Made by a program: the position numbers and the translations under genes
Shown here: in pieces, positions 1 to 64,000 of the stretch
Position numbering within the stretch: position 1 is the first letter of the stretch
Layout: each line of letters starts with the position of its first letter
The notes under the pieces: generated by a model
Database searches by the model: none
Seen by the model: only the letters and a program-made list of their open reading frames with translations
Told to the model about the DNA's origin: nothing
Assembly (NCBI RefSeq): GCF_000183725.1
Contig: NC_014762.1
Span: 2,170,001 to 2,234,000, forward strand
Length of the DNA: 64,000 nt
Origin: Sulfuricurvum kujiense DSM 16994
GTDB taxonomy: Bacteria > Campylobacterota > Campylobacteria > Campylobacterales > Sulfurimonadaceae
Reading direction: 5' to 3'

Positions 1-64
1 TCACTTGATGGGCCGCAAAGACGGAAGTAGCCATCAAAAATAATACGATAATCTTTTTTAGCAT
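1..64 (-). CDS. Exported protein, N-terminus only (cut by window edge)
   Basis: Only the first 21 codons are in the window. They read as a typical Sec signal peptide: M-L-K-K, a hydrophobic core rich in I, V, L and F, and a VFA-A cleavage site. The start codon overlaps the last codons of hldE by 7 nt, so the gene is probably translated with the heptose genes. The mature protein lies outside the window, so no function can be given. Confidence 0.6.
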   Translation of the reverse strand, partial: MLKKIIVLFLMATSVFAAHQV

Positions 65-1491
65 GTCGTTCCTTCGTTAATTCGTGCTATCGTGGCCGTG
101 GTACTTTTCCCGTCCACAAACTGCACCAGTCTCAATTCTTTAGCAAATTCCGCTCCGACAACCGCTTTGCCTTCGTAATCGCCCCCTTTGACCAAAATAT
201 CGGGGGCAATGTTTTTGATCAGATCATGCGGTGTCTCTTCGCTGAACAATACGACATAATCGACCGATTCGAGCGCCGCTAAAATATAGGCGCGATCGGC
301 TTCCGTATTGACCGGACGGGTAGGCCCTTTAAGCTCTCTTACCGAACTGTCCGAATTGAGTCCCACGATCAGTACATCCCCGTAGCTTTTTGCCTCTTGG
401 AGATACTTCACGTGTCCCACATGGAGAATATCGAAACAGCCGTTGGTAAATACGACCTTTTTTCCCTCTTTTTTGAGACGCTCAGACAGTGCATAGATCT
501 CGTCTTTCGTTTTGATATGCATATCCGAGGTGCTTTGGTGCAGACTCGATTCATACGCTTCAATCTCTGAGAGGGTTACGGTGGCTGAGCCGATTTTACC
601 GACAACGACGGCTGCGGCATGATTGGCAAACGGTGCCGCTTCATCGATGCTCAATCCGCATGAAAGGGCGAACGAAAGCGATGCGATCACCGTATCACCC
701 GCCCCCGTTACATCGAATACCTCTTTGGCGACTGTCGGAAACCGGCGCATAGACTCATCGTAAATGGCAATACCGTCCTCAGAGAGGGTGATCATCGAAC
801 ATTCCAGCGTACAGGTCTCTTTGAGATTCAAAAGAGCTTTTTTCAGACTTGCATCGTCATTGATCGCTATCCCCGTCGCTTCGGAAGCTTCTTTCTTATT
901 AGGGGTCAAAAGATAGGCACCGCGGTATTTTCGGTAATCTTTCCCTTTGGGATCGACGAGTACTTTTTTCCCCGCACTCTTTGCAGCCGCAATCACGCCG
1001 CCAGCAACCGCATCGGTGATCACCCCTTTGCCGTAATCGGAGATGATAACGATATCGCACTCTTTGACCACCGATTCGACATACGAAACGACCGCATTTT
1101 CACTCTCTGGAGCAATGGAATCTTTGGATTCTTTGTCATAACGGAGAATCTGCTGATTGGATGCGATGATACGGCTTTTCTTGGACGTCTTGCGTCCAGC
1201 CTGACGGATTAGCCCATCAGTGCCTACCCCGATTATGCCGAGCATCGAGAGGAGTTCTTCGCCGTTTTCATCATCTCCGATGACAGCACCGACGCTGACT
1301 CGCGCACCGAGTGCCACCAGATTATTTATCACATTTCCCGCTCCGCCGAGCACCGTTGTCTCACGGGCAATATCCACGACCTGCACCGGGGCTTCGGGCG
1401 AAATCCGCTCGCATCCTCCCCACAGATAGTGATCAATCATCAAATCACCGATGACGAGAATGCGGGGATGAGAGTCATGCAATCTTCTCAT
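58..1491 (-). CDS. hldE: Bifunctional heptose-7-phosphate kinase / heptose-1-phosphate adenylyltransferase
   Basis: Makes ADP-heptose for the LPS inner core in the cytoplasm. It phosphorylates D-glycero-beta-D-manno-heptose 7-phosphate, and after GmhB has acted it adenylylates heptose 1-phosphate. The 477 aa match the fused two-domain enzyme. Residues 1-315 are a PfkB/ribokinase-type kinase with GAGD at 263-266 (catalytic Asp266). Residues 345-477 are a nucleotidyltransferase with TNGCFD and HVGH at 357-360, the HxGH signature. The start overlaps the end of hldD by 4 nt (ATGA), so the two are translationally coupled. The gmhA and gmhB partners lie about 5 kb away. Confidence 0.97.
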   Translation of the reverse strand: MRRLHDSHPRILVIGDLMIDHYLWGGCERISPEAPVQVVDIARETTVLGGAGNVINNLVALGARVSVGAVIGDDENGEELLSMLGIIGVGTDGLIRQAGRKTSKKSRIIASNQQILRYDKESKDSIAPESENAVVSYVESVVKECDIVIISDYGKGVITDAVAGGVIAAAKSAGKKVLVDPKGKDYRKYRGAYLLTPNKKEASEATGIAINDDASLKKALLNLKETCTLECSMITLSEDGIAIYDESMRRFPTVAKEVFDVTGAGDTVIASLSFALSCGLSIDEAAPFANHAAAVVVGKIGSATVTLSEIEAYESSLHQSTSDMHIKTKDEIYALSERLKKEGKKVVFTNGCFDILHVGHVKYLQEAKSYGDVLIVGLNSDSSVRELKGPTRPVNTEADRAYILAALESVDYVVLFSEETPHDLIKNIAPDILVKGGDYEGKAVVGAEFAKELRLVQFVDGKSTTATIARINEGTTC

Positions 1492-2498
1492 GAAAGTTCC
1501 TGTTCGAATAATCGTTTGATTTCGGGAACATAGGCCGCAATCCCCTCTTCAAACTCAAATCGCGGAGCATACCCCAATATGGCTTTGGTCGATTCAATAT
1601 CGGCTTCCGTATGAAACTGATAGCGCCCGACATAAGGGTTAGGGATATACTCGCATGTAAACGATGTCCCCAGTTCTTTTTGGAGAATATCGACCATCGA
1701 TTGAAAAGAGCGCGCTTTTCCCGTCCCGACGTTAAACACACCGTTTTCCTTCGGGTGCATGGCAAGAATATTCGCCTGAATGATATCCTCGATATAGATG
1801 AAATCACGCAAAATTTTGTCGGAATTTTCAAAAAGCTTCGGATTTTTTCCGGAGAGGAGCTGATGGCCGAACTGCACGACCATCGATGCCGTTTTATTTT
1901 TAAAAAATTCACGCGGTCCGTACACATTGAAATAGCGCAATCCGACAATAGAAATATTCTCAAATTTTTGAGAATATTGGCGTGCCAAATGATCCATCAT
2001 CAGCTTTGAAAATCCGTATACGTTTTGCGGTGCTTCACATCCGACACACTGCGGAGACGGTGCATCGCCGTAGGTCGCCCCAGAAGATGCATAGATCATA
2101 TTGGCTCCGTGAACTACCGCTATATCAAGAAGATCTTTAAACGCATTGACGTTGGTCTGAATCATCAAATCCTGTTCCAACACCGTCGTATCCGAAATAG
2201 CGGCTTCGTGAAAAATATAATCGAATTTATAGTTTTGAGAAAGGGTACTCAAAAGTTCTTTATCATTGATATCACCGCTGATTACCTCTCCTCGAAAACC
2301 GAGAAGATTTTTAAAATGGCCGAAGCTTTTGAGGTTGCCGTTTGAGAGGGTCAAGTTTGAACGGAATAAATCCAAAACAACGACATGAGCGTCAGGATAA
2401 TTTTCCTGAAAATAAAATGCAAGATTGGAACCGATAAAACCGGCTCCTCCGGTAATCAAAATAGTTTTATGATTCAAATTGATTTCGCTGTAACGCAT
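1488..2498 (-). CDS. hldD: ADP-L-glycero-D-manno-heptose 6-epimerase
   Basis: Converts ADP-D-glycero-D-manno-heptose to the L-glycero form, the last step of ADP-heptose synthesis. It is an extended short-chain dehydrogenase (336 aa) with an N-terminal NAD(P)-binding GGAGFIG at 17-23 and a catalytic YGFSK at 161-165. The length is normal. It is the first gene of an hldD-hldE pair and overlaps hldE by 4 nt. About 120 bp upstream, a divergent cytochrome c gene begins, so the shared intergenic region should carry both promoters. Confidence 0.96.
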   Translation of the reverse strand: MRYSEINLNHKTILITGGAGFIGSNLAFYFQENYPDAHVVVLDLFRSNLTLSNGNLKSFGHFKNLLGFRGEVISGDINDKELLSTLSQNYKFDYIFHEAAISDTTVLEQDLMIQTNVNAFKDLLDIAVVHGANMIYASSGATYGDAPSPQCVGCEAPQNVYGFSKLMMDHLARQYSQKFENISIVGLRYFNVYGPREFFKNKTASMVVQFGHQLLSGKNPKLFENSDKILRDFIYIEDIIQANILAMHPKENGVFNVGTGKARSFQSMVDILQKELGTSFTCEYIPNPYVGRYQFHTEADIESTKAILGYAPRFEFEEGIAAYVPEIKRLFEQELS

Positions 2499-2585
2499 GA
2501 AATGTCCTTCATAAAGGTAGTATCATATTGTAACAAACTCTACATTAAAGGTGAAACAGTTAGAGTGATTTAAGATTGATAGGAC

Positions 2586-2591
2586 TATAAT
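2586..2591 (+). promoter_or_regulatory. -10 element for the cytochrome c gene
   Basis: TATAAT lies 30 nt upstream of the ATG at 2622 and a GGAG ribosome binding site at 2611-2614 follows. No clear -35 is seen, as is common in Campylobacterota promoters. Confidence 0.6.
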
Positions 2592-2621
2592 AGCGGCGAA
2601 AATTTTTATTGGAGAAAACAA

Positions 2622-2918
2622 ATGAAAAAAATTGCTCTTGCAATGTTGTTCGCTGGTGTATCATTAATGGCTGCTGACGGTAAAGCTCTTACTGCTAAAT
2701 GTGCTGCCTGTCACGGTGCTTCTTTCGAAAAAGCTGCTCTTGGTAAATCAGCGATCGTAAAAGGTCAATCAGCTGCTACTATCGAAGCTTCTTTGAAAGC
2801 ATACAAAGCTGGTACACAAAACAAAGCTGGAATGGGTGCATTGATGAAAGGTCAAGTTGCTTCTATGTCAGATGCTGATATGAAAGCAGTTGCTGCTTAC
2901 ATCGCTGGAATCAAATAA
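2622..2918 (+). CDS. Small periplasmic c-type cytochrome (c553-like)
   Basis: A 98-aa monoheme cytochrome c for periplasmic electron transfer, probably toward the cbb3 oxidase whose maturation genes follow. Residues 1-18 form a signal peptide ending LMAAD. The single heme site is CAACH at 27-31. Methionines at 71 and 74 are candidate axial ligands. A close paralog sits at 62552-62845. They share the AAD(G) signal end, the AEKAALGKS-type stretch, the YKAGT motif and the MKALxEYIAG-type C-terminus. The codon pattern (many GCT/AAA) looks like that of a highly expressed gene. Confidence 0.92.
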   Translation: MKKIALAMLFAGVSLMAADGKALTAKCAACHGASFEKAALGKSAIVKGQSAATIEASLKAYKAGTQNKAGMGALMKGQVASMSDADMKAVAAYIAGIK

Positions 2919-2930
2919 TTATTTGATTTC

Positions 2931-3018
2931 TAACGCCAAGGGAGCAAAGCCCCCTTTGGCTACGCTAACGCTGAGTTCTCTTCATCAGAGAGCTCACGTG
3001 CAGTAAACCGCACTCTTT
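2931..3018 (+). repeat. Modular hairpin repeat (modules A and C), likely terminator of the cytochrome gene
   Basis: Three successive hairpins follow the stop codon. The first is a GCCAAGGG...CCCTTTGGC stem (module A). The second is GAGTTCTC/GAGAGCTC at 2973-2980 and 2988-2995. The third is GTGC/GCAC, followed by a T-rich tract. The second and third parts are homologous to 47654-47697, with compensatory differences in the stems. It lies between convergent genes. Confidence 0.7.
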
Positions 3019-3054
3019 CTTCGCTTATCTCACTTTTCTAAAACTACTTTTTTT

Positions 3055-3270
3055 TTATTCCGGTCTGTACTCTTTTTTTGCCGCTTCTTGTTTACGCTGC
3101 TGATTGGCCGCATCGTTTAACTCACGCTCGTCATCGTATTGCACCTGATTCATCATTTTAGTCTCATCGTCAAACTGACCGTTTTTAATTCCCCATAAAA
3201 AAGCCGCCAGTGCGATACCGCCCAAAAAGATCGATGCTCCGAGCATCATCGCTATGACCCATGAATCCAT
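3055..3270 (-). CDS. ccoS: cbb3-type cytochrome oxidase assembly protein CcoS
   Basis: A 71-aa single-pass membrane protein needed to bring heme and copper cofactors into the cbb3 oxidase. One membrane helix spans residues 4-26. It is followed by the family hallmark (LWGIKNGQFDD) and a charged tail ending KKEYRPE, longer than the minimal family member. It lies downstream of ccoI in the same direction, the usual ccoI-ccoS order, but a roughly 115-bp repeat separates them. Confidence 0.9.
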   Translation of the reverse strand: MDSWVIAMMLGASIFLGGIALAAFLWGIKNGQFDDETKMMNQVQYDDERELNDAANQQRKQEAAKKEYRPE

Positions 3271-3294
3271 AATTTCTCCTTGTGTAAACTTTAC

Positions 3295-3411
3295 ATACTT
3301 TTCTGTTTAGTCAGAAAAGTACCAAAAGAACATACCATGATCCAAAAACGCTACGTTCCTCTCGGCACTACTGCCTTCGGAACAGCTCTACGTATTGGAT
3401 AATGGAAATTT
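3295..3411 (+). repeat. AGAAAAGTACCAAAAGAA-type structured repeat, copy 1
   Basis: Begins with an AGAAAAGTACCAAAAGAA box, then CATACCATGATCC, then a nested hairpin GTTCC-tctc-GGCA-ctac-TGCC-ttc-GGAAC. It is strongly similar over about 110 bp to the reverse complement of 42868-42988. It lies between ccoI and ccoS. Confidence 0.85.
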
Positions 3412-3412
3412 T

Positions 3413-5806
3413 TTATTTATATAACCATCTCACCCGCATCGAGTTTCCGACGACAAGGAGCGAACTAAACGACATTGAAATCGCCGCAATCAGCGGAATA
3501 ACATACCCCATCATCGCAAGCGGGATCGTAATCGAATTATAGACCAGCGAAATGGCGAGGTTTTGTTTGATCAGTCCGTACGTTTTACGGCTGATTGCGA
3601 ACGCTTCGGCAAGCGAAGTGAGTGAATCGTTCATTAATACCACATCGCTCACCTCGATGGCGATATCGCTGCCGTTACCCATCGCGATGGCGATATCGGC
3701 ACCGGCAAGCGCCAAGAGATCGTTAACCCCGTCACCCGCCATCACGACGATATGCCCCTGCGCATGTGCCGACTCGATAAATGCCGCTTTCCCCTCAGGG
3801 GTTAAATGGGCATGAACTTCCTCGATCCCGACCTCATGAGCTACCCGCAAAGCCGCCGCTTCATGATCCCCCGTCAGCATGATGACCCGGAGATTCAACC
3901 GCTTCAATGCCGCAATCGATTCCCGTGCTTTCTCTTTCGGAAGATCGCGCAGCTCATAAACCGCGACCAATTGGTGATCGACCGCATAATAAAAGAGGCT
4001 CTTATCGCTCGCAGAATCGACCTCGATCCCTAATTCCTGCATCAATAGGGCATTTCCTCCCGCGATCATCACTCCGCTGACACGCCCTACCATCCCGCGT
4101 GCGGGGATCTCACGGGCCTCTTCGATCGCAGCCGTACCCATCTGTTCTTCAGTACGTTCCAAATACTCCAGCACCCCTCGGCTGATCGGATGTTTGGATG
4201 ACGAGACAAGGGTATACAATGCTCCCTTCTCAAAAGGGTGATGGACCGTTGCGTAAATAACTTCGGGACGCCCTTGGGTGATGGTCCCTGTTTTATCCAG
4301 AACGAGCATCGACGATTTAGCCATCGTCTCGATCTGGGCTGCCGATTTAAAAAGTATCCCCCGTTTTGCCCCCAGCGCCAATCCGACCAATGTCGCTACC
4401 GGTGTCGCCAGTGCCAGCGCACACGGACAGGCGATGATAATAACCGAAATCCCTACCATCAATGAACGGTCAAAACTGTGGGGCCAGAAATACCACGTCC
4501 AAAACGTCGCAATGGCTAAAAACAAAATAGTGGATGAGAAGTGTTGTGAAAGCCGATTGGCTAATTGCTCGATGGAGGGCTTTTGCGCCATCGCATTTTC
4601 TAAAAGATTGACGAGATGGGATAGGGTCGAGTGGGCGAAATCTTTCGTCGCACGGTAGTGTATCAGTGCATCGATACTTGTTGTGCCACTAATGATTTTA
4701 TCCCCTACACGCTTGAAAATCGGCTCAGACTCTCCGGTAAGATTGGACTCATCAAAACTCCCCTCCCCCGAAATCACTTCCCCGTCAATTGCGGAACGCT
4801 CACCGCTTCGGATGACGATGACATCCCCCTCTTTTACTTCATTGACATCAACAGATCGTATCCCTTCTCCCTCGACAATGCTCACTTCTCTCGGGATATG
4901 TTTGCCGATAACATCAAGCGTGTCGGCGGCATTTTTACGGCTGAGTACCTCGAGAAATTTTCCGAACAGGACAAAGGTGATAATCATCGCTACCGAATCG
5001 AAATAGGCTTCCCCTTTTTCGAATACCGTAATATAGATGGAATAGAGATACGCAAGGCTTGATCCCGTCACCACCAGCAAATCCATCGTTACCGATTTAT
5101 TTTTCAGGCCGTAATAAGCCCCGCGGTAAAAGACCCATCCGCTGTAAAAAAGGACGGGGGTCGCCAAAAACCATTCGGCGACATTCAAAATCGTCTTGAT
5201 CTCTTGGGTAATACCGGTGAAATATCCCGCATACTGTGCAACGGCGATCCACATCATATTCATCGTCGCAAACGTCGCCACCGCCATCCGCAGATAATAC
5301 TCTTTGCGTTCTTTGTTGGCACGTACCTCTTGAAGCGACGCATCGTACGGAAATGCGTTATAGCCGATAGCGCGGATCATATCGATGATAGCGGAGAGTT
5401 TGACGATGGCAGGATTCCAGGTGATTCGGGCTTTATTGTTCGTGTAGTTGATATGCGCTTCGATCACACCTTCCATTTTATGGAGCGCTTTTTCATTCAG
5501 CCATACGCACGCCGCACAATGGATCCCCTCGATAACCAGCGAAACCTGATTTAAACCCTCTTTGCTCAACGTCACAAAGCGTTCACTAAATGCAGGGGTA
5601 TCAAAGTTGGAACTCGCTTCGAACTGCTCAGTCGGCGGAGAGAGGGTCGCATCCCCCATTTTGCTGTAAAAACTCTCCAGCCCTTCGTCTTTGAGAAGAT
5701 GAAAAATCCCACGGCACCCGTTACAGCAAAAGCGGTATTCACCGTCGTGTATCATCACCTCATCACTGAACTCCAGATGGCAATGATCGCATTTGACTTT
5801 AGACAT
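3413..5806 (-). CDS. ccoI: cbb3 oxidase maturation copper P1B-type ATPase
   Basis: Copper-exporting P-type ATPase of the CcoI/FixI type, which supplies copper to the cbb3 oxidase. The 797 aa begin with a Cys-rich metal-binding segment (CDHCH and FCCNGC, residues 6-31), followed by an HMA domain with GIHCAACVW (C97 and C100). Eight membrane helices would follow. CPC at 460-462 is the intramembrane copper site, and D504 in DKTGT is the phosphorylated residue. The GDGVNDLLAL hinge is present. The Cys-rich N-terminus and the nearby ccoS separate it from CopA. The start overlaps the end of the asparaginase-like gene by 8 nt. Confidence 0.94.
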   Translation of the reverse strand: MSKVKCDHCHLEFSDEVMIHDGEYRFCCNGCRGIFHLLKDEGLESFYSKMGDATLSPPTEQFEASSNFDTPAFSERFVTLSKEGLNQVSLVIEGIHCAACVWLNEKALHKMEGVIEAHINYTNNKARITWNPAIVKLSAIIDMIRAIGYNAFPYDASLQEVRANKERKEYYLRMAVATFATMNMMWIAVAQYAGYFTGITQEIKTILNVAEWFLATPVLFYSGWVFYRGAYYGLKNKSVTMDLLVVTGSSLAYLYSIYITVFEKGEAYFDSVAMIITFVLFGKFLEVLSRKNAADTLDVIGKHIPREVSIVEGEGIRSVDVNEVKEGDVIVIRSGERSAIDGEVISGEGSFDESNLTGESEPIFKRVGDKIISGTTSIDALIHYRATKDFAHSTLSHLVNLLENAMAQKPSIEQLANRLSQHFSSTILFLAIATFWTWYFWPHSFDRSLMVGISVIIIACPCALALATPVATLVGLALGAKRGILFKSAAQIETMAKSSMLVLDKTGTITQGRPEVIYATVHHPFEKGALYTLVSSSKHPISRGVLEYLERTEEQMGTAAIEEAREIPARGMVGRVSGVMIAGGNALLMQELGIEVDSASDKSLFYYAVDHQLVAVYELRDLPKEKARESIAALKRLNLRVIMLTGDHEAAALRVAHEVGIEEVHAHLTPEGKAAFIESAHAQGHIVVMAGDGVNDLLALAGADIAIAMGNGSDIAIEVSDVVLMNDSLTSLAEAFAISRKTYGLIKQNLAISLVYNSITIPLAMMGYVIPLIAAISMSFSSLLVVGNSMRVRWLYK

Positions 5807-6281
5807 ATTCGAACTTCCCTGCAGACTTATTTTTTTTGACCTGTTTAAAACTGTTCATTACACCTTGCATGACGATATGAACACCTCTCACGGCATGTTG
5901 TCCATAGCCGATCGCCATAGAGAGATTAGCCGTTGCCTCGATCGGATCAATACTAAAAGGGACCATAGAGCCCGTAAATACAACCGTCTTATCCAATGCC
6001 AGCATATCGATATATGCGGCGCTTAAATCCATCGTATCGGTGCCGTGAATGACGATAACCGTTTGTGCATCCGATGCGGCAATTGTTTGTCCCAAAAAAG
6101 TGCGGTCTTGAGCATCCATCTCCAAAGAGTCTTTGTAAATGACCCCTTGAAGAGAAATATCTATTACCAAAGATTCGAGTATCGACTCAACGGCTTGGTT
6201 GTCATTCGGAACGAACAGCTCACCCTTGATAGGATCGTAGCGTTTGTTAAATGTACCGCCGGTATTAATGATCAGCATCAA
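5799..6281 (-). CDS. Short asparaginase-domain protein
   Basis: A 160-aa protein with only the N-terminal, catalytic half of the L-asparaginase fold (usual length about 330 aa). It has INTGGTF at 5-11 and HGTDTMD with the catalytic Thr-Asp pair, followed by VFTGSMVPF. The C-terminal domain is absent. This does not look like recent decay, because the gene overlaps gmhB by 4 nt and ccoI by 8 nt and both boundaries are tight. Whether it hydrolyses asparagine is unknown. I infer an amidase-like or regulatory role only from the fold. Confidence 0.8.
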   Translation of the reverse strand: MMLIINTGGTFNKRYDPIKGELFVPNDNQAVESILESLVIDISLQGVIYKDSLEMDAQDRTFLGQTIAASDAQTVIVIHGTDTMDLSAAYIDMLALDKTVVFTGSMVPFSIDPIEATANLSMAIGYGQHAVRGVHIVMQGVMNSFKQVKKNKSAGKFEYV

Positions 6282-6781
6282 AGCAGCTCCCGCAAAGAGT
6301 AAATAATTTTGTCCGCATGTGAAACGACGGCTTCATGAGAAAGGAGTATATTATGTCCGACGCCCGCTTTGAGCGCAGCTTCGATATCCCGCTCATTATC
6401 GCCGATCATAACGCTAGAAGCCATGTCCAGATCATATTCCCCCTTTGCACGCAAAAACATCCCCGGTTCAGGTTTACGGCATTCGCACTGACCGTCAATG
6501 CTCTCATGATGCGGACAGTGATAGATGCGATTTATCGTAATTCCCAGTTCTTTGAAATGGCCGATCATCCACCGGCTGAGTATTGCGAAATCATCCTCGG
6601 AGTAATAGCCGCGGGCAATCCCCGATTGGTTGGTGACGATGATAATCAGATATCCCTGCTCCTGATACGTTCGGCACACCTCGATAATACCGTCGAGAAG
6701 TTCGAAGTCTTCGATTTTATGGAGGTAGTTTTTCTCAACGTTCACTACACCATCACGATCAAGAAAAAGGGCTTTACTCAC
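6278..6781 (-). CDS. gmhB: D-glycero-beta-D-manno-heptose 1,7-bisphosphate 7-phosphatase
   Basis: Removes the 7-phosphate from heptose 1,7-bisphosphate between the two HldE reactions. It is a HAD-superfamily enzyme (167 aa). The N-terminal LFLDRDGVVN carries the nucleophile Asp and the acid/base Asp, VTNQSGIARG is motif II, and GDNERDIEA is motif IV. The zinc loop is CPHHESIDGQCECRK, with CxH and CxC ligands. It abuts gmhA with no gap and overlaps the asparaginase-like gene by 4 nt. Confidence 0.95.
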   Translation of the reverse strand: MSKALFLDRDGVVNVEKNYLHKIEDFELLDGIIEVCRTYQEQGYLIIIVTNQSGIARGYYSEDDFAILSRWMIGHFKELGITINRIYHCPHHESIDGQCECRKPEPGMFLRAKGEYDLDMASSVMIGDNERDIEAALKAGVGHNILLSHEAVVSHADKIIYSLRELL

Positions 6782-7369
6782 TTATGCAACTCCGCCGCCG
6801 AAAAGCTCTTTTTCGATAATGTCGCAGAGAATATGCCCGATCAAAATATGGGACTCCTGAATCCGCGGTGTCGCGTTTGAGGGGACGATGATCGCATAAT
6901 CGGCCATTGCGGCCATTTTTCCGCCGTCGCGCCCGACGAGAGCTACCGTCGTCACACCTCGATCCGCAGCCGATTCGAATGCATTGATAATATTTTGGGA
7001 ATTTCCCGATGTCGAGATACCGATAAACAGATCCCCCTCCTGTGCCATCCCCTCAAGCTGGCGGGAGAACACTTTGTCATAGCCGTAATCATTGCCGATG
7101 GCGGTGAGATTGGAGGTATCGGTCGTCAACGCAAGCGAAGGGATAGAGGGACGGTCAAACCCGTAACGCCCCACCAGTTCCGCCGCGATGTGCTGTGCAT
7201 CGGCAGCCGAACCGCCGTTTCCGGCTAAAAGAGTTTTTTTACCGTGCCGATAGACCTCTACACACGCTTTGGCCACATTCATAATCGTATTGATCAGCTC
7301 CTGATTTTCCAAAATTGCCTGTTTGGTTGCTGCCGAATCGGCAATCTGCGCTCGAATATAACGTTCCAT
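6782..7369 (-). CDS. gmhA: Sedoheptulose-7-phosphate isomerase
   Basis: First committed step of ADP-heptose synthesis: sedoheptulose 7-phosphate to D-glycero-D-manno-heptose 7-phosphate. The 195 aa form a SIS domain with the family signature LAGNGGSAADAQHIAAEL near residue 50 and the STSGNSQN phosphate-binding loop. It starts 10 nt after trpS and directly precedes gmhB, so trpS-gmhA-gmhB look co-transcribed. Confidence 0.96.
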   Translation of the reverse strand: MERYIRAQIADSAATKQAILENQELINTIMNVAKACVEVYRHGKKTLLAGNGGSAADAQHIAAELVGRYGFDRPSIPSLALTTDTSNLTAIGNDYGYDKVFSRQLEGMAQEGDLFIGISTSGNSQNIINAFESAADRGVTTVALVGRDGGKMAAMADYAIIVPSNATPRIQESHILIGHILCDIIEKELFGGGVA

Positions 7370-7379
7370 GTTTTCCCTT

Positions 7380-8345
7380 TTAGTACCGTATTCCCGTTAC
7401 GGAACGGACTTTATCGATGATCGGAGCTGCAGTTGCACTCGCTTTGGCCGCACCGAGATTTAAAATCTCTCTCACTTCATCCTGATGTGCCTCGAAATAG
7501 GCTCTTCGTTCACGGTAAGGACGGAAATATTCCCATATTACGTCATGGGTATAGAGTTTGAAATGGCCGTGTCCTTCTCCCCCTTTTTTATACCTCTCCT
7601 GCAGCGCCGCACACTCTTCGTAATCCAAAAACAGTTTCGCGATGTTGTAAACGTTACAGTTTTCATACTCTTTAGGCTCTTCCATCGGTACCGCTTCGGT
7701 TACGATCTTTTTGATGATTTTCGACTGGATTTTCTCTTCACTGAAGATCGGAATCGTATTGCCGTAGCTTTTGCTCATCTTCTGCCCGTCGATCCCCGGA
7801 ACGGTCGCAACGTTCTCATCGACACGAAATTCAGGGAGTACAAATAGATCGCCGTATTGATTGTTAAATTTCACCGCGATATCACGGGCGATCTCGACGT
7901 GCTGAATCTGATCTTTTCCGACCGGAATCACTTCGGAACCGAACAGCAAAATATCGGCCGCCATCAAGACAGGATACGAAAAAAGGCTGTGATTACTCGC
8001 AATCCCTTTGGCTACTTTATCTTTATAGCTGTGTGCCCGTTCCAACAATCCCATCGGCGTAAATCCGGACAATACCCAATAAAGCTCCAATACTTCTTTA
8101 ACATCCGACTGTACCCAAAAGGTACTTTTTTGCGGGTCCATCCCCAGAGCTAAGAAGTCTGTCGCCGCCTGCATTGTCAGCCGTGAGAGCCGTTCGCCGT
8201 CGCTGAGTGAACTCATTGCATGATAATTGGCAATAAACGCAAATACTTCATGATCGTTTTGTGATTCGATCATCGCCTTGATCGAACCGAAATAGTTTCC
8301 AATATGTAAATCGCCTGATGGCTGAATTCCGGTTAATACTCTCAA
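7380..8345 (-). CDS. trpS: Tryptophanyl-tRNA synthetase
   Basis: Class I aminoacyl-tRNA synthetase of 321 aa, normal for the bacterial short form. HIGN (in GDLHIGNYFGS) lies near the N-terminus and KMSKS (in GQKMSKSYGN) lies in the second half. The first residues MRVLTGIQPSG are the usual start. It heads a reverse-strand run with gmhA, gmhB, the asparaginase-like gene and ccoI. Confidence 0.97.
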   Translation of the reverse strand: MRVLTGIQPSGDLHIGNYFGSIKAMIESQNDHEVFAFIANYHAMSSLSDGERLSRLTMQAATDFLALGMDPQKSTFWVQSDVKEVLELYWVLSGFTPMGLLERAHSYKDKVAKGIASNHSLFSYPVLMAADILLFGSEVIPVGKDQIQHVEIARDIAVKFNNQYGDLFVLPEFRVDENVATVPGIDGQKMSKSYGNTIPIFSEEKIQSKIIKKIVTEAVPMEEPKEYENCNVYNIAKLFLDYEECAALQERYKKGGEGHGHFKLYTHDVIWEYFRPYRERRAYFEAHQDEVREILNLGAAKASATAAPIIDKVRSVTGIRY

Positions 8346-8414
8346 AATTATCTCCTTGAATAGAGAATATTTTACCGCAGAGTCTCTTAAGCTTCCTCTT
8401 AAGAAAAGATATGC

Positions 8415-8420
8415 TATATT
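8415..8420 (+). promoter_or_regulatory. -10 element for hpf
   Basis: TATATT lies 31 nt upstream of the chosen ATG at 8452, followed by AAAAGGA just before the start codon. Its position supports the short start and makes the in-frame ATG at 8356 unlikely. Confidence 0.5.
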
Positions 8421-8451
8421 TTTTGACAGTTCACTATCAAAAGGATTTACA

Positions 8452-8787
8452 ATGAATGTACAAATACGCTCAAAAGAGATTAAACTTACCCAACATTTAA
8501 ATGATCATATTGCTACCGCTATTGAAAATTTTAAACGATACCATCTTGATATTACGACCGTAAACGTTATGATTACCAAAGAGAAAAAAGGGGTCGGTGT
8601 CGAATTCGACATGCATATCGCTCATGCACAGCCCGTCGTTATCTCCGATATTGACGAAGATCTCGATACCGCTATCGACATGGCGATCGAACGCGCTAAC
8701 AAAGCGCTTCGCCGCCTCCATGATAAGATGAAAGATCACCACGCTACCTCACTTCGCGAAATTGAGGTCATCGAAGAAGAAGCTTAA
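8452..8787 (+). CDS. hpf: Ribosome hibernation promoting factor, short form
   Basis: A 111-aa HPF/YfiA-type protein that binds the 30S subunit in slow growth. It opens with MNVQIRSKEIKLTQHL and has the beta-alpha-beta-beta-beta-alpha pattern with the basic end of helix 2 (ANKALRRLHDKMKDHH). No long-form C-terminal dimerisation domain is present. An in-frame ATG at 8356 would add 32 residues that match nothing in the family, and the promoter and RBS lie inside that stretch, so 8452 is chosen. Confidence 0.9.
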   Translation: MNVQIRSKEIKLTQHLNDHIATAIENFKRYHLDITTVNVMITKEKKGVGVEFDMHIAHAQPVVISDIDEDLDTAIDMAIERANKALRRLHDKMKDHHATSLREIEVIEEEA

Positions 8788-8790
8788 TTA

Positions 8791-8868
8791 GAACGCCAAA
8801 GGAATGCATCCCTTTGGCTACGCTAGCCGCTATGGCACTAAAGCTTGTCCCTGAAGGGACAGATTTTC
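8791..8868 (+). repeat. Modular hairpin repeat (modules A and B)
   Basis: Module A is the stem GCCAAAGG/CCTTTGGC at 8795-8802 and 8811-8818, followed by CTACGCTA. Module B is CACTAAAGCTT followed by a GTCCC-tgaa-GGGAC hairpin (8847-8860) and CAGATTTT. The same module B is found at 36326-36420 with GCCCC/GGGGC instead. It lies between hpf and trxC, probably as the hpf terminator. Confidence 0.7.
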
Positions 8869-8877
8869 GAGGTTATA

Positions 8878-9309
8878 ATGTCTAAAATCAACGTCGTCTG
8901 CCCCCACTGCGGGGGTGTCAATGCTATCCCCATCAAAGATTCGTATGCTAAAGCCGCATGCGGTCACTGCAAAGCCTCGCTTCTCGATACCAAACCCATC
9001 TCGGTAGATACTTCCTCATTTGATCGACTTATGCTCAATGACGAACGTCTTATTATCGCCGATTTTTGGGCACCGTGGTGCGGACCGTGCCGAAGTATGG
9101 CACCGTCCTTCGAAGAAGCGGCACGCCATTTTCCCCTCAAAGCCCAGTTTATCAAAATCAACACCGAAGAGCAGCAGCACCTCGGGGGACGTTTCGGCAT
9201 CCGATCCATTCCGACCGTTATTGCCTTTAAAAACAACCGTATTGTCGATCAGTTCAGCGGAGCCTTGCCTGCTTCTCAAATTATCGCTTTCGTTAAAAAG
9301 CACCTGTAG
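8878..9309 (+). CDS. trxC: Thioredoxin 2 (zinc-containing)
   Basis: Thiol-disulfide oxidoreductase of the TrxC type, 143 aa. The N-terminus carries CPHCGG and CGHCKA, two CxxC pairs that should bind one zinc. The thioredoxin fold follows with the active site WCGPC and the cis-proline segment RSIPTV. The ATG at 8878 is preceded by a GAGG and gives the usual MSKINVVCPHC start. An upstream in-frame ATG at 8845 would begin inside the repeat. Confidence 0.93.
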   Translation: MSKINVVCPHCGGVNAIPIKDSYAKAACGHCKASLLDTKPISVDTSSFDRLMLNDERLIIADFWAPWCGPCRSMAPSFEEAARHFPLKAQFIKINTEEQQHLGGRFGIRSIPTVIAFKNNRIVDQFSGALPASQIIAFVKKHL

Positions 9310-9360
9310 CGATTAATCTTTTTTCGCTATTCTTCCTCACTTCATTCATCAGGAAAATAA

Positions 9361-9807
9361 ATGTATAACTGGATTTTGTGGTTTCATATCATCTCAATGG
9401 TCTCATGGTTCGCGGTGCTCTTTTACCTTCCCCGTCTTTTTGTCTATCACGTCGAAAACGGAACCAATAACGGATTTGTCGAAGTGGTCGAAGTGATGGA
9501 AATGAAGATATACAAATATATCGGTGTTCCGTCATTCTGGGCGACACTGCTCTCAGGGGTAGCTTTGATCGTTCTCTCGACAGCGCACTATAACGGGGTC
9601 AATGTATTTGCTATGGGGGGATGGATGCACGCGAAACTGACACTCGTCGCGCTTTTGGCAGTCTATTTCTTTTCTTTGGGAAGATACCGTTTAAAACTCA
9701 AAGAGAATACGGCGTATAAAAGCGGGAAGTTTTTCCGTATCTATAATGAAATCCCTACTTTACTATTAATGGGGATTGTCGCTCTCGTTATCGTAAAACC
9801 TTTCTAA
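9361..9807 (+). CDS. hemJ: Protoporphyrinogen oxidase HemJ
   Basis: A 148-aa membrane protein of the HemJ (UPF0093) family, which converts protoporphyrinogen IX to protoporphyrin IX in many bacteria without HemG or HemY. Four hydrophobic helices are seen. The N-terminal WILWFHIISMVSWFA carries the conserved histidine. The length is typical. It fits a heme-rich organism and complements hemB at 21.5 kb. It converges with der 14 bp downstream. Confidence 0.88.
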   Translation: MYNWILWFHIISMVSWFAVLFYLPRLFVYHVENGTNNGFVEVVEVMEMKIYKYIGVPSFWATLLSGVALIVLSTAHYNGVNVFAMGGWMHAKLTLVALLAVYFFSLGRYRLKLKENTAYKSGKFFRIYNEIPTLLLMGIVALVIVKPF

Positions 9808-9821
9808 GAGGTTTTACTTAA

Positions 9822-11357
9822 TTACCACATCGACCGTTTTTTATGCGGTTGCGGTTTCTTCTTCTGATTTTTCGCTTTCGCTTTAAAAAGAACCGGAGTC
9901 CCCTCAAAATCAAACTGCTCACGTAACTGATTCGTCAAATAGCGGCGATAACTGAAATGTAGCCCCTGCGGCTTGTTCATAATCAGTGCAATACGCGGAG
10001 GACGGATATCGTACTGCGTCGCAAAATAGAGGCGGATATTCATCCCGTTGATACTCGGGAGGATATGTTTGCGCATCGCCGCTTGGATAACCTCATTCAG
10101 TTTACCCGTCGAAATACGCTGTGAATAGTTCTCGTTGATTTTGAGGAGCATTTCAAAAATCTTGTGTACCCGCTGTTTGCTCTGCGCCGAAATCGTGATG
10201 ATCGGAGCATAGCTGAGGAATTTGAAGCGGTCGCGCACTTCGGCGATAATTTTGTCGTAATCTTCTCGCGGAGCCATATCCCATTTGTTCAGGACGATCA
10301 GACACGCCAGACGGTTTTTATCGACGAATCCCGCGATTTTCTCATCCAGATCCATAAACGGCTGTGACGCATCGAGGACAAGCAACGCGATATCCGCCGT
10401 CTCCAACATCTCTTCGGTACGCATAAGAGCGTATTTTTCAATCCCGAGGATTTTTCCCCGTTTGCGAATCCCCGCCGTATCGATAAAGGTGATCTTTTTA
10501 TCGTTGTATTCGACCGTTTCGTCGATCGGATCGATCGTCGTTCCCGCAACCGAACTCACCACCGAACGGTCTTCTCCGAGCAATGCGTTGAGGAGTGAAC
10601 TTTTACCGACGTTGACACGACCGATGATCGCCACTTTCATTTGATTGACGTCACCCGCTTCGTACTCTTTGACAATACCGCGATACGCCTCTTCAAGCGC
10701 TTCTATCGACGTTTCCTCTTCTTCGTCATCCTCTTCGGGAATAAAGAATCCGTCGTCCTCATCCTCATCTTCGAACTCGTCGTCCTCTGCCGAAGCTCTC
10801 ATAGCGGCATCAAAACCGTCCAGTTCATCTTCCGCAACAACGACATCATTTTCCGTTTTCACGATGGACGATTCGGGAAGTTCCGAAGCAATCCAGTTCA
10901 AAAGCGGCAAAAGGGATCGATTGTGGGCAACCGAAATTCCGAAAATTCGGTCGGTTCCGAATTCATAGTACTCCCACAGTTTTTCCTGCATCTTGTCGTT
11001 ATCGATTTTATTGACGACCAAAGCGATCGCTTTTCCCATAGATTCAAGCTCATAAAAAAGCTTTTTATCATCCTCTTCGGGGAGACTTTTCCCGTCCACC
11101 ATAAAGAGAATAATATCGGCTTCATGCGCTGCTTTGAGAGATTTCTCCTTGATGCGGTCGTAGAGTTCACACCCTTCGTCAAGCCCCCCCGTATCGAGGA
11201 TCTCTACTTCTTTGTCCACCACCACGGCAACACGCTTTTTAACATCGCGCGTCGTTCCCGCCTGTTCGGAGGTAATCGCATCGCGTTGTTTGAGCAAACG
11301 GTTAAAGAGGGAACTTTTGCCGACATTCGGACGACCGATGATCGCTAATTTTTTCAT
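9822..11357 (-). CDS. der: GTPase Der (EngA), ribosome assembly
   Basis: Double-GTPase needed for 50S subunit assembly. The first G domain starts at the N-terminus with GRPNVGKSSLFN and has DTGG. The second starts near residue 240 with GRVNVGKSSLLN and has DTAG. A KH-like domain forms the C-terminus and ends in a basic tail (KKKPQPHKKRSMW). At 511 aa it is longer than usual because of an acidic linker at about residues 175-230, with long runs of D and E, between the two G domains. Confidence 0.96.
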   Translation of the reverse strand: MKKLAIIGRPNVGKSSLFNRLLKQRDAITSEQAGTTRDVKKRVAVVVDKEVEILDTGGLDEGCELYDRIKEKSLKAAHEADIILFMVDGKSLPEEDDKKLFYELESMGKAIALVVNKIDNDKMQEKLWEYYEFGTDRIFGISVAHNRSLLPLLNWIASELPESSIVKTENDVVVAEDELDGFDAAMRASAEDDEFEDEDEDDGFFIPEEDDEEEETSIEALEEAYRGIVKEYEAGDVNQMKVAIIGRVNVGKSSLLNALLGEDRSVVSSVAGTTIDPIDETVEYNDKKITFIDTAGIRKRGKILGIEKYALMRTEEMLETADIALLVLDASQPFMDLDEKIAGFVDKNRLACLIVLNKWDMAPREDYDKIIAEVRDRFKFLSYAPIITISAQSKQRVHKIFEMLLKINENYSQRISTGKLNEVIQAAMRKHILPSINGMNIRLYFATQYDIRPPRIALIMNKPQGLHFSYRRYLTNQLREQFDFEGTPVLFKAKAKNQKKKPQPHKKRSMW

Positions 11358-11381
11358 AGACTTCCTAGTATGTATGCCTTT

Positions 11382-11399
11382 TCGGGACTGCTGTCCCGA
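11382..11399. repeat. Small hairpin with an ACTGCTG-type apex
   Basis: TCGGGAC-TGCT-GTCCCGA is a 7-bp perfect stem between der and the divergent phosphoribosyltransferase. The apex resembles the GGCACTGCTGCC apex of the large structured repeats, so it may be a degraded relative. Confidence 0.45.
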
Positions 11400-11474
11400 C
11401 GGCTGCGCTTGTATTGCGTTTTTCGCTGCGCTTTATTAATTGATGTTTTATTATAGCGCAGATGCCCTTATGAT

Positions 11475-11942
11475 ATGATTGCACCAATGATATACTATGA
11501 TTATAAACGATTTTGTACCGATGTTCAAAGTTTGACGAAGCAATGCGAAGCGTTTCGTCCCGATACCATTCTCGCCGTCGCACGCGGAGGAATGACCCTT
11601 GGCCATGCCCTCTCCATGGCTCTGGATGTCCGCAATCTGCAAAGCATCCGGACCGAAAGCTACGACGGGGAGGTCCAACGAAACAACATCAACGTGTACG
11701 GTTCATGCGATCTCTCAGCCTCAAAACGGATTTTGGTCGTCGACGATATTGTCGACAGCGGTCAGACTTTGATGCACTTAATGCCGTTTTTACGCTCGCT
11801 CAATCCTGCGGCCGAATTGAAAATCGCTACCCTCTTTACCAAACAAAGCGCTCTTATGCAGCCGGACTTTTCCTTACATGAAGCTACGGATTGGATTGAC
11901 TTTTTTTGGGAAAGAGATTTTTTAAAAGAGGGTTCGCTATAA
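11475..11942 (+). CDS. Phosphoribosyltransferase-family protein
   Basis: A 155-aa type I phosphoribosyltransferase fold. The PRPP-binding loop is ILVVDDIVDSGQTL near residue 90, and AVARGGMTLGHAL is the pyrophosphate loop. The substrate is uncertain; hypoxanthine/xanthine-type or a nucleoside-salvage role is possible. ATGs at 11475 and 11487 are both possible starts. MetK follows 42 bp downstream on the same strand. Confidence 0.85.
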   Translation: MIAPMIYYDYKRFCTDVQSLTKQCEAFRPDTILAVARGGMTLGHALSMALDVRNLQSIRTESYDGEVQRNNINVYGSCDLSASKRILVVDDIVDSGQTLMHLMPFLRSLNPAAELKIATLFTKQSALMQPDFSLHEATDWIDFFWERDFLKEGSL

Positions 11943-11984
11943 TCCGTGCAACCACAAATTTAAACATTTTTCCCAAGGATATTT

Positions 11985-13142
11985 ATGTCTAAAGAGTATA
12001 TTTTCACTTCTGAATCGGTTACCGAGGGGCATCCCGATAAAATGGCCGATCAAATCAGCGATGCGATTTTGGACTATATTATCGAACATGATCCCAAAGC
12101 ACGTGTAGCCTGCGAGACGCTCGTATCGAACGGGTTTTGCGTTATCGCAGGCGAACTCAAAACAACCACGTACGCCCCGATGCAGGAGATTGCCCGCCAA
12201 GTCGTACGGGAAATCGGCTATACCGATGCAACCTACGGATTTGATTACCGCTCATGCGCCGTCTTAAACGGTATCGGAGAACAATCCCCCGATATCAACC
12301 AAGGTGTCGATCAAAAGAGCGGCGAAATCGGTGCCGGCGACCAGGGGCTTATGTTCGGTTATGCATGCCGCGAAACCGATGTTTTGATGCCGCTGCCGAT
12401 CTATCTCTCCCACCGTCTCGCCGAGCGTCTGGCAAAAGTACGCAAAGAGGGGATTATCCCCTACCTCCGACCGGACGGAAAAACCCAGGTGAGTGTTCGT
12501 TATGTCGATGATAAACCGGTATCGGTCGAAACCGTTGTCGTCTCCACCCAGCACGCCCCTGAAATTTCTCAGGAAAAACTCCATGCCGATGTCATCGAAG
12601 AGGTCATTAAAGCGGTCATCCCAGCCGAACTCATGTCTCCAAACATCGTCTATCATATCAATCCGACCGGAAAATTCGTCATCGGCGGTCCTCAAGGGGA
12701 TGCCGGACTGACCGGACGCAAAATCATCGTCGATACCTACGGCGGAGCCTGCCCTCACGGCGGCGGCGCTTTCAGCGGAAAAGACCCCACCAAAGTCGAC
12801 CGTTCCGCCGCCTACGCCGCCCGTTATGTCGCCAAAAATCTTGTCGCTTCGGGGGCTTGCGAACGTGCAACGATTCAAGTTTCGTATGCTATCGGCGTCG
12901 TTCATCCTATCTCTATTATGGTAAATGCGCACGGAACGGCTGTAGTGCCTGAAGAGAAGCTCGAAGCGTGTGTCAAAGAGCTTTTTAACCTTACCCCTAA
13001 AGGGATTATCGAATCGCTTGATTTGCTCCGCCCTATTTATCGAAAAACAGCGACTTACGGCCATTTCGGGCGGGAACTCAGTGAATTTACATGGGAAAAA
13101 ACGGATAAGGTGGACGCTATCCGCAACTATCTGGGCCTATAA
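11985..13142 (+). CDS. metK: S-adenosylmethionine synthetase
   Basis: Makes SAM from methionine and ATP. The 385 aa match the family. The N-terminal [20 protein letters not shown] carries the ATP-binding histidine, the central [12 protein letters not shown] hexapeptide region is present, and the glycine-rich loop is [29 protein letters not shown] precedes the ATG. A bidirectional-looking hairpin terminator follows at 13176. Confidence 0.98.
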
Positions 13143-13175
13143 TTCTCTTTCCGTAACACTCTAACTGTAATATGC

Positions 13176-13207
13176 AAAAACCCCCTAATTTTTTAGGTGG
13201 GTTTAAA
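13176..13207 (+). terminator. Intrinsic terminator after metK
   Basis: A-rich lead-in, then CCCCCTAA-tttt-TTAGGTGGG with a TTT tail. It sits 34 nt past the metK stop and just upstream of the ferredoxin promoter. Confidence 0.7.
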
Positions 13208-13217
13208 ATTCTTCTGT

Positions 13218-13223
13218 TATAGT
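13218..13223 (+). promoter_or_regulatory. -10 element for the ferredoxin gene
   Basis: TATAGT is 31 nt upstream of the ATG at 13255. A strong AAGGAG at 13243-13248 lies 6 nt before the start codon. Confidence 0.5.
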
Positions 13224-13254
13224 TACCGCATATTTATCAACCAAGGAGAACCCT

Positions 13255-13539
13255 ATGGCAGTAGTCATTAATGATACCTGTATTAACTGCGGCGCTTGCA
13301 TCGACGAGTGTCCGGTAGAAGCGATCGTAGACGAGGACGATAACCCAACGGGTGAAGAAATCTATTACGTTTACGGTGACAAATGTGTCGAGTGTGTCGG
13401 TCACCATGATGAGCCAGCGTGTGCAACAGCTTGTCCAACTGAGGGTTGTATCACTTGGGATGAAATCGGTGCAAGTCCTGCACACCGTGATGATATCACG
13501 GCAGAAATGCGTTCTTCTAAAGCGAACGTCGTTAACTAA
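13255..13539 (+). CDS. 2[4Fe-4S] ferredoxin
   Basis: A 94-aa bacterial-type ferredoxin, a low-potential cytoplasmic electron carrier. The first cluster motif is CINCGACIDECP (CxxCxxCxxxCP). The second is CVECVGHHDEPACATACP, with an 8-residue insert between the second and third cysteines, as in the YfhL/Alvin-type ferredoxins. The long C-terminal extension ends SKANVVN. A strong RBS suggests high expression. I expect it to serve pyruvate or 2-oxoglutarate:ferredoxin oxidoreductases, but none are in the window. Confidence 0.9.
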   Translation: MAVVINDTCINCGACIDECPVEAIVDEDDNPTGEEIYYVYGDKCVECVGHHDEPACATACPTEGCITWDEIGASPAHRDDITAEMRSSKANVVN

Positions 13540-13557
13540 TCACTTATGATTTCAAAT

Positions 13558-13626
13558 GCCGAAGGGATTTATCCCTTTGGCTACACTGCTGCTAAAGCAT
13601 AAAGTTCGCCTTTTTCCCACAGATTT
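13558..13626 (+). repeat. Modular hairpin repeat (module A with a degenerate tail)
   Basis: Module A stem GCCGAAGGG/CCCTTTGGC with an ATTTAT loop at 13558-13581. CTACACTGCTGCTAAAGC follows, and the segment ends near CCCACAGATTTTA, echoing module B. It lies after the ferredoxin stop and is the likely terminator. Confidence 0.65.
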
Positions 13627-13682
13627 TATACTTTCTCGTTTTTACCCTTCCTTCTTTAATATTACTTAAATTATTGTTTCGC

Positions 13683-13688
13683 TATAAT
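13683..13688 (+). promoter_or_regulatory. -10 element for ndk
   Basis: TATAAT in the context CGCTATAATCC, 38 nt upstream of the ndk ATG. Confidence 0.6.
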
Positions 13689-13726
13689 CCGCCTCTATTT
13701 TATACACACAAAGAACAGGAGCATTG

Positions 13727-14140
13727 ATGGAACAAACGTTGTCAATCATCAAGCCTGACGCCGTAGCAAAAGGTGTCATCGGAAAAATTTTAGATCGTTT
13801 CGAAAGCAACGGCCTTAAAATCGCGGCTATGAAAAAAGTTCAACTCTCTCGTCAAGACGCTGAAGCGTTTTACGCAGTACATGCTGCTCGCCCTTTCTTC
13901 AACGATCTCGTTGATTTCATGGTAAGCGGTCCGGTTGTTATTACCGTTCTTGAGGGTGAAAACGCTATCCTTAAAAACCGTGATTTGATGGGTGCAACCA
14001 ACCCTAAAGAAGCTGCACCTGGAACTATCCGTGCAGACTTTGCTGAAAACATCGATGCAAATGCCGTTCACGGAAGTGACTCTGCTGAAAACGCTGCAAT
14101 TGAAATCGCGTTTTTCTTTTCAGGGCGCGAAATTTCATAA
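13727..14140 (+). CDS. ndk: Nucleoside diphosphate kinase
   Basis: Transfers the gamma phosphate between nucleoside triphosphates and diphosphates. The 137 aa are normal for the family. The start [13 protein letters not shown] is canonical, and the catalytic His lies in NAVHGSDS near the C-terminus. ATG at 13727 is chosen over an adjoining in-frame TTG at 13724 because AGGAG at 13717-13721 is then 5 nt away. It heads the run ndk-yceD-rpmF-plsX-fabH. Confidence 0.97.
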
Positions 14141-14145
14141 TTGCC

Positions 14146-14517
14146 ATGAAAATAGCATTTAAGAAATTGGGATCACAGCCGCTTCATTTTGAGGCAAATA
14201 GTGACAAAGCTTTTTTTTCGGGTGATTTAATCCTTAAAAAAGGCAATCTAGCCCAATTAAACGGTACAATTACAGGGAGTATTTCGATTCCCTGCGACAT
14301 TTGTGCCGAAGAGGTAGAAAAATCTTTAAATGAAGAAGTTTCTTTTTACCTAAGCGATGGGATATATGAGGGCACTGACGAAGAGTTGGATGTCGTCGAA
14401 ATCGACCGATCAATGATTGATATGGAAGAACTTCTCAACGCGGAAATCGAACTGATCAAAAGCGACTATTTTTGTTGCGAAAACTGCGAAGGAACCTCGT
14501 TAGATCGAGAATTCTAA
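14146..14517 (+). CDS. yceD: YceD/DUF177 family protein
   Basis: A 123-aa member of the DUF177 family, which is almost always encoded just upstream of rpmF and is linked to 23S rRNA processing or ribosome assembly. It carries a CDIC pair in the middle and CCENC near the C-terminus, four cysteines that could bind a metal. It starts 5 nt after the ndk stop and precedes rpmF across a hairpin repeat. Confidence 0.85.
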   Translation: MKIAFKKLGSQPLHFEANSDKAFFSGDLILKKGNLAQLNGTITGSISIPCDICAEEVEKSLNEEVSFYLSDGIYEGTDEELDVVEIDRSMIDMEELLNAEIELIKSDYFCCENCEGTSLDREF

Positions 14518-14530
14518 TTTTCGCAAGTGC

Positions 14531-14592
14531 GCTGGGCATCCCGCCGAGGGAAACCCAGTGTTAACGTAGCCGAGGGGATGTATTCCCTCGGC
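14531..14592 (-). repeat. Modular hairpin repeat, reversed module A
   Basis: GCCGAGGG/CCCTCGGC stem at 14569-14592 in reverse orientation to the other module A copies (reverse complement has CGGCTACGTTA). It is preceded by a CTGGG/CCCAG stem at 14532-14558. It lies between yceD and rpmF, so it may tune transcription or protect the rpmF message. Confidence 0.6.
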
Positions 14593-14623
14593 GTTTAAAT
14601 CAAAGTAGAAAGGACTATAAAAG

Positions 14624-14773
14624 ATGGCAGTACCTAAAAGAAGAGTGAGTCATTCTCGCGCTGCAAAACGCAGAACTCACTATAAAATTTCTCTAGCGCG
14701 TCCCGTAAAAGATAAAGACGGCACGTACAAATTGTCTCACTATGTCAACCCGACAACCGGTGAGTATAAATAA
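14624..14773 (+). CDS. rpmF: 50S ribosomal protein L32
   Basis: A 49-aa ribosomal protein starting [19 protein letters not shown]. It has no cysteine, so it is the zinc-free (C-minus) type of L32. AAAGGACTATAAAAG precedes the start. It sits in the conserved yceD-rpmF-plsX-fabH order, 3 bp before plsX, coupling ribosome and phospholipid synthesis. Confidence 0.97.
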
Positions 14774-14776
14774 TCA

Positions 14777-15766
14777 ATGATTAGAATTGCAATTGATGCA
14801 ATGGGCGGGGACTTCGGTCCCGAACCGATTGTTAAAGGGACACTTGAAGCACTCAAAGAGAAGAGTTTTCAACCAATTCTAGTTGGTAAAAAAGATGAAA
14901 TTTTATCTTTATTACCCAAGGGCTATAAAGATAAAATTTTAATTGTCGATGCAGATGATGTGATCGACATGGGCGATGCGGCAACCGATGCGCTAAAGCG
15001 GCAAGAAAGCTCTATCTATAAAGCGATAGAACTTGTCAGAAACGGCGAAGCCGACGGCGTTGTCAGTGCAGGACACAGCGGTGCGACTATGACACTTGCA
15101 ACACTGCGATTGGGACGTCTTAAAAATGTTTTACGTCCGGCTTTGGTTACCTCGATGCCGACAAAAAGCGGCAAGCGAAGTATCCTAATGGATGCGGGTG
15201 CCAATGTCGACTGCAAAGCGGAGCATCTTTTTCAATTCGGGATTATGGGATACTACTATGCCCATGACATGTACAAACTGGATAATCCGAGAGTCGGATT
15301 GTTAGCCAACGGCGAAGAAGACTCAAAAGGAAACGAAGTTACCAAAGAGGCATTCAAAATGCTCGAAGGGCAAAAGGGGTTTATCGGAAACGTTGAAGGG
15401 AACAATATCTTCGACGGAAGCTGTGACGTTATCGTATGTGACGGCTTTATCGGAAACCTTGTCCTTAAAGCATCTGAGGGTGTGGCATCGACCATCAGCT
15501 TTTTTATCAAAGAGTATATCCGAAAATCGCCTGTTGCGATTACCGGCGCGCTTTTGATGCGCAAAGTATTTAAACTGCTTAAAAAGCAGATCGATTACGC
15601 TGAAATCGGCGGTGCCCCATTGGTAGGTATCAAAGGGTGTGCTATCGTCAGTCACGGAAAAAGCAATCCAAAAGCGATCAAAAATGCGATTTTTCAAGCG
15701 ATACGCTATGTCAATACCGGCGTAAATGAGCATATCGAAAACCGTCTTGAAGAGCTTAAAAAATAA
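14777..15766 (+). CDS. plsX: Phosphate acyltransferase PlsX
   Basis: Makes acyl-phosphate from acyl-ACP for glycerolipid synthesis, acting at the membrane surface. The 329 aa start [21 protein letters not shown], which is the family hallmark, and include the [15 protein letters not shown] segment. It begins 3 nt after rpmF and is followed 25 bp later by fabH. Confidence 0.97.
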
Positions 15767-15791
15767 ACGTCGATTCCTATAAAGGCTAATT

Positions 15792-16793
15792 ATGTACGCT
15801 GCGTTTCGTTCTATCGGAGCTTATGTTCCCACTAAAATTCTTACCAATGCTGAACTCGAAGTAATGGTTGATACCAGTGATGAGTGGATCACCAAACGTA
15901 CCGGCATCAAAGAACGGCATATTGCGGCAGAGAATGAAACCACCAGCGATATGGGTGTCAAAGCGGCCCAAAAAGCAATAGATCGTTCAGGAATCGATAA
16001 AAGCCAGATCGATATGCTTATCTGCGCGACTATCTCTCCCGATTATTTTTGTATGCCCTCTACCGCTACGATCATCGCTACCAAACTCGGTCTTGAAAAA
16101 ATCACCGCATTTGATGTATCCGCCGCATGTACCGGATTTGTGTATGCACTCAGTGTCGCCAAAGCATTTATCGAATCGGGAATGAAAAAAAATGTCCTGA
16201 TTGTCGGGGCCGAACGGCTAAGTACCATTACCGACTATACAGACCGCGGAACCTGTATCCTCTTTGGGGACGGTGCCGGAGCCGCACTTATCACTGCAAC
16301 GGAAAATAAATCCGAAGCGATCATCGATATCCATACAGGATCAGACGGTGCGTATGCTGATTTATTGATGACTCCGAATGGTGGAAGCGGTTCAGCCCAT
16401 GATGAGCTTGACCGTGAAGCGGCAGGATGCTTTATGAAAATGAAAGGGAACGAGACGTTTAAAGTTGCCGTCCGTACCCTCACTAACGACGTTGTGGAAA
16501 TTTTGGAACAAAATAATATCCTCTCTTCCGCCATTACCCATTTCGTTCCCCATCAAGCCAATTACCGTATTATCAAAGCGGTCGGTGATGCACTTGAGCT
16601 CAAAGACGAACAAGTCGTATTGACTGTTGAAAAATACGGAAATACTTCAGGTGCATCGATCCCTATGGCCATCAACGATATTTATGAGTCAGGACGTTTA
16701 CAGGAAGGCGATTTGATGCTCCTTGATGCATTCGGCGGCGGTTTGACCTGGGGAAGCGCCCTTGTTCCGTTTGCTGGCAAAGGTATCCGCTAA
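15792..16793 (+). CDS. fabH: 3-oxoacyl-ACP synthase III (KASIII)
   Basis: Starts fatty acid synthesis by condensing acetyl-CoA with malonyl-ACP. The thiolase-fold protein has 333 aa with catalytic Cys113 in SAACTGF, the His motif PHQANYRI and the Asn in [10 protein letters not shown]. The length is slightly above the E. coli enzyme. It is the last gene of the rpmF-plsX-fabH cluster. Confidence 0.97.
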
Positions 16794-16834
16794 AAAACTC
16801 CTGCTACAATTACAGATCTATTCAAAGGTCTGTA

Positions 16835-17200
16835 ATGATTTATTCCAATCCCCTTATCTACATCGAACTTCACGAGAGTGAAATCCCCTGGCTAAAAATT
16901 TTCACCCATACAGCTCATAAAGAGTTTTCAGAGTGTTCCAAAGAAGAAAAGAAAGCTATCTTCGATGCTCTCGATATTATCGAAAAAGAGATGCTCGCAT
17001 ACTTTGTACCTGAAAAGATCAATATCGCATCGTTTGGAAATATGTTACCGAGAGTCCATTGGCATATCATGGCACGTTTTAGTGATGACAGCTATTTTCC
17101 TGAACCGATGTGGGGGGCTAAACAAAGAGAGGGATTTACATTAAAGACTCCGATGGAGCCTTTTTTAGAGAAAGTAAAAAGGGAATTAGATTCCCTTTAA
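16835..17200 (+). CDS. HIT-family protein
   Basis: A 121-aa protein with the histidine-triad core RVHWHIMAR: the second and third His of HxHxH are kept, including the catalytic one, and the first is replaced by Arg. The family hydrolyses or transfers nucleotides from dinucleotides or AMP conjugates. The substrate is unknown. A TACAAT box lies at 16805-16810, and a 9-bp inverted repeat (16810-16818/16827-16835) covers the RBS up to the start codon. Confidence 0.8.
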   Translation: MIYSNPLIYIELHESEIPWLKIFTHTAHKEFSECSKEEKKAIFDALDIIEKEMLAYFVPEKINIASFGNMLPRVHWHIMARFSDDSYFPEPMWGAKQREGFTLKTPMEPFLEKVKRELDSL

Positions 17201-17201
17201 A

Positions 17202-18782
17202 TTAATATCTAGGTTTTGGCGAGCGATTTTGTCCGCTGAAACTGCGTGAACGCTCACCGCGATCATTTCCGCCGCGCTCACCGCCACGTTCGCCGCCGCT
17301 GCGCTCACCGCCGGCATTACGATCGTTGTTTCCGCGGTATCCGCCTCCGCCGCTTCGGTTACGGTTACGGTTGAATCCGCCGCTGCGTTGACCGCCGCGA
17401 TCATGTCGATTTGCTAGATTGCTTAGGATTTTTTCCAAACGTTCAGCCGCGATACCGATATTGTTCGGTCCTTGCACCGTATTGCGTTCCATCAATACTG
17501 AGATCAATTTATACGCAATTTGTTCTTGGTCATAATCTTGTTTCAACAAATCAAGCACTTTGTGTGCTTCATCGTACACATGCTGTTTTTCAATCTCACG
17601 CACTAAACGGGATACTTGTGCCTCTTTAACATCCAATTTGCTTGGAATATAAGCATGTTCCATTGTTGTGCCGACTTTGGCACGGATACGTTGAAGTTCT
17701 TTGAATTCCAACGGAGTAACGAGAGTAATCGCTACCCCTTTTTTACCCGCACGCCCCGTACGACCGATACGGTGAACATAGCTCTCCGGATCAAACGGAA
17801 TATGGTAGTTGAAAACGTGGGTAACGTCATCGATGTGCAATCCGCGCGCCGCAACGTCAGTTGCGATCAATACGTCAACCGCATCCGTTTTAAGCCCTTT
17901 GATAACGCTTTCACGTTGACGCTGTTCCATGTCGCCATGCAATCCTTTTGCCATATAACCTGCAGCTGAAAGGACGTTAGAGAGACGATCAACCTCTTTT
18001 TTTGTTCGGCAGAATACAACGGTTTTTTTCGCATCTTCGGAATCCATCAAACGGATAATCGCATCATCACGTTCCGATTCTTCGATGACATAGTACTGTT
18101 GAGTGATATCGGTATTCGTTGTCTCAGATTTGGTAATGGAGGCAAAAAACGGATTCACCAAAATACGCTCAGCCAATTGTTTGATCGGAGCCGGCATTGT
18201 CGCTGAGAAAAGCAATGTTTGTCGTTCCGTCGGCAAATAGGTGAAAATCTCGTTGATATCATCCAAAAAGCCCATATCGAGCATTTCATCCGCTTCATCC
18301 AAAATAACGGTTGAAGGGGTAAATCCTTTGAGCATGTTACGGCTCAACATATCAAGCAAACGCCCAGGAGTAGCAATGATCACTTGCGCACCGCGCTCGA
18401 TCAAATCCATTTGTCGGTTATATGATGATCCGCCGTAAATCGTTACGGTACGGACACCGAGATGTTTACCGTATTTGAAAATTTCATCACTTACCTGATT
18501 CGCAAGTTCGCGTGTCGGAGTGATGATAAGGGTTTCAATTCCCCCTTTTAAATGCATTTTATTCAATGCAGGAAGACCGAATGCAGCCGTTTTACCTGTA
18601 CCCGTATGGGCTTGTCCTACAACGTCGCGCCCTTCCATAATAACTGGAATAACCATTTGTTGGATCGGACTCGGTGTTTTAAATCCTGCAAAATTGATAC
18701 TTTGCATAATCTCTTTGCGAAGACCGAAAGCTTCAAATGTAGCCAAATTTTCGTCTGTGATTGTTTCTTCTGTAATGTTCAT
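17202..18782 (-). CDS. DEAD-box RNA helicase with RG-rich tail
   Basis: ATP-dependent RNA helicase of 526 aa, DeaD/CsdA-like, probably for ribosome assembly or mRNA turnover. In order: Q motif (GFKTPSPIQQ), Walker A (AHTGTGKT), PTRELANQ, DEAD box (ILDEADEMLD), SAT, and the motif VI HRIGRTGRAG. The last 55 or so residues are a low-complexity tail of G, R, N and S (many GGxR and RGG-like units), typical of RNA-binding tails. The mRNA leader is long and structured (see 18783-18997). Confidence 0.94.
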   Translation of the reverse strand: MNITEETITDENLATFEAFGLRKEIMQSINFAGFKTPSPIQQMVIPVIMEGRDVVGQAHTGTGKTAAFGLPALNKMHLKGGIETLIITPTRELANQVSDEIFKYGKHLGVRTVTIYGGSSYNRQMDLIERGAQVIIATPGRLLDMLSRNMLKGFTPSTVILDEADEMLDMGFLDDINEIFTYLPTERQTLLFSATMPAPIKQLAERILVNPFFASITKSETTNTDITQQYYVIEESERDDAIIRLMDSEDAKKTVVFCRTKKEVDRLSNVLSAAGYMAKGLHGDMEQRQRESVIKGLKTDAVDVLIATDVAARGLHIDDVTHVFNYHIPFDPESYVHRIGRTGRAGKKGVAITLVTPLEFKELQRIRAKVGTTMEHAYIPSKLDVKEAQVSRLVREIEKQHVYDEAHKVLDLLKQDYDQEQIAYKLISVLMERNTVQGPNNIGIAAERLEKILSNLANRHDRGGQRSGGFNRNRNRSGGGGYRGNNDRNAGGERSGGERGGERGGNDRGERSRSFSGQNRSPKPRY

Positions 18783-18997
18783 AGTGACCCTTTATATATA
18801 CGCCATCGGAAAACCCATTTCCGACCAGTTACGCTTGCCCGCTCATAGGGGGAGAGAAATTTCTAATGAGGATAAGTTGGATTCTCATCCGCGAGGGCAC
18901 CTTAGAAAAACATGCAAGCATGACTTTAGAAGGTACCCAAAATTCAAATGGAATGATACCTGAACTTTACATAAATAACTCTGATGATATCACTATA
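18783..18997 (-). promoter_or_regulatory. Long structured 5' leader of the DEAD-box gene
   Basis: A TATAGT box on the reverse strand (18997-18992) would give a leader of about 200 nt. It contains two clear hairpins: 18896-18937 (GGCACCTT/AAGGTACC arms around CATGC/GCATG) and 18867-18889 (ATGAGGAT/ATTCTCAT). AGAAATTTCT and GGAAA/TTTCC follow. The rest of the gap to 19106 holds only the promoter of the next gene. Confidence 0.5.
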
Positions 18998-19067
18998 CTA
19001 AAAGATAAAGATAACCTTTAGTTTCAAATTGTCTCTACTTTGTCTATCATTTTTAATCTTTAAAAAC

Positions 19068-19073
19068 TATACT
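19068..19073 (+). promoter_or_regulatory. -10 element for the 67-aa protein gene
   Basis: TATACT is 33 nt upstream of the ATG at 19107, with CCGGAG as ribosome binding site. Confidence 0.45.
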
Positions 19074-19106
19074 TCCAAAATATTCAAACTAAAACCGGAG
19101 TAAATA

Positions 19107-19310
19107 ATGTTTAATGTAAAAATGGAAAAAGAGTGCGGCTGTTTCAAGCGAAGCGGTATGGATAGTATCAAAACATTCGGAAATAAAGACGATGCAATGA
19201 TCGAAGCCAAAGCATGGGCGGAAGAGATGAATGAAACATTTTGCCAAAAACACAATTTTACCGTTGCCGAAGAAGGCAATGATCTCATCATTAAAGTAGA
19301 GATGAACTAA
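19107..19310 (+). CDS. Conserved small protein, unknown function
   Basis: A 67-aa soluble protein with no recognised domain. It has a CGC motif near residue 10 and one more Cys at about residue 47. The composition is acidic with a beta-like N-terminus, a helix (KDDAMIEAKAWAEEMNETF) and a C-terminal strand (LIIKVEMN). It has its own -10 and RBS and good codon use, so it is probably real. It is transcribed away from the helicase gene. Confidence 0.7.
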   Translation: MFNVKMEKECGCFKRSGMDSIKTFGNKDDAMIEAKAWAEEMNETFCQKHNFTVAEEGNDLIIKVEMN

Positions 19311-19328
19311 GGGGAATTCTCCCCTTGT

Positions 19329-20519
19329 TTAGAATTTCAAACTGATCTTTTTTATCACCATTTTCTTCGACCAAATCGGATCTTTCAGATCAAGTATCCC
19401 CCGAATTTCATCATTTACCAAACGGTACGATACCGTTATAACCGCCTGATCAGCTCCTGCGGCAATCGGTAATGAAAAAGCCCTCATTCCCTGTGCCGGT
19501 ATCGAAATACTTTGAATCGTTTTAGCCGCCAAATGGGGAACCGTTGGTTTGCCACGCTTACTGAGATAATGTGCAGTCAATGACAAAACCTCTTTTTTAA
19601 CGGACTTCCCTTTATTGAAGTATTGCGCTTCAATCAGTATCTCTCTCGATCCGAATCCGCTTGGAAGCGCATGGGGCTGCGGATTGGAAAGCACGATGTC
19701 CAACGTATTGCTGTTTTTTCGTACATCTACGTTAAGGGCATTTTGCCACATTGACTCGGTATGGCCTCCGACAAATCCGTGTTCACGTATCAGACGTTTG
19801 CGCGGTTGGCCGTTTGCTATAGGCAATGTCGATGCAACTCCCTCTTTTCGAGGCCCCATATGGCAATCGACACATGCTTTCGAACCGCTCTTAAATTCTG
19901 ACTGCATATCGATAAAGCGGTGTCCCTCTTCGGAAGTATCATTGGCATGACAGACAAAACAGAGCTGATTCGGATTGGTATCCATAAACGGACGCTGTTC
20001 TACATGATGATAAGGGGACTTCGCATCGGCAAACGGACCGATCATAGTTCCCGATTTCATCCATGTTACACGATTGATACCTCGTTTGTCGGCGGGCAGT
20101 TCATCATGTATCTGATCGATATTATGGCAGACGACACAGTTGATTCCCTCGGAGATCGTATCGCTTTGAAGCGCTTTGGTAGCGGCAGAGTCTTTATCAA
20201 GTTTTAATGCCGCAATCGCTTCGTATTCGGCGCTGGTAGAAGTAACGGCTATGCGGGGATTATGGCAGGTGGCACATTCGATTTTAATCGTATTGAGGGA
20301 TTTTCGGTTATCTTTGCGGGCAACATAATCGATCGTTTTTTGGAAATATTCATCGTTTCCGTAATGTGACTTGGCATGCCAGGAATTATCCCACTGCTTT
20401 ACAATATGGCTGTGACACGCTTTGCACTTGCCGGAATCTTTAAATTTGTCTCCGACCTGAACCGCTACCGCGGCATAAAGACTAAAACTGACGATCCACA
20501 ACAGCCATATCAAACGCAT
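19329..20519 (-). CDS. Periplasmic pentaheme c-type cytochrome
   Basis: A 396-aa exported multiheme cytochrome. A signal peptide spans about residues 1-20. Five CxxCH sites lie in the first 220 residues: 32-36, 82-86, 128-132, 187-191 and 216-220. The last 170 residues have no heme and look like a beta-rich domain. The layout resembles the cytochrome c-554 / tetraheme families, but the redox partner and substrate cannot be told. No cognate oxidoreductase lies beside it. Confidence 0.88.
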   Translation of the reverse strand: MRLIWLLWIVSFSLYAAVAVQVGDKFKDSGKCKACHSHIVKQWDNSWHAKSHYGNDEYFQKTIDYVARKDNRKSLNTIKIECATCHNPRIAVTSTSAEYEAIAALKLDKDSAATKALQSDTISEGINCVVCHNIDQIHDELPADKRGINRVTWMKSGTMIGPFADAKSPYHHVEQRPFMDTNPNQLCFVCHANDTSEEGHRFIDMQSEFKSGSKACVDCHMGPRKEGVASTLPIANGQPRKRLIREHGFVGGHTESMWQNALNVDVRKNSNTLDIVLSNPQPHALPSGFGSREILIEAQYFNKGKSVKKEVLSLTAHYLSKRGKPTVPHLAAKTIQSISIPAQGMRAFSLPIAAGADQAVITVSYRLVNDEIRGILDLKDPIWSKKMVIKKISLKF

Positions 20520-20528
20520 ATAAACCCC

Positions 20529-21449
20529 TTATCGATGTTTATTTAACCAAACCATTAACCCTTTTTGAGCATGAAGACGGTTTTCTGCCTCTTCAAAAAT
20601 GACACTTTGAGCTCCGTCCAGAACCGCTTCACTCACTTCGACTCCGCGATAAGCAGGAAGACAGTGCAAAAAGATCGCATCATCCGTTGCGAGCGCCATC
20701 AGTGCTTCATCAACGATATACCCTTCGAACGCTTTGATGCGCTGCGCTTTTTCCTCTTCCTGTCCCATCGAAATCCACGTATCGGTGGTTACTACGGTAG
20801 CACCCTTAACAGCCTCTTTCGGATCGTTCGTGAAGGTTATTTTGGCACCGCTTTGCTCTGCAAGCGCAAGTGCATCGGCAATAATTGCCGGATCGCATTC
20901 GTATCCCTTAGGGGTTGCGACACGCAGTTCAAATCCGAGTTTGGCAGAGAGCATCAACCATGAATGGGTCATATTGTTACCGTCTCCCACATAGGCTACG
21001 ACCGGATTTTTATCTTTTCCGCACTCCATCATCGTCATGTAATCCGCCAACAGCTGTACCGGGTGGTAACTGTCGCTTAAGCCGTTGATCACGGGGACTT
21101 TCGAATACAGAGCGAACTCTTCGAGCATAGCCTGCTCATAGGTTCGAATCATTACCATATCGCACATGGATGAGATAACACGTGCAGTATCCTTGACCGG
21201 CTCACCGCGCCCGAGATGGATATCACGGTTGGAGAGAAACAGGGCATGACCGCCGAGCTGATACATTCCGACCTCAAAACTGACACGGGTGCGGGTAGAG
21301 CTTTTTTCAAAAATCATCGCCAATGTTTGCCCCGCCATACGCGGTTTAAACTCTTTGGCTTTGACCTCTTTTTTGATCTCCAAACCGATCGTCAAAATTT
21401 CCAGTATTTCTTCTTTCGTATAATCTTTTAACGTTAAAAAATGTCTCAC
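20529..21449 (-). CDS. argF: Ornithine carbamoyltransferase
   Basis: Makes citrulline from ornithine and carbamoyl phosphate in arginine synthesis. The 306 aa carry the carbamoyl-phosphate motif SSTRTR and the ornithine motif [11 protein letters not shown] at 21449 is chosen ([11 protein letters not shown]) because AAGGAAC lies just upstream. A TTG 18 nt further up has no RBS. It lies downstream of hemB in the same direction with about 80 bp between. Confidence 0.95.
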
Positions 21450-21532
21450 AGTGTTCCTTCGATACAAAAAACAATCATATCATAAAAAAAATTCATTAAC
21501 AAATCCACTTTTAGTTTAAGCAAGAATTGAAA

Positions 21533-22498
21533 TTACGACAGCAAAGCTGCCACTTCTTTAGCATGGTAACTGATGATGATATCGGCACCGGCGCGTTTAA
21601 ATCCGACCATTGTCTCCATCATAACACGATTATAATCGATGAGCCCCGCCGCACCCGCATGTTTGAGCATGGCGTACTCGCCGCTGACATTATAAACCGC
21701 CAGAGGAAGAGAAGAAGCTTCACGGATATCGCGAATAATATCGAGATAAGCAAGAGCGGGTTTCACCATTAAAATATCGGCACCCTGTGCTTCATCGACC
21801 AAACTTTCCCGAATCGCTTCACGCCGGTTGGCCGGATCCATCTGATACGTAGAGCGGTCGCCGAAACTCGGAACCGATTCGGCAACATCACGGAACGGTC
21901 CGTAATAGCCGCTGGCGAATTTCGTCGAATAGCTCATGATCGGAAGATTGACATACCCTCCGCCGTCAAGTGCGTCGCGCAATGTCGTAATAATTCCGTC
22001 CATCATCCCTGAAGGTGCGATCATATCGGCACCCGCACGGGCATGTACCAACGCCTGCTGCGCCGAGATCCCCAGTGTCAAATCGTTATCCACCGTCTCA
22101 TGAACATGGTCCAAAATACCGCAATGTCCGTGATCGGTATATTCACAAAAGCACAAATCGGTCACCACAAACATTTTAGGAAATGCGCGCTTGATGGCAC
22201 GTACCGCCGTTGCGATTATCCCGTGATCGCAAAGGGCATCGGAACCGACCGAATCTTTCACTTCGGGGATACCGAAAAGGATGATCGAATGAATTCCGAG
22301 CGATTGAAGAAGCTCGCACTCTTTTAAAATCTCATCTAGGCTCATTTGAAAAACACCGGGCATCGAAGCGACTTCCGTTTTGATCCCCTCCCCCGGCCGA
22401 ACGAACAAAGGATAGATAAAATCGTTTACCCCGACATGGGTCTCACGAACCAATGCGCGCAGTTGGGAATTAAGACGGGTACGGCGAAAACGCTCCAT
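21533..22498 (-). CDS. hemB: Delta-aminolevulinic acid dehydratase (porphobilinogen synthase)
   Basis: Joins two 5-aminolevulinates to porphobilinogen in heme synthesis. The 321 aa show the zinc-type active site [16 protein letters not shown] with three cysteines and a [11 protein letters not shown] loop. The start [16 protein letters not shown] at 22498 is preceded by TTGGAGTCACATTT, so the 15 residues further upstream are not used. Divergent from ribA, about 80 bp apart. Confidence 0.96.
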
Positions 22499-22581
22499 AA
22501 ATGTGACTCCAATAATAAAATAGCGAATAGATTGTATCGCCACTTAGTTTAATAATCCATTTTTTAGAAACACCGATTATA

Positions 22582-23181
22582 ATGGCACTAATGAAAACAA
22601 CAACACCACTTTTTGAAAAATCATCCATTGCCAATCTCCCGAGCAAATACGGACATTTTAAAATCCGTGTCTATAAAGAGGGGATTCAAGAGCATTTAGC
22701 CATTTTTACCGAAAACTTTGAGCTACAAGAATCGCCGTTGGTCCGAATCCATTCGGAGTGCCTGACCGGAGACACTTTCGGCAGTATCAAATGTGACTGT
22801 AACAATCAGTTACACAAAGCTCTTAAGTTGATAGCCCAAGAGGGGGGACTGATCATTTATCACCGTCAAGAGGGGCGAAATATCGGTCTGCTGAACAAAA
22901 TCAATGCCTACTGCCTCCAGGATCAGGGACGCAATACAATCGAAGCCAACGTCGAACTCGGCTTTGCCCCCGATCAGCGTACGTACGATGTAGTCGGTGA
23001 AGTTTTCAAAGATTTTAATCTTACAAAAATCCGTCTGCTGACCAACAATCCCGCAAAAGTAAATGTAGTCGAAGGATTCAATGTCGAAATTACCGAACGG
23101 GTTCCCGTCATTATCGATCCGAACCCTCATAACGAGGGATATTTACGGGTTAAAAAAGAACAGATGGGGCATGACCTATGA
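22582..23181 (+). CDS. ribA: GTP cyclohydrolase II
   Basis: First step of riboflavin synthesis from GTP. It is a stand-alone RibA of 199 aa without a RibB domain. The zinc site HSECLTGDTFGSIKCDC has three cysteines, and YHRQEGRNIGLLNKI is the catalytic segment. It overlaps rsmG by 4 nt. No FMN riboswitch is visible in the 83 bp upstream. Confidence 0.94.
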   Translation: MALMKTTTPLFEKSSIANLPSKYGHFKIRVYKEGIQEHLAIFTENFELQESPLVRIHSECLTGDTFGSIKCDCNNQLHKALKLIAQEGGLIIYHRQEGRNIGLLNKINAYCLQDQGRNTIEANVELGFAPDQRTYDVVGEVFKDFNLTKIRLLTNNPAKVNVVEGFNVEITERVPVIIDPNPHNEGYLRVKKEQMGHDL

Positions 23182-23756
23182 GCCATTTGAAGCAGCTTTT
23201 AGCACAGTACAACGTGAGCGTAAACGAAGATTTTTTTGAAAAGATCGAGCAGTACAAAACATTGCTTGAGAAATGGAATAAAATCCATAATCTCACCGGA
23301 GCAAAAACGCTCCAGCAAATCGATGCATTTATCGTCGATGCCGTTATCCCCATCACGTTTCTACCTTCCGTCAAAAAAGCGATGGATATCGGGACGGGAG
23401 CCGGATTTCCGGGGATGATCCTGGCTATCGCTATGCCGCAAACCCATTTTACCCTCGTCGAACCCCTCTCAAAACGGGCCAGTTTTTTGCAGTTTGTCAA
23501 AGCCGATTTGGGACTTGAGAATGTTGACGTCAAAGCGCTCCGAGCCGAACAGCTCAAAAGCGAACCCTACGATCTGATAACCTCCCGCGCAGTTACCGAC
23601 ACCGAAATGCTCTTGAAACTGTCAGAACCGTTTTGCCGAGAGGGAAGCCTTTTACTCTTTTACAAAGGGGAAAAAGTGTATGATGAAATCGATGAAACAC
23701 TCGATTACACTATTATAGAAGCAGAAAATCGCCATTATCTGCTCATAAAGAGATAA
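23178..23756 (+). CDS. rsmG: 16S rRNA (guanine-N7) methyltransferase
   Basis: A 192-aa GidB-type methyltransferase. The SAM-binding loop is MDIGTGAGFPG and the ITSRAV motif follows, both typical. The start overlaps ribA (ATGA), so the two should be co-translated. It is followed 5 nt later by the 68-aa zinc-ribbon-like membrane protein. Confidence 0.95.
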   Translation: MSHLKQLLAQYNVSVNEDFFEKIEQYKTLLEKWNKIHNLTGAKTLQQIDAFIVDAVIPITFLPSVKKAMDIGTGAGFPGMILAIAMPQTHFTLVEPLSKRASFLQFVKADLGLENVDVKALRAEQLKSEPYDLITSRAVTDTEMLLKLSEPFCREGSLLLFYKGEKVYDEIDETLDYTIIEAENRHYLLIKR

Positions 23757-23760
23757 AAAC

Positions 23761-23967
23761 ATGTTAAAGCTATTATTATTAGTCGGTGTAGTGATCGGAG
23801 TTTATTACCTTTTTTTCAAAAAGAAAGCTCTTACCCCTCCCTCTTCGGATAACTCACAGGAAGAAGCGATGATTCCGTGTGCCAAATGCGGGACATACGT
23901 ACAAGTCAAAGAATCTCTCATGCGCGATGGCAAATATTACTGCTCGCGTGAATGTCTGGCGGCCTGA
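23761..23967 (+). CDS. PP0621-like membrane-anchored zinc-ribbon protein
   Basis: A 68-aa protein with one N-terminal membrane helix (LLLLVGVVIGVYYLFF), a short linker and a CAKCG...YCSREC motif of four cysteines that should bind zinc. It resembles the PP0621 family, of unknown role. It sits in a tight run ribA-rsmG-this-next gene with gaps of 5 nt or less. Confidence 0.75.
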   Translation: MLKLLLLVGVVIGVYYLFFKKKALTPPSSDNSQEEAMIPCAKCGTYVQVKESLMRDGKYYCSRECLAA

Positions 23968-23969
23968 TT

Positions 23970-24362
23970 ATGTTGTTATTCGGCCACCCATATATCCCCT
24001 CTGTGCCGTTTTATCATATCGATTCGATCGAAGCACTGCGGCACACACCGCCCAATTCCGTCGTTGCCCTCTTTTTTACCCCTGAAAATCTTGATATTAT
24101 TGAACATCTACGCCAAAACGGCGTCCGTTTTGCACTCCATATCGAAACGGCTACCGATGCGGTTGTCGCTGAGAACTTAGGGGCATCGTATCTGATCGTC
24201 ATTCCGAAATATGCCGTTTCGGTTCAAAAAGTGGCAGAACATTATTTATTTGATGCCAAAGTATTGGGATATATTGAAAACGTAAACCATCTGGATGAGC
24301 TGGTCGACATGCGTCTTGACGGAGCCGTCTTTTCAGACGCGATTATTAAAATAAATTCCTAA
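23970..24362 (+). CDS. Conserved protein, unknown function
   Basis: A 130-aa soluble protein, not recognised. It shows an alternating beta-alpha pattern (LLFGHPYIP, VVALFFTPENLDII, RFALHIET, ASYLIVIPKYA, KVLGYI), suggesting a small Rossmann or TIM-like half barrel. No catalytic motif stands out. The start at 23970 is 2 nt after the preceding stop. An earlier in-frame start would overlap that gene. It overlaps alr by 4 nt at the convergent end. Confidence 0.65.
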   Translation: MLLFGHPYIPSVPFYHIDSIEALRHTPPNSVVALFFTPENLDIIEHLRQNGVRFALHIETATDAVVAENLGASYLIVIPKYAVSVQKVAEHYLFDAKVLGYIENVNHLDELVDMRLDGAVFSDAIIKINS

Positions 24363-25375
24363 TCGATCCACTCGCGTTTTAAATCTTTATCGAGGCATGC
24401 GAGAATCTCATACCCGATTGTCCCGACGATGCGCGCGTAATCGTTGGCATTGTCAAAGATCATCAACTGCTCCGCATCACCGGCAAAACTGGCACTGTCC
24501 ATCGATATACGGCCGCGAAGTTCAATCCCCTCGGGCGTAACGTAACGGTTGGAAGCCAATCTGTCCAACCCGTTGGCATACCCCAGATCATAGGTGCTGA
24601 TCACCTCATCGCTCTGCGCTTCATAGATTCCGTTATAACCGACACGTTCTCCCGCCTTTAGAACACGGGTCGCTATTTTATCGCCCCACAGCGAAAGGAC
24701 ACTTTGCAGCTCAGGCTGTTCGAGGGTTTTATCCATTTCAAGACAGCCGTACAGCGCAATCCCGACTCGAACCATATCATCGCTGCATTCCGCTGAACGA
24801 AAAGCTCCGGCTGAGTTAGAGATATGAAACCGTAGACTCCACCCGTATTTTTTGGCTAAAGCCGAAGCTCTAATTTTTGTCGCATCAAAGATTTTGCGTT
24901 GCCAAAACCACTCCGAACTTAGTGTATCGGCAGCTCTAAAATGGCTCATGAGCCCGACACATATGAGTCCTCTTTGCGCTATTTTTTCAAACGCTTCTTC
25001 AAGCTGTTCGGGAAAGACTCCGTTACGGTGCATCCCCGTATCAATTTTAAGTTCGACACGTGCTCCGCTCGGATACTGTGCTATTTCTTCGAGCGAATTG
25101 ATCGCATAACTAAAGTGCGGATGCACCTGTGTCGGCTTTTGTCCCAATATCAATACATTATCAAAATATCTGACAATCTCTTCGGCTTCACGTTCCAATC
25201 GGACCACTGCCTGCTTTACACCGTACTCCGATGCCGTCTGAGCGATTAATACCGCACCGTGACCGTACGCGTTATCTTTTAAAACAACCGCAATTTTATC
25301 TTTTCCACCGACTTGGTGTGCGATAATGTCAAGATTATGAATCAATGCCTTACGGCTAAGCTTTATTGTTCCCAT
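24359..25375 (-). CDS. alr: Alanine racemase
   Basis: PLP enzyme that makes D-alanine for peptidoglycan. The 338 aa begin MGTIKLSRKALIHNLD and include the PLP-lysine segment VVLKDNAYGHG. The catalytic tyrosine is in VGYNGIYEA. ATG at 25375 is used; the in-frame TTG at 25393 has no RBS. Its start is only 27 nt from the divergent agmatine deiminase start. Confidence 0.93.
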   Translation of the reverse strand: MGTIKLSRKALIHNLDIIAHQVGGKDKIAVVLKDNAYGHGAVLIAQTASEYGVKQAVVRLEREAEEIVRYFDNVLILGQKPTQVHPHFSYAINSLEEIAQYPSGARVELKIDTGMHRNGVFPEQLEEAFEKIAQRGLICVGLMSHFRAADTLSSEWFWQRKIFDATKIRASALAKKYGWSLRFHISNSAGAFRSAECSDDMVRVGIALYGCLEMDKTLEQPELQSVLSLWGDKIATRVLKAGERVGYNGIYEAQSDEVISTYDLGYANGLDRLASNRYVTPEGIELRGRISMDSASFAGDAEQLMIFDNANDYARIVGTIGYEILACLDKDLKREWID

Positions 25376-25402
25376 ACTGATATTATATTCCAAGGTAAGT
25401 TA

Positions 25403-26416
25403 ATGCGTTATTTCCCCGCCGAATTTGAACCTCAAAGTTTTGTACAGCTCATTTTTCCCCATCCGCAAAGCGATTGGGCACCCTATCTCGAAGAAGCGAG
25501 AGCGTGTTTTGTCAACATAGCCACTGCCGTTGCCCGTTATCAGCCTTGTCTTATCGTATGCGATGACGTTGATCTGGTCAAAGGGTACTTTTCATCTCAT
25601 GAGAATCTAATCTTTGTCCCATACCAAACCAACGACACCTGGGCACGCGACTGCAGTGTCCTCAGTGTTATCGACGAAGATGAAGGCGAACCGCTTCTGC
25701 TTGATTTCACCTTTACCGGATGGGGAGGAAAATTTGACGCATCCCGTGATAATGAGATGAGTTCATCCATCTCCCATGTCTACGGTGCGCCAATGGAAAA
25801 AATAGACCTTATACTTGAGGGGGGAGGCGTAGAAACCAATGCAAACGGTTCATTGCTCACCACCGCAGAGTGTCTGCTTAATCCCAACCGAAATCCCCAT
25901 TTGGATAAAAAAGGGATGGAAAACGAGCTCAAAAAACATTTCGGCGTAGAGCAGATTCTATGGCTCAATCACGGCTATTTGGCAGGAGACGATACCGACA
26001 GCCATATCGATACGCTAGCCCGTTTTATCGATACCGATACGATCATGTACGTCAAATGCGATGATAAAAACGATGAACATTACGAGGCGCTCAAAAAAAT
26101 GGAAGAGGAGTTGAAAGTATTGCGCGATATCGACGGAGAACCGTTTAATCTTATCGCACTGCCGATGTGTTCACCGGTATTTTATGATGATGAGCGGCTG
26201 CCGGCAACGTATGCCAATTTCTTGATTATCAACGATGCCGTATTGCTCCCCGTCTATAACGATCCGCATGATGCCGAAGCGATTGCGATCTGCCGCGAAG
26301 CGTTCAAAGGACGCGATATTATCCCTATCGACTGCTCCGTATTAATTCGCCAGCACGGTTCGCTCCACTGCGTTACGATGCAGTTCCCCGAAGATATATC
26401 TTTGAGAATTGATTAA
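25403..26416 (+). CDS. aguA: Agmatine deiminase (peptidyl-arginine deiminase family)
   Basis: Converts agmatine to N-carbamoylputrescine for polyamine synthesis. The 337 aa carry the catalytic Cys in HGSLHCVTMQFP, the family's DxWxRD motif (NDTWARDCSV), EGGGVETN and DDTDSHID. The start MRYFPAEFEPQ is preceded by CCAAGG. The upstream in-frame ATG at 25313 would lie inside alr. The next enzyme, N-carbamoylputrescine amidase, is not in the window. Confidence 0.9.
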   Translation: MRYFPAEFEPQSFVQLIFPHPQSDWAPYLEEARACFVNIATAVARYQPCLIVCDDVDLVKGYFSSHENLIFVPYQTNDTWARDCSVLSVIDEDEGEPLLLDFTFTGWGGKFDASRDNEMSSSISHVYGAPMEKIDLILEGGGVETNANGSLLTTAECLLNPNRNPHLDKKGMENELKKHFGVEQILWLNHGYLAGDDTDSHIDTLARFIDTDTIMYVKCDDKNDEHYEALKKMEEELKVLRDIDGEPFNLIALPMCSPVFYDDERLPATYANFLIINDAVLLPVYNDPHDAEAIAICREAFKGRDIIPIDCSVLIRQHGSLHCVTMQFPEDISLRID

Positions 26417-26423
26417 ATTCTGC

Positions 26424-26448
26424 CCGAAGGATCATACCTTTGGCGTAT
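26424..26448 (+). repeat. Degenerate module A hairpin
   Basis: CCGAAGGATCATACCTTTGG, followed by CGTA, after the agmatine deiminase stop. It matches the module A layout (stem, short loop, GGC-TA tail) and is a likely terminator. Confidence 0.45.
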
Positions 26449-26453
26449 CCGAA

Positions 26454-26543
26454 TCAACGGAATAAAAGGGAAAAACCGGAATAGAGAAAATAGCCCGATG
26501 CCGCAAAAAGAATAATGGTTAAGAGTATTTGTTTTTTATTCAT
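26454..26543 (-). CDS. Possible 29-aa single-helix membrane protein
   Basis: A short frame starting MNKKQILLTIILFAASGYFL and ending in GFSLLFR. It has a positive N-terminus and one membrane helix of about 20 residues, the layout of small membrane proteins. No good ribosome binding site is seen and no family is recognised, so it could be chance. It lies alone in the 248-bp gap between aguA and the TonB receptor. Confidence 0.3.
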   Translation of the reverse strand: MNKKQILLTIILFAASGYFLYSGFSLLFR

Positions 26544-26602
26544 GCATGAAAGTGTAACATAAAAAGCAAATACCGCAATTAACATGATTTAGGGCATCGA
26601 CT

Positions 26603-26633
26603 TAACACTAATGTAACACTTTTTTTCTATTAT
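26603..26633 (+). promoter_or_regulatory. Direct-repeat operator and -10 of the copper receptor
   Basis: TAACACT occurs at 26603-26609 and again at 26614-26620, one 11-bp turn apart, within CTTAACACTAATGTAACACT. TATTAT (-10) follows at 26628-26633 after 7 nt. The same arrangement with the same spacing is found at 59138-59168. Such tandem 11-bp-phased sites overlapping -35 are typical of OmpR-family activators. Confidence 0.65.
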
Positions 26634-26664
26634 CTCTTCATATTTATCTTAAGGATTAAGAAGT

Positions 26665-28731
26665 ATGAAGAAAATTACTCTCCTCTCTTTAGCCGCGATT
26701 GCTGCGCTGGCTACAGAACCTGTCACGATTCAAAAAATCACCGTCGAAGCCCAAGCGCCTAAAGCTGACGGAAAAAATGTAGCTGCCGATGAAATGGTCA
26801 AATTCTCGCGTCAGTCTGATCTGGGCGAAATGCTCTCCAATACTCTCCCGGAAGTTAATCTTGTTCGTAACAGCGGTGTAGGTAACGATATCATCGTCCG
26901 CGGATTTCGTAAAGATAACATCAATGTTACTATCGATGATGCCAAAGTATGCGGGGCCTGCCCGAATCGTATGGACCCTCCCGCTATGCACGTATCATCA
27001 AGTCAAATCGCTAATGTCGAAGTACAAGAGGGTCCGTTTGACGTAACCCAATTCGGAAGTCTCGGCGGCAGAATCAATGTTGTTACCAAAGATCCGGCAA
27101 AAGGGATTCACGGTGAAATATCGGCAACAGCAGGCAGCTATGATTACCGCAAGCTTTCAACCGTGCTCGAGGGAGGAAACGACTCCGTTCAGGCACTTGT
27201 GGGTTTCAGCCGCGAAACATCGGGACAATACAAAGACGGTAACGGCCGTACCCTTACAGAGCAAACCGATCTTTTGGCGACAATGGCAGCACAAAAATAC
27301 GCTGATGCCTATAAAGATATGGATGCATACGATCGTAACAGTTTTTGGACAAAAATCGTAGGCAATATCGGAAGCAATCAAAAACTCACCCTGAGCTATT
27401 TTGGCGACCGTGCCGATGATGTTTTATATCCTCGGTACAAAATGGATGCCCAAAAAGACGATACCGATATGTTCAACGTTAAATACCAGTTGTTTAACCT
27501 GTCTGATTTCTCGGATGAACTGAAAATCGAAGGCTACCGTTCAAAAGTTGAACACGTCATGGGAACCGATTTCAGAAAAGGTGCTACAACCCCGGCTGCA
27601 ACCATGGTAGCACCTGTTGATGCTACAATCAAAGGGGCTTCGATTGAAAATACACTAACGTTGGCCGGAACAAAAGTATCTGTAGGAGTAGACGGCAGTG
27701 TACGCAATTGGGACGGAACAAAAGGGTCAAAAATGAACCCTTCAAGATTTATCCTCCTTCCGGATGTCGATACCAAAAATATTGCGCTATACGCTAAAGC
27801 TTCAAAATCAATCGGGAAATACGATTTGAGCGCGGGGGCACGTTATGACGATACGACGATCGACCCAAAACAGTCTCTGGCCTCCCACGATGCCGTCAAT
27901 GCTGCTTATCTTAACGGAATTGAAGACCGCGACTATAATAATGTCAGTGCAAATATTTTGGCCAAATACCACTACACAAACAATACCAATGTTTTTATGG
28001 GCCTCGGTCAATCCATACGAGTTCCTGATGCTAAAGAGCTTTATTGGGTTACGGTCAATACGACAGGAACCGCAAATATCAACTCTGCCATCAACGGAGG
28101 TAATGACAATCTCAAAGCTACCAAAAACCGTGAGATTGATCTTGGGGCCGAACATACTGCCGGTAACTTCCATGTAAAAGGGACCGCATTTTACAGCGAT
28201 TTAAAAGATTTCATCTATCAATATAAAACAGGGGCATCTACCAATACATGGGCCAATATCGATGCGCGTATTGTCGGATTGGATCTGCAAGCTGATTACA
28301 TGCTGAACAATGAATGGCGTATCGAATCGGGTGCCGCCTATCAGAAAGGGACCAAAAAAGATCCGAATGTTCTAGGACAAAACGATAACGATTTAGCTGA
28401 GATTCCTCCGATGAAGGGTCGTGTCGCTCTTGTATTCGACAACTCTGCGGACTATGCTATGGCTGAAGTTATCGGAGCACGCTTTCAAACCATTGACAGC
28501 GATAACGGGGAACAGGAAGTTGCGGGATATGGAATCCTAAATCTCAAATACGGGCACGATTTCCAAAACGGCTTCTCGTTGATGGCCGGGGTCAATAACT
28601 TCTTTGACCGTACCTATGCCGTTAATAACGGATACATCGGCAACGAACTAATCACCGGAGACGGTATTGACCCGCTCGTTCTCAATGAACCGGGACGTAA
28701 TTTCTACGCAACCCTAAGCTACAAATTCTAA
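26665..28731 (+). CDS. TonB-dependent receptor, OprC/NosA copper type
   Basis: Outer-membrane TonB-dependent receptor of 688 aa. The signal peptide ends near residue 16, and a plug domain (about 45-150) and a 22-strand barrel ending in ATLSYKF (terminal Phe) follow. CGACPNRMDPP at 96-106 carries C99xxxM103, and EHVMGTDF carries H297xM299. These match the CxxxM and HxM copper ligands known from OprC, which also occur in NosA. No siderophore-type signals are seen. I infer copper uptake, perhaps for cbb3 oxidase or nitrous oxide reductase. It has its own promoter with the TAACACT box. Confidence 0.85.
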   Translation: MKKITLLSLAAIAALATEPVTIQKITVEAQAPKADGKNVAADEMVKFSRQSDLGEMLSNTLPEVNLVRNSGVGNDIIVRGFRKDNINVTIDDAKVCGACPNRMDPPAMHVSSSQIANVEVQEGPFDVTQFGSLGGRINVVTKDPAKGIHGEISATAGSYDYRKLSTVLEGGNDSVQALVGFSRETSGQYKDGNGRTLTEQTDLLATMAAQKYADAYKDMDAYDRNSFWTKIVGNIGSNQKLTLSYFGDRADDVLYPRYKMDAQKDDTDMFNVKYQLFNLSDFSDELKIEGYRSKVEHVMGTDFRKGATTPAATMVAPVDATIKGASIENTLTLAGTKVSVGVDGSVRNWDGTKGSKMNPSRFILLPDVDTKNIALYAKASKSIGKYDLSAGARYDDTTIDPKQSLASHDAVNAAYLNGIEDRDYNNVSANILAKYHYTNNTNVFMGLGQSIRVPDAKELYWVTVNTTGTANINSAINGGNDNLKATKNREIDLGAEHTAGNFHVKGTAFYSDLKDFIYQYKTGASTNTWANIDARIVGLDLQADYMLNNEWRIESGAAYQKGTKKDPNVLGQNDNDLAEIPPMKGRVALVFDNSADYAMAEVIGARFQTIDSDNGEQEVAGYGILNLKYGHDFQNGFSLMAGVNNFFDRTYAVNNGYIGNELITGDGIDPLVLNEPGRNFYATLSYKF

Positions 28732-28750
28732 TCCTAGAGTGTTTCGTCAA

Positions 28751-28769
28751 TTCCCGCACCCTGCGGGAA
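28751..28769. terminator. Hairpin between the convergent receptor and Nudix genes
   Basis: TTCCCGC-accct-GCGGGAA, a 7-bp GC-rich stem, with an AGAGT/ACTCT outer pair. There is no long T-run. It could terminate both convergent genes. Confidence 0.5.
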
Positions 28770-29327
28770 CTATACTCTATTCTCCAAAAACCATCCGAAG
28801 CCGAACATCAAACCCGGTGTTTTGGCTTTGGTCTCATCCAATACAAATTTTTTCACTTCGCTAAGCGGAATTTCAACCACTTCAATCGATTCGACATCGA
28901 CACCGCCACCCTCGCTGACCCTCATGGATTCATTGACGCGAGCGACATATAGAGTCTGTACCGATCCGGCAAAGCCTACTGCCGTATAAAACGATGTTAC
29001 CCGTTTTATTTCTTCCAGCGGCACATGGTACCCGCATTCTTCGAGTATTTCTTCATGTGCAATTTCGACAAGGGATTTATCTTTGTCAACGATCCCCGCG
29101 CATAATTCATACGTATAGCCGTCATTATTTTTAAGATATACAGGAGGACGAAACTGTTTGACAACAACCAGTGATTGACGCTCTTCATGATACAAAATAA
29201 TAGCGACGCTGTCGTGCACTTCCACCATATCCCAAACCTTGGAAACACCCTCCTGAGAGTAATGTATCCGTTTGGGTTTCACAAAATCGGAATGTACACA
29301 CGCCCCGACAGTGACATTATTAATCAT
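28770..29327 (-). CDS. Nudix hydrolase (NUDT14-like)
   Basis: A 185-aa Nudix-fold protein, probably a nucleoside-diphosphate-sugar hydrolase. The Nudix box region GIVDKDKSLVEIAHEEILEE keeps the EExxEE metal-binding core but has Lys where the first Glu of the box is expected and Glu instead of the usual Arg. This pattern is tolerated in some UDP-sugar type members. It starts 9 nt after the M23 peptidase stop, in the same direction. Confidence 0.8.
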   Translation of the reverse strand: MINNVTVGACVHSDFVKPKRIHYSQEGVSKVWDMVEVHDSVAIILYHEERQSLVVVKQFRPPVYLKNNDGYTYELCAGIVDKDKSLVEIAHEEILEECGYHVPLEEIKRVTSFYTAVGFAGSVQTLYVARVNESMRVSEGGGVDVESIEVVEIPLSEVKKFVLDETKAKTPGLMFGFGWFLENRV

Positions 29328-29336
29328 GGCTCTTCT

Positions 29337-30536
29337 TTAAAAAGGCTTCGGTTTAAAGGTATCGGGATCCACATAATAGGTCTCGTGGAAATCGAAATAC
29401 GGCTTCCGGACAGGTTTAGCCGCAAGTGCCTTTTTAAATATTTTATTCATCTTATCCCGTATGGCGATAAAAATTTTGCGCTCTTTTCCGCTAAATCCTT
29501 CCGTCGTCTTTTTCATAACGCTAAGGGGATTGATCGCCGTACTTCCCGAATACATCCCGAAATGCAGATGCGGGCCTGAGGACAGCCCTGAATTTCCGAC
29601 ATATCCGATCACTTCTCCTTGCTTAACTTTTGAGCCGTTATGGATGCCGCTTCGAAACGATTTTTGGTGTGCATACAAACTTGTTAGGCCGTTAGAGTGC
29701 CGAATCTTAATTGTTTTTCCGTATCCTCGGGACGATCCGACAAAACTGATGCGTCCGTCCCCCGTCGCCAATATCGGCGTTCCCGGACGCGCTCCGAAAT
29801 CGACTCCCAAATGGGCACGGTAACGGTGCAGTATCGGATGAAACCTGCTTTTCGTAAAACCGGAAGTGATTCGGGGATTTTTAATCGGAATTTTAAATAA
29901 AAACTTCTCGTACTGCGCCCCTTTTTCATCATAGAAACGGCCGTCCTTATGACGGTATACGGTCACTTTTTTTCCATTAATTCCGACCATGGCACCATGA
30001 ACTTCCGGCATTGAAAAAGGTTTCCCCAAACGGTATTTTTGGGTATAGACAATGATAATCGGATCACCTTCGCGAAAGCCTTTTCGAAAATCGACTTTAC
30101 CTTTAAACATTTTGACAAAAACGGAAGCAAGGTTTTTAGAACCTGTTGCCTTTAATATGTCATCATACGGAAGACTTTTTATCGGAAGGTAAAGTGTCTC
30201 GGTATACTCTTCACTCACGATAGGTGTTACTTTCATGGCGTAACGATTTTTCTTCGTTAGATAAATTTGAAGTTGAAGTTCATCATTGACGGGAATAAGG
30301 ATTTGACGGATGATATTTTTTTCATTCACCACCATCTGGCAATTAGCACTGTAAGGTATGTCTTCGGTCAGAGTTTGATCGTCTTTATCAAGATTGTAAT
30401 AGAGTGAAAGGGGCAGTTTTTTCCTCTCTAGAAAAGTAAGAAAACTTTCGCCGTTATTCCATTTAAAGGGTTTTACAGAGCCGCCGAAAAGGAGAAGGGG
30501 CAATACTAACAATATAAAAAGGCGGCCCATTCTCAT
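29337..30536 (-). CDS. M23 peptidoglycan endopeptidase, Csd3/HdpA-like
   Basis: Secreted cell-wall peptidase of 399 aa, close to the length of Helicobacter Csd3/HdpA, which trims peptide crosslinks and shapes the cell. An N-terminal signal peptide or anchor (LFILLVLPLLLFGG) is followed by a beta-rich regulatory part. The LytM domain lies at about 230-345, with RAHLGVDFG (HxxxD) and GPHLHFGM (HxH), the zinc ligands. It heads a pair with the Nudix gene. Confidence 0.88.
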   Translation of the reverse strand: MRMGRLFILLVLPLLLFGGSVKPFKWNNGESFLTFLERKKLPLSLYYNLDKDDQTLTEDIPYSANCQMVVNEKNIIRQILIPVNDELQLQIYLTKKNRYAMKVTPIVSEEYTETLYLPIKSLPYDDILKATGSKNLASVFVKMFKGKVDFRKGFREGDPIIIVYTQKYRLGKPFSMPEVHGAMVGINGKKVTVYRHKDGRFYDEKGAQYEKFLFKIPIKNPRITSGFTKSRFHPILHRYRAHLGVDFGARPGTPILATGDGRISFVGSSRGYGKTIKIRHSNGLTSLYAHQKSFRSGIHNGSKVKQGEVIGYVGNSGLSSGPHLHFGMYSGSTAINPLSVMKKTTEGFSGKERKIFIAIRDKMNKIFKKALAAKPVRKPYFDFHETYYVDPDTFKPKPF

Positions 30537-30615
30537 CCTTGGTCAAAATACGCATTGCAAATGCAAAAAAGAATTAAATAATAGCAAAAATTCCATTTAC
30601 AAAGTGGTGTTTGGC

Positions 30616-30621
30616 TATAAT
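30616..30621 (+). promoter_or_regulatory. -10 element for the PgbA-like gene
   Basis: TGGCTATAAT, an extended -10, lies 30 nt upstream of the ATG at 30652. AAAAGG follows 5 nt before the start. Confidence 0.6.
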
Positions 30622-30651
30622 CAACCCTACTTACTTTACCAAAAGGTTACC

Positions 30652-31449
30652 ATGATGCGCATCTGGCTTATTACTCTTATTACCTGCAGCGTCTTAAACG
30701 CTTCGCCCATTACTGCGCCCCTACTCGATATCGAGCAAAACCGGGCATCCATCATCGCTGAAAATTTACAGGTAGGGATGAGCGGGTTTATCGTTAGACA
30801 ATTTGATACCGACCATAGCACTATCATTGCCAATGCACGTGTTGAACAAACCAATCCGGCGAATAACCGCACTATACTCACCATCAGTCAATATGACGGT
30901 CTGCATCAAGATGCTCTTCCCGGCGGCAACTGGACTCCGAAACCGTCCGATATTGCGGTATTGGCGTATGATTATGAACGGGCGCTGCTTATAGCACCGA
31001 ATGACGATACCTATGACGCGATCACCAAAAGTATCTCCGGCGTTGAATGGGTACATCCCGATAATTACGCATCGTTTCTCTCTTACGAAGGACATCAAAC
31101 TCCTTTGGTAGACGATTTTAAAAGCTACTGTACGGCCAATTCGGTAGGACTGCTCTATATCCAAAGCGCAGAGAACCTTTTTACCCTCGATTGCAAAAGC
31201 TTTACCGTTCTTCAGACAACCCCTTTTGCAGCGGTTTCAGAAAAAAAACAAACCCCTTTTTATACCCGTATACCGACTATCCGAGCCGCATGGTGGGGTG
31301 AGGGAAGCTCAAGTTTGGACAGCTATGAACCCTATTATCTTGATATCATCGCTTTAAACAATTCAAAAAGCAAAGAGCTATATGAACTGTACAAAGGGAA
31401 ATTTAGTAAAGAAAGTGCACTATTGCGCTATTTCGAGACGAAGGAATAA
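30652..31449 (+). CDS. Exported protein with plasminogen-binding (PgbA) N-terminal domain
   Basis: A 265-aa exported protein resembling the N-terminal region of Helicobacter plasminogen-binding proteins PgbA/PgbB. The signal peptide runs to about residue 20 (MMRIWLITLITCSVLNAS). ITAPLLDIEQNRASI and NLQVGMSGFIVRQ follow, the conserved part of this family. The Lys-rich C-terminus that binds plasminogen in Helicobacter is absent, so host binding is unlikely and the original function is unknown. The ATG at 30652 is preceded by AAAAGG. Confidence 0.75.
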   Translation: MMRIWLITLITCSVLNASPITAPLLDIEQNRASIIAENLQVGMSGFIVRQFDTDHSTIIANARVEQTNPANNRTILTISQYDGLHQDALPGGNWTPKPSDIAVLAYDYERALLIAPNDDTYDAITKSISGVEWVHPDNYASFLSYEGHQTPLVDDFKSYCTANSVGLLYIQSAENLFTLDCKSFTVLQTTPFAAVSEKKQTPFYTRIPTIRAAWWGEGSSSLDSYEPYYLDIIALNNSKSKELYELYKGKFSKESALLRYFETKE

Positions 31450-31452
31450 GCA

Positions 31453-32838
31453 ATGCTGAGCACTCACGCATTAGATTTTTTTACAACTTTACTGGGCAAA
31501 GAGAACGTTTACAGTGACAAAGCCCACCTCATCGCCTACAGCTACGATGCGACACGTGAGCGTTTTGAGCCAGAAGCGGTACTGTTTCCCCGCCATGAGC
31601 AAGACGTCAGCGATATCTTAAAATACTGCAATGAACACAAAATCGTCATCGTTCCGCGCGGAGCGGGCAGCGGCTTTACCGGCGGAGCTCTTCCGGCCAA
31701 CGGCGGAATCGTACTGGCGTTTGAAAAACATATGAACAAAATCCTGGAAATCGATATGCAAAACATGGTTGCCGTCGTCCAACCGGGCGTTGTCAATATG
31801 GAACTGCAACGTGCTGTCGAAGAGGTAGGGCTCTTTTATCCGCCTGACCCGGCAAGTCAGGAATACTCCACCATCGGCGGCAACGTCAATGAAAACGCCG
31901 GCGGTATGCGGGCGGCTAAATACGGCATTACTAAAGATTACGTCATGGCGATCCGTGCAGTACTTCCCAACGGTGATATTATCAAAGCGGGGAAAAAGAC
32001 GATCAAAGACGTCGCGGGGTACAATATCGCTGGCATCCTCATCGCTTCAGAAGGAACGCTTGCCGTTACGACCGAAGTGACTCTAAAACTCCTCTCCAAA
32101 CCGAAAATGACCAAAACAGCCATGGGAATATTCCCGACCGTACATTCGGCTATGGAAGCGGTCTATAAAACGATGGCAAGCGGTGTTACCCCAGTCGCGA
32201 TGGAGTTTTTGGATAACCTCACCATCCGTGCAGTCGAGCAAACGTACCATAAAGGGCTTCCGGTGGAAGCCGGGGCAATCCTCGTCACCGATGTCGACGG
32301 GAACCTCGAAGAGGATCTTGATTTTCAACTTGACGTTATCGGACGCGTTTTCCGTGAAAACGGATGCAGCGATTTTCACATCGCCCAAAACAAACAGGAA
32401 GCGTCCGATTTGTGGTTTGCCCGCCGAAACGCCAGCCAGTCGCTTTCGGTCTACGGTAGTAAAAAACTCAACGAAGACGTTACCGTACCGCGTTCCGCGC
32501 TTCCGGCACTGCTGGATCAGTTTTACAAAATCGCCGACAAATACAATATCAAAATCCCCTGCTTCGGCCACACGGGTGACGGTAACGTCCACACTAACGT
32601 CATGGTAGACGGCAAAGACCCTGAACAGGTCAAAATCGGCTACAAAGCGATCGAAGAGGTCTTTCAAGCAACGATCGATCTGGGCGGAACACTCAGCGGA
32701 GAACACGGTATCGGTCTGGCGAAAGCACCGTACATGGGGATGGCATTCACACCTGAAGAGATGGCGCTGTTTCAATCAATCAAGCGGGCGTTTGATCCTA
32801 ATAACATCCTTAATCCGTCCAAAATGGGTCTTGAATAG
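31453..32838 (+). CDS. glcD: FAD-linked oxidase, GlcD family
   Basis: Subunit-D-like glycolate/D-lactate dehydrogenase of 461 aa. A PCMH-type FAD-binding domain fills the first 230 residues (PRGAGSGFTGGALP), and the C-terminal cap ends in GEHGIGLAKAPYM and FDPNNILNPSKMG. It should oxidise a 2-hydroxy acid and pass electrons to a partner Fe-S protein. GlcE/GlcF homologs are not beside it. It starts 3 nt after the PgbA-like stop. Confidence 0.9.
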   Translation: MLSTHALDFFTTLLGKENVYSDKAHLIAYSYDATRERFEPEAVLFPRHEQDVSDILKYCNEHKIVIVPRGAGSGFTGGALPANGGIVLAFEKHMNKILEIDMQNMVAVVQPGVVNMELQRAVEEVGLFYPPDPASQEYSTIGGNVNENAGGMRAAKYGITKDYVMAIRAVLPNGDIIKAGKKTIKDVAGYNIAGILIASEGTLAVTTEVTLKLLSKPKMTKTAMGIFPTVHSAMEAVYKTMASGVTPVAMEFLDNLTIRAVEQTYHKGLPVEAGAILVTDVDGNLEEDLDFQLDVIGRVFRENGCSDFHIAQNKQEASDLWFARRNASQSLSVYGSKKLNEDVTVPRSALPALLDQFYKIADKYNIKIPCFGHTGDGNVHTNVMVDGKDPEQVKIGYKAIEEVFQATIDLGGTLSGEHGIGLAKAPYMGMAFTPEEMALFQSIKRAFDPNNILNPSKMGLE

Positions 32839-32841
32839 GTG

Positions 32842-33648
32842 ATGAAACTCAAAGCGTTGCTGCGTCACATCCGGCTTTTTTTCCTGATGCTTTTTGATCG
32901 GGAAATCACCGTCTATGCTTCAAGCCTCAGCTTTTACACCATTTTTACCGTCGTACCGCTTTTGATCATCTCTCTTAGTCTGATAGCCAATGTCCCGGTA
33001 TTTGAAGAGCAGTACGCCAAAATCCAAATCTTTATTTTTGAAAACATGATGCCCGTTCAAACCGCCGCAGTTGCGGGCTATCTCGAATCCTTTTTCCAAA
33101 ATTCGGTACAGCTTGGGGTCATCGGTTTTACGACGATGATCGTCTCGTCTTTGCTCTTTTTCCAAAATTTCGAGCATATCGTCAGTAAAATTTTCAAAGT
33201 GCCCAAAAGAGGTCTTTGGGATGCTATTACCACGTACTGGACCCTCATTACCCTTACGCCGATCGTCCTTATCGCCTCCATGAGTTTAAACGCTTATTTG
33301 GTCTCTCATGTCAGCGGAGCGGCACTCCATGCCCTCTCTATTTTCCCTTTTTTGCTGCTGTGGGGAATCTTTTTCGTCATCTATCATATTGCGGTCAATG
33401 CCGATGTTTCCCCAAAAGCCGCCGCTATAAGCTCTTTTATCGTTGCCGTCGTTTGGGGAATAGCTAAAAACAGCTTTATCCAATACGTCTTCTACAACAA
33501 AACCTACGCCACCATGTACGGATCATTCTCCGCCCTCATCTTTTTCTTTTTGTGGATTTATGTTTCATGGATTATCGTCATCTACGGAATGAAACTATGC
33601 TATCTGATAAACCGCGCTGCCCAGCGTGGTGAGTCCCAAAGCGCCTAG
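32842..33648 (+). CDS. YihY/BrkB family inner-membrane protein
   Basis: A 268-aa polytopic protein of the YihY (UPF0761) family, once misnamed ribonuclease BN. It has about six hydrophobic helices and the SSLSFYTIFTVVPLL segment at the N-terminus. The function is unknown. A GTG at 32839 is directly in front of the ATG at 32842. Its last 54 nt overlap the convergent comEC gene, so the two messages are complementary at their 3' ends. Confidence 0.85.
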   Translation: MKLKALLRHIRLFFLMLFDREITVYASSLSFYTIFTVVPLLIISLSLIANVPVFEEQYAKIQIFIFENMMPVQTAAVAGYLESFFQNSVQLGVIGFTTMIVSSLLFFQNFEHIVSKIFKVPKRGLWDAITTYWTLITLTPIVLIASMSLNAYLVSHVSGAALHALSIFPFLLLWGIFFVIYHIAVNADVSPKAAAISSFIVAVVWGIAKNSFIQYVFYNKTYATMYGSFSALIFFFLWIYVSWIIVIYGMKLCYLINRAAQRGESQSA

Positions 33649-34857
33649 CGCCCAAAAAGCCTCTTTTCGTCTCATCGCTATCAACGCCAAGACAATACTT
33701 CCGATACCGATCCCTATCGGTACCGTTACCTTATTGACCGCTCCCGCTTCGAACATTCCGACAAGATACGGATCAAAAAGATTTCCCCACGGTGTCAGAT
33801 GCAATGCCAAAACAGCAGGATAGTAGAGGTTAAACACAAGGGCCAGCAGAATTGATCCGATATGCCACCAACCGAAGGTTCCGAAAATAGAAAGGGAAAT
33901 CGGTAAAAGAACGAGATAACACCAGATGTGAAGCGCCAGAAATATCTGCCACGGCTTCCAATGCTCATAATAGCGGACAAAAATAAAAATCGATAACACC
34001 CCAAACGTCGAAAACCAGAATCCGAGAGAGAACAATAGTTTCGGGAAAAAAGCAAGCAATACCCCGACGGTAATCAGCAGTGTTTGCAGCGATACGATCT
34101 TTATCCCCCGATCATAAAGCCAATACCCGACAGCGATCATCCCGAAAGCCCGCACCATCGGCGGAATAAACTCCAGTGCCCATAAATACAAAAACAAGAT
34201 TCCCAATACGATAAAAAATAGATCGCGATTGCCGTGACGGTAAGGGAAATAGCGGTTTTGAAGCCACCGATAGGGACGCCGGAGCAGAAAATAGGCAATC
34301 AGCGAAATAATCCCGTAATGATAGCCGCTGATGGATAGAATATGGCTCAGCCCCATTGCCCCTACCAGTGTTTGAAACTCTTGCGACATGGGGGTAGCGA
34401 CGAACAGCGCTCCGTAGAGTTCCTTCATCCACGGATCATCGTGTGCAAGCGCAATACGGCGATACCACTGCTCTTTGAGACTCAGCTGCGGATACACCTC
34501 CATAATCACGCCGCGTGTACGAAACCCTTTGAGATAATCTAGAAAAGTCACTTTTGCGACCTGAAGCTCGATCGATACATTGCGTCCGCGCAGATCACGC
34601 AGATAGGGAGACATAGCACATCGGACAGTCGCGCCGTTTTCGAGCCGAAGCTTCATCGAGGTTTTAGGAATCTCACCGATAAGACGTACTTCTTGATCGA
34701 TGACCTCGGCTCGAACCAACGGATCATCAAATGTTTTAAGTTTTTTAAACTGATAATATTCATAGGATAAAGAGAGTGAGAAGATAAAAAGGAGAAACAG
34801 AACAAAGAGCGAGCCGCTTTTGAAATCGAAGAGATCAACACGCTCCAGTTTTGACAT
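33595..34857 (-). CDS. comEC: ComEC/Rec2-family DNA-uptake channel protein
   Basis: A 420-aa membrane protein with an N-terminal OB-like domain (residues 35-140) and a competence-domain helix bundle, including HILSISGYHYGIISL. The metallo-beta-lactamase domain of longer ComEC proteins is absent, as in other Campylobacterota. It should carry single-stranded DNA through the inner membrane. It directly follows dnaB (stop and start adjoin), so it is co-transcribed with the replicative helicase. Confidence 0.85.
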   Translation of the reverse strand: MSKLERVDLFDFKSGSLFVLFLLFIFSLSLSYEYYQFKKLKTFDDPLVRAEVIDQEVRLIGEIPKTSMKLRLENGATVRCAMSPYLRDLRGRNVSIELQVAKVTFLDYLKGFRTRGVIMEVYPQLSLKEQWYRRIALAHDDPWMKELYGALFVATPMSQEFQTLVGAMGLSHILSISGYHYGIISLIAYFLLRRPYRWLQNRYFPYRHGNRDLFFIVLGILFLYLWALEFIPPMVRAFGMIAVGYWLYDRGIKIVSLQTLLITVGVLLAFFPKLLFSLGFWFSTFGVLSIFIFVRYYEHWKPWQIFLALHIWCYLVLLPISLSIFGTFGWWHIGSILLALVFNLYYPAVLALHLTPWGNLFDPYLVGMFEAGAVNKVTVPIGIGIGSIVLALIAMRRKEAFWALGALGLTTLGSAVYQIA

Positions 34858-36321
<1,464 letters not shown>

Positions 36322-36325
36322 TTAG

Positions 36326-36420
36326 TTTGCCTCCGGCAGACGCCGCATGAGCGAAGCCCATGCAACTACGCTAAGACCGCTTGGGTCACTAAAGCTTGCC
36401 CCATTCGGGGCAGATTTATC
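36326..36420 (-). repeat. Modular hairpin repeat (module B)
   Basis: CACTAAAGCTT, GCCCC-attc-GGGGC hairpin, then CAGATTTATCG. It matches 8838-8868, with the stem bases changed in compensation. CTACGCTA precedes it, as in module A copies. It lies in front of dnaB, after the ispG stop. Confidence 0.65.
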
Positions 36421-36432
36421 GTGTTTTAGCAT

Positions 36433-37494
36433 TTAATCTTCCTCTCTAGCCATTTTCTCAACCTCTTCGACAAAACGATCCACGAGCTTGTCTTCATCCA
36501 ACCGCGCTACCACTTCCCCTTTGACCATTACCAGCCCCGATCCTTTTCCGTACGCGATTGCGACATCGGCATGTTTTGCTTCTCCGATGGCGTTAACGAC
36601 ACATCCCATCACCGAGAGATCGAGAGGCTTTTTGATGTGTTTGACTTTCGCTTCGATGACGCTGACCGCACTCACCAGATCGGCTTCGATCCGTCCGCAG
36701 GTCGGACACGAGATAATGTTCGGCCCCTCTTTGGCAACCCCGCTGTCTTTGAGAATCGCGCGGCCGACTTTGATCTCCTCTTCGAGTTCCCCCGTAATGG
36801 AAACACGCATCGTATCGCCGATGCCCTCCAGCAAGAGCGTCCCCAAACCGATCGCACTTTTGATCGTCGCATGAAAAACCGTCCCCGCTTCGGTCACACC
36901 CAGATGAAACGGATAGTTATTTTTAGGACGGAGAAGACGATACGCTTCGACGGTACGCTGCACATCGCTGGCTTTAAGAGAGATTTTTATATCGGTAAAT
37001 CCAAGATCTTCGAGGTATTTGATGTTATACTCGGCTGAGGCCACCATCCCCTCTGCCGTTGCCCCGTAGCGCTGTTCAAACTCTTTCTCCAGACTTCCCG
37101 CATTCACCCCGATACGAACCGGAATGTTGCGTTCCTGACATGCCTTTACGATCTCTCGGATACGCGATTTCTCTCCGATATTTCCGGGATTGAAACGGAT
37201 ACAGTCGACACTTTCCGCCGCAATAAGAGCGAGTTTATAGTTAAAATGGATATCGGCGACAAGGGGGAGAGATATCTGCTCTTTGATCGATTTAAGCGCA
37301 CGCGCATCTTCCTCATCGGGGACAGCGACACGGACGATGTCGCATCCGGCAAAATGGAGACGGTTAATCTGTTCCACCGTAGCCGCAACATCAGCGGTCC
37401 GCGAATAGGTCATAGACTGCACCGAGATGGGGGCATCCCCGCCGATAGCGACATTTCCGACAAAAATTTGTTTGGTTGGGTAGCGTGTTATCAT
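36433..37494 (-). CDS. ispG: 4-hydroxy-3-methylbut-2-enyl diphosphate synthase
   Basis: Penultimate enzyme of the MEP isoprenoid pathway (GcpE), which uses a [4Fe-4S] cluster. The 353 aa match the short bacterial form. The cluster ligands are in ISCPTCGR and [16 protein letters not shown], and the N-terminal barrel includes RFNPGNIG. It lies downstream of priA on the same strand, with 36 bp between. Confidence 0.96.
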
Positions 37495-37530
37495 AGGATA
37501 GATTGTAACGATTTTGATGTTAAAAGAAAG

Positions 37531-39375
37531 TTACGTAAATTCTATCGGATCCATATCGATCTCACACAGCGGAGATTTGACATGTTTGATAGCACGGATC
37601 AAATCGGTACTTTTATCGCTTCGAAGTAGGATTTGAAAACGGTATTTATCGGCAATCTTCTCGATCGGGGAGGCACCGTATCCGACGATCTGAACGTGAG
37701 CCATTTGCTCGATTTGCTCAACTGCTTTCTCCATCTCTGCCTTTGCTTTGAGTCCGTTTTTATGGGCGTACAGCAGACGTGCCAACTTTTTCGTCGGAGG
37801 ATATCGCCCCTCTCTGATTCTCATCTCATCGATCAAAAATGTCTCATAATCATCCAAATAGCCTCGGAAAAACGACTCGTTGAAGCTCTGGACCAAAACA
37901 AGGGCGTTTTGTTTCCGACCGCTCCGCCCCGCAATCTGTACCAGCAGCGATAATGCCTTCTCCCGCGCGCGGTAATCGCTCTGGCTCAGGAGATTATCGA
38001 TCCCCATCACGACGGCGAGGGTAATGTCGTGATAATCATGCCCTTTGGAGAGCATCTGCGTCCCAACAAGAAGATCAATATCTCGATTGTTAAACGCTTC
38101 GAGCACTTTGATCAATTTGTTTTGGGTCGTGATGATGTCTCTATCAAACTGCTGAACCCGCAACTTGTCATCGAGTTTACTAAAATGTTCCACCGCTTCG
38201 GCCGTCCCGAGGCGTGCCGTTTTGAGGGCTCCGCTTTGGCATTTCGGACACACTTTAGGCAGTACCTCGGTGTAGTTGCAGTAATGGCATTTGAGGGCGC
38301 GGGAATTTTTATGCTGGCTCATTCCGACACTGCAAAACGGGCATTCCACATGATAGCCGCAGCTCTCGCACACCGTATATTTAAAATTGGCACGGGTCGG
38401 GATAAAGACGATCCCCTGATGCTCTGTTGAAAAGTTTTCCATTACAGCACGATCAATAGTTGGCGTCAACGCCTCGAGTGAAGGTTCAAACACAAACGTC
38501 CGCTTTGACTCATAATACCCTCCACGCAAACGGAAAAACGGATATTTGGCATAGCTTGAGAGACTCGGCGTCGCACTCCCGAGCACCACGGGAATTTTGA
38601 GAAGATTTCCGATATAGACCGCCATATCCCGAGCGTTATAACGGGGACGGCTTGAGGACTTATAACTTTCATCGTGCTCTTCGTCGACAACGATCAATCC
38701 CAAATCTTTTATCGGCAAAAAGAGGGCCGAGCGGGGACCGACGATGATATTTGCCGAACCGTTATAAATTTTCTCCAGCGTCACTTTTTTCTGTTTCGGG
38801 GTCATCTTCGAGTGCCACAACACTACCGCATCACCGAAATGGTTGCAAAACCGTTTCTCCATCTGAGGAGTAAGAGAGATTTCGGGAAGAAGAAGCAATG
38901 CCCTTTTACCCTCACCCAGAACTTCGTCCATCCGCCGCATATAGATTTCACTTTTCCCCGCCCCCGTATCGCCGAACAAAAGAGATACAGGATGTGAGCG
39001 GATAAAATCAAGAGCTTTCGACTGTGCAGGTGAGAGAGTGACGTTAATAGATGGAGAAGACGGCTCTTTGTGAATAGATTCTATCTCTTTTGTAAAAGGG
39101 ACAAACAAATTCAGCGCTTCCCCCAGCGAACACCCGTAATACTCGGCCATAAATTGCGCAGTTTGTATTTGGGTATCCGAATAGAAAAAAGGCGTGCTAT
39201 CGCCCACAGGCTGTGTCGAAAAATCGGGTTTTTCACATAGTGCGACAACGACTCCGCGCATGGCACGGTTGGAGAGGGCGACTTCGATTTCCGTCCCAAT
39301 GTCCAATAAATGTGTTGAATGATAAGTAAGAGATTCGAGAGGGGAGCCTAAAAGGGCTATAATAAAAAAATTCAC
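37531..39375 (-). CDS. priA: Primosomal replication restart helicase PriA
   Basis: Superfamily 2 helicase that restarts stalled forks. The 614 aa are shorter than E. coli PriA (about 730), with a reduced N-terminal DNA-binding region. Walker A is GDTGAGKSEIY and DEEH is in VDEEHDESYKS. The zinc-binding domain has four CxxC-type pairs (CESCGYHVECPFC, CHYC and CPKC). GRSGRK is motif VI. It follows the first pseudopilin gene after 9 nt. Confidence 0.95.
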   Translation of the reverse strand: MNFFIIALLGSPLESLTYHSTHLLDIGTEIEVALSNRAMRGVVVALCEKPDFSTQPVGDSTPFFYSDTQIQTAQFMAEYYGCSLGEALNLFVPFTKEIESIHKEPSSPSINVTLSPAQSKALDFIRSHPVSLLFGDTGAGKSEIYMRRMDEVLGEGKRALLLLPEISLTPQMEKRFCNHFGDAVVLWHSKMTPKQKKVTLEKIYNGSANIIVGPRSALFLPIKDLGLIVVDEEHDESYKSSSRPRYNARDMAVYIGNLLKIPVVLGSATPSLSSYAKYPFFRLRGGYYESKRTFVFEPSLEALTPTIDRAVMENFSTEHQGIVFIPTRANFKYTVCESCGYHVECPFCSVGMSQHKNSRALKCHYCNYTEVLPKVCPKCQSGALKTARLGTAEAVEHFSKLDDKLRVQQFDRDIITTQNKLIKVLEAFNNRDIDLLVGTQMLSKGHDYHDITLAVVMGIDNLLSQSDYRAREKALSLLVQIAGRSGRKQNALVLVQSFNESFFRGYLDDYETFLIDEMRIREGRYPPTKKLARLLYAHKNGLKAKAEMEKAVEQIEQMAHVQIVGYGASPIEKIADKYRFQILLRSDKSTDLIRAIKHVKSPLCEIDMDPIEFT

Positions 39376-39384
39376 TACGTTCTT

Positions 39385-39867
39385 TTAATCAACCAGTTTT
39401 CGACATAACTGTTCAGCTTTCGTATTTCCGACATTATCACATGCAAACGTTCCATTGGTACGATTGTAAGTAAATGTAATATCCGTTCCTACTATGCGGT
39501 ATACATAATCCCAATTATTTCCATTTTGAGCAACAGTATCATCCCAATGCCCATTTGAACTGTCTCTAGTTGCGATTCCATACTGTAACAAAACATTTGC
39601 AGCCGTACCGTTATTCTCAAATAAAACGGTTTTATTACCGGCATTTCCGGCATGAAGTTGATTAATGTAGCGCGTATTTCCTTGTAACAATCGTGCTTGT
39701 CGCTCACTCACAATCGCTGCACGGATTGCCGCGACATCGCTACGCCCCTTAGCAATCTGGGCATCATCACGGGTTGCAGCGAGCTTTGGGATGGCTATTG
39801 CAGCCAAAATCCCTATTATCACCAATACAAATACTAACTCAATCATGGTAAAACCAAAACGTTTCAT
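39385..39867 (-). CDS. Type II/IV pseudopilin-like protein
   Basis: A 160-aa prepilin. The class III leader is MKRFG with cleavage before FTMIELVFVLVIIGILAAIA, a hydrophobic alpha-1 helix with the Glu5 typical of pilins. The C-terminal part is variable with Cys near the end (FACDN, QLCRK). Start at 39867 is chosen to give the usual short leader, 2 codons after an in-frame ATG. The first 33 residues are nearly identical to those of the next gene, so the two are duplicates that have diverged in the head domain. Confidence 0.88.
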   Translation of the reverse strand: MKRFGFTMIELVFVLVIIGILAAIAIPKLAATRDDAQIAKGRSDVAAIRAAIVSERQARLLQGNTRYINQLHAGNAGNKTVLFENNGTAANVLLQYGIATRDSSNGHWDDTVAQNGNNWDYVYRIVGTDITFTYNRTNGTFACDNVGNTKAEQLCRKLVD

Positions 39868-39973
39868 TGTCACCCTTATTTGTTCTGAGTTTTACGATTG
39901 AATATCAATCATACAAATCAACACAAATACATTCCCGCTCTACATAGAGTGGGAACGAATAGAATTTATAACA

Positions 39974-40450
39974 TTAATATGTTATATTAGAATCACCGCC
40001 GTAAAGTACGACTTTACCGGTTGTATTCAAATCAGTCAATTTCAGTGAAGATGCTACGATACGACGCATCCCTTTACACTCAGCACTCGTTCCTGCTCCA
40101 GCTTTTACCGTAACGTTACCATCATCTACTTTATTCATAGCGATAACAACACAATCTTGAAGAGGGTTTGAACTATCTTGAAGAGTGATAGTGCCATTAT
40201 TTGCTAAGACAACTGTTCCTGCTTCTTTTGTTTTAACATTAGTAATGTCACTGATTTTTGCGGCGAGGGTACCGTGCGCTGTATAATAATTACCAAGTTC
40301 TGAAATCAAACCTGTAATTTCTTGCCCTTTTACGGTTGCTTTCGCATCATCACGTGTTGCTGCCAATTTTGGAATAGCTACTGCTGCCAAAATCCCTAAA
40401 ATAACGATCACGAAGATCAACTCGATCATAGTAAAACCTGAACGTTTCAT
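39974..40450 (-). CDS. Type II/IV pseudopilin-like protein (paralog)
   Basis: A 158-aa prepilin with leader MKRSG and FTMIELIFVIVILGILAAVAIPKL. The segment AIPKLAATRDDA is shared with the neighbour. The head domain ends differently (VVLYGGDSNITY) and has cysteines in LQDCVV and SAECKG. A roughly 170-bp intergenic region upstream separates it from the divergent NifX-like gene. The assembly machinery is not in the window. Confidence 0.88.
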   Translation of the reverse strand: MKRSGFTMIELIFVIVILGILAAVAIPKLAATRDDAKATVKGQEITGLISELGNYYTAHGTLAAKISDITNVKTKEAGTVVLANNGTITLQDSSNPLQDCVVIAMNKVDDGNVTVKAGAGTSAECKGMRRIVASSLKLTDLNTTGKVVLYGGDSNITY

Positions 40451-40620
40451 GGTTTACTCCTTGGATTAAATAAAATTTTGATTACACTCGTAACCATCCT
40501 GCTATTATGAATGGGATTCTCTTACAGTTTGATTAAAATTTAACATAAATCTACAAACCGTTTTATTACGGGCGTTTCAACGAGAATATGGCATAATTTA
40601 TCAATATGAAGGAGAGACTT

Positions 40621-41013
40621 ATGAAAATTGCTGTACCCGTAATGGATGAGAGTTTGAAAATGGCCGGAAATGCGGGACATACCCCTTACTTTGCCGTGTT
40701 TAATCTAAACGGAGGGATGTTTAAAAGCTTTACCCTAGAGGGGCTTCGTGCCAATCCGAAAGTTCCCGGAGAAGAACCTCATGATCATGACGAACACCAT
40801 ACCTGCGATCATGATGAGGGGGATATCGAACATATCCGTGCGCATGATACGATGGCGGATACCATCGAAGACTGTGATTACCTCGTCGTCAAAATGGCAT
40901 GTAAAAATACTGCTAAAAGTATGAATAACATCGGAGTTAAACTCCAAAAATACAACGGAACCGAAGCATTGGCCCCAAAAATTTTAACGGAATTGGCATC
41001 TCAGTTCAAATAA
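40621..41013 (+). CDS. NifX/NifB-C family (PF02579-type) protein with a His-rich loop
   Basis: A 130-aa protein of the dinitrogenase iron-molybdenum cofactor biosynthesis fold. MKIAVPVMDES, GHTPYFAVF and the C-terminal YLVVKMACKN are the family features. In the middle there is an insert, HDHDEHHTCDHDEGD, with several His and Asp and one Cys, which should bind a metal. Many such proteins are not part of nitrogen fixation. The start at 40621 is preceded by AAGGAGAG. Confidence 0.8.
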   Translation: MKIAVPVMDESLKMAGNAGHTPYFAVFNLNGGMFKSFTLEGLRANPKVPGEEPHDHDEHHTCDHDEGDIEHIRAHDTMADTIEDCDYLVVKMACKNTAKSMNNIGVKLQKYNGTEALAPKILTELASQFK

Positions 41014-41049
41014 TCCGCCACTTTAATTCTCGTTTATAAATTGGAGGCG

Positions 41050-41055
41050 TATAAT
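41050..41055 (+). promoter_or_regulatory. -10 element for pckA
   Basis: TATAAT in GCGTATAATTCGC, about 80 nt upstream of the ATG. The leader between contains a strong palindrome. Confidence 0.55.
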
Positions 41056-41088
41056 TCGCACCGTAAATAAAGCATCCGCTTTAAATCT

Positions 41089-41113
41089 TCATCTGCGTAC
41101 AGTATGCAGATGA
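41089..41113. promoter_or_regulatory. 25-bp palindrome in the pckA leader
   Basis: TCATCTGC at 41089-41096 and GCAGATGA at 41106-41113 with TAC/GTA in the middle. It is a hairpin in the mRNA or a protein-binding site. It lies about 35 nt after the -10 box and upstream of AAAAGG, so it could control translation or elongation. Confidence 0.5.
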
Positions 41114-41136
41114 GCCCTAAAAGGTAAAATAACACC

Positions 41137-42723
41137 ATGATTTCCGCAGAGATTGAGACGTTAGGCATAAAAAACAGTGGAAAGCTTTTCCATAACCTCA
41201 GCTATGATGAGTTGATCAAACATGAACTCGAAAACGGCGAGTGCAAACTCGCTGATAACGGTGCAACAATGGTTGATACCGGCATTTTTACGGGCCGAAG
41301 CCCAAAAGATAAATATTTTGTCAATCAAGACCCTTCTAATAAATATATCGCATGGGGTGATGTCAATAAAAAAATTGACAAATCGGTTTTTGACGAACTT
41401 CTCGTAGTCGCCCGTGAACAACTCTCCGGAAAAGATCTCTACATCACCGACGTCTATTGCGGATCAAGCGCCAGCAGTAAACGTTCTGTCCGTTTCGTAT
41501 CTGAGATCGCATGGCAGTCCCATTTTGTCAAAAATATGTTTATCCGCCCAACCGAAGCGGAACTCGAAACCTTCAAACCCTCTTTTACCGTCCTCAATGC
41601 GTGTAAAGCGGTCAATGAAAAATGGAAGAACCACGGATTGAATTCCGAAGTATTCGTCCTCTTTAGCGTCGAAGAGAATCTCTGCATCATCGGCGGCACA
41701 TGGTACGGCGGAGAGATGAAAAAAGGGATTTTTTCAATGATGAACTACTGGCTTCCTCTTGAAGGGAAGCTCTCCATGCACTGCTCGGCAAACGTAGGAG
41801 CCAATGGAGACACTTGTCTCTTTTTCGGACTCAGCGGTACCGGAAAAACAACCCTCTCTACCGATCCGAAACGTGCCCTCATCGGAGATGATGAGCACGG
41901 TTGGGACGACGAGGGTGTCTTTAATTTCGAGGGGGGATGCTACGCGAAAGTGATCAATCTCGATCCTTCCAGCGAACCTGAGATTCATAATGCCATCCGC
42001 CGCAATGCTTTGCTCGAAAATGTAGTCTACGATGAAGACGGTGTCGTCGACTATACCGATGGCTCAAAAACTGAAAATACCCGTGTCTCGTATCCTATTG
42101 AACATATCGAGAACCACCAGCCATCACTTATGGCGGCCCATCCTAAAAACATTATTTTCCTCTCTGCCGATGCATTCGGTGTATTGCCTCCGGTCAGTAA
42201 ACTCACTAAAGAACAGGCAATGTACTATTTCCTCAGCGGCTATACGGCTAAAGTTGCGGGTACGGAGCGCGGGATCACCGAGCCTGTCGCGACATTCAGT
42301 TCATGCTTCGGGGAAGCGTTCCTTCCGCTTCATCCGACCGTTTATGCAAAACTATTGGGTGAAAAAATCGATCAGCACGGGGTAAATGTTTACCTCGTAA
42401 ATACCGGCTGGACAGGCGGCGGATACGGTGTCGGAAAACGGATGAGCATCAAAGATACCCGTGCTTGCATCAACGCAATCTTGGACGGTACGATCAATCA
42501 AAGTGAATTTGACATTACCAACACTTTCGGTTTCCATATCCCTAAAACACTCGGTGATATCGATCCTGTGATCCTTAATCCTCGTAATGCGTGGGCGGAT
42601 CGTGACGCATATCTCGTTCAGCGTGATAACCTAGCGGCACTTTTCATCAAAAACTTCCAAAAATATACCGACGGTAATAGCGATTTCGATTATTCTGCTG
42701 CCGGTCCGAAACTTCCAAACTAA
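41137..42723 (+). CDS. pckA: Phosphoenolpyruvate carboxykinase (ATP)
   Basis: Converts oxaloacetate and ATP to phosphoenolpyruvate and CO2, linking the TCA cycle to gluconeogenesis. The 528 aa match the ATP-dependent family, with the kinase loop [33 protein letters not shown] and the substrate RSPKDKYF. The leader carries a palindrome. The gene is followed by two large structured repeats and converges on glnA. Confidence 0.97.
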
Positions 42724-42744
42724 TCTTATTTTCTTCTCTTTCTC

Positions 42745-42862
42745 TCTACTTTTCTTTTTCACAAGAAAAGTAGCAAAAGAAAATCGCCCTCACACCAAAA
42801 CGCTGGCGGTACGCTTGTGCACTACTGCACGCGACCTTGCTCTTGGTGTGGTGTGAGGGCAT
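42745..42862 (+). repeat. Structured repeat, copy 2
   Basis: AGAAAAGTAGCAAAAGAA box followed by a large hairpin with a perfect 12-bp outer stem GCCCTCACACCA/TGGTGTGAGGGC (42786-42797 and 42849-42860). The apex is TGCA-ctac-TGCA. It fills most of the pckA-glnA gap with copy 3. No other gene or signal is seen in this 328-bp gap. Confidence 0.85.
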
Positions 42863-42867
42863 TATTT

Positions 42868-42988
42868 TTAAAATTCCCGTGATCCAAATCCTAGAGCCGT
42901 TCCGAAGGCAGCAGTGCCGAGAGGAACGTGCGTTCTTGGATCATGGTATGCTCTTTTGGTACTTTTCTGGCTAAACAGAAAAGGACAA
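42868..42988 (-). repeat. Structured repeat, copy 3 (inverted relative to copy 2)
   Basis: Read on the reverse strand it contains AGAAAAGTACCAAAAGAG, CATACCATGATCC and a GTTCC...GGAAC hairpin with a GGCA-ctgc-TGCC apex. It is closely similar to 3295-3411 over the whole length. Copies 2 and 3 lie tail to tail. Confidence 0.85.
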
Positions 42989-43051
42989 ATAAAAAATTAT
43001 GTATTAGTGAGTGAAGAAAAAGTGTGCAGGGCTTTCACCCCGCACGGAAGA

Positions 43052-44482
43052 TTAACAAGAGTAAGTAGATTTGAATTCGAATGCAGTAGGACGAGCTTCG
43101 TCAGGCCATACTTGTGTTTCGAATTTGTAGTTTTGGTATGTATCCAAAAATTCAGGAGTCATAACTGGTTGCAAGAAAGCGTTATCACGGATCAATGCTT
43201 CCAACGCACCGCGCAATGTGTGTGGCATTTGTGGAATACCTTTTTCACGGATTTCATTCAAAGAAAGTTCGAACAAATCTTCATCCATCGGTCCAACCGG
43301 TACCATTTTGTTTTTGATACCGTCAAGTCCCGCTAGCAACATTGCAGTAAACGCAAGGTATGGGCATGACGTAGAATCCGGGAAACGCATTTCAATACGT
43401 GTCGCTTTTTCACCCGCACCGTAAGGAACACGGCAAGAAGCTGAACGGTTTTGGCTTGAATACGTCAAGATTGAAGGTGCTTCGAATCCAGGGATAAGAC
43501 GTTTATATGAGTTAGTTGACGGATTAGTGAACGCTGCAACTGCACGCGCGTGAGCAAAAATACCGCCAACGTAGTGAAGTGCTGTTTCAGACAAGTTGCT
43601 GTAACCACCCTCTTTATAGAATGTGTTTTTGCCGTCTTTCCAGATAGATTGGTGAACGTGCATACCGTTTCCGTTGTCTCCGTAAAGCGGTTTAGGCATG
43701 AATGTAACTGTTTTACCGTTAAGGTGAGCAACCATTTTGATAACGTATTTAAGTTTTTGAACATTGTCAGCCGCTTCAACCAATGTTCCGAAAACAACAC
43801 CGATTTCCCCTTGTCCTTGTGCAACTTCATGGTGACCGAGAACAACTTCAAGACCGACTTGTTCCAATACCAACATCATCTCTGCACGTAGATCAACCAT
43901 AGTGTCAATCGGAGCTACCGGGAAGTAACCCCCTTTAGTACGTGGACGGTGACCTGTGTTGAATCCGTCTTTGAAATCTTTCCCATCATTCCATGCACCC
44001 TCTTCGGTATCAACTTCATAGTATGAGCAGTTTACTTCGTCACGGATTTTTACATCGTCGAATACAAAGAATTCATTTTCAGGTCCGAAATAGGCAACAT
44101 CACCTACACCGGCATTTGCAAGGTGCTCAAGCGCTTTTTTAGCGATTGCACGCGGGCATTTTTCATACGCTTGACCTTTGTAAATGTCATAAACGTCACA
44201 GAATACGATAATGGTCGGATCAGCGGTAAAAGGATCCATGAATGCTGATGGAGCATCCGGTTTAAGAAGCATATCTGAACGGTTAATCGGCTGCCATGCA
44301 TCGATAGATGATCCGTCAAACGGAAGACCGTTTTCAAAATGGCCCGCATTAACGGCGCTCATACGGTAGCTAACGTGATGCCAAGTCCCTTTCATATCGG
44401 TGAAACGAAAATCAACGAACTGAACGTCATTCTCTTTACAAAAACTGAAAAACTCGTCGACACTGTTTACGAATTTACCCAT
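43052..44482 (-). CDS. glnA: Glutamine synthetase, type I, non-adenylylated type
   Basis: Assimilates ammonia onto glutamate. The 476 aa form a GSI enzyme ([48 protein letters not shown]). The segment matching the adenylylation site (NLYDLP in enteric GlnA) is DLFELS, so the target Tyr is Phe and this control is not possible. The gene has its own -10 upstream. It is transcribed toward pckA. Confidence 0.96.
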
Positions 44483-44513
44483 GCGAATCTCCTGAAAATA
44501 ATTAAAGTATCGC

Positions 44514-44519
44514 AGTATA
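44514..44519 (-). promoter_or_regulatory. -10 element for glnA
   Basis: TATACT on the reverse strand, about 32 nt upstream of the ATG at 44482, followed by AGGAG before the start codon. Confidence 0.55.
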
Positions 44520-44554
44520 GCAAAAGTTAACGTTATCTAAAATATTTTGCATGA

Positions 44555-45334
44555 TTAAAATTTAATCATTTCCCGATCCCTCTGGCGATAGAGTGCACAT
44601 TGACTATATCCGACCGAACGTGCCAATGCCTCAGTCTCCCTACTATACATCCCTACCTGCTCTTTGCAATGGGCATCCGAACCGAATGTAATCGGAATTT
44701 CCAATTCGGAAATTGACTCTAACAAAAGAGGAGACGGATACGCTTCTTCAATCGGTTTGCGATACCCGGAAACATTAATTTCTATTGTCATATTTGCTTT
44801 TTTGATCGCTTTTAACGCCCCTTCCGCCAATATCCGTATATCTTTAGTCGGCAAGAATTTGAAGACTTTGAGTAAATCCAGATGACCTACGATATCAAAT
44901 TTTCCGCTGCTAGCCATCGTTTCAATGAGAGCGAAATAGCGTCGGTAAATATCATCAATATCGGCCCCTTCATAACGTCCGATAAACTCCGGATTATCAA
45001 ATCCCCAATCATCGATAAAATGGACGCTTCCGATTAAATAATCACACTTTCGTCCCCAAACACTCTCATCCATGTACCCCGGAAGATAATCGATCTCATA
45101 CCCCAATAAGACGGTAATATCTTTAGCATAACGTTCTTGCGCCTCTTTAATCCACGACTCGTACACCTCCATTTGATCAAAGTGCATACGATATTTCGGG
45201 TCAAAGTGCATCGGTGCATGATCGGAAAATCCGAAATACTCGGTTTTACACCCAATGGCAGCTTCGACATACTCTGCAACCGTTCCCGTAGCATGATTGC
45301 ACAGTACCGTATGGTTATGAAGATCGACTTTCAT
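44555..45334 (-). CDS. PHP-domain phosphoesterase, HisJ-type histidinol phosphatase
   Basis: A 259-aa PHP-fold protein resembling the HisJ histidinol-phosphatases (ninth step of histidine synthesis). The first metal site is DLHNHT (residues 4-9). SDHAP is the second, and IGSVHFID, DIVGHLDLLK and TFGSDAHCKEQV are the later motifs. All metal ligands appear present. The gene ends over a perfect ATGATTAAAA-type palindrome (44551-44569). The substrate is assigned from family only. Confidence 0.82.
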   Translation of the reverse strand: MKVDLHNHTVLCNHATGTVAEYVEAAIGCKTEYFGFSDHAPMHFDPKYRMHFDQMEVYESWIKEAQERYAKDITVLLGYEIDYLPGYMDESVWGRKCDYLIGSVHFIDDWGFDNPEFIGRYEGADIDDIYRRYFALIETMASSGKFDIVGHLDLLKVFKFLPTKDIRILAEGALKAIKKANMTIEINVSGYRKPIEEAYPSPLLLESISELEIPITFGSDAHCKEQVGMYSRETEALARSVGYSQCALYRQRDREMIKF

Positions 45335-45407
45335 GAATACACCCTAAGAAAAATAATGGTTTTAATGTTATTATAGTGCAATTTTAAATCGTTTGAGGAT
45401 AGAGATC

Positions 45408-46118
45408 ATGACGCAAGAAGAGTTAGATGCGCTAATGAATGGTGACATAGATTTAGAGGGAGGGTACGAAGAAGAAGCCGAAGTTAATGAAACTCCCGCA
45501 GCTTCAGACGAACCGGCCGGTGACGATCCTTATAATGAATTGGATCCGGATAAATACCGTGTTTCCGCCATGCACAGCTGGCCGCCGCCCCCTCCGACCG
45601 ATGATAATAAAATGGTTCATCAATTGGATGATGTCACTAAAGAGAGCGAACAAAAAGCAACCGAAATTTTTGATCTTATTGAAGGAATCAGCAATGATCT
45701 CGGCAAAGGAGAAAAGGATGTTAAAGCACTTCAGGCGATTATTCAAAGCAATCTAGAGCTTTTTACAACGCTAAGTGCAAAATTTCCTCACATTGAAGCG
45801 TTCAAAACACAACTATCCGAAAATGAAAAAGCCGCACATGGGCTTAAAGATGTCCTTGATATGCTTCAAAACGGCGGAGATACCATCATGAATATTATGG
45901 ATATCATGCAGTACCAAGATATCCACCGCCAAAAAATCGAGCGTGTTATCAATGTTATGCGTGCCCTCTCAACTTATATGAATCACCTATTTGCCGGAAA
46001 AATTGATGACAGTAAACGGGTCAGCTCTGCCGTTCATCTTCCTGGTGATAATACAACCGAAGATGTCGTCAGCAGCGAAGACATTGAAGCATTGCTGGCT
46101 TCATTCGGGCAAAAATAA
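45408..46118 (+). CDS. cheZ: Chemotaxis CheY-P phosphatase, Campylobacterota CheZ
   Basis: A 236-aa protein of the remote CheZ type described in Helicobacter (HP0170). The core has MQYQDIHRQKIERV with D171 and Q175, matching the catalytic Asp and Gln four residues apart in enteric CheZ. The N-terminus is MTQEELDALMNG, like the CheY-binding peptide of FliM, and the C-terminus is SSEDIEALLASFGQK, like the CheY-binding end of CheZ. A proline-rich run (PPPPPP) lies near 60. ATG at 45408 follows TGAGGAT; the earlier GTG/ATG is rejected. Confidence 0.85.
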   Translation: MTQEELDALMNGDIDLEGGYEEEAEVNETPAASDEPAGDDPYNELDPDKYRVSAMHSWPPPPPTDDNKMVHQLDDVTKESEQKATEIFDLIEGISNDLGKGEKDVKALQAIIQSNLELFTTLSAKFPHIEAFKTQLSENEKAAHGLKDVLDMLQNGGDTIMNIMDIMQYQDIHRQKIERVINVMRALSTYMNHLFAGKIDDSKRVSSAVHLPGDNTTEDVVSSEDIEALLASFGQK

Positions 46119-46124
46119 CAGATT

Positions 46125-46242
46125 GTACTTTTCTTTTTAAAAAAGATAAAGTACCAAAAGAAAAGCGCCCCCTCACCAGAACGCTACCAACCGTTTTGGC
46201 ACTGCTGCCAACGGTTGGGCTCTTGGTATGGTGTGGGGGCAC
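46125..46242 (+). repeat. Structured repeat, copy 4
   Basis: AAAGTACCAAAAGAAAAGC box, outer stem GCCCCCTCACCA/TGGTGTGGGGGC, inner stem AACCGTT/AACGGTT and apex GGCA-ctgc-TGCC. It lies between cheZ and the U32 gene, in a 205-bp gap that has no other feature than a weak promoter-like AT-rich stretch. Confidence 0.85.
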
Positions 46243-46323
46243 AGTTAAATTCTTCCTTTTAAATAATACACACCTTTTTTTCGATAAAATTCCCTAAAAT
46301 ATTAATGAATCGAGTAACTCTCT

Positions 46324-47655
46324 TTGAAAAAAGTCGAACTTCTCTCGCCTGCGGGAAATCTTGAAAAACTCAAAATCGCTATCGATTACGGTGCGGACGC
46401 CGTATACGGGGGCGTAAGCCATTTTTCGCTCCGTATCCGCTCAGGTAAAGAGTTCGATCTGGAGAGCTTTAAAGAAGGGATCGACTACGCTCACGCACGA
46501 GGGCGAAAAGTCTACGTTACCATCAACGGTTTTCCCTTCAACTCCCAATTAAAATTACTCAAAGAACATATCGCGACGATGGCATCTTTACAACCCGATG
46601 CTTTTATCGTGGCGACTCCGGGTGTACTTAAACTGGCTCACCAAATCGCGCCGCATATCCCTCTGCATCTCTCAACACAGGCCAATGTTATGAACGTACT
46701 GGATGCGCAGGTTTATTACGACATGGGTGCGCGCCGCATCATCGCCGCACGCGAAATTTCACTCAAAGACCTAGGAGAGATCAAAAAAGAGCTTCCCGAT
46801 CTGGAGATTGAGGTATTTGTCCACGGATCGATGTGTTTTGCCTACAGCGGACGCTGTCTGATCTCGACCCTGCAAAGCGGACGCGTCCCGAACCGCGGAA
46901 GCTGTGCCAATGACTGCCGATTTCCGTATGAGATGTATGCCGCCAATCCTGAAACCGGGACGCTGTTCAAACTCGTCGAAGATGAGGGGATCGGAACCTA
47001 CATCATGAATTCCAAAGACCTCAATCTAGCATCCCATATCAAAGAGATTTTGGATGCGGGATGCATCGATTCACTGAAAATCGAGGGTCGTACTAAAGCC
47101 CCTTACTATGCCGCGGTCACCGCAAAAGTCTACCGCCGTGCCATCGATGATTATTATGAGGGAAAATTTGACGGCGAAGTTTACCAGCGGGAATTGAACA
47201 CAATGCAAAACCGCGGTTTTACCGATGCCTATCTCATTAACCGCCCTTTCGAAAAAAACGACACCCAAAATCTCGATTTTTCAATGATGATGGGGACACA
47301 CCAGGTAAGCGGGATTGTCGATGAAGACGGTCTGTTTTTTGAGTGTAAATATAAAACTTTCCCCGAAGATATAATGGAAATACTAACACCCGATGAATCG
47401 GTGCTTACGGAGGTGGATAACGAGATTGGGACTATCCGTAAAATTGAAGGGCAATGGACCATTGCATTTAAACAGCTTCTTGCTGAAAACGGCAAAGTAT
47501 GGGATCAGGTCCACAGCGGAAATCTTAACCGCTTTAAACTGCCCGCTGCACTGCCGGCATTTACTTTTTTCCGTATCCCTGCCACCGAGGACATGGGAAC
47601 GGTTAAATGTGATACACCCAAGGAGAAAAGTCCCTCCGGACTAGCTAACGCTTAG
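46324..47655 (+). CDS. U32-family protein (tRNA hydroxylation / peptidase family)
   Basis: A 443-aa member of the U32 family. The N-terminal MKKVELLSPAGNLEKLKIA and the Cys cluster YSGRCLISTLQSGR with SCANDCRFPY are the family signature. Related proteins (TrhP/RlhA) act in RNA hydroxylation rather than proteolysis, so the peptidase label is uncertain. The start is TTG at 46324; the only nearby ATG is out of frame. The last 12 or so residues are encoded by a repeat module (see 47627-47697), a late extension of the gene. Confidence 0.85.
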   Translation: MKKVELLSPAGNLEKLKIAIDYGADAVYGGVSHFSLRIRSGKEFDLESFKEGIDYAHARGRKVYVTINGFPFNSQLKLLKEHIATMASLQPDAFIVATPGVLKLAHQIAPHIPLHLSTQANVMNVLDAQVYYDMGARRIIAAREISLKDLGEIKKELPDLEIEVFVHGSMCFAYSGRCLISTLQSGRVPNRGSCANDCRFPYEMYAANPETGTLFKLVEDEGIGTYIMNSKDLNLASHIKEILDAGCIDSLKIEGRTKAPYYAAVTAKVYRRAIDDYYEGKFDGEVYQRELNTMQNRGFTDAYLINRPFEKNDTQNLDFSMMMGTHQVSGIVDEDGLFFECKYKTFPEDIMEILTPDESVLTEVDNEIGTIRKIEGQWTIAFKQLLAENGKVWDQVHSGNLNRFKLPAALPAFTFFRIPATEDMGTVKCDTPKEKSPSGLANA

Positions 47656-47697
47656 TTCTTTTCAACAGAGAACTCACGCGCATGTATGCGCTTTTTT
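47627..47697 (+). terminator. Repeat-derived terminator (module C) overlapping the U32 C-terminus
   Basis: Starts inside the coding end of the U32 gene. AGTTCT/AGAACT is the first hairpin (47654-47674). GCGCAT-gt-ATGCGC followed by TTTTTT (47678-47697) is a good intrinsic terminator. The order and spacing match 2931-3018. Confidence 0.75.
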
Positions 47698-47727
47698 CAA
47701 TCTTAACCAAATCACAGGAGACAATGT

Positions 47728-48222
47728 ATGAAATTCGTATCAATCATTATGGGGAGCAAAAGCGATTTCGATGTTATGAAATCGTGCTCACAAACACTTG
47801 AAGAGTTTGGTGTTCAATATGAACTGATCATCTCATCAGCTCACCGAAGTCCGGAACGTACCAAAGACTATATTGCAAAAGCCGAAGCCAAAGGGGCGCA
47901 GGTCTTTATCGCGGCAGCCGGAATGGCGGCACATTTGGCGGGTGTATTATCCTCTAAAACCGTCAAACCGATCATTGGTGTTCCGATGAGTGCATCCGCT
48001 CTCAACGGTATCGATGCACTCCTCTCTACCGTACAGATGCCCGCGGGTATGCCGGTCGCGACCGTCGCCATCGGTAAAGCCGGAGCGATCAATTCTGCCT
48101 ATCTTGCAATGCAAATCCTTGCATTGAACAATGAAGAGCTAAGTATGAAGCTCCAAGAGGACCGTATCGCAAAAGCAAAAAAAGTGGAAATGGATTCACT
48201 AGAAATTGAGACAATTTTATAA
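47728..48222 (+). CDS. purE: N5-carboxyaminoimidazole ribonucleotide mutase
   Basis: Class I PurE of purine synthesis, 164 aa. IMGSKSDFDVM and SSAHRSPERT are the substrate-binding loops, and AAAGMAAHLAGV is the third motif. The C-terminus is about typical for the class. A repeat-derived terminator precedes it, so it has its own promoter or depends on read-through. Confidence 0.96.
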   Translation: MKFVSIIMGSKSDFDVMKSCSQTLEEFGVQYELIISSAHRSPERTKDYIAKAEAKGAQVFIAAAGMAAHLAGVLSSKTVKPIIGVPMSASALNGIDALLSTVQMPAGMPVATVAIGKAGAINSAYLAMQILALNNEELSMKLQEDRIAKAKKVEMDSLEIETIL

Positions 48223-48229
48223 GTTTTGC

Positions 48230-48235
48230 TATAAT
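48230..48235 (+). promoter_or_regulatory. -10 element for the DUF3972 gene
   Basis: TTGCTATAATG, an extended -10, 8 nt past the purE stop and 25 nt upstream of the ATG at 48261. The leader is therefore very short. Confidence 0.6.
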
Positions 48236-48260
48236 GTTTAAAATTTGAAGGCGGTGGAAG

Positions 48261-48734
48261 ATGCAAGGGTGGATGAGTATTGATGACTACGCTCAAATGA
48301 CAAACATGGATCGCAGTGCTGTTGAAGCCTTAATCGTACGTGGAAAGCTCACTACTCTCATCGAAGACGGAGAAGTTATCATCGATCCCGGTCAAGGGAT
48401 GGAAGGTATCGTCCCCGCAACCTTGCAAGAGCTTAGTGCATCCGAAGCGGATGTCACACTGGGTGCTAATTTTGTTGAAAAAACAATCGGTACCATCATC
48501 AACCTTCATGAAAAAGTGCTGGTTGCCAAAGAAGAGACCATTGAATCAATCAAAAATGAGAACGAATTTCTCAAAGAAGCCCTTGCATCACTTCAAGAGC
48601 TTTACGAAGAAGATCGAAATACCATTGCTACCCTTACCGAACAGCTCAAACTTTCGCAACAGGAAGTTGAATTCATGCGCCGTAAATACAAACTGATGTG
48701 GGGCAAAGTCATCGACGATCACGCATCACAATGA
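48261..48734 (+). CDS. DUF3972 protein
   Basis: A 157-aa protein of a family (DUF3972) confined to Campylobacterota. The N-terminus (SIDDYAQMTNMDRSAVEALIVRGKL) looks like a winged-helix or MerR-type DNA-binding start. The second half is a long coiled coil (about 75-145). The function is unknown; I infer a DNA-binding or scaffold role only from the shape. The stop overlaps the DUF89 start by 4 nt. Confidence 0.75.
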   Translation: MQGWMSIDDYAQMTNMDRSAVEALIVRGKLTTLIEDGEVIIDPGQGMEGIVPATLQELSASEADVTLGANFVEKTIGTIINLHEKVLVAKEETIESIKNENEFLKEALASLQELYEEDRNTIATLTEQLKLSQQEVEFMRRKYKLMWGKVIDDHASQ

Positions 48735-49588
48735 CCATACAGCAAGAATGTATCGGGTGCATCGTTGCCCAAAGTCACCGAGTTTGCGAGGCAATTCATG
48801 CCGATGCGGCGCTCAAAGAAAAAATTGTCAACCACGTCGAAACTGCACTTCAAAATGCCGATTTTACCCTTTCCCCTCCCGTAGTCGCCGCACCGCTGTA
48901 TGAAAAAATGGCAGAATTTGCCCGAACGGATGATTTATACAAAGAGCAAAAACAACATGCGACTCTTCAAGCTAAAACCTACATCCCTTTTTTGAAAGAA
49001 ACAATCCAGAACAGTGATGATCCGTTTATAGCTGCTCTTAAAACAGCGGTAGTAGGGAATGTTATCGATCTCGCCGCAGAGGTCAGTTTCGATCTTCATG
49101 ACGCCATCTCTTCCGTATTCACCATACCGTTTGGACATAATGATTCCGAGGTGTTGCGACACACCCTAGATAGTGCGAATACACTGCTTTATATCGGTGA
49201 CAATGCGGGAGAACATATCTTCGATGCACTCACCATCGAGTCGCTCCAAAACCTTTATCCTCAACTCTCAATCACCTATGCGGTGCGGGGAAATCCGATT
49301 ATCAACGATGTGACATTAAGCGAAGCCGGCGAAGCGGGAATCGAAAAAATTTGCTCTGTGATGGACAGCGGTGTTCCTACACCCGGATTTGTCTATGACC
49401 TCGCCTCGGAAGAAGCAAAAAGAGTGTTTGATACCGTTGACATCGTGTTAGCCAAAGGGATGGGAAATTACGAGTGCATGACGCCTCAACAACGGAATAA
49501 AATCTGCTTTTTACTGAAAGTCAAATGCTCTGTCGTCGCGCGCTCACTCAATCGTGAAATAGGAGATATCGTCTGTAAATTCTCCTAA
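48731..49588 (+). CDS. DUF89 / ARMT1-like metal-dependent phosphatase
   Basis: A 285-aa member of the DUF89 family, a metal-dependent phosphatase fold. N-terminal CIGC is at residues 8-11, and GDNAGEHIFDAL and VRGNPIINDVT are the metal and phosphate motifs. GMGNYECM is a further family motif. A damaged-metabolite phosphatase role is likely from the family. ATG at 48731 overlaps the preceding gene by 4 nt. It ends 4 nt inside the convergent GGDEF gene. Confidence 0.82.
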   Translation: MTIQQECIGCIVAQSHRVCEAIHADAALKEKIVNHVETALQNADFTLSPPVVAAPLYEKMAEFARTDDLYKEQKQHATLQAKTYIPFLKETIQNSDDPFIAALKTAVVGNVIDLAAEVSFDLHDAISSVFTIPFGHNDSEVLRHTLDSANTLLYIGDNAGEHIFDALTIESLQNLYPQLSITYAVRGNPIINDVTLSEAGEAGIEKICSVMDSGVPTPGFVYDLASEEAKRVFDTVDIVLAKGMGNYECMTPQQRNKICFLLKVKCSVVARSLNREIGDIVCKFS

Positions 49589-51849
49589 GCCAGACAAACT
49601 CGGTTCCGACCCTCTTCTTTTGCACGGTACAAGGCACTATCGGCACGCCCTACAATGTTTTCGATACGATCCCCTTCCCGGCTTTCACTGATCCCGAAAC
49701 TGCATGTCATCGTATGGATGTAAGGGAAATCGTTTCGCTCGATAACCGACTGAATTTTTTCGGCCAGCTGTTTCCCCCCCTCGCTAGTCGTTTCGGGACA
49801 AATAATCATAAACTCTTCCCCCCCCCATCGTCCCACCATATCGATACTGCGGATATTGTCACTCAATATTTTGGAAATATTGACCAATGTTTTATCCCCG
49901 ATCAAATGGCCGTAGGTATCATTCACCCGTTTAAAATAATCCAAGTCAATAATAATGACCGAAAAATGGCGCCCCGTACGCTGATAAAACTGATGACATT
50001 CGGCTAATTTTTCATCCAGACGGATTCGGTTTACCAGCCCTGTCAATGGATCGGTCGTAGCCATTTTCAAAAGCCGTTTATGGTATTTCCCCATCTCAAA
50101 CTGCCGATAGATAAAAATGGAAATTATGAATAAAGCACCCACTGTAATACCGTATACCCATCCATAATCGACCCGATCTTCATAGGTAATCGCAATATAG
50201 CGGTTCAAAATTCTCTGGCGTTCTGCCGGCGTAATCGAATCGATCGCTTTATCTACAACGGTTTTGAGTTCCGGATAATCGTTTCGTATCATCATCCGAA
50301 CGTCAAAGACAAACTCAGTTGTTCCAGAAATTTTTAGATCAATATGATGATCGGCATTAATGAGATAAGCAACAACGGGGAGGATATCAACGACAGCGTC
50401 GACGCGATCCGAACTTAGCAATTTCAGGGCTTCACGTGTATCTTCTGTGCTGACAATGGTTATATTCGGATATTTCGATGCAATCGCTTCCTCAAAGCTA
50501 TACCCTTTGCCGATGGCTACCCGCTTCCCATTAAGCGCCTCTAACCCCGGAAGAAAATCGATAGTTTTATTAGTGACGATGACATTCGGAAAAGAGGCGT
50601 ACGGTTTTGAAAACAGAGCATACGGCTCTTTGTCTTTCGAGAGTGATGTGCCTAATGTAATATCGGCCGATTTGGTTTTAATCGCATCCAAAACGGCTGC
50701 CCATGTCGGCGAAGAAATATATGAACTCTTCATACCGGTTCGTTCTACGATCAATTGCCAAAAATCAATCGCAATCCCCTGAAGCTTCGTACCGTTGCTT
50801 TCTGTACTAAAATTAAAAGGGGGCCATGCCGCTGTCGAAGTGTAGCGGATAGTGTTCATATGTAAAAATGAACGTTCGTCAACTCTCATGGGTACCGTTT
50901 GGCGTGAATTATCGTTATACACGAATCCCTCCAGACGTTTGTCGTTTTGAGGCAATCCCATAACCCGGTAAATATCCGATATTCGATAAAATTTATCAAC
51001 TGCCATCGAACCCAACGGGCTGTTACCGCGATACGCCAACTCTTTTAGCACCTGCCCCTCATAAATGAGACTCTCCAACGATTTGTTTTGAGCGTTGTAA
51101 CGTTCACGGATCATCTGTGCCGTTTCAGGTATGTGTTCAAAAGCGTATTCCCACCCTTTTAATGTCGCATCCACAAATGCGCGTACCCGTTTGGGGTGAT
51201 TACGGACTTCAGTTTCTGACGTAAACAAAATATCGCTGTAAAAATCAAATCCATACGCTTCGGGATTAATGGCATTCGTCTCAATCCCATGTTCTTTGAG
51301 AACAAACGGCTCATTGGAAATATAACAGGCCATGACATCCGTTTTACCGTTGGCGATATCAAGGGGATTATAACTGTGTTCCAAAAACTTTATTTTATCT
51401 ATTCCGATATTTTGCGAATTGAGCATGGCGCGAATCGTAATCGTATCCTGGAAATCTTTGGTCATCATGATCCGCTTGCCGATCAAATCATGCGGAGTTT
51501 GAATATCAGAAGATTTTTTTGAGAGAAGAACAAAGGGGGAACTTTGAAAAATTGCGGCTAAAGCAACAATATCTTTCCCTTCCATCCGATCGACCAAAAG
51601 TGAAGAGCGCCCGATCCCGTACGTGCTTCTTCCGGATATTACCTCATCAACGGCAAGTTTTTTGGGATCGAACTTTTGAATGGTGACATCCAGTCCGGCA
51701 TCTTTGTAAAACCCTTTCTCTTTGGCAATATAATATCCGGCAAATTGAAACTGATCCGCCCACTGCAATTTGACGGAAACTTTCTCCATCGGAAACTGGG
51801 CGTAAAGAGCCGTGAAGCATAAAAATAACAAAATAAAATAGTGCTTCAT
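49585..51849 (-). CDS. Membrane sensor with NMT1 and SBP domains and a GGDEF diguanylate cyclase
   Basis: A 754-aa protein. Signal peptide, then an NMT1/THI5-like solute-binding domain (about 20-300), a second periplasmic SBP_bac_3-like domain (about 325-555), one membrane helix (564-581) and a C-terminal GGDEF domain. The active-site motif is GGEEF at 676-680. RSID at 667-670 is the RxxD inhibitory site, five residues upstream, so product inhibition by c-di-GMP is likely. The two stacked ligand domains suggest it senses a small nutrient, perhaps a pyrimidine or amino acid. It is alone and divergent from glyQ. Confidence 0.9.
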   Translation of the reverse strand: MKHYFILLFLCFTALYAQFPMEKVSVKLQWADQFQFAGYYIAKEKGFYKDAGLDVTIQKFDPKKLAVDEVISGRSTYGIGRSSLLVDRMEGKDIVALAAIFQSSPFVLLSKKSSDIQTPHDLIGKRIMMTKDFQDTITIRAMLNSQNIGIDKIKFLEHSYNPLDIANGKTDVMACYISNEPFVLKEHGIETNAINPEAYGFDFYSDILFTSETEVRNHPKRVRAFVDATLKGWEYAFEHIPETAQMIRERYNAQNKSLESLIYEGQVLKELAYRGNSPLGSMAVDKFYRISDIYRVMGLPQNDKRLEGFVYNDNSRQTVPMRVDERSFLHMNTIRYTSTAAWPPFNFSTESNGTKLQGIAIDFWQLIVERTGMKSSYISSPTWAAVLDAIKTKSADITLGTSLSKDKEPYALFSKPYASFPNVIVTNKTIDFLPGLEALNGKRVAIGKGYSFEEAIASKYPNITIVSTEDTREALKLLSSDRVDAVVDILPVVAYLINADHHIDLKISGTTEFVFDVRMMIRNDYPELKTVVDKAIDSITPAERQRILNRYIAITYEDRVDYGWVYGITVGALFIISIFIYRQFEMGKYHKRLLKMATTDPLTGLVNRIRLDEKLAECHQFYQRTGRHFSVIIIDLDYFKRVNDTYGHLIGDKTLVNISKILSDNIRSIDMVGRWGGEEFMIICPETTSEGGKQLAEKIQSVIERNDFPYIHTMTCSFGISESREGDRIENIVGRADSALYRAKEEGRNRVCLA

Positions 51850-51921
51850 TTTTTTCCTCTATTAATTCCTCTTATAATAGAATGCTTTCCTTTAAGAAAC
51901 CCTTTGGATGAGGCTTTTTGG

Positions 51922-51927
51922 TATAAT
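51922..51927 (+). promoter_or_regulatory. -10 element for glyQ
   Basis: TATAAT in GGTATAATAAC, 26 nt upstream of the ATG at 51954. Confidence 0.6.
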
Positions 51928-51953
51928 AACGCAATTTATTAGATGGGACAGTT

Positions 51954-52835
51954 ATGATTACGTTTGGTGACATGCTTTTAAAACTTCAACAATTTTGGAA
52001 TGATCAAGGGTGCGCAATCGTACAGCCTTACGATATAGCCGCGGGGGCGGGAACCTTTCATCCTGCTACCTTTCTGCGCTCACTCGATTCACAGCCGTGG
52101 TCGGTCGCCTATGTTGCACCGAGCCGCCGTCCGACAGACGGCCGCTACGGTGAAAATCCAAACCGTTTGGGAAGCTATTATCAGTTTCAGGTGCTCATTA
52201 AACCGAGCCCTGAAAATATCCAAGAGCTTTATCTCAAAAGTCTCGAATACCTGGGGCTCAATCTGAAAGACCACGATATCCGTTTTGTCGAAGACAACTG
52301 GGAATCTCCGACTCTCGGTGCCTGGGGGCTTGGATGGGAAGTATGGCTAAACGGGATGGAAGTGACCCAGTTTACCTATTTTCAGCAGGTCGGCGGCGTC
52401 AGCTGCGATCCCGTAGCCGTTGAGATCACCTACGGAACGGAACGTCTTGCAATGTATCTTCAGGGAGTTGATACTGTATTTGATATCGTGTGGAGCGAAA
52501 ACAAATTCGGCAAAACCCTTTATCGAGATATTCATAAAGAGGGTGAGATCGAGTTTAGCAAGTACAACTTCGAAATTGCCGATACCGCGATGCTCTTTGC
52601 CGAATTCGAAGCCAAAGCAGCCGAATGCAAACGCTGCCTTGACGCCGAGCTTCCCCTTCCGGCATACGATCTGTGCATGATGGCGTCTCACACGTTTAAT
52701 ACTCTTGATGCACGCAAAGCGATCTCGGTCACCGAACGGGCAAACTATATCCTAAAAATTCGAGAGTTGGCCAAAGGCTGTGCGGAACTCTATAAATCAC
52801 AAGAAGAGGCAAGAAACCTCCGCGTCAAAGCATAA
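51954..52835 (+). CDS. glyQ: Glycyl-tRNA synthetase alpha subunit
   Basis: Class IIc glycyl-tRNA synthetase alpha chain of 293 aa. [18 protein letters not shown] opens the protein, and [21 protein letters not shown] is the class II motif 2 region. The partner beta chain GlyS is not next to it, as in other Campylobacterota. A perfect 9-bp palindrome hairpin follows the stop. Confidence 0.97.
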
Positions 52836-52837
52836 CA

Positions 52838-52857
52838 ATGACACCTTCAGGTGTCAT
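52838..52857 (+). terminator. Hairpin after glyQ
   Basis: ATGACACCT-tc-AGGTGTCAT, a 9-bp perfect stem just past the stop codon, without a T-run. It may be a weak or Rho-assisted terminator. Confidence 0.5.
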
Positions 52858-52896
52858 AAAACCACTCTTCACATAAATTTCCGCTAAAATCCTCTC

Positions 52897-55137
52897 ATGC
52901 AAATACTCATCGGCCAAATCGATCGAATCATTTACCAAAACAACGGCTTTTTTATCGCCGTCCTTAAAAGCGGCGATAAAATCAGCGCCCATTATTACGA
53001 AAGTGACGTCGATCATCTCGCAAACGCCGCAGTCACTCTCAAAGGCTCATGGGAAGAACATCGCCAACACGGGCGGACATTTAAAGCCCATACGCTGATC
53101 GTTAACCAAAACGAACTCTTCTTTTTTCTTAATCGTGTCGTCAAGGGATTTACCAAAAAGCTTACGGCCGAATTGATTGAGAAATACGGTACCGACGGAC
53201 TCATCGAGATTTTAGACAACGATATTGAGCGTCTAATGGAGATTAAAGGGATGAATGAGAAACGTCTCCTTAAGCTCTCGGACGGATGGAAACAGTTTCG
53301 CTCGATGCGTCTGCTCGGAGAGTTTCTAGCCCCTTTCGGCGTTACCCCCGCTTTGCTTCGACTGATCGCAGGAGCAATGAAAGAGATCAAAAATCCTATC
53401 GAAGCGATCAAACATAATCCCTACGGATTGATGCGTATCAATGGCATAGGATTTAAAAAAGCCGATGAGATAGCTTTGAATATGGGATTACAAAGCGATG
53501 ACGAACGTCGTATCCAAGCGGCGATGGAATATACTCTCAGCGAATACTGCGAACAAGAGGGGAACAGCTGTATCGAACGGGGGGCACTGTTTAACAAACT
53601 CGATCTGCTCGTATCCCTTGGAGAACATTCCAAATACGGCGAAGCTCTGGAAGATCGTCTCCGTGAAGGGAGCATCACGCTCCTACCTAGTGCAAAACTC
53701 TCCCCTACCCGAATTTATGAGGCCGAATTGCTTTTATTAAACGAATTCAGAGGGCGGGGGAAAACTAAGAATGACCCCTTAACCGGTGATCTGGAATCGT
53801 TCTTAAAAACCCATTCGCTGAATCTTGGAGAACAGCAGCTTAGTGCACTGGAACTGATCAATCAGGGGAGCGGATTGATTTTTCTTGTCGGATATGCGGG
53901 GACGGGAAAAAGTACGACCGCCAAAGCGCTTCTTGATCTTTTGGCGACACGTCATGAGCCGAGTCTCATCATGACGTGTGCCCTGAGCGGTATCGCATCT
54001 CAGCGCATTCGTGAACGCAGCGGCTATCAAAGTGCGACGATCCAAAGCCTGCTGGTCAAATTCGAATCTCACGACACGCTTCCTTATCAGGTGATTTTGA
54101 TTGATGAGGCCTCTATGATCAATTCAACCCTCTTTGCACGTCTCATGGCGAAAATTGAGCGTTCCGCAACCGTCATTATCGTCGGCGACGATGCACAGCT
54201 CCCCCCTATCGGAGCCGGAAGCCCCTTAAGCGATGCGATTGCATTGAATCTCGCCCCTGCCGTTATGCTGACTCAGATTTACCGCCAAAGAGAGGGACAA
54301 GCGATAGCACTTATCGCCAATGACGTCCGGCAAGGTATTATTCCCCCCTACCAAAAAGAGTATGAAGATTTTACCTTTATCCCGGTAGAGCTCTCCAACC
54401 GCCATGCCCTCAAACGCTCTTTGAGCGATGCGGAGTTCGATGATGCGATCCACATCCAAAACAACAATCTCCTAGCCGCTATCGCCGAAGTGACGCTGAA
54501 ATATCTCCCCCATTCACGTGAAAAGCTCCAAACCAAACAGATACGGGAATACCTAAACGCCTTTCAGGTGATCTCTCCGATGCGCGGCAATACACTCGGA
54601 GTCGATAATCTCAATATTCTCCTTCAAGAGTATTTCAACCCCAACGCGAAAAAAAAGATCAAAACATTCAAAGGTGAATTTCGGCTCCACGATAAAGTGG
54701 TTCATATTAAAAACGAAAATATCCTCTCCTACACACCCGAAGAGTTTAAAGAGGGAATCGAACCGAGTGAACGGCGAATTTTTAACGGTATGTGCGGGCT
54801 CGTATTTCGGCTCGATGAAGATGAGGAACTCTGTTATGTCTTCTACCCCAATGAAGAGTTGATCGTACAGTACAAGTATGAGCAAATCAGCGATTACCTC
54901 AATCTCTCATATGCTCTGAGCGTTCATAAAGTACAGGGAATGGAGTATGAGCGTGTCGTAATGGTTATGAGTTTTTCACACCATATAATGCTTAATACCA
55001 AACTCCTCTATACGGCACTTACACGTGCAAAAGGGCATTGTATCCTTGTAGGAGAAGGTGGAGCATTTGAGTCGGCATGCAGACGCTTGGAACATACCAA
55101 ACGTACAACCGTAATGCAGGAATTGCGAACTAACTAA
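52897..55137 (+). CDS. RecD2-like ATP-dependent DNA helicase
   Basis: A 746-aa superfamily 1B helicase of the RecD2 type, which lacks RecBC partners. The N-terminal OB-like and helix-hairpin-helix regions (about 1-220) are followed by Walker A GYAGTGKST at 332-340, LIDEASM (Walker B) and GDDAQLPPIG. The C-terminal SALSVHKVQGMEYERV and TALTRAKGHCILVG are motifs V and VI. The length is close to Deinococcus RecD2 (about 715). The stop lies inside a 37-bp palindrome. Confidence 0.92.
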   Translation: MQILIGQIDRIIYQNNGFFIAVLKSGDKISAHYYESDVDHLANAAVTLKGSWEEHRQHGRTFKAHTLIVNQNELFFFLNRVVKGFTKKLTAELIEKYGTDGLIEILDNDIERLMEIKGMNEKRLLKLSDGWKQFRSMRLLGEFLAPFGVTPALLRLIAGAMKEIKNPIEAIKHNPYGLMRINGIGFKKADEIALNMGLQSDDERRIQAAMEYTLSEYCEQEGNSCIERGALFNKLDLLVSLGEHSKYGEALEDRLREGSITLLPSAKLSPTRIYEAELLLLNEFRGRGKTKNDPLTGDLESFLKTHSLNLGEQQLSALELINQGSGLIFLVGYAGTGKSTTAKALLDLLATRHEPSLIMTCALSGIASQRIRERSGYQSATIQSLLVKFESHDTLPYQVILIDEASMINSTLFARLMAKIERSATVIIVGDDAQLPPIGAGSPLSDAIALNLAPAVMLTQIYRQREGQAIALIANDVRQGIIPPYQKEYEDFTFIPVELSNRHALKRSLSDAEFDDAIHIQNNNLLAAIAEVTLKYLPHSREKLQTKQIREYLNAFQVISPMRGNTLGVDNLNILLQEYFNPNAKKKIKTFKGEFRLHDKVVHIKNENILSYTPEEFKEGIEPSERRIFNGMCGLVFRLDEDEELCYVFYPNEELIVQYKYEQISDYLNLSYALSVHKVQGMEYERVVMVMSFSHHIMLNTKLLYTALTRAKGHCILVGEGGAFESACRRLEHTKRTTVMQELRTN

Positions 55138-55164
55138 AGGAAAAAGTTTTTCCTTTAGTTAGTT
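55128..55164. terminator. Perfect 18-bp inverted repeat over the recD2 stop codon
   Basis: The two arms, 55128-55145 and 55147-55164, are exact reverse complements around one base (G55146). The right arm holds TTTTT. It works as a terminator for either direction and could also extrude as a cruciform. It is right in front of the peroxidase -10 box. Confidence 0.75.
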
Positions 55165-55168
55165 CTGC

Positions 55169-55174
55169 TACAAT
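55169..55174 (+). promoter_or_regulatory. -10 element for the diheme peroxidase gene
   Basis: TGCTACAAT, an extended -10, 34 nt upstream of the ATG at 55209. A run of AAGG precedes the start. Confidence 0.5.
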
Positions 55175-55208
55175 TTCAATTCTAATCCATATATCACAAG
55201 GATTCACC

Positions 55209-56228
55209 ATGAAGACATTGATTCTCTCTGGCATCGTTGCCACCTCTGTTATGGGTGCTTCACTGATCGATGAAGCTAAAAATGCGGGACTCAAAGCGAT
55301 CCCTGCAAATCCCAAAGCGGTTGAAAAACTCACTTCCAATCCTAAAAATCCGACTACAGCAGCCAAAGTCGAACTCGGAAAAATGCTCTATTTCGAACCG
55401 CGCCTCTCCAAAAGCGGTTTGATCAGCTGTAATACCTGCCACAATCTTGCAATCGGCGGGACAGACGGAATGGCTGCGGCCATCGGACATAAATGGACCT
55501 CAAACCCGCACGGCCTCAGTTCGCCGACCGTCTATAACGCCGTATTCTACAGCCAGCAATTCTGGGACGGACGCAGTCCGCACCTCGAAGACCAAGCCCA
55601 AGGACCGATCCAGGCAGGACCTGAAATGGCGGCACCGAAAGATTTCGTAACCGGCGTAGTCACTTCAATGCCGCAATACGTTTCCGCATTCCAGAGCGCA
55701 TACGGCAAAGATATCAAAATCACGTTTGAAAAAATCGCCGATACGATCGCCGTATTCGAACGTACGCTCGTAACACCCTCACGCTACGATGCATTCCTCA
55801 ACGGAAACAAAAAAGCACTTACACAAGCTGAGCAAAAAGGGCTTAAAACTTTTATCGACAAAGGGTGTGCAACGTGTCATAACGATATCGCTCTGGGCGG
55901 AACCATGCAGGCTTTCGGTGTTGTCGCTCCATACAAATATATGAATGTAGGCGATTTCAAAGGGGACAAAAACGGCATGGTCCGTGTACCGACATTGCGT
56001 AACGTTACCCAAAGCGCACCGTATTTCCACAACGGCCAAATCGCAACACTCCCTGAAGCGATCAAAGAGATGGGGCGCATCCAACTCGGTGTTAATTTGA
56101 ACGACGAAGAAGTGACATCGATCCAAACGTTCTTACAATCACTTGAAGGAAAAAAACCGACCATCGTCTATCCGATGCTTCCCGCATCAACGGAAAAAAC
56201 ACCTAAAGTCGACGTTGTAAACAACTAA
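55209..56228 (+). CDS. Diheme cytochrome c peroxidase (CcpA/MauG family)
   Basis: Periplasmic peroxidase of 339 aa that reduces H2O2 with electrons from cytochrome c. A signal peptide ends near residue 17 (VMGAS). The low-potential heme site is CNTCH at 74-78 and the high-potential one is CATCH at 220-224. The segment between them has the expected QAQGPIQAG calcium/gating loop. The C-terminus ends VDVVNN. It fits with the small cytochromes at both ends of the window as electron donors. Confidence 0.93.
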   Translation: MKTLILSGIVATSVMGASLIDEAKNAGLKAIPANPKAVEKLTSNPKNPTTAAKVELGKMLYFEPRLSKSGLISCNTCHNLAIGGTDGMAAAIGHKWTSNPHGLSSPTVYNAVFYSQQFWDGRSPHLEDQAQGPIQAGPEMAAPKDFVTGVVTSMPQYVSAFQSAYGKDIKITFEKIADTIAVFERTLVTPSRYDAFLNGNKKALTQAEQKGLKTFIDKGCATCHNDIALGGTMQAFGVVAPYKYMNVGDFKGDKNGMVRVPTLRNVTQSAPYFHNGQIATLPEAIKEMGRIQLGVNLNDEEVTSIQTFLQSLEGKKPTIVYPMLPASTEKTPKVDVVNN

Positions 56229-56237
56229 TTTAGAATG

Positions 56238-56262
56238 CCTAAGGGAGCAAAGCTCCCTTTAG
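56238..56262 (+). repeat. Module A hairpin after the peroxidase gene
   Basis: CCTAAGGGAGC-aaa-GCTCCCTTTAG, followed by CTACGCTA. It is another copy of module A. It lies between convergent genes and probably terminates the peroxidase message. Confidence 0.65.
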
Positions 56263-56267
56263 CTACG

Positions 56268-56948
56268 CTAATTACACTCTATTCCCTCAAATTCTTTTTT
56301 ATATTTCCGACATTCACTTTTTAGTATTTGAAGCAACTGCGGTTTTTTAACAGGATCCAGCCATTGAAGCAATTCACGAAGCGGCGCTTCATCCATTGCC
56401 GTGCATCCGGATGTGGGACGTTTGTCGGAATGATTCAGATGGATAAAAATACATGATCCCCGCCCGCTTTGAGCCGATACGTTATATCCGACTACCGCAC
56501 CGTAGCGATAAACGCCGTCAGACCGGCGCATGACTTCATAACTTGCCGGAAGTGAACTTTTGTCATAAATTCGGAGTATTTTGTTATAGCGCGAATCGTT
56601 GACGTCGTCAACACAATAGAGATTTTCATCCGCATACCAATATGGAAGTTTAAACGTCGTGTTTTGGTCGTATCCAAAAGCAGCTATCAGCGGAAACAGA
56701 CCCGCCGGTGAACGCCCGTCCCCCTCATTTTTCAAAGGCTCTTTAAATGCAACATAGCCTAAACCGCTTCGCCCGAGGGTAACGGGGATTTTATCACCCA
56801 CTTTTACCCAGTGGTCCTGCTTCTCATACCTCTGCATCGACGCACTGGTCGCATTGAGTTCAGGTGAAAGAACGACCATTAACTGCTCGGAAGCAACCAG
56901 TGATGAAAGAGAAAATGAGGTCAATAGAATAACAATTATTTTCAACAT
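56268..56948 (-). CDS. L,D-transpeptidase (YkuD-fold) protein
   Basis: A 226-aa exported protein with a signal peptide to about residue 20. The catalytic motif is FIHLNHS (H170) and TSGCTAM (C182), the YkuD pattern HxnSxGCT. The family forms or cuts 3,3-crosslinks in peptidoglycan or trims murein peptides; Helicobacter Csd6 shows the same fold. The exact role here is inferred. It is divergent from the GNAT gene. Confidence 0.82.
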   Translation of the reverse strand: MLKIIVILLTSFSLSSLVASEQLMVVLSPELNATSASMQRYEKQDHWVKVGDKIPVTLGRSGLGYVAFKEPLKNEGDGRSPAGLFPLIAAFGYDQNTTFKLPYWYADENLYCVDDVNDSRYNKILRIYDKSSLPASYEVMRRSDGVYRYGAVVGYNVSAQSGRGSCIFIHLNHSDKRPTSGCTAMDEAPLRELLQWLDPVKKPQLLQILKSECRKYKKEFEGIECN

Positions 56949-57017
56949 AGCTTCATTCTTAGTTTATTTTAAAGTTAGGTAGTATAGCATATTGAAAATC
57001 GCAAGAGTGAGGCAATA

Positions 57018-57641
57018 ATGGCAATAACCGTTCGCAAAGCATCCGAGTCGGATATTGACCTTATTGCACAAGCAATATTAGAAAGTTCACGCAGCGGAAA
57101 GAACATAGGATTATTTGATTTGGTGTTCAATACCTCCGATGAAGAACTACTCCTCGGTCATCTTAAACGTTTAGCCCTCACGACGACAAAAAGCTATTGT
57201 CACTTTTCCAACTTTTTTATTGCCATGTCGGGCGGAACCAGCGTAGGGACAATTTGCGGATATGAGCCGCGGATCGCAACCCATGAGATTTTTTCCAAAG
57301 CGCTCGAAGAGATCGGATTTGATGAAACGTACCACGAACGGATCGCCGCATATCTGCTCTGCGAAGGAGAAGTGGATAACAAAACCTTTGTTCTTGACTT
57401 TATGCTCGTAAAACCCGAATTTAAAAGTATTGACGTTTATAAAGAGCTCATCGGTAAAAGTATGCTCACCGCACGCCTCAAAGGGTATCGCAAAGTTCAA
57501 ACCTCCATCGAAATCGGTTCGGCTGAAAATGAACTCATCTTCAAGAAACTCGGGTTCGAGATGATCGATGAGAAACGGAGCGAATATTATAAAGAGCAGT
57601 TTGACCGTGCCGGAATTATGCGCCTGCAAATGTTACTCTAA
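57018..57641 (+). CDS. GNAT-family acetyltransferase
   Basis: A 207-aa Gcn5-type acetyltransferase. The N-terminus ITVRKASESDIDLIAQAI is the beta-1/alpha-1 start of the GNAT fold, and LDFMLVKPEFKSIDVYKELIGKSMLTARLKGYRKV is the acetyl-CoA-binding region. ENELIFKKLGFEMIDEKRSEYY near the end is the usual C-terminal part. The substrate is unknown. Three hairpins follow the stop. Confidence 0.82.
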   Translation: MAITVRKASESDIDLIAQAILESSRSGKNIGLFDLVFNTSDEELLLGHLKRLALTTTKSYCHFSNFFIAMSGGTSVGTICGYEPRIATHEIFSKALEEIGFDETYHERIAAYLLCEGEVDNKTFVLDFMLVKPEFKSIDVYKELIGKSMLTARLKGYRKVQTSIEIGSAENELIFKKLGFEMIDEKRSEYYKEQFDRAGIMRLQMLL

Positions 57642-57650
57642 TGTTATACA

Positions 57651-57735
57651 CTAAAATGGGCAAAACCCATTTTAGTGGCAGGGACATATTTGTCCCTTGC
57701 AACCCCCTAAAGCTTCCCCCATACTATGTGGGAGA
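57651..57735 (+). repeat. Three tandem hairpins, with module B tail
   Basis: First: ACTAAAATGGG/CCCATTTTAGT (57651-57677), perfect. Second: GCAGGGACA/TGTCCCTTGC (57679-57701). Third: CTAAAGCTT followed by TCCCCCATactATGTGGGA and GATT, a variant of module B. The set lies between the GNAT and antiporter genes. Confidence 0.65.
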
Positions 57736-57751
57736 TTAAAAAGGACTCCCC

Positions 57752-59128
57752 ATAGAATATGGATTATTAGGGTTACTCCCGCCGCTTATCGCTATTCTTC
57801 TCGCCCTCTTCAGCCGTTCCGTATTTGTCGCTTTAGCGATGGCCGTTTTGGTCGGCGAATTTATCATTGCCGATTTTAATCCGTTGAATACTTTTATACT
57901 GATGGCGGAGCGATTCGGAGGACTGCTAAGCGAGGGGTGGGTACTCAAAACCCTTGCGTTTGCCGTCATGGTCGGTTCAGCCATGGCATTGATAGAGCGA
58001 AGCGGCGGCGTGGACGGTCTGGTCCATGAGCTCAGTATCAAACGCTCATGGGTACAAAGCAAACGGGGGGCTCTGATGCCCAGCTTTATCGCAGGGATTG
58101 TCGTTTTTATCGAGTCCTCCATCACATCGCTCGTAGCCGGTGCGATCGGACGCCCGTTTTGTGACCGCTACGGTATCAGCCGCGCCAAACTCGCCTTTGT
58201 CTGCGATTCCACGTCGGCACCGGTTTGCTCACTCATCCCTCTAAACGGTTGGGGAGCTCTTTTATTGGGACTCATCGGCGGGCAAATCACGGCGGGACTT
58301 ATTACCGGAGAGAGCGCAACCTGGCTTGTACAATCTGTCGCTTTCAATTTTTACGCCTACATCGCCCTTATCATCACCTTTGTCACCATCTGGTTTGAAA
58401 TCGATATCGGGCCGATGCGGCACGCTGCCGTTGTTCCTCCCGCCATTGAATGTTCGGATGATGACAGAGGTCACTTCGGGCTTTTTTTATGGCCGATGGT
58501 GTGGATGATTACCGGAGTCATCGCATTTATGTTTATGACGGGCGAAGGAGATATTTTCAAAGGTTCCGGCTCAACCTCTATTTTCTATACCCTTATCATC
58601 ACACTAATCCTAATGTGGGGATATTATCGATTCAAAAATGCTCTCACTACCCGTGAATTTTTATCTACTACCCTTCAGGGTGCGAAAGCAATGGCTCCGA
58701 TCGCCGCAATTTTGTTATTTGCTTTTGCTATCGGAGGGGTCAGTTCGGATATGGAGGTGGGTAAATACCTCGCATCGTTTATCGGCGACTATCTCCCTTC
58801 TTCTTATTTGGCCGGAGCTATTTTTATTTTAGCGGCAATCATTGCATTTGCAACCGGAACGAGTTGGGGAACATTTAGCATTATGCTGCCGATTGCCGTC
58901 CCTTTAGCTGTCGGGCTTGACGCGCCGATTGCACTATGTATGGGCGCCGTCATCTCCGGAGGTGTTTTTGGAGACCACTGCTCTCCTATCTCCGATACCA
59001 CGATTATCTCTGCAATGGCAAGCGGATGTGAAGTAGGAGAACATACAAAAACACAGCTTCCATACGCTCTTATTTCAGCAGGAGCGGCTCTTATTTTATT
59101 TATTATGTTCGGATTTCTTTTAGCGTAA
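57752..59128 (+). CDS. NhaC-family Na+/H+ antiporter, apparently with an ATA start
   Basis: A polytopic antiporter of about 458 aa. The frame is open upstream of the first ATG (57839) for 29 more codons and encodes EYGLLGLLPPLIAILLAL, which is the expected first membrane helix. The only codon near a good RBS (AAAAAGGA at 57739-57745) is ATA at 57752. ATG at 57839 would remove the helix. DSTSAPVCSLIPLNGWG and FGDHCSPISDTTIIS are the family's ion-site regions. The start is therefore ATA or a recent mutation of ATG. Confidence 0.8.
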   Translation: MEYGLLGLLPPLIAILLALFSRSVFVALAMAVLVGEFIIADFNPLNTFILMAERFGGLLSEGWVLKTLAFAVMVGSAMALIERSGGVDGLVHELSIKRSWVQSKRGALMPSFIAGIVVFIESSITSLVAGAIGRPFCDRYGISRAKLAFVCDSTSAPVCSLIPLNGWGALLLGLIGGQITAGLITGESATWLVQSVAFNFYAYIALIITFVTIWFEIDIGPMRHAAVVPPAIECSDDDRGHFGLFLWPMVWMITGVIAFMFMTGEGDIFKGSGSTSIFYTLIITLILMWGYYRFKNALTTREFLSTTLQGAKAMAPIAAILLFAFAIGGVSSDMEVGKYLASFIGDYLPSSYLAGAIFILAAIIAFATGTSWGTFSIMLPIAVPLAVGLDAPIALCMGAVISGGVFGDHCSPISDTTIISAMASGCEVGEHTKTQLPYALISAGAALILFIMFGFLLA

Positions 59129-59137
59129 TTCTCATCT

Positions 59138-59168
59138 TAACACTCTTGTAACACTGTTTTGTCATAAT
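59138..59168 (+). promoter_or_regulatory. Direct-repeat operator and -10 of the DUF2202 gene
   Basis: TAACACT at 59138-59144 and 59149-59155, 11 bp apart, within CTTAACACTCTTGTAACACT. CATAAT (-10) at 59163-59168 is 7 nt further on. This matches the copper-receptor promoter at 26603 in 18 of 20 bases of the box. Confidence 0.65.
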
Positions 59169-59204
59169 AAAATGTATTACTATACAGAAAAAGGAGACTT
59201 TATT

Positions 59205-59666
59205 ATGAAAATAAAAAACAGTGCTGTTTCTTCTTCACTCACACAAACCGACGTTACCAAATTGCTTTACATGATCGAAGAAGAGAAAATGGCCAGAGAC
59301 GTGTATGATGCTTTATACGAACAAACCGGTTTAAGTATCTTTGACAAAATATCCGATTCCGAACAAACGCATTATTCTACACTCCTTAAAACGGCTTCAA
59401 AATTAGGAGTGGATACCGGCTCTTTATCGACACAAGCGGGAGTATTCACCGACGTTACCGTCCAAAGCCTCTATGACCAACTGATTTTGCAAGGATCACA
59501 ATCGACATCTAATGCTATCGGAGTCGGTATTTTGATCGAAGAGACCGATATCAGCGATTTGCAAACATCGATCGATGAGACAACCGTATCTTCTCTTGAT
59601 CAGGTATATTCCAATCTGTTAAATGCCTCTTTAAACCACCTTTGGGCGTTTGACAGCATAGCTTAA
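59205..59666 (+). CDS. DUF2202 ferritin-like protein
   Basis: A 153-aa protein of the DUF2202 family, a four-helix ferritin-like fold. The first helix has MIEEEKMARDVY, the second has DSEQTHYSTLL, and the third has ILIEETDISDL. The paired Glu and His residues (EEEK, ExxH, EET) resemble a di-metal site. The function is not known. The ATG at 59205 follows AAAAGGAGAC; the ATG at 59172 would lie within the leader. It is controlled by the TAACACT box and is just upstream of a two-component pair. Confidence 0.8.
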   Translation: MKIKNSAVSSSLTQTDVTKLLYMIEEEKMARDVYDALYEQTGLSIFDKISDSEQTHYSTLLKTASKLGVDTGSLSTQAGVFTDVTVQSLYDQLILQGSQSTSNAIGVGILIEETDISDLQTSIDETTVSSLDQVYSNLLNASLNHLWAFDSIA

Positions 59667-59750
59667 CATCCGGCCTGAGAACGTCACATAACGTTCTCGC
59701 TTCCAAAACACTCTCATTGGTTTCACATCGTTTTCATGCTACAATTTTTC

Positions 59751-60419
59751 ATGATTAAAAGTAAAATTCTCCTTCTTGAAGACGATCCGAACCTATCCGA
59801 AAGTGTCAGTGAATACTTAGAAGAACAAGGGTTTGAAGTTGTCTGCGTCTACGATGCCCACACGGCGGAAGACAGCCTCTATGAGCAAAAGTATGATTTG
59901 CTCCTCCTGGATGTGAATGTCCCTTCGGGTGACGGTTTTTCACTTCTCAAAGAGAGCCGGAAAAGGGGCAATTCCACCCCCGCTATTTTTATCACATCCC
60001 GTAATGCGATGAGTGATGTCGAAGCGGGATTCGAGAGCGGAGGAGACGACTATATCCGAAAACCGTTTGCCCTTAAAGAGCTGCTTCTTCGAATACAGAC
60101 CATTCTAAAGCGGAATTTTTATCACAACCCCACCGATGTTCTGACACTGGCTGAGGGAATTACCTACGATATCAATAACCAAGTGCTAACCGTTTACGGA
60201 GATGTCCAAAATCTCCAGCTAAAAGAGCATAAGCTTCTCAAGCTCTTCATCCAGCATAAAAATGAGCTCCTCTCTCATGAGATGATTATGGAAAATCTAT
60301 GGGATTACGATGAAATCCCTAGTGACGGAAGTCTGCGCACTTACATCAAAACGCTTCGCAAACTCCTCGGAAAGGACTCCATTGTCAGCCACAAACGCCT
60401 CGGGTATCAGTTTCGCTAA
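59751..60419 (+). CDS. OmpR-family response regulator
   Basis: A 222-aa DNA-binding response regulator. The receiver (1-120) has the acidic pair LLEDD, the phosphorylation site D54 in LLLDVNVPSG, and K in IRKPF. The C-terminal winged helix (about 135-222) ends LRTYIKTLRKLLGKDSIVSH and RLGYQFR. ATG at 59751 is used. The kinase gene overlaps its 3' end by 38 nt. It is the best candidate to bind the TAACACT boxes. Confidence 0.92.
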   Translation: MIKSKILLLEDDPNLSESVSEYLEEQGFEVVCVYDAHTAEDSLYEQKYDLLLLDVNVPSGDGFSLLKESRKRGNSTPAIFITSRNAMSDVEAGFESGGDDYIRKPFALKELLLRIQTILKRNFYHNPTDVLTLAEGITYDINNQVLTVYGDVQNLQLKEHKLLKLFIQHKNELLSHEMIMENLWDYDEIPSDGSLRTYIKTLRKLLGKDSIVSHKRLGYQFR

Positions 60420-61566
60420 ATACCGAACCCTCAAAAGCTTTCTGACCCTGTATGGGGTAATGTCGGTGTTAATCCTGGCACTGCTGGGAATTCTCTATTT
60501 TCAATACGCCAAATCGCTCATGCTCTCTTCCCATCGTCTTGCGATGCAGTTGGAATCTGAAAGCTACGTCCCCAAGCTCAAAAAATGGCTCGAAGACGAC
60601 CGAAATCTCTCCTCTTTCCCGAAAGATTTAGCCTATACGACAGCGCTTTACGGATACGATCAGCAGCCGATAGTTTCACGGCTGGATACCGCCGCCATCG
60701 ATTTTAAAGAGAATATCTATCTCTCAGCTGATCATGTCTATCTGATCATCCCCCTCTCACCGTACGGGATGGGGGAATATTATCTGATATTCGAAACTCA
60801 AGATGACGGACTATGGCGACAGCAAGCCCTGAAAATCACCCTTATTTTCGGAGCGGTTTTATTTCTGATGCTCTCAGGTGTCGGTTATCTCCTCTCCCGG
60901 CTGATTCTCCGTCCGATGAACGAGGCTATTGCCCTGCTCGATGATTTTATCAAAGATACCACCCATGAGCTCAATACCCCCGTCAGCGCTATTCTCACCA
61001 ATATCGAATCACTGGAGACGGATGCCCTTTCCCCCTCGGCACAAAAAAAGATAAAACGGATCGAAATCGCTTCACGTACCATTTCAACACTCTATGACGA
61101 CCTTACCTACCTCATCCTAAACCACGATCTTTCCGTTGAAAATACGACTCTCGATCTTAGCCGCCTTTTGCATGAGAGACTGGAGTATTTCCGCCATCGT
61201 ATCGAGCAAAAAAAACTTATTTTGGATTTGACGATCAGCCCTGATGTCTCACTCACCATCGATCTTACCAAAGCGACCCGTGTTATCGACAATCTTCTTT
61301 CAAACGCGATTAAATACAACCATCACGGCGGTACAATCAAAATCACTCTTCAGCCGCAAATGCTCTGTGTCGAAGATAACGGAATCGGTATTCCCGATGC
61401 GATGATCGAGCGGGTGTTTGAGCGCTACATGCGCGCCGATAAAAGTGTCGGAGGGTTCGGAATCGGACTGAATATCGTAGCGATGATTGCCAAAGAATAT
61501 AACTTGAATATTACGATTGAATCGGAAGAGAAAGTCGGAACAAAGATCTGCGTGACGTGGAGTTAG
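60382..61566 (+). CDS. Sensor histidine kinase
   Basis: A 394-aa membrane kinase. One N-terminal helix near residue 25 (LTLYGVMSVLILALLGILYF), a periplasmic part of about 110 residues, a second helix near 155, and then the dimerisation helix with H195 in TTHELNTPVSAIL. HATPase motifs VIDNLLSNAIKYN, VEDNGIGIP and GGFGIGLNIV follow. The start is TTG at 60382, 5 nt after AAAGGA; no ATG fits the frame there. It overlaps the regulator gene by 38 nt. Confidence 0.9.
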   Translation: MSATNASGISFAKYRTLKSFLTLYGVMSVLILALLGILYFQYAKSLMLSSHRLAMQLESESYVPKLKKWLEDDRNLSSFPKDLAYTTALYGYDQQPIVSRLDTAAIDFKENIYLSADHVYLIIPLSPYGMGEYYLIFETQDDGLWRQQALKITLIFGAVLFLMLSGVGYLLSRLILRPMNEAIALLDDFIKDTTHELNTPVSAILTNIESLETDALSPSAQKKIKRIEIASRTISTLYDDLTYLILNHDLSVENTTLDLSRLLHERLEYFRHRIEQKKLILDLTISPDVSLTIDLTKATRVIDNLLSNAIKYNHHGGTIKITLQPQMLCVEDNGIGIPDAMIERVFERYMRADKSVGGFGIGLNIVAMIAKEYNLNITIESEEKVGTKICVTWS

Positions 61567-61582
61567 CCTCCCGTTCACAAGC

Positions 61583-62410
61583 TTACAAAGAGGCTAAAAC
61601 ATCCTGCGAAGGAACAAATACCTGCTCAAAAATCTCTTTGGCGGTTTTCCAGCGGTTCTCTTTGGAATTGAGCATTACGATCAGACAATCTCTGTCTTCT
61701 TTTTTAGCACGGGCGATTAAGCATGGTCCCGCTTTTGAGGTATAGCCCGTTTTGACACCGACCGCGTACTCATATTTGTTTAGAAGCTGATTGTGGGTAT
61801 TGGCGACAAATTTTCGTGCCGTATTGAGCGAATAATAGGTATGCTGGTTTAAGCGGGTGATATCGTTAAAAACAGGATTTTTGATAGCATATTCCGCCAG
61901 TGTCAGAAGATCTTGCGGCGTAGAGTGGTGATTGCCGATATCGAAGCCGCACGGGTTCGTAAAAACGGTATTGACCATCCCTATGGATGCGGCTTTGGCA
62001 TTCATCATCTTATTGAAATTTTCTATCGATCCTCCGATGGCTATTGCAACCGCCATCGCCGCATCGTTATCCGATTTAATCATGGCCGCATTAATGAGAT
62101 CACCCAATAAAAAGATTTCCCCCTCTTTGTAGCCCGCTTTGGTAGGCTCCACTTGAAGCATCTCTTTGGAAATAACGACCAGACGGGTTAATTCTCCCTG
62201 TTCTATGGCCAAAGTAGCCGTCATAATTTTAGTAAGACTTGCCGGTTTAACCTCGCGAAGTGCCTCTTTTGAATAGAGTATTTCGTTATTTTTGAGATTT
62301 TTGACCAATAACGCTTCTACATTCAATTTATCCAGTTTTTCAGAATCGATTTCGGCATGAAGAGAAGTAATGCATAGAAGAAGAAAAAAGAAGATGAGAG
62401 ATTTGAGCAT
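61583..62410 (-). CDS. dacA: D-alanyl-D-alanine carboxypeptidase (S11 family)
   Basis: Low-molecular-weight penicillin-binding protein (PBP5/6 type) that trims the terminal D-Ala of peptidoglycan. The signal peptide ends near residue 19. SxxK is S58-LT-K61, SxN is S113-D-N115, and KTG is K220-T-G222. The 275 aa stop right after the catalytic domain, so the usual C-terminal beta domain and membrane anchor are absent. ATG at 62410 follows AAGGGGTAGA; an upstream extension of 33 residues is rejected. Confidence 0.92.
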   Translation of the reverse strand: MLKSLIFFFLLLCITSLHAEIDSEKLDKLNVEALLVKNLKNNEILYSKEALREVKPASLTKIMTATLAIEQGELTRLVVISKEMLQVEPTKAGYKEGEIFLLGDLINAAMIKSDNDAAMAVAIAIGGSIENFNKMMNAKAASIGMVNTVFTNPCGFDIGNHHSTPQDLLTLAEYAIKNPVFNDITRLNQHTYYSLNTARKFVANTHNQLLNKYEYAVGVKTGYTSKAGPCLIARAKKEDRDCLIVMLNSKENRWKTAKEIFEQVFVPSQDVLASL

Positions 62411-62525
62411 TCTACCCCTTTGAAATAATGTGATATTATGGCTTAAAAGGGTAAATACCGCCATATGATTTTTAAAATATACCGCATTATTACAAAGAGA
62501 CGCGCACATCTGAAACGTATGGTTA

Positions 62526-62543
62526 CCCCGTATTGCAACGGGG
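62526..62543 (-). terminator. Hairpin after the second small cytochrome
   Basis: CCCCGT-attgca-ACGGGG, a 6-bp GC-rich stem, 9 nt past the stop codon of the gene at 62552. Confidence 0.5.
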
Positions 62544-62551
62544 GCATAAGA

Positions 62552-62845
62552 CTATTTTAGCCCTGCAATGTATTCACCGAGTGCTTTCATATCGCTATCG
62601 CTAAGCGATGCCGTTTGTCCTTTCATGATTGACCCCATCCCTTTGGTATTGCGTGTTCCCGCTTTATACCCTTTTAGAGCGTCTACTGTTTTATCTACTT
62701 TCCATCCGGCAATCACTTCCGATTTTCCTAAAGCCGCCTTTTCTGCTTTTGCACCGTGACATGCGCTGCATTTTTGATACAAAGCGCCGCCGTCGGCTGC
62801 ACTCAACATAAGACTTAAGCCTAAAATTGCAAACAATGTTTTCAT
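62552..62845 (-). CDS. Small periplasmic c-type cytochrome (paralog of 2622-2918)
   Basis: A 97-aa monoheme cytochrome with signal peptide (MKTLFAILGLSLMLSAADG) and heme site CSACH at 26-30. It shares YKAGT, GMGSIMKGQTASLSDSDMKALGEYIAG with the cytochrome at 2622, so it is a clear paralog. A different promoter suggests different conditions of use. It is followed (upstream on the map) by the 109-aa periplasmic protein gene, in the same direction. Confidence 0.92.
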   Translation of the reverse strand: MKTLFAILGLSLMLSAADGGALYQKCSACHGAKAEKAALGKSEVIAGWKVDKTVDALKGYKAGTRNTKGMGSIMKGQTASLSDSDMKALGEYIAGLK

Positions 62846-62885
62846 AATCAACTCCTTTTATATAGTTTTTTACAGTTTTTAACCA

Positions 62886-63215
62886 TTAACCGCAGCTCGG
62901 TACATTGCCCGAATCGCTGCCGTACTCTTTAGCAAAATCGCCGACATCCTGCAATTTATCTTTCATCGACGGGTTATTCAAGACACCTGCCGCAACAGGG
63001 AAACGTTCTCCGTACTCTTTAATAAACCCTTTTGCATCATCTGCAAAAAGATCTTCCCATTCGGAAACCGTATGTTCTGCGGCAAATTTTGTTCCGTTCA
63101 TTCCAAACTTGCCCTTTAGCGTTTTAAGATACACTTTTTGGCCCGTTTTGGCATCCGCTTGGGCAACTGCGGCACTAAGCACCGCAACTAATACTAATGA
63201 GAGTAACTTGTTCAT
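62886..63215 (-). CDS. Exported protein of unknown function
   Basis: A 109-aa exported protein. The signal peptide ends about residue 20 (AVAQADA). The mature part has KVYLKTLKGKFGMNGTKFAAEHTVSEWEDLF, which resembles a cytochrome-c fold but lacks CxxCH. It has only one Cys, at the extreme C-terminus (NVPSCG). It sits next to the cytochrome c gene in the same direction, so a partner role is possible but not shown. Confidence 0.7.
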   Translation of the reverse strand: MNKLLSLVLVAVLSAAVAQADAKTGQKVYLKTLKGKFGMNGTKFAAEHTVSEWEDLFADDAKGFIKEYGERFPVAAGVLNNPSMKDKLQDVGDFAKEYGSDSGNVPSCG

Positions 63216-63303
63216 CTAAAACTCCTTTTAAGAGAGTCTCTTTCGAGATTCCCTTTTGATAAGAGCAGTATAAAAAGTGATTGTGAATCGATTGTGGAGA
63301 GAA

Positions 63304-63525
63304 TTAAAGATTTTTGAGGCGGTCAATTAACCCGTTCATTTGTTTTTCTTGTTCGTACAGAGTCAAACTCTTTCGGACATACGCCTGGAGAAGGAGTTTA
63401 AGATCATTGTTCCCTTCAAAAGCAAAGTCATGTTTCATCTGCTCCGTCAGAAAATGGGCAAAATCTTCCTCGACATCAATGTCGTATCGTTTGGCATTGA
63501 TGGTAAGGGATACTTTGGTCTTCAT
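63304..63525 (-). CDS. Small protein, possibly ZapA-like
   Basis: A 73-aa protein with a beta-rich start (KTKVSLTINAKRYDIDV) and a long C-terminal helix. The start is like ZapA-type division proteins, but the family is not certain. Its start overlaps by 4 nt the end of the coiled-coil gene upstream (63522), so the two are co-translated and likely interact. Confidence 0.6.
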   Translation of the reverse strand: MKTKVSLTINAKRYDIDVEEDFAHFLTEQMKHDFAFEGNNDLKLLLQAYVRKSLTLYEQEKQMNGLIDRLKNL

Positions 63526-63794
63526 CCAAGCAAGCTTTCGATTTTTGAAACGATTGCTTCGATTTCGGCATCTTTGGCAGCAAGCTCTTCAGCGTACATT
63601 TTAATCTCTTCGTCTTTCGAAGCTAGTGCCCCGTGCAGACGCTGTATTTCTGCGTCTTTATTTTGTTCATTATCATGTCGGGAAGCATTTTCAGCCCGCA
63701 ATGTTTCAATTTCTGCCGTCAGCGCCGCTTGTTTTTCGATCAAATCGGTAACGAGTGTAGTCAGTTTTTCCAACGGGGTAGGATTAAATAGCAT
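63522..63794 (-). CDS. Small coiled-coil protein, possibly ZapB-like
   Basis: A 90-aa protein that is almost entirely coiled coil, rich in E, A, L and K with heptads, in residues 8-88 (LEKLTTLVTDLIEKQAALTA and later EIEAIVSKIESLLG). ATG at 63794 is chosen (MLFNPTPLEKL); an ATG at 63890 would add a basic segment that is probably not translated. The overlap with the next gene suggests a pair. A division-related role is only inferred. Confidence 0.6.
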   Translation of the reverse strand: MLFNPTPLEKLTTLVTDLIEKQAALTAEIETLRAENASRHDNEQNKDAEIQRLHGALASKDEEIKMYAEELAAKDAEIEAIVSKIESLLG

Positions 63795-63951
63795 AATTAG
63801 CCTTAGGTATATAGAGTCTTTAAGAAGAATTTTAACACAAATTTTTGTTGGCTTTCTCTTTTGCTGATATTTCAATGTATAATCTATCATTTTCTTAATT
63901 TTAGCCCTACGGCAGATATCTGTTTACTTTACAAATCGGAGAGGAGCGCTC

Positions 63952-64000
63952 ATGGAGCATACAGATTCAAAGAGCTCACTGGAGCGGATAGCCGCTTTGG
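63952..64000 (+). CDS. Start of a gene cut by the window edge
   Basis: ATG at 63952 is preceded by GGAGAGGAGCGCTC, a strong ribosome binding site, and the frame is open to the edge (MEHTDSKSSLERIAAL). Only 16 residues are visible, so the product cannot be named. It is divergent from the coiled-coil gene. Confidence 0.5.
   Translation, partial: MEHTDSKSSLERIAAL

Follow-up and report, generated by a model that had tools for sequence, protein, structure and literature searches.

Introduction

Intergenic repeats with the potential to form intrastrand triplexes have been described in Escherichia coli under the names BoxC, PIT and TM, with TM(ECO)/BoxC/PIT following the consensus CCCTCNCCC N3-6 GGGNGAGGG N3 GGGNGAGGG (Holder et al., 2015, PMC4666352). 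In E. coli, these repeats lie between genes without strand bias, their inverted pairs always combine one type A with one type B copy, and they are unlinked to known transposons (PMC4666352). TM oligonucleotides form a stable triplex in vitro, as recorded by CD and NMR, and a stable triplex was not found in vivo; earlier work on BoxC/PIT saw neither promoter nor terminator activity (cited in PMC4666352). Purine-motif triplexes in general are stabilised best by G-G-C triplets (PMC4666352). The cellular relevance of bacterial intrastrand triplexes has been open since BoxC/PIT, with oligonucleotides that fold and a function that was not found. Here, we describe a dispersed repeat of Sulfuricurvum kujiense which features a similar order of strands and whose stem and putative third strand vary together.

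Copies in the Window and Architecture of the Element

The window, i.e., the whole 64-kb stretch of S. kujiense DNA that was analysed, contains four copies of an element of about 121 bp, all at the positions given in a preliminary description, which had treated the repeat as four-copy; the genome total is 38. The copies and two example parts are as follows.

3295-3416, plus strand: copy 1, subtype B; hairpin 1 at 3295-3322, mirror box CAAAAGAA at 3323-3330, hairpin 2 at 3335-3405
42746-42870, plus strand: copy 2, subtype A; hairpin 1 at 42746-42773, mirror box at 42774-42781, hairpin 2 at 42786-42860
42774-42781, plus strand: example of the putative third-strand box (copy 2), mirroring the purine arm of hairpin 1
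42866-42986, minus strand: copy 3, subtype B; hairpin 1 at 42959-42986, mirror box at 42951-42958, hairpin 2 at 42877-42946
42959-42986, minus strand: example of the head hairpin (copy 3), (N)TAC-Y8-loop-R8-GTA(N'), with a covarying closing pair
46125-46250, plus strand: copy 4, subtype A; hairpin 1 at 46125-46154, mirror box at 46155-46162, hairpin 2 at 46167-46240

Copy 1 is located antisense between ccoI and ccoS, copy 2 begins 23 bp past the pckA stop codon, and copy 4 begins 7 bp past the stop codon of a CheZ-like gene. Copy 3 lies downstream of glnA and tail to tail with copy 2, an arrangement between pckA and glnA that had been noticed before and was confirmed by Pfam matches of the two genes (PEPCK_ATP and Gln-synt).

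All four copies share the 5' to 3' order hairpin 1, box CAAAAGA, hairpin 2. Hairpin 1 consists of the foot (N)TAC/GTA(N') and the arms TTTTCT/AGAAAA, and the GTAN pairs with the NTAC in this foot, a pair which covaries. Hairpin 2 is an imperfect stem of 70-75 nt with the tip GGCACTRCTGCC, and the head of the element can be written as NTACTTTTCT..AGAAAAGTAN'CAAAAGA. The first description of the fold had recognised the box and the hairpin that follows it and had omitted hairpin 1 in front of the box. Its box was found four times in the window at up to three mismatches, compared to 0.21 matches expected from shuffles.

The four window copies fold far better than shuffled sequences (z -4.6, -7.7, -3.2, and -5.3). 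Moreover, the compensatory changes reported earlier are present: the tip of copy 2 is closed by T-A instead of G-C, and the mid stems differ in sequence with their pairing kept. In an alignment of 44 copies, 93.2% of the cells are paired, compared to 76% after shuffling and 38-45% in slid controls, and two-sided changes occur at 14 of the 24 structure pairs, with strong compensatory change in both hairpins. The covariation supports the earlier claim of a selected structure. The copies fall into the main subtypes A and B and a few others. Copies 1 and 3 had been called nearly identical and taken as evidence that one of them spread recently; they are only 86% identical and both resemble copies elsewhere more closely, which points to a common subtype (B) and to no recent duplication.

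Some copies carry insertions of their own. In two species, the box is interrupted between AAAA repeats by a mini-hairpin of about 32 bp (CAAGCGTAGCGCTCCCGAAGGGATGTTTCTCTG), and the S. kujiense site with this mini-hairpin (~1097.7-1097.8 kb) is also an A/B chimera. In two genomes, a nested insert with CCCTAAAGGGATTTCCTTTGGTC is found in the tip of hairpin 2.

Distribution Within the Genus and Insertion Sites

A covariance-model search of genomes, as it had been proposed for finding further copies, revealed 38 clear copies in the 2.82-Mb genome (E < 1e-5) and more in relatives. Another 24 genomes of the genus, many of them incomplete drafts, contain 0-16 copies each, and the strict head pattern had no match in 76 genomes from other genera of the same family.

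The S. kujiense copies occupy 26 sites, of which 10 are convergent, 15 co-directional, one unclear and none divergent, and 23 of the 38 copies begin at most 25 bp from a stop codon on the same strand. Comparison with relatives agrees with the dispersal proposed earlier, as corresponding sites were found without the element. The gap between ccoI and ccoS measures about 9-30 bp in most of some 20 relatives and contains the element in S. kujiense alone, with unrelated repeats at this spot in a few relatives. Likewise, the site between the CheZ-like and U32 genes features the element in only four of the genus genomes compared, the others being empty or bearing another palindrome, and in the pckA-glnA gap the types of element vary between species. 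These comparisons show that the elements are inserted into intergenic DNA, mostly just past stop codons and never between divergent genes. No clear target-site duplication was seen at the insertion sites, whose boundaries are defined to less than base precision. The same short intergenic sites also carry other repeats: a family consisting of GGCTCnCTGCCGAAGnGAACCCAGTGTTAACGT followed by a hairpin occurs at or near them in relatives (ccoI-ccoS and pckA-glnA regions), and palindromic repeats of the GTCATTCC...GGAAT type share the insertion points of the element.

Twelve tail-to-tail pairs were found, eleven of them A with B, one A with C and none like with like. As the pairs join different subtypes, they form a unit whose putative triplex heads face outward, short of being a long perfect palindrome. 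Between co-directional genes, four solitary copies are sense and four antisense, which leaves no real rule of orientation.

The location past stop codons raises the question of a transcription terminator or a stabiliser of RNA 3' ends, in which a U-rich tract, complementary to the box, would come after hairpin 2 and tail-to-tail pairs would act in both directions. Besides the 23 copies close to a stop codon and the 10 convergent sites, this is in line with two terminator-like matches inside elements and with a slightly better fold of the reverse strand in 68 of 94 copies. Furthermore, the genus shows 52 A.C mismatches (read as G-U from the reverse strand) against 18 G.T, an excess which derives from related, non-independent sequences. 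However, both orientations are seen among solitary co-directional copies, and copy 1 lies within an operon; glnA possesses a separate, ordinary intrinsic terminator at 43045-43024 (minus strand), most relatives lack the element at these genes, and subtype B has a poor U-tract. BoxC/PIT, too, was without terminator activity (cited in PMC4666352). Termination is therefore regarded as a rather doubtful explanation, although it is the strongest of the rivals considered here. A sense-strand element of 3' untranslated RNA was likewise considered and is weakened by the four sense and four antisense solitary copies and by the mixed orientation in other phyla.

The Box as a Putative Third Strand

Read across the turn GTAN'C, the box (AAAAGA) mirrors the 3' arm of hairpin 1 (AGAAAA). 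This relation was examined in viral contigs, which were scanned for hairpins with three stem variants while the box was left unspecified. A run of three A in the stem was accompanied by a run of three A in the box in 22 of 22 cases, and a run of four by a run of four in 23 of 24 (Fisher P ~6e-12 for the association, with related sequences that are not fully independent). The stem AGAGAAAG was followed by the box CAAAGAG in all four cases. For 26 of the 51 scanned AGAAAAG hairpins there was no box at all; these are probably unrelated and were excluded from the comparison. In S. kujiense itself, one copy combines the stem CAAAAAAAG with the box CAAAAAAA, featuring seven A in both.

Several simpler relations between stem and box were rejected. 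A constant box does not agree with the mirror covariation, competition of the box for the 5' arm via complementarity is contradicted by the cases of AGAGAAAG with CAAAGAG, and a direct repeat fails to account for this same combination. Joint variation of stem and box as mirrors is instead the pattern expected of a purine-motif intrastrand triplex (R.R-Y). The head also shows the class II order, i.e., pyrimidine arm, loop, purine arm, short loop and a second purine arm, with the third strand mirroring the purine arm. Triplex formation itself is what we infer from this pattern. Several points count against it: the A/T-rich head offers few G-G-C triplets, a stable triplex was not found in vivo for TM (PMC4666352), and a protein which reads the mirror sequence directly would yield equal covariation. 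According to the latter idea, the head would be a duplex binding site for a conserved DNA-binding protein and no triplex would be involved, which would suit the high conservation of the sequence between phyla. Nevertheless, stem and box covary with mirror and not with inverted symmetry, and the loop pairs with the tail in other phyla, both of which point to a fold; such a binding site is considered improbable.

The Same Head in Other Phyla

An exact search for one version of the head in 85,000 species genomes returned at least 120 stretches. The matches listed belong to Bacteroidota, Selenomonadales and Oscillospiraceae (Bacillota), Nitrospirae/Nitrospirota, Desulfobacterota and one Campylobacterales genome. 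The earlier mention of similar boxes in other proteobacteria holds as far as other bacteria are concerned, with the matches listed being mostly non-Proteobacteria. Heads were multi-copy in each of 18 genomes tested, ranging from 2 to at least 38 per genome, while a reversed control pattern gave zero matches in the 18 genomes. The bodies downstream of the head vary by clade. In the Desulfobacteraceae genome SURF_3, composites of 530-670 bp carry heads at both ends of a long structured body, and a search for coding content in these composites gave no convincing ORF.

Among the heads of these other clades, 56 of 111 show complementarity of at least 4 nt, including two G/C, between the loop and the sequence that directly follows the box, compared to an expectation of 20.9 and a maximum of 36 in 2000 within-clade permutations. 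Topologically, this loop-tail pairing would be a pseudoknot closing on the putative triplex of other clades. None of the 67 copies from this genus has a loop-tail match of at least 4 nt, and hairpin 2 occupies that place. The signal is strongest for Watson-Crick pairs alone (z 9.6) and decreases to 6.9 and 6.0 when G-U is allowed on either strand, which fits DNA better than RNA.

This distinction bears on a pseudoknot of RNA transcribed as the reverse strand, with UUUCUUUU as a Hoogsteen strand along UUUUCUUU/AAAGAAAA and additional loop-tail pairing in the manner of the telomerase pseudoknot. The order of the reverse strand is exactly that of a Y.R-Y triplex, which is possible in RNA, and the loop-tail complementarity in other phyla would be expected. 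Yet the weakening of the signal by G-U, the lack of a preferred orientation relative to genes and the missing loop-tail match in this genus speak against this structure, as does Rfam, where no family matched at the gathering score or at relaxed thresholds. Accordingly, it is judged unlikely, and more so than termination. The G-U asymmetry is equivocal as a sign of RNA function, as the genus shows an A.C excess, yet other phyla lack wobble support on either strand. Nor do the sequences suggest a stable small RNA, with copies in both orientations and no forward-strand G-U tolerance in the covariation. Altogether, the terminator and RNA readings are possible and less well supported than a single-stranded DNA element.

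A further idea, raised from the outset, was mobilisation of a GTAG-type REP by a RAYT (Y1 HUH) transposase. The element is palindromic, intergenic and found in inverted pairs, its GTAN adjoins a hairpin, and three Y1_Tnp genes exist in the genome. However, the GTAN is paired in the foot of the stem and there is no unpaired tag; moreover, heads occur in 0 of 32 Y1_Tnp loci and at least ten genomes bearing the element are without a PF01797 match. This origin is consequently considered very improbable, the least credible of all. The three Y1_Tnp genes precede the window by about 43 kb; two are near-identical neighbours, one is shortened, and no triplex heads lie nearby. Hence, from the preliminary interpretation as a whole, the selected structure and the dispersal persist, the RAYT link and the recent spread do not, and the mirroring of the hairpin-1 stem by the box had been missed.

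Proposed Mechanism and Significance

We favour a dispersed DNA repeat of the REP-like, non-autonomous kind, an explanation held to be probable with considerable room for doubt. When single-stranded, its head would adopt an intrastrand triplex of class II and the purine motif. In the single-stranded head, the pyrimidine arm would be followed by the loop, the purine arm, a turn of 3-4 nt and the purine third strand, and the long hairpin 2 would represent a clade-specific body. The active form may be the folded single-stranded DNA, e.g., at replication forks or during transfer, and the element could spread via a trans-acting enzyme or by template switching in replication, being tolerated mainly downstream of genes. 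The search for a mobilising enzyme brought up no candidate. In a wider and more tentative extension, which we would not call likely, one DNA fold, i.e., the purine-motif triple helix with a loop-tail pseudoknot lock in many clades, might be the conserved head through which a large, as yet unnamed superfamily of mobile but non-autonomous repeats in several phyla is recognised, the processing being done by a putative enzyme specific for single-stranded DNA in its folded form.

In independent lineages, the stem and the box have changed in concert, so that the third strand has been put to the test by evolution itself. Selection for a triplex thereby becomes a question which can be answered from sequences, and many natural variants are offered for direct experiments. 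The reach over several phyla and the loop-tail pairing suggest a shared, so far unnamed machinery.

Comparison With Known Repeats

The box sequences were not found in print in the literature searched, which was mostly non-subscription, so that the A/T-rich family may have been described earlier. Compared to MITEs, the element is likewise short and non-coding with polymorphic insertion sites, and its paired units have outward inverted ends; it differs by the common solitary half-units and by the fact that neither a target-site duplication nor a cognate transposase was found. With the GTAG/CGTC REPs and REPINs (PMC3733652, PMC3116915) it shares the nature of an extragenic palindrome, frequent dimers in opposite orientation and mostly co-directional or convergent sites. 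Nevertheless, it is longer, contains GTAN inside the stem, possesses a third-strand box and has no RAYT; GTAG REPs are characterised by an unpaired tag and a RAYT (PMC3733652), and the element has neither.

The TM(ECO)/BoxC consensus is not matched by the head of the element. While BoxC features GGGAGAGGG, the element has the A/T-rich stem AAGAAAAG, its turn (TAN') forms covarying base pairs with the 5' foot, and the head leads into a clade-specific body such as the long hairpin 2. In addition, heads of this type in other phyla pair the loop with the tail. Their range covers several phyla, while the description of TM(ECO) concerned proteobacteria. On the other hand, the Y-loop-R-turn-R order, the multi-copy and intergenic occurrence without strand bias, the tail-to-tail A+B pairs, the wide variation of copy number between relatives and the missing tie to a known transposon are common to both, and the layout of two MG1655 BoxC pairs that were inspected agrees with the element. 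Given a BoxC-like order without the consensus, the element is best placed as a variant of that kind and not as BoxC proper. Judged by this layout, its closest known relative is E. coli BoxC/PIT/TM, of which it appears to be an A/T-rich cousin.

Follow-up and report, generated by a model that had tools for sequence, protein, structure and literature searches.

A shared operator-like box connects a DUF2202 gene of Sulfuricurvum kujiense with a predicted copper-acquisition regulon of Campylobacterota

The DUF2202 gene of Sulfuricurvum kujiense DSM 16994 lies between an antiporter-family gene and a two-component pair, here called RR1-HK1, and shares its promoter layout with a TonB-dependent receptor gene elsewhere in the window, by which we mean the whole 64,000-nucleotide stretch that was analysed. 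The features concerned are these:

57839-59128, plus strand: Na+/H+-antiporter-family gene (Pfam PF03553)
59138-59155, plus strand: putative operator box TAACACTCTTGTAACACT, 5' of DUF2202, an exact match to the pattern and an 11-bp direct repeat
59163-59168, plus strand: -10 element CATAAT, 7 nt 3' of the DUF2202 box, read from the sequence
59205-59666, plus strand: DUF2202 ferritin-like protein of 153 aa (Pfam PF09968, 1.4e-35; alternative start at 59172)
59751-60419, plus strand: RR1, OmpR/PhoB-family response regulator (Pfam)
60382-61566, plus strand: HK1, sensor histidine kinase with a TTG start (Pfam HisKA, HATPase_c)
26603-26620, plus strand: putative operator box TAACACTAATGTAACACT, 5' of the TonB receptor, an exact match and kept at orthologous receptors
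26628-26633, plus strand: -10 element TATTAT, 7 nt 3' of the receptor box
26665-28731, plus strand: OprC/NosA-type TonB-dependent copper receptor with CxxxM and HxM (best PDB match OprC, with aligned ligands)

The gene order of the original prediction, DUF2202 followed by an OmpR-type regulator and then its kinase, holds, with all three on the plus strand; the HK1 TTG at 60382 falls inside the 3' end of RR1, and orthologues share this start region. Direct reading of the two promoters likewise bears out the 18-of-20-base likeness that had been claimed for them (CTTAACACTCTTGTAACACT at 59136-59155 against CTTAACACTAATGTAACACT at 26601-26620) and the identical 7-nt gap that separates each box from its -10. 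Both boxes are exact matches to TAACACTNNNGTAACACT, and the element they share is a direct repeat, TAACACT-N4-TAACACT, with an 11-bp period. No good -35 hexamer was found 17 nt 5' of the -10 at either promoter, so the box seems to replace the -35, and the box-to--10 spacing in the window matches that at most other boxes. PhoB-type operators are direct repeats of 11-bp period that occupy the -35 place at a fixed distance from the -10. The box has this same repeat layout and -10 distance, but differs from the Pho box in its TAACACT half-site and its metal-uptake targets. With an 11-bp-period direct repeat held at a fixed distance from the -10, the box has the layout of an OmpR/PhoB-family operator, to which binding is predicted.

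The DUF2202 protein scores 122.9 bits against PF09968, above the gathering cut-off of 22, and is intact, with E26, E27, E53, H56, E112 and H145 kept. No signal peptide was found in the window protein, in which respect many relatives differ. The frame has its first ATG at 59172, but translation probably starts at the one at 59205, for which there is a ribosome-binding site; the 49-nt distance from the box to 59205 resembles that at OprC genes and supports this choice. Some 140 residues align with MJ0754 (PDB 3q4n; E = 1.6e-22), a DUF2202 protein that has the same Glu/His positions but is archaeal. A literature search covering few subscription papers found no paper on DUF2202. We know of no link between MJ0754 and copper or a two-component system.

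The box recurs in the genome that contains the window (G000, 2.82 Mb in five contigs), with four exact copies of TAACACTNNNGTAACACT, where 0.008 would be expected, and three copies with one mismatch, against a single match at up to one mismatch for the reversed-pattern control. Summed over 37 genomes of the genus, 126 box matches compare with 21 for the reversed pattern. We set chance aside as a source of the likeness after this comparison of the count with expectation and with the reversed control. In G000 the genes 3' of these sites are DUF2202, pgm, one for a DsbD_2 protein, those for two OprC-type receptors (the one at 26665 and another) and those for two divergent TonB receptors accompanied by polyferredoxins. 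We took as chance the weak one-mismatch matches within rpsK, in other coding sequence and close to a ferredoxin gene. A weaker copy stands just 5' of ccoN, of the cbb3 oxidase, a copper enzyme (L125, L127; two mismatches in G000, one in G003), in the opposite direction, and these sites were dropped as targets for their orientation away from ccoN.

We sorted 107 distinct boxes of the genus by downstream gene, having fetched most but not all box sites and taking the best match among chosen reference proteins as the class of each target. OprC-type copper receptors (CxxxM-HxM) lie downstream of 36, other TonB receptors of 22, a pgm-pyrC-regulator-kinase-ExbBD operon of 19 and a CopZ-like HMA chaperone of eight, while one box was classed as 5' of a DsbD_2 protein and one, the window copy only, as 5' of DUF2202. 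The other 20 include four further DsbD_2-like proteins (one checked with Pfam), a gene resembling the PepSY_TM gene of locus L140, pyrC within the RR3 operon of G016, the presumed chance matches in rpsK and other coding sequence, and, left without a class, one box from G042 and one from the ccoN region. No efflux gene was seen 3' of the classified boxes, as far as these were read, though RR2/DUF2202 loci in other genomes do include RND pumps. At the divergent receptor pair of G000 (L123 2984-11358; G000:C4:2484983-2493357) the boxes stand back to back, and each receptor gene is followed by one for a secreted protein that matches no Pfam family and one for a NapH-like polyferredoxin, an arrangement in which reductive metal uptake is possible.

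Beyond the genus, we examined 47 OprC-type promoters from families f1, f4, f5, f6, f7, f9, f18 and f20. The repeat is present at up to two mismatches in 27 (reversed control, none) and at up to three in 36 (reversed control, four), mostly 37-52 nt 5' of the start codon, with TTAACAC as its most constant stretch. TTAACACT is the form of the box in most other families, where the repeat still stands 5' of OprC. The sequences themselves show the box with its spacing and target set, as well as the linkage and the conservation, and the box marks what we predict to be a genus-wide regulon that is, in degenerate form, phylum-wide.

The copper link of the receptor at 26665, another element of the original prediction, is supported, with OprC its closest solved structure (8e-32) and both halves of the copper site conserved. 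Its plug motif CGACPNRMD and barrel motif EHVMG align with the OprC copper ligands Cys143/Met147 and His323/Met325 (PMC8610252), so that the plug CxxxM and barrel HxM characteristic of the OprC type are both present. Against the TIGR01778 (TonB-copper) equivalog model, its best NCBIfam match, it scores 215.7 bits, under the cut-off of 472.45, and we therefore describe it as OprC-like and not as an equivalog. All 34 OprC-type targets picked by CPNxM keep HxM. The receptor and its relatives resemble OprC/NosA in these ligands, as does the receptor of G268 in lying beside NosZ, while the Campylobacterota receptors are about 40-50% identical among themselves and are tied to an OmpR-type operator; the account of OprC/NosA in PMC8610252 makes no mention of two-component control. 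NosA is described as repressed by copper. The receptors labelled TonB_C and TonB_D and the one linked to PepSY had relatives of a general kind only (siderophore, PQQ, heme or B12). Some boxed receptors have a PepSY_TM gene next downstream, the layout of CrtA-PepSY_TM in Bordetella pertussis, where the uORF CruR, and not an operator-type box as here, controls the CrtA operon (PMC12914433); sequence comparison did not confirm membership of the PepSY-linked receptor in the CrtA family. Copper is the best-supported substrate, given the OprC ligands, the CopZ-like chaperone, the DsbD_2 proteins and the TonB receptors among boxed genes. From the identity of these targets we infer copper limitation as the signal.

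The original prediction placed DUF2202 and the receptor under one regulator, and of this the shared operator, an OmpR-type regulator and the connection of DUF2202 to the receptor through the box are supported, but the choice of the adjacent RR1 is not. Control of both genes by RR1-HK1 through the shared box would fit the position of the pair beside DUF2202, its conservation in most genomes of the genus, the frequency with which DUF2202 lies beside an OmpR-type pair elsewhere and the resemblance of the RR1 recognition helix to those of RR2 and RR3. We nonetheless regard this reading as unlikely. Two genomes that are both 99% complete, G003 and G007, lack RR1, yet their OprC and other receptors keep boxes; in most genomes there is an overlap between RR1 and the antiporter-family stop, and RR1 has neither a promoter nor a box of its own; and G044, G055 and G057, three genomes from outside the genus whose RR1 match is about 57-62%, gave no box match at up to one mismatch. 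Direct coupling of the antiporter gene to RR1-HK1 is the normal state in the genus; in the window DUF2202 separates them. Given the absence of RR1 from the box-keeping G003 and G007 and its usual antiporter coupling, RR1 is probably not the box regulator, and as part of our best explanation RR1-HK1 would be a separate, antiporter-linked pair. The stretch 59671-59750, between DUF2202 and RR1, contains the inverted repeat GAGAACG...CGTTCTC together with what may be a separate RR1 promoter, TTGGTT-17-TACAAT, so the two genes may not share a transcript. The antiporter (57839-59128) has Tet(35) as its best NCBIfam match at 159 bits, so far under the cut-off of 750 that it gives no evidence of tetracycline resistance.

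Linkage to the box, to ExbBD and to OprC is better for a second regulator, which lies outside the window:

G000:C4:2088998-2089651, minus strand: RR3, OmpR/PhoB-family regulator, about 140 kb from DUF2202

RR3 belongs to a pgm-pyrC-RR3-HK3-exbB-exbD operon with an exact box 5' of it, and is found in every genome of the genus, G003 and G007 included, but for three incomplete ones. The order pyrC-RR3-HK3-ExbBD recurs in families f1, f4 and f18. Boxes also accompany the pair elsewhere, 48 nt 5' of RR3-ExbB in G041, and after RR3-HK3 with a TonB receptor in G284 and with ExbB in G170, while OprC adjoins RR3-HK3 in G327 and G280 and, by coordinates, in G249, G294, G185 and G328. No box at up to one mismatch was found at the pgm-RR3 operon of G003, G007 and G020. 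HK3 reads as having two membrane helices joined by a loop of only about ten residues, and for this reason probably senses within the membrane. Its own box, its linkage to ExbBD across families and its adjacency to OprC in several genomes make RR3-HK3, on this genomic evidence, the most likely regulator of the box and a better fit than RR1. RR1, RR2 and RR3 all fall short of the cut-offs of the named regulator models; against TIGR01387 (cztR_silR_copR, for CopR/CusR/CzcR heavy-metal regulators; cut-off 279.2) they score 112.2, 93.1 and 138.5 bits, respectively.

RR2 is the regulator of a related pair, RR2-HK2, that is tied to DUF2202 in other genomes. The longer DUF2202 genes of the genus adjoin RR2-HK2, small Met-rich proteins and a TSP3-like protein, and DUF2202 genes there often have a sister box, TAACACTTCRCTAACACT, with unchanged spacing; the DUF2202-subtype box reads CTAACACT. 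The sister box occurs in 14 of 15 genomes with RR2 against 5 of 22 without it (p = 3e-5). All genomes of the genus in which DUF2202 was found have RR2 except G000, which lacks the RR2-HK2 pair (best RR2 match 45%), and the closest relative of the window protein (62%, G245) lies directly 5' of RR2-HK2. Within the genus only G000 has DUF2202 under a copper-type box, which makes the gene an accessory member of the regulon; it has probably joined the copper-uptake programme in this genome. The RR2-HK2 cassette recurs with its own box subtype (L104 3409-10248, L111, L119, L341, L357), with either DUF2202 or small Met/Gln-rich secreted proteins and the TSP3-like protein as partners, and no Pfam family matched those of the small proteins that were tested.

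The similarity of the recognition helices among RR1, RR2 and RR3 means that RR1 might bind the box too and that overlapping binding is possible. Several paralogous regulators, RR1 as well as RR3, could then read the box, with DUF2202 integrating two signals. This is improbable in our judgement: the half-sites are alike, other cells hold two box subtypes together with two regulators, and DUF2202 partners different pairs in different genomes, but no site of mixed features was found, and the box subtype closely follows the presence of RR2, which suggests specific pairing between regulator and box. We consider it very improbable that the box serves a regulator outside the copper-responsive pairs, for example an orphan of the HP1021 kind. 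When reverse-complemented, TGTAACA does look like the HP1021 box, which we take to be TGTTWCW, and a search of the genome for the OmpR-type DNA-binding domain gives 26 matches, but TTAACACT and CTAACACT both lack an HP1021-type match while the repeat 5' of OprC stays, and copper receptors and TonB energisers, to which RR3 is linked, predominate among the targets.

We return to RR3-HK3, and consider it likely that the box is the activator site of a Campylobacterota TonB/copper-acquisition regulon under this pair, into which DUF2202 has been recruited. In its phosphorylated form RR3 would bind both TAACACT half-sites, which lie 11 bp from each other on the same helix face, and in this position would stand in for the -35 and bring RNA polymerase to the -10, seven nucleotides further on. 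Its targets would be OprC-type and other TonB receptors, ExbBD, the CopZ-like chaperone and DsbD_2 membrane proteins, of which the receptors, ExbBD and the chaperone would raise copper import, and DUF2202 would buffer or store metal, either iron or copper, in the cytoplasm while that import is up. Having been tied to RR2-HK2 in relatives, DUF2202 would have entered the RR3 regulon in this species. In this scheme we infer RR3 binding, activation, the copper-limitation signal and the metal role of DUF2202.

Across the phylum, about half of the genomes with DUF2202 (about 20 of 42) encode an OmpR-type regulator or a kinase no more than 1.5 kb from it, and the lack of co-occurrence that would have refuted the original prediction was thus not seen. 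A box of related class precedes 17 of 47 DUF2202 genes across the phylum, against 2 of 103 background genes. DUF2202 and an OprC-type receptor co-occur in 37 of 46 genomes against 46 of 252 (298 genomes in total), a strong association but one confounded by phylogeny, since the listed members of f11 and f14 lack both. All of the parts come together in G268 (family f6), where 14 kb hold RR3-HK3, ExbB-ExbD, DUF2202-HK2-RR2-TSP3, TonB, a boxed OprC and a NosZ-like gene (L340, G268:C1:253000-270000, 3507-17001), a natural model locus for the circuit. More tentatively, and with less confidence than in the RR3 regulon itself, copper acquisition in Campylobacterota may run through a circuit of two related pairs, RR3-HK3 serving OprC, ExbBD and the chaperone and RR2-HK2 serving DUF2202 and the small Met-rich proteins, in which DUF2202 would handle a metal, perhaps copper, on a ferritin-like scaffold and could move between the branches.

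OmpR-family metal regulons are already known as a kind, and the target set, the operator and the DUF2202 link appear to be new. CrdRS of Helicobacter pylori is also an OmpR-family copper two-component system of the same phylum, but it responds to copper by inducing the export and resistance genes crdAB and czcAB (PMC9696931), whereas the box stands before genes for import receptors, ExbBD and a chaperone. No two-component system for copper import in Campylobacterota was found in a literature that covered few subscription papers. A conserved operator, a candidate regulator and a target list make copper acquisition testable in sulfur-oxidising and denitrifying Campylobacterota, and DUF2202 gains a first functional setting beyond its fold. 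To our knowledge, few bacterial regulators switch copper import on. Nitrous oxide reductase, a copper enzyme whose action removes a greenhouse gas, is tied to the circuit by the G268 cluster. In other genomes (L105 in G042, L345 in G322 and L358 in G067) DUF2202 lies in operons with RND pumps and a regulator-kinase pair, sometimes with cytochrome c or CDF genes, an arrangement that points to metal or envelope stress.
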